32,058 nucleotides of DNA from Acidobacteriota bacterium (GTDB lineage Bacteria > Acidobacteriota > Vicinamibacteria > Vicinamibacterales > UBA2999): the NCBI GenBank assembly GCA_027622905.1, contig JAQBVV010000023.1, forward strand, positions 1-32,058, in the 5' to 3' direction. The notes under the pieces were generated by a model, which had not been told where the DNA came from, did no database searches, and saw only the letters and a program-made list of their open reading frames with translations. Made by a program: the position numbers and the translations under genes. Positions 1 to 32,058 of this stretch are shown piece after piece. Position 1 is the first letter of the stretch. Each line of letters starts with the position of its first letter.

Positions 1-2
1 AG

Positions 3-76
3 AGCGCTTTTCGTTTCGGTCTGGGGCTTCTCGCAGGGGCCAGGCCTTTTCGAAAAGCGCTTTCCCGCGCTTTTCG
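3..76. repeat. Inverted repeat with a third direct copy in non-coding DNA
   Basis: An 11-bp perfect inverted repeat (AGCGCTTTTCG at 3-13 and its complement at 51-61) is separated by 37 bp. A third copy of the first arm, GCGCTTTTCG, lies at 67-76 in direct orientation. The right arm also forms part of a shorter palindrome around TTTTCGAAAA at 47-56. No gene covers positions 1-313 convincingly, so this may be the downstream or intergenic end of a unit lying outside the window. There is no T-tract that would make it a classical terminator. Function unknown. Confidence 0.6.
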
Positions 77-313
77 TTCGACACCAAATCGAGAAACGCT
101 CCAGGTGTCCCGGCCGCTGTGCGCTGACAACCGCGGTTCACGATCGGCCACCAGTCCGATCGACACGTTCCTGCGCTCGAGCGCAAACCCTCGTCGTATC
201 AGCGGCTTACGCCTCCGCTACTCCCCTCCGCCTGGTGGATTCGATCTTGCTCCGCCCATCAGCCACGCGGCACCGATCGCCGCGCCATGCACAGGAGCAA
301 CAAGGGGGCCATC

Positions 314-643
314 GTGATCGTCACTATCACTCTGAACGAGAGCAACAACCCGCCCGGCAAGCTGGCCGACGCGGAGCTTCATTTCACCGAAGGTGTACTC
401 GAGGGCCTGAAGCTCGTCGGCTTCGGCATCTGGGAGCGCCGCACCGGCGTGGGCCAGAACGTGACGTTTCCCTCGCGCCAGTACACCGTCAACGGCGAGC
501 GACGCAGCTTCTCGCTGCTGCGGCCCATCGCCGACGCCACGGCCCAGGACCGGATTCGTGACGCCATCCTGCAGACGTACGCGGAGCACATGGCACGAGC
601 GGCTGTCGATCCTGCGCTGGACGCGTCACAGGTCGCGACATAG
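314..643 (+). CDS. Small conserved-looking protein of unknown function, faintly SpoVG-like
   Basis: The product is 109 residues from a GTG at 314, which follows a purine-rich AAGGGGG with about 8 nt spacing. An in-frame ATG at 287 would add nine residues but has no ribosome binding site. The protein is soluble, with no signal peptide or membrane segment. Its centre carries a patterned block (GLKLVGFGIWERRTG, then NVTFPSRQY, then NGERR and LLRPIAD) followed by a predicted C-terminal helix. The order 'PSR ... ERR ... RPI ... RI..AIL..Y' recalls the end of SpoVG-family nucleic-acid-binding proteins, but the match is weak and made by eye. It is convergent with the radical SAM gene, whose stop lies 34 bp away. 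Coding status is supported by the sensible protein composition; function is not assigned. Confidence 0.6.
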   Translation: MIVTITLNESNNPPGKLADAELHFTEGVLEGLKLVGFGIWERRTGVGQNVTFPSRQYTVNGERRSFSLLRPIADATAQDRIRDAILQTYAEHMARAAVDPALDASQVAT

Positions 644-677
644 ACCGGCAGCGGTGAGTGGGCGTACGGGACGGACG

Positions 678-2423
678 CTACTGGAGGACCGGCAGGAGAC
701 GTGCGTTCTCCTTCTGCCGCTTCGGCGGAAGCGTCCACTCCTCACGCAGCGACTTGTCGAACTCCGATCGGAAGAACTCGGCCTTCATGCCGCCGTCGAT
801 GATGTCCCACGGCAGCACGGTGTCGTTCGAGCGGTCGCGGAACACGAAGAAATCCGCATCGACCTCGCTCTCCGCCACGGCCGCGCGCCAGTTGCCGCCG
901 TTCTGTTCGGCGGCTTCAATCGCAGGCGCGACACGCCGGTCGCCGAGCGAGAGCAGCGCCTGATAGAAGGAATGCCGCTCGGACTTGATGTTGAAGTAGA
1001 CATTGTCGATGCCGGCCATCAAGCCGCGCACGCGCTGGATCTTGCGATCGACCGAAGGTTCGTCCTCCATCGGCATCCACTGGTAGGCGGTACCTGGTTT
1101 CGGTACCAGCGGGTTCACGCTTCCCACGATGCGCCCGATGTGGCCACGCCCTCGCGCGTGCGACAGCATGATCTCGCGAAGCTGCAGGACCAGATCGCGA
1201 ATAGCGACGAGGTCTTCGTCGGCCTCGGTCGGCAGCCCGATCATGAAATAGAGCTTCAGGTTCTCGATGCCGCTTGCGAAGATCATCTCGGCGCTGGCGA
1301 GGATCTCGTCGTTGGTCACGGTCTTGTTGATCACGCGTCGCAGCCGATCGGATCCGGTCTCCGGTGCAATGGTGATCGAGCGCTCGCCGCTCTCCCGCAG
1401 CAGGCGAACCAGCGGGGGCGTGATGTCGTCCAGTCGCAGCGAGGCCGGACTGATCGAGTAGCCCATCCCGGCCAGCCGCGTCAGGATCTCCTCGATCTCC
1501 GGATGATCGCAGAGGGCGATCGAGACCAGGCCGACGCGATTGGCGTGGGGCCGTGCGCGTTCGGCGAGATCGAGAATGCGGGCCTTGGGAAACGCCCTGA
1601 CAGGCAGATAGTTGTACCCGGCCCAGCAGAAACGGCACAGGTTCGCGCATCCACGGACAACTTCGACCAGAAACCGGGATCCGAACTCGGTATCGGGCGT
1701 AAAGATCGTCGTCGCCGGCGGGTCCACGGCGTCGGTTGTCTTCAGCGCGGCCTTCTTCACGACCGGAGGCGCGCCGGTCCCGGGCCTTGGCACGAAGGCC
1801 GCGATGGTCCCGTTGCTGGCGTATTCCACGTCATAGAAGGACGGGATATAGAAACCGCGTTCACCCGCCAGGCGTCGCAGGAGATCGGCGCGGTCGGAGG
1901 CCCCCTGAAAGGCAGTCAGCAGCGACGGGATGAGTACCTCGCCCTCGCCCGCGGCGATGACATCGGCAAAGAGTGCGAGTGGCTCCGGGTTGACGAACGT
2001 GACCGCGCCGCCGATGACGACCAGCGGATGACGCTCGGTGCGCGCATCTGCCCGTGGCGGTATCCCCGAGAGACGCAGCAGCGTCAGCACGTTGGTGTAG
2101 TCCCATTCAAAGGACACCGAGAACGCCACGACATCGACATCGCCAACGGGCGTCTGCGACTCCAGTGTCATCAGTGGCGCGCCGGACGTAAGTTGCGCGG
2201 CGAGTTCCGTCTTGGGCGGCAGAAACGCCCGCTCGCAGACGATGTCGTCCTCGGCGTTGAACAGTGTGTAGACGGTCTGAAATCCGAGGTTCGACATGCC
2301 CACGAAGTAGGTGTTGGGAAACACCAGCGCCACGCGCAGCTTACCGCCGTGCGGCTTGCGGACGTATCCGACTTCTTTCGACAGCAGTTGTCGAGCGCGC
2401 TCGCGCTGTTGCCAATGCTTCAT
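678..2423 (-). CDS. B12-binding-type radical SAM protein (TIGR03960-like)
   Basis: The product is 581 residues. Residues about 28-170 look like the cobalamin-binding-like Rossmann domain found in front of many radical SAM enzymes, but the canonical DxHxxG cobalamin motif is not visible. Residues about 250-480 form the radical SAM barrel, with the [4Fe-4S] ligands C259-x3-C263-x2-C266. A GSDRLRR segment and a GLPTE segment further along fit the SAM-binding strands of this superfamily. It resembles the uncharacterised TIGR03960 family, in which a second domain (TIGR03936/DUF2344) often follows as a fusion or next gene; none is seen here. It is the last gene of the dcw cluster, 139 bp after ftsZ. 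No clear Shine-Dalgarno sequence precedes the ATG at 2423. The substrate is unknown; the family assignment is fairly sure. Confidence 0.85.
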   Translation of the reverse strand: MKHWQQRERARQLLSKEVGYVRKPHGGKLRVALVFPNTYFVGMSNLGFQTVYTLFNAEDDIVCERAFLPPKTELAAQLTSGAPLMTLESQTPVGDVDVVAFSVSFEWDYTNVLTLLRLSGIPPRADARTERHPLVVIGGAVTFVNPEPLALFADVIAAGEGEVLIPSLLTAFQGASDRADLLRRLAGERGFYIPSFYDVEYASNGTIAAFVPRPGTGAPPVVKKAALKTTDAVDPPATTIFTPDTEFGSRFLVEVVRGCANLCRFCWAGYNYLPVRAFPKARILDLAERARPHANRVGLVSIALCDHPEIEEILTRLAGMGYSISPASLRLDDITPPLVRLLRESGERSITIAPETGSDRLRRVINKTVTNDEILASAEMIFASGIENLKLYFMIGLPTEADEDLVAIRDLVLQLREIMLSHARGRGHIGRIVGSVNPLVPKPGTAYQWMPMEDEPSVDRKIQRVRGLMAGIDNVYFNIKSERHSFYQALLSLGDRRVAPAIEAAEQNGGNWRAAVAESEVDADFFVFRDRSNDTVLPWDIIDGGMKAEFFRSEFDKSLREEWTLPPKRQKENARLLPVLQ

Positions 2424-2562
2424 GAAGAAAATGCGTCGTGAGCGGAGCGACAGTCAGAAAGCGCCCGCGAACTCCCGTCCCGGGACAGGCGCGCGCGCGC
2501 ACCGTAGGAGTACGCAGTGTAGCACCGGCGCGCGAATCGCTCTGGCGCACCTGGGCTCGTGG
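2424..2562. other. Spacer between ftsZ and the radical SAM gene
   Basis: These 139 bp hold a 10-bp perfect palindrome (GTCCCGGGAC, 2477-2486) and an alternating GC run of about 12 nt (2489-2500). There is no hairpin followed by a T-run on the minus strand, so I see no intrinsic terminator after ftsZ. Read-through into the radical SAM gene is therefore possible. Confidence 0.5.
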
Positions 2563-3873
2563 CTAGTGCTGACGGCGAAGGAACGCCGGCACGTCCAATG
2601 GCGAGGAGCCCTCGGCCTCGGCTCCCGCCCCCCCGTCCACGCCTCCCGGCTCGGCAGATGGTGAGGGGGTCAGCGGAAGACTCAGTTCGAGACGCGGACG
2701 TCGGCTCACCATGAGTGAGGCTGACGCCGGCGTGTCCGCGGGCCGCTGGGCCGGGAACGCGGGGGTCCGTTTCTCCGCCTCCGAGGCCTCCGCCGACCGG
2801 GCCAGATGCTCGGTATAGCTGGAAAGGTCCACGGGCGTCTGCAGCCCGGCGGCCGCGACAGCAGCGGGACGACTCTGGCGCTCGAAGCCCGTCGCGATCA
2901 CGGTGATCTTGATCTTCCCCGCCAGACTCGGATCGACCACGGCCCCGAAGATGATGTTGGCATCCTCGTGCGCCGCTTCCTGGATGACGCACGACGCCTC
3001 GTTGACTTCCATCAAAGACAGATCCGGACCACCGGTGACGTTGATGATGACGCCACGAGCGCCGTGGACCGACCCGTCTTCGAGCAGTGGGCTGGCAATC
3101 GCCTTCTGCGCCGCCTGCATCGCGCGATTCTCGCCCTCGGCGATGCCGGTGCCCATCATCGCCACGCCCATCGAGGACATGATCGTCTTGACGTCGGCGA
3201 AGTCCAGGTTGATCAACCCTGGAACGAGAATCAAGTCGGAGATGCCCTGGATCGCCTGGCGCAACACATCGTCGGCCATCGCAAACGACTCGATGAGCGG
3301 CGTGTCGCGATCGATGATGCCGAGGAGGCGTTCGTTGGGAATCGTGATGACCGTATCCACGCAGTCCCTGAGCAACTCGAGGCCGGCTTCAGCGTGCATC
3401 GCGCGCCGTTTCCCCTCGAACCTGAAGGGCTTGGTAACGACGGCCACCGTCAGCGCCCCAAGCTCGCTCGCCAGACTCGCAATCACCGGGGCCGCCCCCG
3501 TGCCGGTGCCTCCGCCAAGGCCGGTGGTGATGAAGATCATGTCAGCGCCTGACAGCGACTGAATGATCGACTCTGTGTCCTCCAGCGCCGCCTGCCGTCC
3601 GATGTTCGGATCGGCGCCGGCACCGAGGCCCTTCGTCAGCTTCTGTCCCAGCTGGATCTTGACCGACGCCGCATTCTGGTCGAGGGCCTGCACATCGGTG
3701 TTGGCGACGATGAACTCGACGCCGCCGAGACCTGCCGCCACCATCCGGTTCACGGCATTGCTGCCGCCGCCGCCGACACCCACTACCTTGATCTTCGCGC
3801 CCTGGCGCGCATCGGGATCCAGTGTCATTCGCAGCGCCTCTGCGCCGCGCTCGAGTGGTGCGCCCTGTCTCAT
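2563..3873 (-). CDS. ftsZ: Cell division protein FtsZ
   Basis: Tubulin-like GTPase that polymerises into the cytokinetic Z-ring. The product is 436 residues. The GTP-binding glycine signature GGGTGTG is at 120-126, preceded by the N-terminal GVGGGGSNA loop at 32-40. The T7 catalytic loop N222-x-D224-x-x-D227 is intact, so the protein should be an active GTPase. The conserved core ends near residue 335. A linker of about 90 residues rich in Ala, Pro and Ser then leads to the C-terminal peptide [10 protein letters not shown], which fits the tail that binds FtsA and other Z-ring anchors. The ATG at 3873 has a GGAGG five bases upstream (3883-3879); an internal ATG at residue 16 is less likely. 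It follows ftsA by 42 nt and is the last division gene of the cluster. Confidence 0.97.
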
Positions 3874-3878
3874 ATCAA

Positions 3879-3883
3879 CCTCC
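3879..3883 (-). promoter_or_regulatory. Shine-Dalgarno site of ftsZ
   Basis: GGAGG on the minus strand ends five bases before the ATG at 3873. It supports that start over the internal ATG 45 nt downstream. Confidence 0.75.
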
Positions 3884-3915
3884 GTGTACCGCGGGTCCGA
3901 CTCGGCAAACCCACC

Positions 3916-5148
3916 TTAGAAGAACTCCTTGAAGATGCCGCGCAGTCGCCCGGTCAACCTCGCCAACGCGCCGACGCCGACACCTGACACGTCGGATACC
4001 CGATTGCGATGCGCATACAGCACCAACCCCACCGGGGTCGCAAGCGCCGGGCTGTTGACGTGGTCGGCCAGCCCACCGATATCGCCGGGAGCGCCACGTC
4101 GAACGGGCAGGTCGAAGATCTGTTCCGCCATCTCCGGCATGCCGTCGAGAATGGATCCTCCGCCCGTCAAGACGATGCCCGAGTTGAGCGCCTTCTCGAA
4201 CCCGCCCCGCTGAATCTCGTCCCAGACCAGGTGGAACATCTCCTCGGCGCGGGGCTGAAGAATCTCGGAGAGAATGCGGCGCGCCAGCAGTCTCGGCTTG
4301 CGGCCCCCGACGCTGGCCACTTCGATCGTCGCGTCCTCATCCACCATCGACGACAGCGCGCACCCGCTCTTCCGCTTGACCTTCTCCGCCTCCGGAATGG
4401 GCGTGCGGAGACCGACGGCGATGTCGTTGGTGAAATGGTCGCCGCCCACGGCGATGACGCCGGTGTGCCAGAGGCATCCCCGCTCGAAGATCGCCAGGTC
4501 CGCGGTACCGCCTCCGATGTCCACCAGAGCTACGCCGAGTTCCTTCTCGTCCTGCGTCAGCACCGCTTCGGCCGCGGCCAGTTGCTCGATGACCGTGTCC
4601 AGCACGGCCACGCCGGCCCTGTTCACGCAGGAAATGATGTTTTGCGTGGACGAGGTGGCTCCCGTCACGACATGCACGTTGACCTCGAGGCGCGCGCCGG
4701 TCATACCCACCGGAGCTCCGATTCCGTCATGCTCGTCGACTACGAAATCCTGCGGAAGGACGTGGAGAATCTCGCGCCCCGTCGGCAGCGCCACCGCCTT
4801 GGCCGCGTCGATGGCCCGGCGCACGTCGTCTCTGGTGATCTCTCTGTTCTTCCCGGCCACCGCGATGACGCCACGGCTGTTGAAACCCTTGATGTGTGGC
4901 CCTGACAGCGACAGGTGGACGGAATCGATCTCGATGCCGGCCATCAGTTCCGCCTCGCCGATGGCCTTCTTGATCGAGTCCACGGCGGCCTCGAGATTCA
5001 CGACGACGCCGCGCTTGATGCCTCGTGACTCGGCGACGCCGAGTCCGACAATGTCGATGCGGCCGTCGTCGAGGCATTCCCCGACCACGGCACTCACACC
5101 AGACGTACCCACGTCAAGCCCGACGATATAGCGTTCCTTGCGATTCAC
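3916..5148 (-). CDS. ftsA: Cell division protein FtsA
   Basis: Actin-like ATPase that anchors FtsZ to the membrane and signals to the septal synthase. The product is 410 residues. The N-terminal phosphate-1 loop GLDVGTSGVSAV is at about 10-21. The phosphate-2 motif DIGGGTADLAIF lies in the middle, and an adenosine-type LTGGGS motif comes later. The 1C subdomain of FtsA fits residues of about 80-165. The last 15 or so residues (ARLTGRLRGIFKEFF) form a basic, amphipathic helix that matches the membrane-targeting sequence of FtsA. Translation starts at a GTG that shares four bases with the ftsQ stop (GTGA), with AGGAGG six bases upstream, so expression is likely coupled to ftsQ. ftsZ follows directly. 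Confidence 0.96.
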   Translation of the reverse strand: MNRKERYIVGLDVGTSGVSAVVGECLDDGRIDIVGLGVAESRGIKRGVVVNLEAAVDSIKKAIGEAELMAGIEIDSVHLSLSGPHIKGFNSRGVIAVAGKNREITRDDVRRAIDAAKAVALPTGREILHVLPQDFVVDEHDGIGAPVGMTGARLEVNVHVVTGATSSTQNIISCVNRAGVAVLDTVIEQLAAAEAVLTQDEKELGVALVDIGGGTADLAIFERGCLWHTGVIAVGGDHFTNDIAVGLRTPIPEAEKVKRKSGCALSSMVDEDATIEVASVGGRKPRLLARRILSEILQPRAEEMFHLVWDEIQRGGFEKALNSGIVLTGGGSILDGMPEMAEQIFDLPVRRGAPGDIGGLADHVNSPALATPVGLVLYAHRNRVSDVSGVGVGALARLTGRLRGIFKEFF

Positions 5149-5999
5149 TCACCGCCTCCTTGCACGCGCTGGACCCTGGCCGCCGTGGCCTGGGGCCGCA
5201 CGTATACGCGTTCGCCGAAACGGAGATCCACGTAGTCAATCTGCGGAACCTCCCTCCGTAGCGCAGGCGCCAGGTCGAGATACGACTGCAGGCGCTCGAT
5301 AAACTGCTCGTCTCCCACGCGCACCAGCGCCGTGTCGCCCTTGAGCAGGATCACGGCATCACGTGCGTCGCTGACGTCGATCTGCGACACGCGGGTGGCC
5401 AGATCAGGCCGCGCGTGAAGCGCCGCCAGCAGGCGCATGGCCAGTGCGGCGCGGCTCGCGTCGATCACAGGTGCGCCTGCCTCACGCGGGGCCGCCATCG
5501 CCAGTCCGTCAATGATCGGGAAGTCGAATTCGGCGTGGTCCGGACCGAACTCGTCGATGACGTTGCCACGCTGGTCAAGCAGGTAGATTGCGTCGCCGAT
5601 GCGGCCGAGTCCCACCGGCTGCCGCTCCTCGATCGCGACGTCGACGGTGCCCGGGAGCACTCGCCGGATGGCGACGTCTTCGACCCACGGCGACGCGAGC
5701 ATCCGCATGCGCCACGTCTCAAGATTCAGCAACAGCATGTTCCGGCCGCGCAATCCATCGAGCAGCGCCAAGGCGTCGCCCCGTGACACGCGCGTGTTGC
5801 CACTCACGGTGATGCGCGTGATCGTCAGCGCGTCGACAGTGAGAAACGAGCGCACCGCCAGGTAGGCGACGCCGAGGATCGCCACCGTGAGGACCGCGAC
5901 ACCGACGTAGACTCGCAACGTGCGCCCGCGGTCACGTCTGGCCACCGGTGAGACCCGTGCGCGTCGGAATCGTTTGTCCTTGGGCGCGGATACAGCCAC
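5145..5999 (-). CDS. ftsQ: Cell division protein FtsQ (POTRA domain)
   Basis: Bitopic divisome protein that links early and late division proteins through FtsL/FtsB. The product is 284 residues. A basic cytoplasmic tail of about 28 residues precedes one membrane helix at about 30-50. A POTRA domain follows at roughly 58-130, with the usual VSGNTRVS start, and then the FtsQ domain with a W-V-E-D-V and V-x-I-x-E-R-Q-P pattern. Its GTG start shares one base with the murC stop (TAGTG), and its stop overlaps the ftsA start by four bases. In many clusters murB and ddl sit between murC and ftsQ; here there is no space for them. Identification rests on topology, domain pattern and position, since FtsQ sequences diverge strongly. 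Confidence 0.9.
   Translation of the reverse strand: MAVSAPKDKRFRRARVSPVARRDRGRTLRVYVGVAVLTVAILGVAYLAVRSFLTVDALTITRITVSGNTRVSRGDALALLDGLRGRNMLLLNLETWRMRMLASPWVEDVAIRRVLPGTVDVAIEERQPVGLGRIGDAIYLLDQRGNVIDEFGPDHAEFDFPIIDGLAMAAPREAGAPVIDASRAALAMRLLAALHARPDLATRVSQIDVSDARDAVILLKGDTALVRVGDEQFIERLQSYLDLAPALRREVPQIDYVDLRFGERVYVRPQATAARVQRVQGGGE
5155..5160 (-). promoter_or_regulatory. Shine-Dalgarno site of ftsA inside the end of ftsQ
   Basis: A full AGGAGG lies six bases before the GTG at 5148. It fixes the ftsA start at the GTGA overlap with the ftsQ stop. Confidence 0.75.
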
Positions 6000-7435
6000 T
6001 ACCGGACCTCCTGGCGCTCGCGAAGGGCCGCCACCAACTGCCGCGGCACCGCGCCGATCGAGCCCGCGCCGAGCGTGATGACCGCGTCACCGGCCCGGGC
6101 GGCGGTGGCCAGATCCGTCACAAGATCGTCCAGAGCTCGCACCACGCGCACCGGTCGTCCAGAACCACGCCGGATGGCCTCGGCGGCTGCGTCGATCGTG
6201 ACTCCCGGAATCGGCTCCTCGCCCGCCGCGTAGATGTCAGTGAGCACGATCTCGTCGGCGTCTCGCAGCGACGGCCCGAACGCCTCCATCAGTCGCGCGG
6301 TGCGGGTGTAGCGGTGCAACTGGAAGGCCACGATCAATCGCCGGTCGACCGTGGCCCGCGCTGCCGACAGCGTCGCGGCGATCTCCGTCGGGTGATGCGC
6401 GTAGTCGTCGATCACCACCACGCCGCTGGTCTCGCCGTGGCGCTCGAACCGGCGCTCGGCTCCTTCGAAGGCCGCCAGCGCCGCAGCGACCTCCGGGAAC
6501 CCGACGCCGACTTCATCAGCGACCGCGACCGCCGCCAGGGCGTTCTGCAGATTGTGACGGCCAGGGACCGACAGTTCGAGGGTGCCGAGCCGCTCGCTCC
6601 GGCCATCGCGATGGCGGTGCACCACGCAACGGGCGCCGAACGGCCCGAGTTCCACCTCAGCGCCGGACAGGTGCGCGGGTCGGACGGGTCGGCTTCCGTC
6701 GTGCTGGCCGGCGCGATCGGCGCACAGACCGTAGGTCAGGACGCGACGTGTCAAACGCGGTAGCACGCTGGCCAGATGCGGATCGTCGGCGCATGCGATC
6801 ACGCAACCGTAAAAGGGCACCTTGTTCGCGAAGTCGACAAACGCCCCCTGGAGCTCGTCGAAGCTGCCGTAGCTCTCCATGTGTTCCTGGTCGATGTTGG
6901 TGACGACCGCGATCGACGGGTGCAACATCAGAAACGAACGGTCGCTTTCGTCCGCTTCTGCCACCATGAACTCGCCGCGGCCGAGCCGCGCGCCGCTACC
7001 GAACGCCCGAAGTCGGCCACCGATGACCGCATCGGGATCCAGGCCGCCTCTCTCCAGCACGAACGCGATCATCGACGTGGTCGTCGTCTTGCCGTGCGCC
7101 CCCGCCACCGCGATCGAGAACCGCATACGCATCAGCTCCGCGAGCATCTCTGCCCTCGGAATGACCGGAATGCCACGCCGGGTCGCCTCGGCGATCTCCG
7201 GATTCGCCAGACCGACAGCCGAGGACGCGACGACCACCTCCGCGCCACCGACGTGCTCGGCCGCATGTCCTTCGTGCACGGTGACTCCAAGCTTCTCCAT
7301 CCGCTGCGTCACGTCCGAGCGCCTCAGATCGGACCCGCTCACGTCGTATCCCTGGTTCGCAAGCAGTTCGGCAATGCCGCTCATGCCGCTTCCGCCGATG
7401 CCGACAAAATGAATCCGACGGGTCCTACCGAGCAA
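5999..7435 (-). CDS. murC: UDP-N-acetylmuramate--L-alanine ligase MurC
   Basis: Cytoplasmic ATP-dependent ligase that adds L-Ala to UDP-MurNAc, the first step in building the stem peptide. The product is 478 residues from a TTG at 7435. The N-terminal UDP-binding loop HFVGIGGSGMSG is at 9-20. The Mur-ligase P-loop AGAHGKTTT is at 111-119. DDYAHHPTEI, found in MurC enzymes, lies further along. The open frame extends upstream to 7642, but that part lies inside murG, so a start near the murG stop is needed. The TTG overlaps murG by 11 nt and a GAGG sits about 11 nt upstream; another TTG lies a few codons earlier. The enzyme is clear; the exact start is not. Confidence 0.93.
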   Translation of the reverse strand: MLGRTRRIHFVGIGGSGMSGIAELLANQGYDVSGSDLRRSDVTQRMEKLGVTVHEGHAAEHVGGAEVVVASSAVGLANPEIAEATRRGIPVIPRAEMLAELMRMRFSIAVAGAHGKTTTTSMIAFVLERGGLDPDAVIGGRLRAFGSGARLGRGEFMVAEADESDRSFLMLHPSIAVVTNIDQEHMESYGSFDELQGAFVDFANKVPFYGCVIACADDPHLASVLPRLTRRVLTYGLCADRAGQHDGSRPVRPAHLSGAEVELGPFGARCVVHRHRDGRSERLGTLELSVPGRHNLQNALAAVAVADEVGVGFPEVAAALAAFEGAERRFERHGETSGVVVIDDYAHHPTEIAATLSAARATVDRRLIVAFQLHRYTRTARLMEAFGPSLRDADEIVLTDIYAAGEEPIPGVTIDAAAEAIRRGSGRPVRVVRALDDLVTDLATAARAGDAVITLGAGSIGAVPRQLVAALRERQEVR

Positions 7436-8516
7436 GTGCCAGCACCTCGTCAACGATGACCTTTGCCGCGTCGGGTCGCGCCAGATTCTTCGCCGCGTTC
7501 TCCATCGAGCGGCGCAGGTCCGGATCGCCAGCCACCGCCAGCACCTCTGCGGCGAGCCGACCACCGTCGAGTTCGCGCTGATCGAGCACGCGCACCGCGC
7601 CCTGCGCAGACAGCGCCTGCGCGTTGTGGCGCTGGTGATCATCGGTCGCCGTCGGCAGCGGCACGAGAATCGAGGCCCGGCGCGCCGCCATCAGCTCGGC
7701 CAGCGTCGTCGCGCCCGCTCGACACACCACCAGGTCAGCCGCTTTCATCTCCCGGTCCATATCGAACAGAAACGGCTCGACCCTGGCATCGAGTCCGGCA
7801 CGCTGGTACGCGCTCCGCACGAGGCCCTGATCCTGCTCTCCGGTCTGATGCGTAACGACCAGTCCTGGAGGGCCGATGGCGAGCGTCGCCGCAGCGTCAG
7901 CCATGGCCACGTTGATTGCGTGTGCGCCCTGGGAGCCTCCGAACACGAGTACCCTGACGCGCCCGGGCGTCCCCTCACGCTCACGCGCCACGTCCTGTGT
8001 TGAAGCGAAGAACTCCGGCCGGACCGGGTTTCCCGTCAGAACTGCCTTGCGCCCGAAGAACCGCGCGCTTTCCTGATACGTCACGGCGGCCGTATCGACG
8101 ATCCGCGCCAGCAGCCGATTGGTGACGCCGGGCATCGCGTTCTGCTCCATCAGCAATGTCGGTATGCCGCGCACAGCGGCGAGCAGCACCACCGGGCCGG
8201 AGCTGTAGCCCCCGACGCCGATGACGACAGACGGCCGACGCCTGCTCAGCACGCGCCACGCATCGACCGCACTGACGGGTAGCAGCGCGATCCCGCGGAT
8301 GATCGACCGGACCGAACCACCCTTCAAGCCGGCACTGCGAATCGTATCGAGGGCGAACCCCTCGTGCGGCAGGACGCGCGCCTCGAGGCCAGTCGACGTC
8401 CCGACAAACGTCACCTCGGCGTCCGGCACTCGCGCGAGCAGTTCGCGCGCGACGGCGATCCCCGGATACAGGTGCCCCCCAGTCCCGCCGCCGGCCACCA
8501 GCACTGATAGACCCAT
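7425..8516 (-). CDS. murG: UDP-GlcNAc:undecaprenyl-PP-MurNAc-pentapeptide GlcNAc transferase MurG
   Basis: Membrane-associated GT28 glycosyltransferase that turns lipid I into lipid II on the inner face of the cytoplasmic membrane. The product is 363 residues, a normal length. The lipid-binding glycine loop AGGGTGGHLYPG is at 8-19. A second glycine-rich stretch IGVGGYSSGP lies near residue 100. The donor-site block FGGSQGAHAIN and the VVCRAGATTLAEL segment of the C-terminal domain are both present. The ATG at 8516 follows the ftsW stop by three bases, and the end overlaps the start of murC, so the gene is tightly packed in the operon. Confidence 0.97.
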   Translation of the reverse strand: MGLSVLVAGGGTGGHLYPGIAVARELLARVPDAEVTFVGTSTGLEARVLPHEGFALDTIRSAGLKGGSVRSIIRGIALLPVSAVDAWRVLSRRRPSVVIGVGGYSSGPVVLLAAVRGIPTLLMEQNAMPGVTNRLLARIVDTAAVTYQESARFFGRKAVLTGNPVRPEFFASTQDVAREREGTPGRVRVLVFGGSQGAHAINVAMADAAATLAIGPPGLVVTHQTGEQDQGLVRSAYQRAGLDARVEPFLFDMDREMKAADLVVCRAGATTLAELMAARRASILVPLPTATDDHQRHNAQALSAQGAVRVLDQRELDGGRLAAEVLAVAGDPDLRRSMENAAKNLARPDAAKVIVDEVLALAR

Positions 8517-8519
8517 CCA

Positions 8520-9620
8520 TCACACTTCCGCTGATTCGTGTTGCGAGATGTTCAGCAATACGCCCATCGCCGCCAGGCTCATCACCAGCGAGGACCCACC
8601 TGCGCTGACCAGCGGCAGCGGAATACCCTTGGTCGGCATGAGGCCGAGCACGACGCTCATGTTGACGAACGCCTGGGCGACGATCATCGTCGTCAGGCCG
8701 AGCGCGATGAACGAGCCGAAACTGTCTGGCGCACGCATCGTGATCCGCAATCCGCGCCAGGCGATCAGGCAGAAGCAGGCGAGGATCGCCGTCGCGCCGA
8801 TCAGACCGAGTTCCTCGCCGATGACTGCAAAGATGAAATCCGTGTGAGGCTCCGGGAGGTAGAAGAGCTTCTGCACGCCTTCCATCAACCCGCGCCCGAA
8901 CACGCCCCCGGTGCCCACGGCGATCAGCGACTGGATGATCTGGAAGCCGTCGCCCAGCGGATCGGCCCACGGGTCCCAGAAGGCGAGGAGTCGACGACGA
9001 CGGTACGACGCACTGACCAGGACGAGATAGACGGCCGGAGCCATCGCGAGCAACGCGCCCACGAAATAGCGATAGTGCAAGCCGGCAGCGAAGACCATGA
9101 CCACGACGATCAGCAGGAGCGACAGCGCGGTGCCGAAGTCCGGCTGCAGGAGGATCAGCCCCACCATTCCGCCAACGACAATCCCGATCGGCAACAACGA
9201 GTAGGTCAACTCGTCGATCCTGTGCATGCGCCGCTCAAGCATCAGCGCGGTGAACAGCACGCAGACGAGCTTGGCCAGCTCGGACGGCTGAATCCCGAGC
9301 CCGCCGATACCGAACCAGCGACGGGTCCCGTTGATGGGACTGCTGAAGAGCACGGCCACCAGTGTCAATGACACCAGTGCGATGAGCGCCCAGACGAACC
9401 TGTCGTCGCGATACCTGCGATAGTCGACACGCATCGCCACCGTCAGGGCGACCAGCCCGATCGCGGCCCACATCATCTGCTTGATGACGAACCGGTCTGA
9501 CTGCTGGTACCGCTCGAGCGCCACCAGCGCCGAGGCGCTGTACACCATCACGATGCTGGCGCAGATCAGCAGCAACGTCGCGGTGAACAGTACCCGGTCA
9601 GATTTGAGCGTGCGTGCCAC
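8520..9620 (-). CDS. ftsW: Septal peptidoglycan glycosyltransferase FtsW (SEDS family)
   Basis: Polytopic SEDS protein that polymerises lipid II glycan strands at the septum together with the class B PBP FtsI. The product is 366 residues with about ten membrane helices. Family marks include NGTRRWFGIGGLGIQPSELAKL at 98-119 and the periplasmic loop PEPHTDFIFAVIGEELG, where D261 matches the SEDS catalytic aspartate. A final GGSSLVMSLAAMGVLLN segment is also typical. Translation starts at a GTG preceded by an A/G-rich stretch containing GGGGGGAAGGA. It is the first gene after the 373-bp gap that splits the cluster, so it may also have its own promoter. Confidence 0.96.
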   Translation of the reverse strand: MARTLKSDRVLFTATLLLICASIVMVYSASALVALERYQQSDRFVIKQMMWAAIGLVALTVAMRVDYRRYRDDRFVWALIALVSLTLVAVLFSSPINGTRRWFGIGGLGIQPSELAKLVCVLFTALMLERRMHRIDELTYSLLPIGIVVGGMVGLILLQPDFGTALSLLLIVVVMVFAAGLHYRYFVGALLAMAPAVYLVLVSASYRRRRLLAFWDPWADPLGDGFQIIQSLIAVGTGGVFGRGLMEGVQKLFYLPEPHTDFIFAVIGEELGLIGATAILACFCLIAWRGLRITMRAPDSFGSFIALGLTTMIVAQAFVNMSVVLGLMPTKGIPLPLVSAGGSSLVMSLAAMGVLLNISQHESAEV

Positions 9621-9993
9621 GTGAATCCTTCCCCCCTACAGAGAACCACCCGCCGTTCCGAAACATAGGCCGTCGATGGATCGGCTAAGATCCCCGATTC
9701 ACCGACTCGACGACCACAACCGCAAGCGCATCTGCGGCGATCGTGGCGGTGAGCGTTCAGCGGTCATCAGTCGGCCCGTGAGACGGGACACCGACCTCGC
9801 AGACCGGGGTGGTCTGCGTTCCCAGCGGCTGGCTCCCCTCCGCGCCGAACCGACTGATGACTGCTCATCGCTCACGCGCCCCCGGGCGCGCCGCGCCTAC
9901 CGTGGTTGTCTGGCCCTCCTCGCTCTCCTTCTCGTCACAGTGCTGCTCGTCACCGCCTTCCGTTACCGTGCGCGTCTCTCACGAGCGCGGCTT
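9621..9993. other. 373-bp non-coding gap between murD and ftsW
   Basis: This is the only long gap inside the division cluster. No open frame here has credible coding character. It holds the inverted repeat at 9749-9875, a GC-rich palindrome (9875-9890, arms CGCGCCC/GGGCGCG) and a short direct repeat (TCACGAGCGC at 9979 and 9994). A weak -10-like TATGTT lies on the minus strand before ftsW, without a matching -35, so an ftsW promoter cannot be claimed. Confidence 0.6.
9749..9875. repeat. Long imperfect inverted repeat enclosing hairpins
   Basis: The 26-nt arms 9749-9774 and 9850-9875 are complementary at 23 of 26 positions; a G-T wobble makes it 24 if read as plus-strand RNA. The 75-nt interior contains a 5-bp stem with a GAG loop (CCCGT/ACGGG, 9775-9787) directly abutting the outer stem. 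It also contains an 8-bp perfect stem with a 5-nt loop (CGCAGACC/GGTCTGCG, 9798-9818) and a small CCAGC/GCTGG palindrome (9822-9832). The layout fits a multi-branched RNA, an operon-internal processing or attenuation site, or a small non-autonomous mobile element. No target-site duplication is obvious. Confidence 0.7.
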
Positions 9994-11358
9994 TCACGAG
10001 CGCTGCTGCGACAACCGCATCACTTCGTCCTTGAAGCAGTCGCCGCGTTCGGCGTAGTCGCGAAACCAGTCGAAGCTCGCGCAGGCGGGTGCCAGCAGCA
10101 CCACGCCGCCGGGTGCCGCAAGCTCGTAGCCGCGCGACACCGCTTCGCGTAGCGAGTCCGCCTGCACGACCGGCACGACATCGCCCAGCGCCTCCCGCAC
10201 ACGCGGCGCCGCTTCGCCGATCGCCACCACGGCCCGACCGCTGACCGACAACGGCCCCCGCAACTGCCGGAGATCGCCCCCTTTGAAACGTCCGCCGATG
10301 ATGGCCACCACATCGGCAAAGCTCTCGATGGACCGGCTCGCAGCCTCCACGTTGGTGGCCTTCGAGTCGTTCACGAACCGCACGCCGCCCACCTCGCCAG
10401 CCGGCTCCATGACATGCGCGAGCCCGCGGAATCCGCGCAACCCCGCGGTCATCGCCCGGGGCGATGCGCCAGCCAGCGACGCTGCGCCGGTGGCCGCGAG
10501 TACGTTGTTGAGCATGTGGCGGCCGGGCAGCTCCACGGCCCCCAGCGGCACCAGCTGTTCCGCACCCGCCACGGTCCGCTTCACGATCCAGTCGCCGTCC
10601 ACGGCGAAGCCAGCGTCGGCCACGCCCGACAGCGCGAACGACACACGCTGCGCTGTCACGCCTTCGCTCCGCGCGGTGACGACCGGGTCATCCGCGTTGA
10701 CGAGCGCCCAGTCGTCGGCCGTCTGGTTGGCGAAGATGCGGGCCTTGGCCGCTGCGTACGATTCGACACTCGCGTGCCGGTCCAGGTGGTCGTCCGCCAC
10801 GTTCAGCCAGACCGCGATCCACGGTCGAAACGTTGTCGTCGTCTCGAGCTGAAAGCTGCTCGCCTCCACCACGTGCAACGTCTCCGGCGTTGACGCCTCG
10901 ACCTGTGTACTGAGTGGCACGCCGATGTTGCCGCCAACCAGTACTGGCAGACCGGCCGCTGTCAGCATCCGGCCGAGGAGTGTCGTCGTGGTCGACTTGC
11001 CCTTGGTGCCGGTGATGGCCAGGATCCGCCCGCGAATCCACCGCGAGGCCAGCTCCAGCTCGCCGACGATCTCAACGCCTCGGGCGCGAGCCACGTCGAG
11101 CACGGGCTGCTCGACGGGCACCCCGGGACTCACCACCACCAGATCCGCAGCCGCCATCGTGTCCGACCGGTGGCCACCAACCTCGATCTCCACTCCCGCC
11201 GCACGCAGCCGCTCGGCGCCATCGAACGCGTCACGAGCCTCGGTGAGCGTCACGATCGCGCCCCGCCTGGCAAGCTGCTCGGCGGCGGCGACGCCGCTAC
11301 GGCCCGCGCCGACAACCACCACACGCCGCCCGTGAACGGAGAATCCACTGTTGCCCAC
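9994..11358 (-). CDS. murD: UDP-MurNAc-L-alanine--D-glutamate ligase MurD
   Basis: Cytoplasmic ligase adding D-Glu to UDP-MurNAc-L-Ala. The product is 454 residues. A Rossmann-like N-terminal domain begins with VVVVGAGRSG (13-22). The P-loop TGTKGKST is at 116-123. The central domain holds EASSFQL and NVADDHLDRH. The C-terminal domain carries the NDSKATN block at 330-336. The conserved 'HRxE' just before that block reads H315-V-M-E318 here, so the usual Arg is missing. The GTG start at 11358 lies four bases after the mraY stop. Downstream on the same strand comes the 373-bp gap. Confidence 0.96.
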   Translation of the reverse strand: MGNSGFSVHGRRVVVVGAGRSGVAAAEQLARRGAIVTLTEARDAFDGAERLRAAGVEIEVGGHRSDTMAAADLVVVSPGVPVEQPVLDVARARGVEIVGELELASRWIRGRILAITGTKGKSTTTTLLGRMLTAAGLPVLVGGNIGVPLSTQVEASTPETLHVVEASSFQLETTTTFRPWIAVWLNVADDHLDRHASVESYAAAKARIFANQTADDWALVNADDPVVTARSEGVTAQRVSFALSGVADAGFAVDGDWIVKRTVAGAEQLVPLGAVELPGRHMLNNVLAATGAASLAGASPRAMTAGLRGFRGLAHVMEPAGEVGGVRFVNDSKATNVEAASRSIESFADVVAIIGGRFKGGDLRQLRGPLSVSGRAVVAIGEAAPRVREALGDVVPVVQADSLREAVSRGYELAAPGGVVLLAPACASFDWFRDYAERGDCFKDEVMRLSQQRS

Positions 11359-11362
11359 ACCA

Positions 11363-12448
11363 TCACCGCAACTTCAACGTCGTCAGACTGAAGAGCGCAA
11401 AAATCACCGACAGGATCAGAAAGCGCGTGTTGACCTTGGGTTCGCTCCACCCGCTGAGTTCGAAGTGGTGGTGGAGGGGGGCCATCTTGAAGATGCGACG
11501 ACCCTTCATCTTGAAATACCCCACCTGCAGGATCACCGAGAGTGCCTCGATGACGAAGACGCCGCCGACGATCGGCAGCAGCAGCTCCTGCTTGATGAGG
11601 ATGGCCACGGTGCCGAGTGCGCCGCCCAGCGCGAGCGAGCCGACGTCACCCATGAAGATCTCCGCAGGGTACGAGTTGTACCAGAGGAATCCCAGACTGG
11701 CTCCGACCAGTGCCCCGCAGAACACCGTGAGCTCGCCGGCCGGCGCGAACCGCACGAGAAGCAGGTAGTCCGCCAGTACGGCGTGGCCGGTCACGTAGGC
11801 GAGGGCCGTGAACGCCGCAGCCGCGACGCCGAACGTGCTGATCGCGAGGCCGTCGAGGCCATCCGTCAGGTTGACCGCATTGGTCGCACCGACGAGCACC
11901 AGCACGGCAAAGGCGACGTAGAACCAACCCAGATCCGGAATGAGATTCTTGAAAAACGGAAAGATCAGCCGGGTGTTGTACAGACCGTTGTCTGCAAGCG
12001 CCATCAACGCCAGGCCCACGCCCACCGCGACCAGCACCTGCAGCCCGAGCTTGTAGCGGGGACGGAGTCCATGGTGCGAACGGCGCGCGACCTTCAGATA
12101 GTCATCCGCGAACCCGACGGCCCCGAACGCGCACGTCGCCAGCACGGCGATCCAGACATAGAAGTTGGCGAGGTCGGCCCACAGCAATGTCGGTCCGACC
12201 GCCGCCGCCAGGATCAGCAATCCGCCCATCGTCGGCGTTCCGGCCTTGGCATTGTGAGACTGAGGACCCTCCTGCCGAATGACCTGCCCGATCTGGAACG
12301 CACGCAGTTTCGCGATCATCCACGGGCCCAGCAACAGGCTGATCGCCAGCGCCGTCACGCTGGCCGCCGCGGTGCGGAACGTGATGTACCGCGTGACGTT
12401 CAACACCCCGAACCACGGCGCCAGGTCCGGCAACAGGTAGTAGAGCAT
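11363..12448 (-). CDS. mraY: Phospho-N-acetylmuramoyl-pentapeptide-transferase MraY
   Basis: Polytopic membrane enzyme that transfers phospho-MurNAc-pentapeptide to undecaprenyl phosphate, giving lipid I. The product is 361 residues from the ATG at 12448, with about ten membrane helices. Key motifs are [13 protein letters not shown] (64-76), the Mg-binding DDYLK (115-119), the NLTDGLDG loop (193-200) and the late APLHHHFE histidine motif. The frame stays open for 45 codons further upstream, but those lie within murF. The ATG shares one base with the murF stop (TGATG), a normal coupling arrangement. Confidence 0.97.
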
Positions 12449-13863
12449 CAGGCGAACTCCGCCACGATGCGGTCCACCACGATATCGGTCCGGATACCGC
12501 GAGAGCCCTTGACCAGCACCAGATCGCCAGGACGGATCGCCGAGGCGACCGTCGGCGCCGCCGACTCGCTGCCGTTGATCCACGTCACGGCCGACGCCGG
12601 CATGCCGGCATCGACGGCGGCGTCGGCCAGGACCCGCGCGGGCCCGCCGCCAACCGAGAACAGCAGTTGCAACCCGGCGGCGGCCGCCACCGCACCCGAG
12701 CGCCGGTGCAGTGCCTCCGCGTGCTCGCCAAGTTCAAGCATCTCGCCGAGTACCGCCACCTTCCGGGATGCCCGCGTCTCGTTGGCCACGACGTCGAGCG
12801 CGGCCGCCAGCGCCGCGGGACTCGAGTTATAGGAGTCGTCAATCAGCACCGTTCCGCCGCGCAGGTGCCGCACAACACCGCGACGGTCTGCCGCCTCCAA
12901 CCGGCTGGCGGCCGAGACGACGTCGTCGATCGGTGTCCCGAGATCCAGCGCAACGGCGGCCGCCGCCAGCACGTTGGCGAGGTTGCCGCCCCCGATCAGT
13001 GGCGTGCGAATCTGTCGCTCACCCGCAGGGGTGACCATCCGGGCGCTCATGCCGTCAATCCCAAGCCGCGTGACGTCGCACGCGCGCACGGTCGAAGCCG
13101 CTGACGTACCGAACGTCAGCGTTCGACCCGGAAACGCACCGACCCTCGCCATCACCCGCGCGTCATCGGCGTTGCACACGAGCACGTCATCGGCACCTGC
13201 GTCCTCAAGGATCTCGGCCTTCGCATCGGCGATGTCATCCGGTGAATCGAAGAAGCCCATGTGAGCATCACCGACGTTGGTCCACACGCGGATGTCCGGC
13301 TCCGCAATCGCGACGAGCGTGCTGATCTCCCCCGCGTGATTCATACCCAGTTCCATGACGGCCACGTCTGGCCTGGTCCGCAGTTGCAACAGCGACAGCG
13401 GCAACCCGATGTGGTTATTCAGATTCCCCTTGTTCTTCACCACCCGACCGCGTCCACGGAGCAACTCCGCGATCGCTTCCTTCGTGGTCGTTTTCCCGGC
13501 GCTCCCGGTAATGGCGACCACCCGTGTGCCGCTCGCCATTCGCACCGCGTGCGCCAGGGCCTGCAGCGCCGCGGTGGTCTCGCCAACCTCGACGATGCCA
13601 CCTCCGCCACGAGCCGTCGTCTGCCGCGCATCGATACGTCCCCGCTCCACGAGCGCGCCGCCCGCGCCTCTCTCGAATGCGTCGGCGATGAAGTGGTGCG
13701 CGTCATACCGCGGCCCTTTCAGCGCGACGAAAAACTCCCCTTCGCGCAGCGCGCGCGTATCACTGACGACCTCTCCGACGACGCTCGACGGATCACCCGA
13801 CAGGATCTGGCCGCCCACCGCCTCGGCCACCCACCCAAGCGTGAGCCGCAGGTCCTCACCCAA
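12448..13863 (-). CDS. murF: UDP-MurNAc-tripeptide--D-alanyl-D-alanine ligase MurF
   Basis: Cytoplasmic ligase that adds the D-Ala-D-Ala dipeptide and so completes the UDP-MurNAc-pentapeptide. From a TTG at 13863 the product is 471 residues, near the normal family length. It has the N-terminal SDTR motif in the UMP-binding domain, a P-loop [11 protein letters not shown], the [13 protein letters not shown] block specific to Mur[11 protein letters not shown], and [10 protein letters not shown] in the last domain. The frame is open to 13920, but that part overlaps murE. The only near-boundary start is the TTG, which overlaps murE by eight bases and has a weak upstream purine signal. Start uncertain; identity is not. 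Confidence 0.93.
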
Positions 13864-15382
13864 CCCGCGACCTGAGACGCCGTGCGTCCAACGCCTCGCG
13901 AGCGACCACCACGTCGTCAAAAGGCACCAGACCGCTGCCGATCTGCTGGTACTTCTCGTGCCCTCTGCCCGCGATCAGCACGACGTCACCCGGCTCCGCC
14001 TGGCCGATGACCCGACGAATCGCATCGCCGCGATCGACGATCGTCAGCACCTGCGCGCCACGCTGGCGCGTTTCCCCTTGCGCGCCGAGGTTCACCTCCT
14101 CGATGATGCGGTGCGGATCCTCGTTCCGTGGGTTGTCCGACGTGATGCACACGAGATCGCTCAACCGCGCGGCGACCATGCCCATCAGCGGCCGCTTCGT
14201 GCGATCGCGTCCACCACCCGCACCAAAGACCGTGATCAGCCGCCGCGCGGCCAGGGGGCGCGCGACTTCCAGGAGATTTCTGAGCGCGTCATCCGTGTGC
14301 GCGTAGTCGACGACGACGGTGACGTCGTCAAGCGACGACGACGCCCGCTCGAATCGACCAGGGACACCACGGAGCGCGGTCACCCCCCGCTCGATCGCCT
14401 CCAGCGGCACGCCCAGCGCCGCGGTGACGCCGACCGCCGCCAGGATGTTGTAGACGTTGGGCCGACCGACCAGCGCCGAACGCACGTGCACGGTGCCCTG
14501 GGGCGTCCGCGCATCGAACTCCACTCCGTCGAACGAGAGCGACAAGGGACCCGGCGTGACATCGGCCGCCCGGTTGACGGCGTAGGTGACAGGGCGCTGC
14601 GCGATGTCCACGACGGCGGCACCACGCGGGTCATCCGTGTTGACCGCAGCCGGAGCGCCTGCAGGCAACATGTCAAACAGGCGTGCCTTGGCGGCGAAGT
14701 AGCGGTCCATGTCCCCGTGAAAGTCGAGATGGTCCCGCGTCAGATTCGTGAACATGGCGGCCGATATATGGACACTGTCTGCACGGCGAAGCGCGAGTCC
14801 GTGCGACGACACCTCCATCGCGCAGGCACCGCAGCCTGCATCGACCATCTGCCGTAACATGGCGTGCAGGTCTGGCGCCTCCGGCGTCGTGTTCGTGGCC
14901 ACCATCTCCTGTGCGCCCGTGCGATACGCGACGGTTCCCAGGAGCCCGCAACGCGTGCCGGCCGCCTCGAAAATCGACGCCACCAGATAACTGGTCGTCG
15001 TCTTGCCGTTGGTCCCGGTGATCCCCACGACGCGCATGTCGCGGCTTGGGTGACCGAAGTACGACGCCGCGAGTCCCGACAACGCGAGCCGTGCGTCCGG
15101 GACGACGACCCACGGCACGTCCGATGCGCCCGCCTCCGTCCCTTTCTCGCGCTCGGCAACAACCGCAGCCGCCCCCGCGGCAATCGCCTGGGCCGCGAAG
15201 TCCGCACCATCCGCCCTGAGCCCCCGCAGGGCCACGAACACCCACCCTGGCTTCACGTGTCGCGAATCGTGCGTCACCCCGAGACACGGTGTGTTGAGGG
15301 AGCGCGAGTGGCCATCGACCAGCGGCCGCTCGCCGGGCGACCCCGTGGGATCGACGTCTCGCAACAGCTCTGCAACGGTCAT
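13856..15382 (-). CDS. murE: UDP-MurNAc-tripeptide synthetase MurE, probably meso-DAP-adding
   Basis: Cytoplasmic ligase adding the third stem residue to UDP-MurNAc-L-Ala-D-Glu. The product is 508 residues. It has a THDSRHVKPG UDP-binding segment near 37-46, the P-loop TGTNGKTT at 122-129, NTTPEAPDLH and EVSSHGL in the substrate site, and the C-terminal specificity motif DNPR at 416-419. DNPR indicates meso-diaminopimelate rather than lysine, which fits a diderm cell wall. The usual VDYAHTPDAL reads VDYAHTDDAL here. The ATG overlaps the ftsI stop by four bases (ATGA), and the end overlaps the proposed murF start. Confidence 0.96.
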   Translation of the reverse strand: MTVAELLRDVDPTGSPGERPLVDGHSRSLNTPCLGVTHDSRHVKPGWVFVALRGLRADGADFAAQAIAAGAAAVVAEREKGTEAGASDVPWVVVPDARLALSGLAASYFGHPSRDMRVVGITGTNGKTTTSYLVASIFEAAGTRCGLLGTVAYRTGAQEMVATNTTPEAPDLHAMLRQMVDAGCGACAMEVSSHGLALRRADSVHISAAMFTNLTRDHLDFHGDMDRYFAAKARLFDMLPAGAPAAVNTDDPRGAAVVDIAQRPVTYAVNRAADVTPGPLSLSFDGVEFDARTPQGTVHVRSALVGRPNVYNILAAVGVTAALGVPLEAIERGVTALRGVPGRFERASSSLDDVTVVVDYAHTDDALRNLLEVARPLAARRLITVFGAGGGRDRTKRPLMGMVAARLSDLVCITSDNPRNEDPHRIIEEVNLGAQGETRQRGAQVLTIVDRGDAIRRVIGQAEPGDVVLIAGRGHEKYQQIGSGLVPFDDVVVAREALDARRLRSRVG

Positions 15383-17433
15383 GGGGTGAGGCCAGCTGCC
15401 GGGAGCACGTCGGCCACCGGAGGCGGGACGACTTCCCGGATCACGTTTCGATCAAGCGTGAGCGTCGCAACCACGCCAGACGCGATCTGACTCCCCGCCG
15501 CTGGCTCCTGTTCGACGACGACACCGGCGCCGCGAAGGCGCGGCGTCATACCCAGTCCCGCGAGTACGCGCAAGGCGTCGCGGGCTCCAAGACCACGCAG
15601 GTCGGGAAACACCGCCGTGGATCCCGTCGGGCCGCTGGCGACGGTGACAAACGATGGAAACTGAGCCGGTCTGGCAACCGGTCGTGGTCTCGGTGCCTCC
15701 GACCCGGCCATCAACACCGGTGGCGCGGCATGCAGCGTCGGTGCCACGCCGTAGTGGCGCAGCGCCGCGTCCGCGATTCGCCGAAAAATCGGGCCGGCGA
15801 CTCCACTGCCGTAATACAGGTTCTTACCGTGCGGTGAATCGATCACCACCACGATGGTGAACATCGGCTCTCGCGACGGAACGAACCCGACAAACGACGC
15901 GTTGTAATCCGACTTCGAGTACCGGCCGTTGACGACCTTCTGCGCCGTGCCCGTCTTCCCTGCCGTCGGGAATCCCGGAACCTTCGCGCGCGCGCCCGTG
16001 CCCCGCTCGACGACCTGCTCCATGATCTCCGTCACGACCGCTGCCGTGCTCCTCGAGACCGCCCGTCGCACGACCGTGCGCTCGGTCGGCGTCCGCACGC
16101 CGTCGGCAATCACCGCGCCGACCACGCGCGGCGTGAGTAGCTCGCCGCCATTGGCGATCGCGCTCACCGCTGCGGCCATCTGCATCGGGGTCACCCCGAT
16201 CTGGTAGCCCATCGAGACTGACGCAAGAGCGCTGTCGTTGAGCTTTGACGGGTCCCAGACGATGCCGCCACTCTCCCCGGGGAAGTCCCGCGACGACCGC
16301 GCGCCGAAGCCGAAACGCTCCACGTACCGGCCCAGCCGCTCCCGCCCGACCTGCAGCCCCACCTTGATGGCGCCCACGTTGCTCGAGTGCACGATCACAT
16401 CGGTGAACGACAGGATGCCGCTGCGGTGATCGTCATTGATGACGCGACGACCGAAGCGAATCTCGCCGGCGCTAACGTCGATCGGGGCGTTCGGCTCGAC
16501 GACGTTCTCCTCGAGCGCCGCAGATGCGGTGACGATCTTGAACGTCGAGCCCGGCTCATAGATGTCCTGCGTGGCCCGATTGCGCTGCGACTCCGGCTGC
16601 GCATCCCGGTACGCATTCGGGTTGAAGGTCGGCCAGCTGGCCAGCGCGAGGATCTCTCCCGTGCGCGGGTCCATGACCACCGCCGTGCCACCCGCCGCGA
16701 CGTTTTCCTCGACGCCAGCGCGGAGTTCCCGCTCGGCGACGTGCTGGAGGTACTCGTCGATCGTCAGTTCCAGCGTGGCGCCGGTTGTCGGAGGTCGCTC
16801 CACCCGGCTGAACGCGCGCCGTCTGGCATCGGTCTGAATCAGCACGGTGCCCGGCTGTCCGCTGACCACCGTGTTGTAGGCCGCTTCGATGCCGCGCAGC
16901 CCGGTGTTATCGATGCCGACGTAGCCCAGCACCTGCGCGGCCAGGTCCTTGTTGGGATAGAACCGCCGGTTCTCCTTCATGAACCCGACGCCTTCCAGAT
17001 CCAGATCCGCGACACGACGCGCGTCATCCGGCGACACCTGTCGTCGAACGTAGGCAAACGCCCGGTCGCGCGTGAAACGCTCGGTCAGCGTCTCCTTCTC
17101 CTCCGGGCCGCAGTCGGCCAGCGCCAGGCAGAGCGCCGCCGCCGCCGCCGCGGGATTGTCAATCTCCGTGGGAACCGCGTAAATGGAGTCCGCCTCGACG
17201 CTGTATGCGAGCACGCGACCGTTGCGATCGAGGATGTCTCCGCGCCTCGCCGTGGTCTCGACGGTGCGGAGCTGCTGCCGCTCGGCGCGCTCGGTCAGCT
17301 CCGCGTGCTGCCCTATCTGCAGGTAGACGAGCCGTGCCTCTATGGCCGACGACCAGATCGCGAGCACCGACACTGCGACGATCAGCCGCCGTTTGAGTGT
17401 GATGCGCCAGGCGAACGCAGGCTTGTCGGTCAC
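15379..17433 (-). CDS. ftsI: Septal class B penicillin-binding protein FtsI with one PASTA domain
   Basis: Transpeptidase that cross-links septal peptidoglycan with FtsW. The product is 684 residues. A short cytoplasmic N-terminus and one membrane helix (about 14-32) lead into the pedestal domain, with the RRGDILDRNG box at 63-72. The transpeptidase motifs are S296-T-F-K299, S350-S-N352 and K493-T-G495. After a Pro-rich linker (about 570-600), residues about 605-662 form one PASTA domain (FPDLRGLGARDAL at its start). The GTG start at 17433 has a perfect AAGGAGGT seven bases upstream. A terminal PASTA domain is typical of PBP2x-type proteins and is absent from enterobacterial FtsI. Confidence 0.96.
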   Translation of the reverse strand: MTDKPAFAWRITLKRRLIVAVSVLAIWSSAIEARLVYLQIGQHAELTERAERQQLRTVETTARRGDILDRNGRVLAYSVEADSIYAVPTEIDNPAAAAAALCLALADCGPEEKETLTERFTRDRAFAYVRRQVSPDDARRVADLDLEGVGFMKENRRFYPNKDLAAQVLGYVGIDNTGLRGIEAAYNTVVSGQPGTVLIQTDARRRAFSRVERPPTTGATLELTIDEYLQHVAERELRAGVEENVAAGGTAVVMDPRTGEILALASWPTFNPNAYRDAQPESQRNRATQDIYEPGSTFKIVTASAALEENVVEPNAPIDVSAGEIRFGRRVINDDHRSGILSFTDVIVHSSNVGAIKVGLQVGRERLGRYVERFGFGARSSRDFPGESGGIVWDPSKLNDSALASVSMGYQIGVTPMQMAAAVSAIANGGELLTPRVVGAVIADGVRTPTERTVVRRAVSRSTAAVVTEIMEQVVERGTGARAKVPGFPTAGKTGTAQKVVNGRYSKSDYNASFVGFVPSREPMFTIVVVIDSPHGKNLYYGSGVAGPIFRRIADAALRHYGVAPTLHAAPPVLMAGSEAPRPRPVARPAQFPSFVTVASGPTGSTAVFPDLRGLGARDALRVLAGLGMTPRLRGAGVVVEQEPAAGSQIASGVVATLTLDRNVIREVVPPPVADVLPAAGLTP

Positions 17434-17440
17434 TGACTAG

Positions 17441-17448
17441 ACCTCCTT
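17441..17448 (-). promoter_or_regulatory. Strong Shine-Dalgarno site of ftsI
   Basis: AAGGAGGT, the full anti-16S complement, lies seven bases before the GTG at 17433. It fixes the ftsI start and suggests efficient initiation here, in the 32-nt gap after ftsL. Confidence 0.85.
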
Positions 17449-17465
17449 CTCACACGTCAACGCGC

Positions 17466-17888
17466 TTACCGACGCGCAACCACCGAGTTCGACGGAGGCG
17501 CCGGAGGTGATACGCGCTCGATCACCGACGCCTCGCCGGGACCTGGTGACACCATCTGGAGCTGCTCGATCGCCAGGCGCTCGATGCGAATCGGAGAACG
17601 CAACGTGTTCAGTTCAAGTTGCAGGTGCCGATTGATTTCGATCTCGACCGCCCGCTCCCGCTCCATCTGCTCGAAGCTATAGCCGTAGCGCAGCAGTTCG
17701 AAGTGCTGGAACGCCCAGAACAACAGGACCGCGACGAGGAACACACCGGTGGCGGTGGCCTTCACCATCTCCCGATGCCGACGGTGATCGACTTCGCGCA
17801 CGATCGGGTTGTTCCGAACATCCTTCCGGATGGCGTATTCAAACTTTTCGCTGTTCATGGTCTGCGCCGTCTCCGTACGCCGACTCAC
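17466..17888 (-). CDS. ftsL: FtsL-like cell division protein
   Basis: Small bitopic divisome protein expected to form a coiled-coil complex with FtsB and FtsQ. From a GTG at 17888 the product is 140 residues. It has a basic cytoplasmic tail, one membrane helix (ATGVFLVAVLLFWAF) and an extracytoplasmic Glu/Arg/Leu-rich helix likely to form a coiled coil, ending in a Pro/Ser-rich tail. The GTG gives a four-base GTGA overlap with the rsmH stop, with a GGAG nine bases upstream. An ATG at 17858 (130 residues) is the main alternative. FtsL proteins share little sequence, so the call rests on size, topology and the rsmH-ftsL-ftsI order. Confidence 0.8.
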   Translation of the reverse strand: MSRRTETAQTMNSEKFEYAIRKDVRNNPIVREVDHRRHREMVKATATGVFLVAVLLFWAFQHFELLRYGYSFEQMERERAVEIEINRHLQLELNTLRSPIRIERLAIEQLQMVSPGPGEASVIERVSPPAPPSNSVVARR

Positions 17889-18766
17889 GCCGCACACTCC
17901 GCGGCGCGCAGCTTCGCGCTTCGCGCCCGTGGGTTCCGATTCGCTTCGACCTCTCCCGGTACGACGGGCCGCTTGGTGCGAATCGTCAATTCGACGTCGC
18001 CGGCCGCCTGCAGCGCGCGCAATGTGTGCTTCACGATTCGGTCCTCCAGCGAGTGAAAGCTGATGATCACCAGTCGCCCGCCTGGCCGCAGCCGGCGCAC
18101 GGCCTGCGTCAGAAACACGTCGAGCTCCTCCAGTTCGCGGTTCACCCAGATTCGGATCGCCTGAAACGTCCGGGTGGCCGGGTCGATGCGCGAATAGCCC
18201 TTTCGCGGAACGGCCCGTCGTACGATCTCCGCAAGCTGCCCCGTCGTACTCACGGGCGACCGCTGCCTCGCACCCGTGATCGCGCGGGCGATCCGCCGGG
18301 AGTGGCGCTCCTCGCCGAACTCGTAGATCACGTCGGCGAGCGTCTTTTCGTCGGCGTCACTGATGGCCTCCGCCGCCGTCGGACCGGTGGTCGGGTCCAT
18401 CCGCATATCGAGCGGCTCGTCCCGCCGGAAGCTGAACCCACGACCCGGCCCATCGAGCTGCATCGACGAGACGCCAAGATCCGCGAGCAGGCCGTCGACC
18501 CCATCGATGCCCAGCTCGTCGAGTACGGCATCCAGTCGCCGATAGTCGGCATGCACCAGCGTCACGCGGTCCCCGAAGGCGGCGAGACCGACCGCGGCAT
18601 CCGCCAGCGCAGCCGGATCGCGATCCAACGCGATCAGCCTGGACGCCCCGGCCTCGAGCACCGCGCGAGCGTGCCCGCCGTACCCGACCGTGCAATCCAC
18701 AAACACCCCGCCCCTCGCGGGCGCCAGATGCTCGAGCACTTCCGCAACCATGACCGGCTCGTGCAT
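17885..18766 (-). CDS. rsmH: 16S rRNA (cytosine-1402-N4)-methyltransferase RsmH
   Basis: SAM-dependent methyltransferase that N4-methylates C1402 in the 16S rRNA P-site; older name MraW. The product is 293 residues. HEPVMVAEVLEHL opens the protein, the SAM loop is DCTVGYGGHARAVLE, and ALDRDP and LADLGVSSMQLD follow. The late block LVIISFHSLEDRIVKH is diagnostic for the family. The ATG at 18766 has AAGGA seven bases upstream; a GTG directly before it (18769) is possible. It begins 17 bases after mraZ, and its stop overlaps the proposed ftsL start. Confidence 0.96.
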   Translation of the reverse strand: MHEPVMVAEVLEHLAPARGGVFVDCTVGYGGHARAVLEAGASRLIALDRDPAALADAAVGLAAFGDRVTLVHADYRRLDAVLDELGIDGVDGLLADLGVSSMQLDGPGRGFSFRRDEPLDMRMDPTTGPTAAEAISDADEKTLADVIYEFGEERHSRRIARAITGARQRSPVSTTGQLAEIVRRAVPRKGYSRIDPATRTFQAIRIWVNRELEELDVFLTQAVRRLRPGGRLVIISFHSLEDRIVKHTLRALQAAGDVELTIRTKRPVVPGEVEANRNPRARSAKLRAAECAA

Positions 18767-18783
18767 CACGCTTTCCTTCGCGA

Positions 18784-19242
18784 CTAGATACCGTGCTCCG
18801 AGAGCCGCAAGCCGTCTTCATCGGTCCACGGTTCCCCCTTGAGCTTGTGAAGGAACCGCTCGTCGTTCCAGACTTCGAGATGATTGATTCGCCCAAGTAC
18901 ACGTACATCGCCGACAATGGCTGCGCCGTCTCGGAGGTGCGCGGGGATCACCACCCTCCCCTGGCCGTCGAGTTCTGCGGCCTGCCCGTAGTAATTGACG
19001 CGGTCGAGAAACTTCAGGCGTGAGGGATGATTACTGGGGACGCGGGAAAGGTTTTGCTCGATCTCGAGCCACACCGTCATCGGGTAGATGCGTACGCACT
19101 CGCCCGTGAGGCTCGTCACGAAAACGTCCGATCCTCGCTGGTCACGTATGACCCCCCGAAACATCGTGGGCACCTTCAGGCGGCCTTTATCGTCAATCCT
19201 GGCCGAAGAGCTGCCCCTGAGTCCCTGATGCTCCACTTTCAT
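18784..19242 (-). CDS. mraZ: MraZ, dcw-cluster transcriptional regulator
   Basis: DNA-binding protein with two AbrB-like swapped-hairpin halves that regulates its own operon in studied bacteria. The product is 152 residues from the ATG at 19242. The first half contains ARIDDKGRLKVP and the second ELDGQGRVVIPAHLR, the paired 'D-x-[KQ]-G-R-[LV]' motifs of the family. Compared with most MraZ proteins, the N-terminus before LRG is a few residues longer. A TTG at 19248 or GTG at 19236 could also be used, and no clear Shine-Dalgarno precedes any of them. It is the first gene of the cluster, with promoter and operator-like repeats at its start. Confidence 0.94.
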   Translation of the reverse strand: MKVEHQGLRGSSSARIDDKGRLKVPTMFRGVIRDQRGSDVFVTSLTGECVRIYPMTVWLEIEQNLSRVPSNHPSRLKFLDRVNYYGQAAELDGQGRVVIPAHLRDGAAIVGDVRVLGRINHLEVWNDERFLHKLKGEPWTDEDGLRLSEHGI

Positions 19243-19256
19243 CCACAAAAATCCAC
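19231..19256 (-). promoter_or_regulatory. Probable MraZ operator: three GTGGA repeats with 10-bp period
   Basis: On the minus strand GTGGAT, GTGGAT and GTGGAG begin at 19256, 19246 and 19236, exactly ten bases apart. Characterised MraZ boxes are direct TGGG- or GTG-type repeats with one-helical-turn spacing, so size and phasing fit well. The repeats cover the predicted transcription start (about 19254) and the mraZ start codon, so bound MraZ would block initiation directly. Confidence 0.75.
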
Positions 19257-19260
19257 TCGG

Positions 19261-19289
19261 ATATTAAAGCCGCATCAGTAGGATGTCAA
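19261..19289 (-). promoter_or_regulatory. Sigma70-type promoter of the dcw cluster
   Basis: A perfect -35 hexamer TTGACA (19289-19284) is followed after exactly 17 bp by a -10 hexamer TAATAT (19266-19261). Transcription would begin near 19254, only about 12 nt before the mraZ ATG. It is the best promoter match I found in the window and sits where the main cluster promoter is expected. Confidence 0.75.
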
Positions 19290-19461
19290 CGGACAAACCA
19301 CTCATCCAGCAGCAGTTAGGCCACAACAGGCCTTGTTTTCGCCCGTTGTTCGTCTTGCTTGGTCCTAAACGCGGCGTGCTAGTCTCTGGGTCCATGTCTT
19401 CCCGCCCCAGGAAGGCGAGGAGCGTGTCTCCGAGCCCACTTCCGGTCGCGCCGGGCACACG

Positions 19462-20181
19462 ATGCGTCCACTCGTAATCGTTCCCACGTACAACGAGCGC
19501 GGTAACCTGCCTGTCCTGACGGCGGCGCTCTTGCGCATCCCGGATGCGGGGGTACTCGTCGTGGATGATGGGTCGCCAGACGGAACCGGCGATGTCGCGG
19601 ACGCCCTTGCCGCCGACAGCAACGGCCGGATCTCGGTGCTGCATCGATCCGGCCCAAGGGGCCTCGGACTCTCGTATATCGACGGCATGCAGTACGCGCT
19701 CGGCACCGACGCGACGGTGTTCTGTCAGATGGACGCCGACCTGTCGCACGATCCGCGGGACGTTCCGCGACTCCTGGCGGCCAGCGCCGACGCCGATCTC
19801 GTCATCGGATCGCGATACATACCTGGAGGGCGCACGGAGAACTGGTCGAAACACCGCGAACTGCTCAGTCGCTTCGCCAATCGCTATGTCCGCACCGTCA
19901 CCGGGCTTCGAATTGCCGACGTCACGAGCGGCTTTCGGTGCTGGCGCCGCGAACTCCTCCATCGACTACCGCTGGACCAGATCGTGTCGAACGGCTACGC
20001 ATTTCAGGTCGAACTCGCGTGGGAGGCAGCGTCAGCCGGCGGCCGCATCTCGGAAGTGCCGATCACGTTCGCCGAGCGACAGCAGGGTGCGTCCAAGCTC
20101 ACCGGGCAGGTGATGATCGAATCTGCGCTCCTTCCCTGGCGTCTGGCCTCGCGCCGCCGGACACAGACTCGGGATCGTTGA
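19462..20181 (+). CDS. Family 2 glycosyltransferase, polyprenol-phosphate mannosyltransferase (DPM1)-like
   Basis: The product is 239 residues. The fold starts with VIVPTYNERGNLP (5-17). The nucleotide-sugar loop VVDDGSPDGT lies at about 33-42, and the metal-binding MDADLSHDP block in the middle corresponds to the DxD region. Later come GSRYIPGG and GFRCWRR, which are characteristic of DPM1-type polyprenyl-phosphate hexosyltransferases. There is no C-terminal membrane domain, as in short DPM1 forms. It likely charges a lipid carrier with mannose or a related hexose for extracytoplasmic glycosylation; the sugar cannot be told from sequence. It is divergent from mraZ across 219 bp and precedes a second GT2 gene. 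No clear ribosome binding site is seen. Confidence 0.85.
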   Translation: MRPLVIVPTYNERGNLPVLTAALLRIPDAGVLVVDDGSPDGTGDVADALAADSNGRISVLHRSGPRGLGLSYIDGMQYALGTDATVFCQMDADLSHDPRDVPRLLAASADADLVIGSRYIPGGRTENWSKHRELLSRFANRYVRTVTGLRIADVTSGFRCWRRELLHRLPLDQIVSNGYAFQVELAWEAASAGGRISEVPITFAERQQGASKLTGQVMIESALLPWRLASRRRTQTRDR

Positions 20182-20233
20182 CCGTGATTCGTCGCATAAT
20201 GCCAGGGCGGAACATCTCAGGTTGACTTCCCCC

Positions 20234-21034
20234 ATGCAGAACCCAGGCGAGCCGCGACCGGCCAGTCTCACCATCTTTTTTCCCGCGTACAACGACGGTG
20301 GCACGATTGCCAGCCTCGTGTTGCAGGCGATCGATGTCGCCAGGCGCCTGACACCGGATTTCGAGGTCATCATCGTCAACGACGGCAGTTCTGATGCCAC
20401 GCGTGAGATCGCCGACGAACTCAGCCGCACGTATCCTCAGGTTCGCGCGGTGCATCATCCGCACAATCGTGGATATGGAGGGGCGCTCCGCACCGGGTTC
20501 GCCACCGCGGCGAAGGATCTCATCGCGTACACCGACGGCGACGGCCAGTACGATCCACGGGAATTCGAGCTGTTGTGGCAGCGGCTCACGCCGCAGGTCG
20601 ACGTCGTCACCGGATACAAGATCAGTCGCTCCGACCCCTGGTACCGCATCGTCATCGGCCGCCTGTACCACTTCACCGTCAAGGTACTGTTTCGGCTGCG
20701 GGTGCGGGACGTCGATTGTGACTTCCGACTACTGCGCCGCGAGGTCTTCGATCGGGTCAAGCTGGAACGCAACACCGGCGTGATCTGCCTCGAGTTGATG
20801 CGCAAGCTACAGGACGCAGGCCTGCGAATCGTCGAGGCTCCCGTTCACCACTATCACCGTACCCACGGCCGTTCGCAGTTCTTCAACTTCAGCCGCGTGT
20901 TTCGCACGGGCATCGACGTGCTGAAGCTCTGGATCGCGCTTGTCGTGCTCGGCCGCGGCCGAAACGCTTCGTCCGTGCTGTTCCGCGACCAGACGCTTGG
21001 CGGCACGGTCCCGCCGGGATCGACGAAACCATGA
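20234..21034 (+). CDS. Family 2 glycosyltransferase
   Basis: The product is 266 residues from the ATG at 20234; a TTG at 20222 would add four residues. It has a GT-A fold: FFPAYNDGG near the start, then VNDGSSDAT, HNRGYGGALRTG, and the metal-binding YTDGDGQYDP segment. The later DVDCDFRLLRREVF block recalls polyprenyl-phosphate sugar transferases. A single hydrophobic stretch near the C-terminus (KLWIALVVLG) could associate with the membrane. It follows the DPM1-like gene by 52 bp and overlaps the next gene by four bases, so the three probably serve one pathway. Substrates are not predictable. Confidence 0.85.
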   Translation: MQNPGEPRPASLTIFFPAYNDGGTIASLVLQAIDVARRLTPDFEVIIVNDGSSDATREIADELSRTYPQVRAVHHPHNRGYGGALRTGFATAAKDLIAYTDGDGQYDPREFELLWQRLTPQVDVVTGYKISRSDPWYRIVIGRLYHFTVKVLFRLRVRDVDCDFRLLRREVFDRVKLERNTGVICLELMRKLQDAGLRIVEAPVHHYHRTHGRSQFFNFSRVFRTGIDVLKLWIALVVLGRGRNASSVLFRDQTLGGTVPPGSTKP

Positions 21035-22065
21035 GCTCGCGCCCAGCCACGACCGACGACAGCTATCAGACGTTCTATCGAGATCGCCGGGTCATGATCA
21101 CCGGCGGACTCGGGTTTATCGGGTCCACCCTCGCACATCAGCTCGTCGCCCTCGGAGCGCGCGTCCTGATCGTCGACTCTCTGATTCCGGAGTACGGTGG
21201 CAACCTCTTCAACATCGCCGGCATCGAGGATCAGGTACGCGTCAACATCGCCGACATTCGACAGGGAAGCACGATGAACCACCTCGTCCGCGATCACGAG
21301 GTCATCTTCAACCTTGCCGGCCAGGTCAGCCACATCGACAGCATGGAGGATCCCTACACGGACCTCGAGATCAACTGTCGCGCTCAGCTATCGATCCTCG
21401 AAGCGTGCCGCCGCTTCAATCCCTCGGTGAAGGTCGTGTTCGCGGGCACCAGGCAGGTCTACGGACGCCCGGACGGGCTGCCCGTCACCGAGCAGCACCT
21501 GGTCAAACCGACCGACATCAACGGCATCAACAAGGCGGCGGGCGAGAACTACCACCTTGTGTACAACGACGTGTTCGGCGTGCGTGCGTGCTCGCTCCGC
21601 TTGACCAACGTGTACGGCCCTCGTCAACTCATGAAGCACAACCGGCAGGGTTTCATCGCCTGGTTCCTTCGCCTGGCGCTGACGAACCAGGAGATCCAGA
21701 TATTCGGAGACGGGACGCAGCTCAGAGATTTCGTGTTCGTCGACGATGCCGCGAACGCCTTTCTGCGCGCCGGCGCCCACGACTCCTCGAACGGGAAGGT
21801 GTTCAACGTGGGTGGCCTGGAACCGATCTCGCATAGCGCTCTGGTGACGCAGATCGTGTCGATCGCCGGAAGCGGCCGATACCGCCATGTCGAGTGGCCG
21901 CCCGAGAAGAAGGCCATCGATATCGGTGACTTCTACTCCGACTCCACGTTGAGTGAGCGCACGTTCGGATGGCACCCGACAACGCCGCTTGCAGATGGCC
22001 TCGCGCGCACGCTGAACTTCTATCGGGCGCATCTGGATCACTACGTCCCGGCAGAGCGGGTATAG
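21031..22065 (+). CDS. Extended SDR, NAD-dependent epimerase/dehydratase-like, with altered active site
   Basis: The product is 344 residues. The Rossmann loop TGGLGFIGS is at 24-32 and the NLAGQVSH segment near 94-101 is also typical. VFAGTRQVYG (136-145) matches the family strand that carries the active-site Ser/Thr. At the catalytic YxxxK position the sequence is N164-G-I-N-K168, so the Tyr is replaced by Asn while the Lys remains. RLTNVYGPRQ and LRDFVFVDDAANAFL match sugar-nucleotide epimerases. The ATG overlaps the upstream glycosyltransferase stop (ATGA). It may act on a nucleotide sugar with a different catalytic acid or base, or bind without catalysis. Fold sure, reaction unknown. Confidence 0.85.
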   Translation: MSSRPATTDDSYQTFYRDRRVMITGGLGFIGSTLAHQLVALGARVLIVDSLIPEYGGNLFNIAGIEDQVRVNIADIRQGSTMNHLVRDHEVIFNLAGQVSHIDSMEDPYTDLEINCRAQLSILEACRRFNPSVKVVFAGTRQVYGRPDGLPVTEQHLVKPTDINGINKAAGENYHLVYNDVFGVRACSLRLTNVYGPRQLMKHNRQGFIAWFLRLALTNQEIQIFGDGTQLRDFVFVDDAANAFLRAGAHDSSNGKVFNVGGLEPISHSALVTQIVSIAGSGRYRHVEWPPEKKAIDIGDFYSDSTLSERTFGWHPTTPLADGLARTLNFYRAHLDHYVPAERV

Positions 22066-22126
22066 CGGCCGGCGGACGTCCCTGTCTCGCGTTCGGAATT
22101 TGGCGATCTCTGTCCCGCGGGAGGCG

Positions 22127-22132
22127 TATACT
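22127..22132 (+). promoter_or_regulatory. -10-like hexamer before the STN-domain gene
   Basis: TATACT lies nine bases before the ATG at 22142. No -35 is found at normal spacing (a TTGGCG is 21 bp upstream). If used, the transcript would be almost leaderless. Confidence 0.35.
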
Positions 22133-22141
22133 AGTGTGACC

Positions 22142-22948
22142 ATGGGTTTCCGGCCCGTCATCTGTACCGCCGTGCTGCTGTGCTGGGCGCTACCGCTCGG
22201 AGCGCAGCAATCCATCGAGCTCGAGTTCAACGCGGGGCGGGTCAACCTCAATGCGCAGAACGCGTCGGTGCGCGTCATCCTCTCGGAATGGGCGCGCCTT
22301 GGCGGCGCGACCATCGTCAACGGGGAACAGGTGGCCGGTCCCGCGATGACCCTCGAGCTGGTCGACTTGCCTGAACGGCAGGCGCTCGACATCATCCTCC
22401 GGAATGCGGCGGGCTATCTCCTGGCGCCGCGCCGAGCCGGCACGAGCGGCGACTCCGCGTTCGACCGCGTCGTCATCCTGGCCACCAGTGCGGCCCCGAG
22501 AAATCCACCTCCCGATCCTGTTGCCGCGGTTGCGCCACGGCCGACGCTGCGGCGTCCGCCCATACTCGTGCAGCCGGGCAACCCGGACGATCTGATGGGC
22601 GGCGGCGCTGGCGGCGGTTTCGATCCGTTCGGAGGCGCAGATGCCGCCGGCGGCGGTTTCGATCCGTTCGGAGGCGCGGATGCCACCGGCGGTGGTTTTG
22701 ATCCGTTTGGCCAGGGTGGTGACGTACCTGATCCGCAGCAATTCGGCGATCCCAACGCCATCCCGCAACCGCTGATCGGTCAGGACCCCGGCAGCCTGCT
22801 CTACCCGGATGATCCGTCCGGTGGAGGAGTCATCCAGGTAGAGCCTGCTCCAGCGGGTGCGCCGACGCCGTCCAATCCGTTCGGCATCCCCGTCGGGTCG
22901 TCATCAAGGCCGGGCGTCATCGCGCCGGCGCCCGAGCCTCAGCAGTAG
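22142..22948 (+). CDS. Secreted STN-domain protein with glycine-rich tandem repeats
   Basis: The product is 268 residues. A signal peptide covers about 1-21, with likely cleavage after PLGA. Residues about 25-95 resemble the secretin/TonB short N-terminal (STN) domain: a 'VNLNAQNASVRVIL' start, then GG-x-TIV, then LELVDLPERQALDIILRNA. No secretin or TonB barrel follows. Instead, after a Pro-rich linker there are three 13-residue repeats (158-196 region) built on GGGFDPFG(GADA), then a disordered Pro/Gly/Asp-rich tail. An in-frame GTG at 22136 is an alternative start, better spaced from a GGGAGG. It would act outside the cytoplasmic membrane, perhaps as a partner of a secretin or envelope machine. 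Function unknown. Confidence 0.8.
   Translation: MGFRPVICTAVLLCWALPLGAQQSIELEFNAGRVNLNAQNASVRVILSEWARLGGATIVNGEQVAGPAMTLELVDLPERQALDIILRNAAGYLLAPRRAGTSGDSAFDRVVILATSAAPRNPPPDPVAAVAPRPTLRRPPILVQPGNPDDLMGGGAGGGFDPFGGADAAGGGFDPFGGADATGGGFDPFGQGGDVPDPQQFGDPNAIPQPLIGQDPGSLLYPDDPSGGGVIQVEPAPAGAPTPSNPFGIPVGSSSRPGVIAPAPEPQQ
22607..22723 (+). repeat. Three tandem 39-bp repeats in the STN-domain gene
   Basis: Units at 22607-22645, 22646-22684 and 22685-22723. The first two are nearly identical. The third keeps the GGGFDPFG-coding part but diverges at its end. The period is a multiple of three, so copy-number change would keep the frame. Confidence 0.85.
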
Positions 22949-22981
22949 CACCGGAGCTCAGACCGGAGGACCGGTCAACCA

Positions 22982-23083
22982 GCGCGGATTTCACAGCTGC
23001 CTGGCAGACTGTCGAGGTGTTCGCCTCGGCAGGAGTGGACCGCCTGCGGGTCCTCGGGCGCTACGCGCTCAGGAAATCCGCGC
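22982..23083 (+). ncRNA. Candidate structured RNA with closed multi-hairpin fold
   Basis: A perfect 11-bp stem (22982-22992 with 23073-23083) encloses four adjacent hairpins. H1 is 22993-23012, 8 bp with one bulged A and a CTG loop. H2 is 23013-23028, 5 bp with a TGTTCG loop. H3 is 23037-23053, 5 bp. H4 is 23056-23070, 6 bp including one G-T wobble, which favours the plus strand. H1 abuts both the closing stem and H2. The element lies in the 262-bp gap between the STN gene and yqeY, 127 nt before the yqeY ATG. A start-less open frame also crosses it, so coding remnant versus RNA is unsettled. I recognise no known riboswitch, SRP RNA or tRNA signature. Confidence 0.4.
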
Positions 23084-23210
23084 CGGAGGGCGTACAATGG
23101 CGCATAGCGGCGCCAGATTCCCCAGTGCCTTTCGAGGAGATCGATTGCGCCCGGCTGGCCCCGGCACCGAAACACCCTTGATGTCCCACCCGTAGTCGCA
23201 GCAGACACCT

Positions 23211-23660
23211 ATGGCCCTTGCAGACACGATCAACGACCACATCACAGCGGCGATGAAAGCCAAAGACGTTGTTCGCCTGTCCACGCTCCGCATGCTGAAG
23301 ACGGCGATGGTCAACAAGAGCATTGAGAAGGGTCGCGACCTGGACGATGCCGAGGCCATGCAGGTCGTCTCGTCACTGGTCAAGCAGCGCCGCGACTCCG
23401 CCGAGCAGTTTTCGAAAGCCGGCCGCACCGACCTCGTCGACAAGGAGACCGCCGAGATTGCCGTGCTGGACGCCTACCTGCCTCCCGCCGCAACGGCCGC
23501 GGAGATCGAGGCGGCGGTGGCCGCCGCCATCGCGGAGGCGGGTGCCACGTCGGCCAGGGATATCGGTAAGGTGATGAAAGCCGTCATGCCGAAACTCGCC
23601 GGCAAGAACGCCGATGGCCGGACAATCAGCGAGTCGGTCCGACGCGCGCTTGCCGTCTAG
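23211..23660 (+). CDS. GatB/YqeY-domain protein
   Basis: The product is 149 residues. The whole protein is a YqeY/GatB tail-type domain: an N-terminal helical part (MKAKDVVRLSTLRMLKTA), then a conserved ETAEIAVLDAYLPPA block, and a C-terminal helical part with DIGKVMKAVMPKLAGKNADGR. In GatB this region contacts tRNA; the role of free YqeY proteins is not firmly known. There is no catalytic motif. The end overlaps the murJ frame by up to 47 nt, suggesting co-transcription. Confidence 0.93.
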   Translation: MALADTINDHITAAMKAKDVVRLSTLRMLKTAMVNKSIEKGRDLDDAEAMQVVSSLVKQRRDSAEQFSKAGRTDLVDKETAEIAVLDAYLPPAATAAEIEAAVAAAIAEAGATSARDIGKVMKAVMPKLAGKNADGRTISESVRRALAV

Positions 23661-25263
23661 CTCCAGTCCCCCCTCTCCTCCGTCTCCGACACTCGCGCGC
23701 TCCGCCGCGTCGGCGGGCGCGGCGACGCTGACCAGCCGCATCCTTGGTGTGGTCCGCGAGCAGGTGCTCGCGGCGCTCTTCGGTGCCGGCAACGCGATGG
23801 ACGCGTACAACGTCGCCTTCCGCGTGCCGAATCTCGTACGGGATCTGTTTGCCGAGGGCGCCATGAGCAGCGCGTTCGTGCCTACGTTCACGCGGTATCT
23901 GACAACGGACGGCAAACCGTCCGCGTGGCGCCTCGGCAATAACGTCATCAACGGACTGATCGTCATCACAGGCGTCCTCGTCGTGCTGGGGATCCTGTTC
24001 GCGGAACCGTTGGTCGGTCTCTTCGCCGGAGCCTATCGCGACGTCCCGGGCAAGTTCGAACTCACGGTCTTTCTCACGCGACTGATGCTCCCGTTCCTGA
24101 CATTCGTGGCCCTGGCGGCCGCATGCATGGGAATGCTCAACTCGCTGCATCGGTTCTTCATCCCGGCGCTGTCACCGGCGATGTTCAACGTGGTGACGAT
24201 CATCTGCGCGCTCGTGCTCGTGCCCGTGATGCCCGGTGTCGGTCTGCCGGCGATCACCGCCGTGGCGATCGGAGCGCTGCTCGGAGGTGTCGCCCAGCTG
24301 GCGCTGCAGTGGCCCGCGCTTCGGCGCGAAGGCTTCCGATACCGACCCCTGCTTGATTGGCGCGATGACGGTCTTCGGCGGGTACTCGTGCTGATGGGTC
24401 CGGGAACCCTGGGCCTCGCCGCGACGCAGATCAACGTGTTCGTGAACACCGTGCTCGCGACGGGCGAAGGGACTGGCGCCGTGTCCTGGTTGAACTATGC
24501 CTTCCGCCTGATGTACCTGCCCATCGGTCTGTTCGGCGTCTCCATCGCGACGGCGACGCTGCCGGCTGTGTCCCGACACTGGGCGAAAAAGGATGAGGGC
24601 GCCACCCGCGGCTCGGTCGCCGACGGACTGTCACTCATGCTGATCCTCAACATCCCGGCCACGGTGGGCCTCATGGTGCTGGCAGTGCCGATCGTGCGGG
24701 TGATCTTCGAGCGAAGCGCGTTCACGCCGGCCGACACCGCGGCGACGGCCGCAGCGCTACAGTTTTACGCGATCGGGCTCATCGGCTACTCCGTCGTGCG
24801 CATCACCTCTCCGGTGTTCTACGCGCTCGGGCAAAGCCGAACACCCGTCGCCATCAGCGCTGCAACCGTCCTGCTCAACGCCGCGCTGAACCTGGCGCTG
24901 GTCCGGATCATGGGGTACAGCGGACTGGCGCTTGGCACATCCATCGCGGCCCTGTTCAATGCGGCGCTGCTGATGTTCTTCCTGAGCCGGCGGCTCGATG
25001 GCCTCGAAGGCCGACGCGTGGCCAGCGCGATGGCACGCATCGCCATCGCGTCGGTACTGATGGGCGTTGCCGCGATGACCGTGGATTCGGCGCTGGGTGT
25101 CTCGCTACCGGGGAGCGGACTGGTCGTGCAGATCGTCCGCCTCACCGCCACGATCGGCGCGGCGCTCGGCGTGCTCTCGGCGGTGGCCTACGTCCTGCGG
25201 ATCACGGAACTTCACGAGGGGCTGGCTCTCGTGATACGGAAGTTGCGCCCCGGACCTCGGTGA
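23614..25263 (+). CDS. murJ: Lipid II flippase MurJ (MviN)
   Basis: MOP-superfamily flippase that moves lipid II across the cytoplasmic membrane for peptidoglycan assembly. The product is 549 residues with about 14 membrane helices. Family features include SRILGVVREQVLAALFGAGNAMDAYNVAFRVPN-type N-terminal helices (about 41-73), then RDLFAEGAMSSAFVP, and a conserved Arg/Asp pattern in the first helices. A Ser/Pro-rich stretch of about 25 residues precedes the first helix. The ATG at 23614 overlaps yqeY by 47 nt; a TTG at 23650 is an alternative that overlaps only 11 nt. Its stop overlaps the next gene by four bases. It supplies the step between MurG and FtsW/FtsI of the cluster upstream. Confidence 0.95.
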   Translation: MAGQSASRSDARLPSSSSPPSPPSPTLARSAASAGAATLTSRILGVVREQVLAALFGAGNAMDAYNVAFRVPNLVRDLFAEGAMSSAFVPTFTRYLTTDGKPSAWRLGNNVINGLIVITGVLVVLGILFAEPLVGLFAGAYRDVPGKFELTVFLTRLMLPFLTFVALAAACMGMLNSLHRFFIPALSPAMFNVVTIICALVLVPVMPGVGLPAITAVAIGALLGGVAQLALQWPALRREGFRYRPLLDWRDDGLRRVLVLMGPGTLGLAATQINVFVNTVLATGEGTGAVSWLNYAFRLMYLPIGLFGVSIATATLPAVSRHWAKKDEGATRGSVADGLSLMLILNIPATVGLMVLAVPIVRVIFERSAFTPADTAATAAALQFYAIGLIGYSVVRITSPVFYALGQSRTPVAISAATVLLNAALNLALVRIMGYSGLALGTSIAALFNAALLMFFLSRRLDGLEGRRVASAMARIAIASVLMGVAAMTVDSALGVSLPGSGLVVQIVRLTATIGAALGVLSAVAYVLRITELHEGLALVIRKLRPGPR

Positions 25264-26477
25264 CGTCGCGTCCCTTCGGCGTTCACCCCACCGTGGTGCT
25301 GCTGGCCGGGACGCATTTCCTGGTGGACGGCTTCACCAACATCTACGCCCCGCTGTTGCCACTGTTCATTCCGCAGATGGGCCTCTCCCTGGCAGCAGCC
25401 GGCACGCTGCAAATGTGTTTCATGCTCGCCAACGCCGTCGCGCAGCTTGGCTTCGGTCACGTCGCTGACCGCTGGCGCCCGCGGACCCTGGTGATAGTGG
25501 GGCCGCTCGTCGCCGTCTCGACGCTGTCCCTCGTTGGACTCGCATCCAACCCATGGATGCTCGGCGCCATCCTGGTCATCGGAGGCCTGGGTGCCGCCGC
25601 GTTCCACCCTCCCGGCGCCGCGCTGGTGCATCGACTCGGCCAGGCGCGCACGGGGTTTGCCATGTCGTTCTACATCACCGGTGGGTCCCTGGGCTTCGCG
25701 CTCGGGCCGCTGCTCTTCGCGCCTTTCGCCGAGCGATACGGGTTGCGCTGGACGCCGCTACTCATGGTGCCCGCGCTTGCCGCGCTTGCGCTCGTCCTGC
25801 CGCGCGTCCCTCCCATCGACGGACTCAGCGACAAAGGCGACCTCGCGGGTTTCCGCGCGCTGCTGCCGTACACGCGGCCACTGACACTGCTCTACCTGAT
25901 CGTGGTGACGCGCACGCTGACGGCGCTCAGCTTCGCGACGTTCATGCCTGTCATGCTCACGCGCCGGGGCATCTCGCTCACGGACGCCGGCATCGCCATC
26001 GGCGTGTACTTCTTTGCCAGCAGCGTCGGTGGATTTCTCGGAGGGCCCGTCGCGGACCGCTGGGGCCCCAAGGTCGTCATCCTCTGGTCGCTCGTCTGTG
26101 CAGTGCCATTTCTGGCGCTCGCGCCGACGCAGACGGGGTGGACGTTCGTGGCCCTGGTGTCGATTGGCGGCTTCCTGCTGCAGTCGACCCTGCCGGTGAA
26201 CGTGACGTTCGGCCAGCTCATCGCCCCGATCAGCGCCGCCACGGTGTCGTCGCTGATGATGGGCTTCGCGTGGGGAACCGGCGGCCTCAGCGTCCCGCTC
26301 GTGGGGATGCTCGCCGATCGCATCGGGATCGAGCGCACGCTGGTCGCCATGGCGTTCGTCCCGCTCGTCTCGGCGCTGCTGGCGATACCGCTCCCCGGGG
26401 GGCGACTCACGCGCAGCGACGCCATCTCGTCCCCGGTCGGTCACACGGCTCCAGCGAGCGACGAGGTTGCTCGGTAG
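25260..26477 (+). CDS. MFS transporter, fosmidomycin-resistance (Fsr)-like
   Basis: The product is 405 residues with about 12 membrane helices. HVADRWRPRTL between helices 2 and 3 is the MFS A-motif region, and GPVADRWGPK repeats it in the second half. The segment GAAAFHPPGAALVHRLG, followed by a GGSLGFALGPLL helix, resembles Fsr-type exporters. The substrate is unknown; fosmidomycin itself is only the namesake. The GTG start shares four bases with the murJ stop (GTGA), so the two are translationally coupled, an unusual partnership. Confidence 0.85.
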   Translation: MTSRPFGVHPTVVLLAGTHFLVDGFTNIYAPLLPLFIPQMGLSLAAAGTLQMCFMLANAVAQLGFGHVADRWRPRTLVIVGPLVAVSTLSLVGLASNPWMLGAILVIGGLGAAAFHPPGAALVHRLGQARTGFAMSFYITGGSLGFALGPLLFAPFAERYGLRWTPLLMVPALAALALVLPRVPPIDGLSDKGDLAGFRALLPYTRPLTLLYLIVVTRTLTALSFATFMPVMLTRRGISLTDAGIAIGVYFFASSVGGFLGGPVADRWGPKVVILWSLVCAVPFLALAPTQTGWTFVALVSIGGFLLQSTLPVNVTFGQLIAPISAATVSSLMMGFAWGTGGLSVPLVGMLADRIGIERTLVAMAFVPLVSALLAIPLPGGRLTRSDAISSPVGHTAPASDEVAR

Positions 26478-26502
26478 AGCCAGTTGAAGCAGACTGAATC
26501 GG

Positions 26503-27252
26503 ATGCGTGCGCCCTACCGCTCCTCGTCCACTTTCTCCTACTCGTTCGGACCGGGCCCACTGACGCCGGCCATTAAGGCTCTGGTGGTCGCCAACGTCGC
26601 GGCGTTCCTCGCTGCGATGATCGCGCCTGCCATCACGCTCAGCTTCGGCTTGCGCCCAGCCGACGTGTTCGGCGGATTCCGGATCTGGCAGCCGGTCACC
26701 TACATGTTCCTCCACGGTGGCGTCTTCCACATTCTCTTCAACATGCTGGCGCTCTGGATGTTCGGCGTGGAACTGGAGCGAACCTGGGGCAGCCGCTTCT
26801 TTGCCCGGTTCTATTTCATTGTCGGCATCGGTGCGGCGTGTACGACCCTGCTGCTGTCGCTGCTGCCGCTACCGTTCGCCGATCAGTTGTACTACTCGCT
26901 CACGATCGGCGCGTCGGGCGCGGTCTATGGCGTGCTCCTGGCCTACGCGCTGTACTTCCCAAACCGTCCGATCTATCTGTATTTCTTCTTTCCGATACCG
27001 GCGAAGTATTTCGTGATGATCATCGGGGGGATTTCGCTGCTCTCGGCCATGAACGGCCCCGGCGGTGGCGTCGCGCACACGACGCATCTCGGAGGCCTGA
27101 TCGTCGCCTACGTCTATCTCAAGGGCGGTTCACGCACGCGGCTGATTGCGGAAATCAAGTATCGCTATCTGAAGTGGCGCATCAACCAGACCCGCCGACG
27201 GTTCGAGGTTCACGAAGGCGGTCGCTCGACACCCACCGATCGGGTGCACTGA
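26503..27252 (+). CDS. Rhomboid-family intramembrane serine protease
   Basis: Polytopic membrane protease that cleaves transmembrane substrates. The product is 249 residues with about six membrane helices. The N-terminal HGGVFHILFN motif (71-80) includes the helix-2 His/Asn residues. The catalytic Ser is S138 in GASGAVYG, and the catalytic His is H195 in AHTTHLGG. Both active-site residues are present, so it should be active. A basic tail of about 40 residues follows the last helix. It starts 25 bp after the MFS gene and is convergent with the cupin gene, 14 bp away. Confidence 0.93.
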   Translation: MRAPYRSSSTFSYSFGPGPLTPAIKALVVANVAAFLAAMIAPAITLSFGLRPADVFGGFRIWQPVTYMFLHGGVFHILFNMLALWMFGVELERTWGSRFFARFYFIVGIGAACTTLLLSLLPLPFADQLYYSLTIGASGAVYGVLLAYALYFPNRPIYLYFFFPIPAKYFVMIIGGISLLSAMNGPGGGVAHTTHLGGLIVAYVYLKGGSRTRLIAEIKYRYLKWRINQTRRRFEVHEGGRSTPTDRVH

Positions 27253-27266
27253 ACCGGTCTGGCAAC

Positions 27267-27608
27267 CTAGCTCTCGTCCCGGATCCAGTCCTGCCGTATC
27301 GGGCTGAACACGTCCAGTTCCAGCGTATCTTCGAGCGCCTCGGCCTGGTGCAGCACTCCTGACGGTACGTGGAGGACCTCTCCCTCGCGCACGGTCAGCG
27401 CCTCCCCGCCGACGACGACCTTCAGCGCCCCTTGCAGGATGTATGTCATCTGCTCGCTTTCGTGCGAATGCATCGGCACGAGCGCGCCTCGCTTGAGATA
27501 AATCTGCGCCAGCATCTCCCGCTCGCCGGTCACGATTTTCTGGGAGATCATCTCCGTGATTTTCTCAAGGGCGATTTCATCCCATCGGTGGACGCGCGCG
27601 GTGGCCAT
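27267..27608 (-). CDS. Small single-domain cupin protein
   Basis: The product is 113 residues from the ATG at 27608; the frame stays open upstream, but that part covers the divergent E1 gene. It is one cupin barrel: the metal-binding motif H47-x-H49-x2-E52 plus Q53 in PMHSHESEQ, then the second motif with H87 in VPSGVLHQAE. Metal ligands look complete. Such proteins range from sugar isomerases to dioxygenases and ligand sensors, so function is not assigned. It is divergent from the E1 gene with only 31 bp between start codons, so the two may share regulation. Confidence 0.85.
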   Translation of the reverse strand: MATARVHRWDEIALEKITEMISQKIVTGEREMLAQIYLKRGALVPMHSHESEQMTYILQGALKVVVGGEALTVREGEVLHVPSGVLHQAEALEDTLELDVFSPIRQDWIRDES

Positions 27609-27630
27609 GGCGTCCCGATAGTGCCATAAT
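27602..27630 (+). promoter_or_regulatory. Candidate promoter of the fused E1 gene
   Basis: TGGCCA (27602-27607, four of six to TTGACA) and CATAAT (27625-27630, five of six to TATAAT) are separated by 17 bp. The start point would fall at or just before the ATG at 27640, giving a leaderless mRNA. The -35 overlaps the cupin start codon. Confidence 0.5.
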
Positions 27631-27639
27631 TCGCCCGGT

Positions 27640-29790
27640 ATGAAGGGCTCCACCCTTGCTCGGGATGCCAGCGCGAAGCCTGGCTCCGGGCAGGCACGCG
27701 GCACGTTCGAGGGACTCAGCCGAGACGATCTCCTCGCCGCCTACCGCACGATGCTCCTGTCACGAAAGATCGATGACAAGGAGATTCAACTCAGGCAGCA
27801 GAGTCAGGCGTTCTTTCAGATCAGCGGCGCGGGGCACGAAGCGGTTCTCGTGGCTGCCGGGAGCCATCTGCGGGGCGGGTACGACTGGTTCTTTCCGTAC
27901 TATCGCGATCGCGCCCTGTGTCTGGCAATCGGCGTGACTCCGCTGGACATGCTGCTGGCATCGGTGGGGGCCAAGGACGACCCCTCATCCGGGGGACGCC
28001 AGATGCCCTCGCACTGGAGCAACCCGAGGCTCAACATCCCTTCCGGCAGCAGCGCCACCGGCACGCAGTGTCTGCACGCCGTGGGCTGCGCTGAAGCCGG
28101 CGTCATCTATCAGCGCCTGTCACAGACTCCGTATCGCGAGTCGCACGTCCACGACGACGAGGTGACCTTTCTCTCGCTGGGCGACGGGACGACCAGCGAA
28201 GGCGAATTCTGGGAATCGCTCAACACGTCCTGTAACAACCAGCTACCGATCTTGTATCTGGTTGAAGACAACGGCTATGCCATCTCGGTGCCCGTCGAGG
28301 CGCAGACCCCAGGCGGAGATATCTCCAGGCTCGTCGAGCACTTCCCGGGTCTGCGCACGCTTCGCTGCGACGGCACCGACTTCCTGGCAAGCTACCGTAC
28401 GCTCGGCGAGGCCGTCTCCCACGTGCGCAGCCGAAAAGGCCCCGTCTTCGTGCACGCGTCGGTGACCCGCCCGTACTCGCATTCCCTCTCCGATGACGAA
28501 AAGCTCTACAAGACGGCGGCGGAGCGCGAGGCGGAAGCGAGGCGGGACCCGCTGGTGCGCATGCGCCACTTCCTCAAAGCACAGGGACTGGCCGCCGACA
28601 CGGACTTTGACGACATCCTCACCTCGGTCGAGCGCGAGGTCAACGCCGCCGCCGAGCTGGCACTGGCCGCGGCGAAGCCGGAGCCCGAGACGGCCGCGCT
28701 GTACGTCTTCTCCGAGGATGTCGACCCGACATCGTCGGACTTCGCGACCGAACCCGAGCCGACGGGCACGCCGGAGACGATGGTCGCCAATATCAATGCG
28801 ACGCTGCGCGACGAGATGGCCCACGATCCGCGAATCATCGTCTTCGGCGAAGACGTCGCGGACGCGAGTCGCGAGGAGGCGCTGGCGACCGTCTCCGGCA
28901 AGGGCGGCGTATTCAAGGTCACCCACGGGCTGCAGCGGACCTACGGCAGCCATCGCGTCTTCAACTCGCCGCTGGCCGAAGCCAACATCATCGGTCGCGG
29001 CGTGGGCATGGCCCTCCGCCAGCTGAAGCCGGTCGTCGAGATTCAGTTCTTCGACTACATCTGGCCGGCGTTCATGCAGCTTCGCGACGAGATGGCGATG
29101 ATGCGCTATCGATCCGCCAACACGTGGTCGTGTCCGATGGTCATTCGTGTCCCCATCGGGGGCTATCTGCGTGGAGGGGCGCCGTACCACAGCCAGTCTG
29201 GCGTCTCGATCTTCGCGCACTCGCCGGGCATCCGGATCGCGTTCCCGTCCAACGCCCAGGATGCCGCAGGGCTCCTGCGCACGGCGATCCGCTGCGACGA
29301 CCCGGTCCTGTTTCTCGAACACAAGCACCTGTACCGCCAGACCTACAACAAGGCGCCATATCCGGGGCCCGACTACATGGTGCCGTTTGGCAAGGCAGCC
29401 GTGGCCAGGGACGGAACCGACGTGGTCGTCTTCGCGTGGGGCGCGCTGGTTCAGCGTTCGCTGCTGGCCGCGCAGCAGGCGGAGCGAGACGGTATCAGCG
29501 TGGCCGTGGTCGATCTTCGAACACTTATTCCGTACGACTGGGACACCATCGCGGCGTATACCGAGAAGACCAACCGGGTCATCGTCGTGCATGAAGACCA
29601 GTTGACATGCGGCTTCGGTGCCGAGATCGCCGCCAGGATTTCGCAGGAACTCTTCGAGCACCTCGACGCCCCGGTGACGCGTGTCGCGTCGCTCGACTGC
29701 CCGGTGGCCTATGCCCCCGTGCTGGAGGAGGCGATCCTGCCGGGATCGCCCGACGTGCTCAAGGCGATCCGGACACTCGCGGCGTACTGA
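27640..29790 (+). CDS. 2-oxoacid dehydrogenase E1 component, fused alpha and beta subunits
   Basis: Thiamine-diphosphate enzyme that decarboxylates a 2-oxoacid (most likely branched-chain) and acylates the E2 lipoyl group. The product is 716 residues. The alpha part (about 28-345) carries the ThDP/Mg motif from GDG (181-183) to N211 in EDNGYAIS. The beta part (about 378-716) carries the GEDV segment, [18 protein letters not shown], and a final [14 protein letters not shown] block. Fused alpha-beta E1 proteins occur in several phyla. No E2 or E3 gene lies next to it. An upstream CATAAT hexamer nine bases before the ATG suggests a leaderless transcript; no Shine-Dalgarno is seen. Confidence 0.92.
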
Positions 29791-29853
29791 CCGGCAACGA
29801 CGGGCGCAGCCACGGTGCGCCGCACCGGCTTTTCCTGACCACGCGTCATTCAC

Positions 29854-30219
29854 ATGGCCTACGACGAGAAGCAGGCGGCACGACTCAGACGAGCGCTCGC
29901 GGACCGGCCCGGCATCGAGGAGAAGGCCATGTTCGGTGGCCTGGCGTTCATGGCGCGCGGTCACATGTGTTGCGGACTCGTCCAGGCACGACTCATGGTT
30001 CGCGTCGATCCGAACGACTACGCCCGCCTGCTCGAAGAGCCCCATGCGCGACCGATGGATTTCACGGGGCGACCGATGCGAGGCTTCTTGTACGTGGATC
30101 CCGCCGGCATCGACACGGCCGTGGCGCTGCGCACATGGGTCGGCCGAGCACTGGCGTTCGCCGAGAGCCTGCCGCCGCGGACGAATCGAAAAGGCAAGAA
30201 GAGGCCCGGCCGGCGCTAA
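29854..30219 (+). CDS. TfoX N-terminal-domain family protein
   Basis: The product is 121 residues. The sequence fits the TfoX/Sxy N-terminal domain: KAMFGGLAFMARG (24-36) followed by a M-x-x-G-L turn and a short sheet containing LMVRVDP. A conserved MDFTGRPMRGFLYVDP segment lies in the middle, and a very basic tail ends the protein (RKGKKRPGRR). The C-terminal half of true TfoX competence regulators is missing, as in many stand-alone proteins of this family, so a role in competence should not be assumed. It lies between the E1 gene and the FadN-like gene. Confidence 0.88.
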   Translation: MAYDEKQAARLRRALADRPGIEEKAMFGGLAFMARGHMCCGLVQARLMVRVDPNDYARLLEEPHARPMDFTGRPMRGFLYVDPAGIDTAVALRTWVGRALAFAESLPPRTNRKGKKRPGRR

Positions 30220-30245
30220 GGCTCCGCACTCCGCGTCCCAGCGCA

Positions 30246-30251
30246 CATAAT
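30246..30251 (+). promoter_or_regulatory. -10-like hexamer just before the FadN-like gene
   Basis: CATAAT lies six bases before the ATG at 30258. The position fits a leaderless start. The -35 region at 17-bp spacing (TCCGCA) is poor. Confidence 0.35.
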
Positions 30252-30257
30252 GGGTAC

Positions 30258-32058
30258 ATGGGACGCATCAATTCCGTCACCGTGCTCGGCGCGGGCACCA
30301 TGGGAGCCCAGATCGCCGCGCATGTCGCCAACGCCGGTCTGCCGTGCCTGCTGCTCGACATCACGGCCGAAGCGGCTGCGGAGGGCCTCAAGCGCGCTCA
30401 CCGGCTCAAGCCCGCGCCGGCATTCACCCCTGACATCTGGAACCTGATCGCCACCGGCAGCTTCGACGCCGATCTCGACCGCGTGCACGACAGCGACTGG
30501 ATCGTCGAGGCGGTCATCGAGCGACTCGACATCAAGCGAGGTCTGCTAGAGAAAGTTGATGCGGCGCGGCGTCCGGGATCGATCGTCAGCTCCAACACCT
30601 CGGGAATTCCGATCGCGGCGCTCGCCAAGGGACGTAGTGACGATTTCCGACAGCACTGGCTCGGAACGCACTTCTTCAACCCGCCGCGCCACCTGCATTT
30701 GCTCGAGATCATTCCGACGCCGGAAACGACGACGGACGTCATCGACACCATCAGCCACTTTGCCGACCACCGTCTTGGCAAGGGCGTGGTCGTCGCGAAG
30801 GACTCGCCGAACTTCATCGGCAATCACATCGGCCTGTACGGCATCATGCGGATTCTTGCCGCGGTCGCCAGCGGTCGCTACACGATCGACGAGGTCGACG
30901 CCATCACCGGCCCCGCGCTGGGCCGTCCCAGGAGTGCGACGTTCCGCACGCTCGATCTCACGGGTCTCGACATCCTCGGCCACGTCGTCGGCAACCTGGG
31001 TGATCAGAGCGAACGTACACCCGGCCGGAATGTGTGGACGTTGCCGCCGTTCTTCCTCCAGATGCTCGAGAAGGGACTGACGGGTGAGAAGGCCGGCCAG
31101 GGGTTCTACAAGCGGGTGAAGCAGGCCGACGGCTCGTCGACCATTCTGACGATCGACCTTGACACGCTCGAATACCGCGAGCGGCAGTCACCCGGGCTTC
31201 CATCCCTGGAAGCCGCGGCGTCGATCACCGATGTCCGTGAACGTGTCCGGACCCTCTTTGCCGGGCAGGACAAGGTAGGTGGCTTCCTGCGGGAGACATT
31301 GGCACCGACGCTCGTGTACACCGCCGCGGTGACTCCCTCCATCGCGCATTCGCCCGACGATGTCGACCGGGTGCTGCGGTGGGGATTCGCCTGGGACATG
31401 GGTCCGTTCGAACTGATCGACGCCATCGGCATTCAGCAGGTGATCGACGCGACCCGCGAGGCCAGTCCGGATCTGCTTGAAGCTGGCATCCCTCCGTTGC
31501 TGCAGGCAGCACTGGACCAGGGACGCGACGCGGTTCGCACCGGCGACCTCCCACCGGCTGCCCCCGACCTGTACATCCTTCGAGCGGCCAAGCAGGGGTC
31601 CGCCGTCGTCAAGCAGAATCCTGGCGCCAGCCTGGTCGACCTCGGCGACGGCGTGCTGTGCGTCGAGTTCCACTCGAAGATGAACATCGTCGGCGGGGAC
31701 ACGGTCGAGATGCTGCACGCTGGCGTTCAGGAGGCGTCACGCAACTTCTCGGCCCTGGTCGTCGGCAACGACGCCCAGAATTTTTCCGCCGGCGCCAACC
31801 TGATGCTCGTGCTGCTCGAAGCGCAGGAAGAGCACTGGGAGGAGATCGACCTGATGGTCGCCGCCTTCCAGCAAGCCACCATGGCGTTGCGCTATGCCGA
31901 CGTCCCGGTCGTCGTCGCAGCTGCCGGCCTCGCCCTGGGCGGGGGGTGCGAGGTGTTGCTGCATGCCGACCGTGTGCAGGCCGCCGCGGAGACCTACACG
32001 GGGCTGGTGGAGGTCGGCGTCGGCCTGATTCCAGCCGCCGGCGGCACCAAGGAGTTGG
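30258..32058 (+). CDS. 3-hydroxyacyl-CoA dehydrogenase / enoyl-CoA hydratase, FadN-like (partial, cut by window end)
   Basis: Beta-oxidation enzyme that would catalyse the hydratase and dehydrogenase steps. About 600 residues are visible and the frame runs off the window. The NAD-binding loop GAGTMGAQIA is at 11-20. The 3-hydroxyacyl-CoA dehydrogenase signature region contains THFFNPPRHLHLLEI, with the catalytic His, and KDSPNFIGN. After the dehydrogenase domains a crotonase-type domain begins near residue 460, with the oxyanion-hole segment NFSAGANL and LALGGGCEVLLHAD. The dehydrogenase-first order matches Bacillus FadN and is the reverse of FadB. An acyltransferase (fadA-type) partner would be expected just beyond the right edge. 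Confidence 0.92.
   Translation, partial: MGRINSVTVLGAGTMGAQIAAHVANAGLPCLLLDITAEAAAEGLKRAHRLKPAPAFTPDIWNLIATGSFDADLDRVHDSDWIVEAVIERLDIKRGLLEKVDAARRPGSIVSSNTSGIPIAALAKGRSDDFRQHWLGTHFFNPPRHLHLLEIIPTPETTTDVIDTISHFADHRLGKGVVVAKDSPNFIGNHIGLYGIMRILAAVASGRYTIDEVDAITGPALGRPRSATFRTLDLTGLDILGHVVGNLGDQSERTPGRNVWTLPPFFLQMLEKGLTGEKAGQGFYKRVKQADGSSTILTIDLDTLEYRERQSPGLPSLEAAASITDVRERVRTLFAGQDKVGGFLRETLAPTLVYTAAVTPSIAHSPDDVDRVLRWGFAWDMGPFELIDAIGIQQVIDATREASPDLLEAGIPPLLQAALDQGRDAVRTGDLPPAAPDLYILRAAKQGSAVVKQNPGASLVDLGDGVLCVEFHSKMNIVGGDTVEMLHAGVQEASRNFSALVVGNDAQNFSAGANLMLVLLEAQEEHWEEIDLMVAAFQQATMALRYADVPVVVAAAGLALGGGCEVLLHADRVQAAAETYTGLVEVGVGLIPAAGGTKEL

Follow-up and report, generated by a model that had tools for sequence, protein, structure and literature searches.

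The stretch of DNA analyzed here (the window, 32,058 nt) belongs to the genome of a Vicinamibacterales (Acidobacteriota) MAG, available as a 3.43-Mb draft in 239 contigs, and carries a dcw cluster of 14 genes, all of them on the minus strand, in which mraZ comes first, rsmH follows and ftsZ closes the series (Table 1). The mraZ product matches Pfam family PF02381 in two stretches (64.8 bits against a cut-off of 23), its translation displays the DxxxR motif in both domains (DDKGR and DGQGR), and solved structures exist for MraZ (1n0e, 9qlg, 9sx6), a family typified by a ring-shaped oligomer with DNA-binding and repressor activity.

Table 1. Promoter elements, MraZ boxes and dcw genes identified in the window.
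Feature	Position	Strand	Remarks
-35 hexamer TTGACA	19284..19289	minus	perfect match
Spacer between -35 and -10	17 nt	minus	
-10 hexamer TAATAT	19261..19266	minus	order consensus TACTAT
MraZ box 1 GTGGA	19252..19256	minus	position from sequence
MraZ box 2 GTGGA	19242..19246	minus	probable weak Shine-Dalgarno element for box-3 GTG
MraZ box 3 GTGGA	19232..19236	minus	GTG 19236-19234, probable conserved mraZ start codon
ATG inside box 2	19240..19242	minus	start proposed in the earlier note; in frame, lies 6 nt before the conserved GTG
mraZ, from box-3 GTG	18784..19236	minus	PF02381; stop codon included
rsmH (mraW)	17885..18769	minus	PF01795, E 1.8e-103; start ATG 18766 or GTG 18769
ftsL	17466..17897	minus	PF04999
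ftsI/PBP with PASTA domain	15379..17433	minus	
Mur ligase, murE position	13856..15382	minus	
Mur ligase, murF position	12448..13920	minus	
mraY	11363..12583	minus	PF00953, PF10555
murD	9994..11358	minus	
ftsW	8520..9620	minus	
murG	7425..8516	minus	
murC	5999..7642	minus	start codon may be further in
ftsQ	5145..5999	minus	
ftsA	3916..5148	minus	
ftsZ	2563..3873	minus	

Read on the minus strand, the region upstream of mraZ consists of TTGACA, 17 nt, TAATAT, ccga and then GTGGATTTTT GTGGATGAAA GTGGAGCATC, with the boxes beginning at 19256, 19246 and 19236. The earlier note had described a TTGACA-17-TAATAT promoter and three GTGGA boxes in exact 10-bp phase that span the predicted transcription start, extend into mraZ and head the whole division cluster, and this description is borne out: promoter and boxes are present, box 3 lies inside the coding sequence from either candidate start codon and mraZ is the first of the 14 dcw genes. 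Standard spacing from the -10 hexamer places the predicted transcription start at about 19254-19252, where it would be covered by box 1. No other sigma70-like site was found on either strand within positions 1-19400. Exact GTGG triples at 10-bp phase are likewise rare, with one in the window and two in the 3.43-Mb genome, and of these two only the mraZ site is made up of three GTGGA. The locus thereby presents at least three direct repeats with a GTG core, in 10-bp phase and near the mraZ promoter, which is what characterizes an MraZ operator; the placement of the boxes wholly upstream of the coding sequence, as seen in the studied species, is a usual feature of these operators, not a defining one. 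Judging from its sequence and from its conservation across the order (below), the site is very probably a standard MraZ operator, and family knowledge suggests that MraZ would bind and repress at these boxes.

The conservation of this arrangement was analyzed in an alignment of the region upstream of mraZ from 115 loci of the order, anchored on the DDKGR motif (order, family and genus codes, such as f1 or g9, are those of the genome search). The 12 GTGG letters of the boxes are all kept in 62 of the 115 loci and a single one is changed in another 44, giving 106/115 loci with at most one mismatch, and promoter and boxes hold a constant register across 64 genera. When information content is computed with one locus per genus (64 genera), box 1 emerges as the best kept box, with 2.0 bits per GTGG letter, and the TGG letters of boxes 2 and 3 come near 2.0 bits; information is also elevated over TTGACA and over the TA and AT of the -10 hexamer, and is about zero over most of the spacer. 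A perfect TTGACA with a 17- or 18-nt spacer is found in 93 of 99 order loci, and the gap between the -10 hexamer and box 1 is 4 nt in 87 of them. The chance expectation can be estimated at about 0.001 per locus (from 34 matches over the two strands of the 3.43-Mb genome, multiplied by some 180 positions). Since promoter and boxes stand in the same register before mraZ in 106 of 115 loci, chance is excluded, and the conservation of the repeats in related genomes, a check suggested in the earlier note, is upheld. As far as sequence can tell, promoter and boxes are a fixed promoter-operator module. A singular case is that of L017 (genome G020, genus g9), which shows neither promoter nor boxes upstream of mraZ, unlike its sister L014, and in which the mraZ frame runs without a stop for 939 aa across CGAGTCCGACTCC-like repeats; this state could reflect either a genuine rearrangement or a join made during assembly of the MAG, which is 88% complete.

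The start codon of mraZ had been assigned to the ATG inside box 2. Across the order, the nearest in-frame start is instead the first codon of box 3 in 28 genomes, which span 21 genera and families f1, f8 and f64 and comprise 27 called by script plus L010, scored by hand after the script chose a spurious ATG beside the anchor; this scoring considers ATG, GTG and TTG only and leaves out rare starts (CTG, ATT). Among the 27 genomes called by script, 26 have GTG as the box-3 codon and one has ATG, which is also the codon of L010. In-frame stops are found immediately upstream of the box-3 ATG in L010 and L011, and L018 has a TAG 12 nt ahead of its box-3 GTG; hence, these loci have no alternative start between promoter and anchor, unless within the conserved domain. 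In 12 genomes, a TTG located 12 nt upstream is likewise open. The position normally used by MraZ, 30 nt before the anchor, holds GTG, ATG or TTG in 77 of the 82 other genomes, whereas among the box-3 genomes it is mostly GTC or GTT for those of f8 and f64, and GGN predominates in the clade of the window. For f8 and f64, one substitution in the third letter, GTG to GTC or GTT, seems to have shifted the start to the box-3 GTG, which is in frame.

These patterns suggest that the conserved start of mraZ is probably the GTG of box 3, and that the ATG previously put forward is probably wrong. It could be argued that the operator is the same and that mraZ in this particular genome nonetheless starts at the box-2 ATG (19242-19240), after a leader of some 12 nt. 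That codon is the stronger of the two, it is in frame and it has the GGA of box 1 located 9 nt upstream. Yet it is common only to the window, L013 and L014, with relatives in the box-3 group carrying varied sense codons in its place (AGC, ACC, TCC, AGT, ACG and others), a GTG or ATG at box 3 is kept in all scorable members of the clade, and a 12-nt leader gives the ribosome less room, all of which makes this alternative unlikely. The 12-nt leader proposed earlier rested on the same ATG, and loses its support with it: measured from the conserved GTG, the predicted leader is about 18 nt. Nor is the suggestion of leaderless translation supported. An mRNA with its 5' end at the start codon, or at most 5 nt from it, would agree with the short distance between the -10 hexamer and the start codon, the sole point in its favor, but in nearly all genomes the conserved 4-nt gap between the -10 hexamer and box 1 sets the predicted +1 some 18 nt ahead of the GTG, or 12 nt ahead of the ATG, and no second promoter was found nearby. 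We therefore regard a leaderless mraZ as exceedingly improbable.

Initiation at the box-3 GTG would be assisted by a GGA or GGAG contributed by box 2 and lying 4-5 nt upstream. The window genome carries a CCTCC anti-Shine-Dalgarno, and the pairing predicted in the window is weak and alike for the box-3 and box-2 starts (-3.3 and -3.1 kcal/mol). Because rsmH in the clade of the window mostly begins with ATG, the GTG of mraZ looks operator-bound, as opposed to the outcome of a general preference for GUG, with too few genes to quantify the effect.

The evolution of the box-3 start was traced on an MraZ tree that omits the N-terminus and has few columns. The window falls in a clade of 19 rows with an SH-aLRT of 100, all of which start at box 3 except for one unscorable row. 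On so few columns, parsimony provisionally requires 4-5 changes of this trait, at least two of which are forced by well-supported branches. The fusion of operator and start codon has probably been reached more than once, apparently several times over, through loss of the usual start codon where the operator offered a GTG in frame.

In most other Vicinamibacterales, the start follows the first base of box 3 at a distance of about 10-25 nt. The GGAG of box 3 is then at Shine-Dalgarno distance and can putatively be used as such, and the mean predicted anti-Shine-Dalgarno pairing is -6.0 kcal/mol in these downstream-start genomes versus -4.4 in the box-3 group. A fourth box in 10-bp phase (GTGGTGCTC or alike) overlaps the start codon in L161, L159 and L162 (f7 g31) and in L149, L150 and L152 (f5 g155). 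In downstream-start loci such as L104, L112 and L114, box 3 often reads GTGGAGTAA or GTGGAGTAG, which puts a stop two codons after a start. Stops within three codons occur in the box frame of 33 out of 73 downstream-start genomes, whereas the other frames give 13 and 9. On these grounds box 3 (GTGGAGTAA) was considered as a short frame closed by a stop, an idea set aside because much of the excess may stem from the box letters GTGGAGTAA themselves and from the constraint to end this frame wherever it coincides with that of mraZ. One further locus, L109 (G199, f6 g131), has perfect boxes and no in-frame ATG, GTG or TTG between the stop in box 3 and the MraZ domain; its start may be the CTG before TTTCGAGGGC.

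Start-to-box distances were covered systematically for the Acidobacteriota, together with a dozen strays from other phyla. Many other Acidobacteriota have their boxes about 80-120 nt before mraZ. A set of AT-rich lineages of the phylum carries ATGGGA- or TTGGGA-type boxes. Among these, L069, L084, L170, L172 and L203 have their only or their nearest in-frame start at the first codon of box 3; the same is true of the first codon of box 2 in L171 and, setting aside a codon deep in the domain, in L066. In E. coli and the placeable strays (of 12, counting only those in which both boxes and annotated start could be placed, as several are unannotated or match the boxes poorly) a distance of 18-95 nt runs from the first base of box 3 to the start downstream. 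By eye, Bacillus velezensis presents a further GTGGGGG near the Shine-Dalgarno position, and for this reason the use of a box as Shine-Dalgarno element may be wider spread than its use as start codon.

The presence of box 2 or box 3 at the Shine-Dalgarno position in most of the order might be taken to mean that the repeats are kept chiefly for translation, as Shine-Dalgarno element and start, rather than as an MraZ operator. This is highly improbable, given that the best kept box is box 1, which sits at the predicted transcription start, that the 10-bp phase is maintained although the reading frame relative to the boxes varies among genomes, and that in other phyla boxes in this phase are kept at a long distance from the start codon.

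We consider it likely, on balance, that the locus is an autoregulatory dcw promoter-operator in which the GTG of box 3 initiates mraZ translation and box 2 acts as Shine-Dalgarno element. The proposal builds on direct observation of the sequence, of its conservation and of the loss of the start codon at the usual MraZ position. RNA polymerase would initiate inside box 1, 6-8 nt past the -10 hexamer, and MraZ, a repressor with a double AbrB-like domain, would bind the three phased GTGGA boxes on one face of the DNA, as its E. coli, Burkholderia and Mycoplasma counterparts suggest. Lying across boxes 1-3, it would cover the start region and block use of the promoter; PMC8475190 and PMC7761207 report such blocking of initiation for E. 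coli and suggest it for B. cenocepacia. The leader between operator and gene would have collapsed in this lineage, leaving box 3 as operator and start codon together and box 2 as the source of the upstream GGA or GGAG, and selection for repressor binding and for translation would hence act on the same bases.

This arrangement might also enclose a transcriptional and translational feedback loop in one 25-bp element, if MraZ translation needed RsmH while MraZ repressed rsmH. The bases shared by operator and start codon would hold mraZ to a weak GUG start, and RsmH (MraW), the methylase encoded by the next gene, acts on the ribosomal site in contact with the start codon; loss of rsmH in E. coli is reported to impair GUG and UUG initiation (cited in PMC13317604). 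We deem this loop distinctly improbable.

A genome-wide search for further MraZ targets using the three-box pattern with at most one mismatch yielded 34 matches versus 35 in the reversed control, and no regulon can be called because the two counts are virtually the same. The significance of the locus lies in its economy, with one short DNA element apparently read by three machines, as polymerase start, as repressor site and as ribosome entry with start codon. Changes in box 3 are thus predicted to alter repression and translation at once, and L010 and L011 illustrate the trade-off: their box 3 is ATGGA, a stronger start in a box weakened by the loss of one letter. In practical terms, gene callers may misplace the mraZ start in Vicinamibacterales.

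No report of start codons inside MraZ operators was found in the literature searched, outside which lie the primary papers Eraso 2014 and White 2022; as far as this literature shows, the operator is ordinary and its fusion with the start codon over some 20 genera is an unreported variant. The mraZ promoter of E. coli and its MraZ boxes (Eraso et al. 2014, via PMC8475190 and PMC7761207) resemble the window in that a promoter of the TTGACA type precedes three GTGG(G/A) boxes, set at 10-bp phase and placed ahead of mraZ (sequence L090), but the E. coli ATG lies 24 nt past the start of box 3, with a separate Shine-Dalgarno between them, where the window probably has its start codon in box 3 itself. 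The PmraBc promoter of Burkholderia cenocepacia, on which MraZ binding has been demonstrated by gel shift, likewise drives a whole-cluster operon and carries, past the -10, phased GTG repeats overlapping the transcription start, although the repeats are four and transcription starts 100 nt upstream of the first codon (PMC7761207). The site bound by MraZ in Mollicutes, (AAAGTGKN3)3, is also composed of 10-bp direct repeats with a GTG core, and differs in the core letters (Fisunov 2016, as cited in PMC5282649). The dcw leader of R. sphaeroides shares with the window a regulated mraZ 5' region, and represents the opposite extreme in architecture, with a long 5' UTR that harbors a terminator and the sRNA UpsM (PMC5089854).
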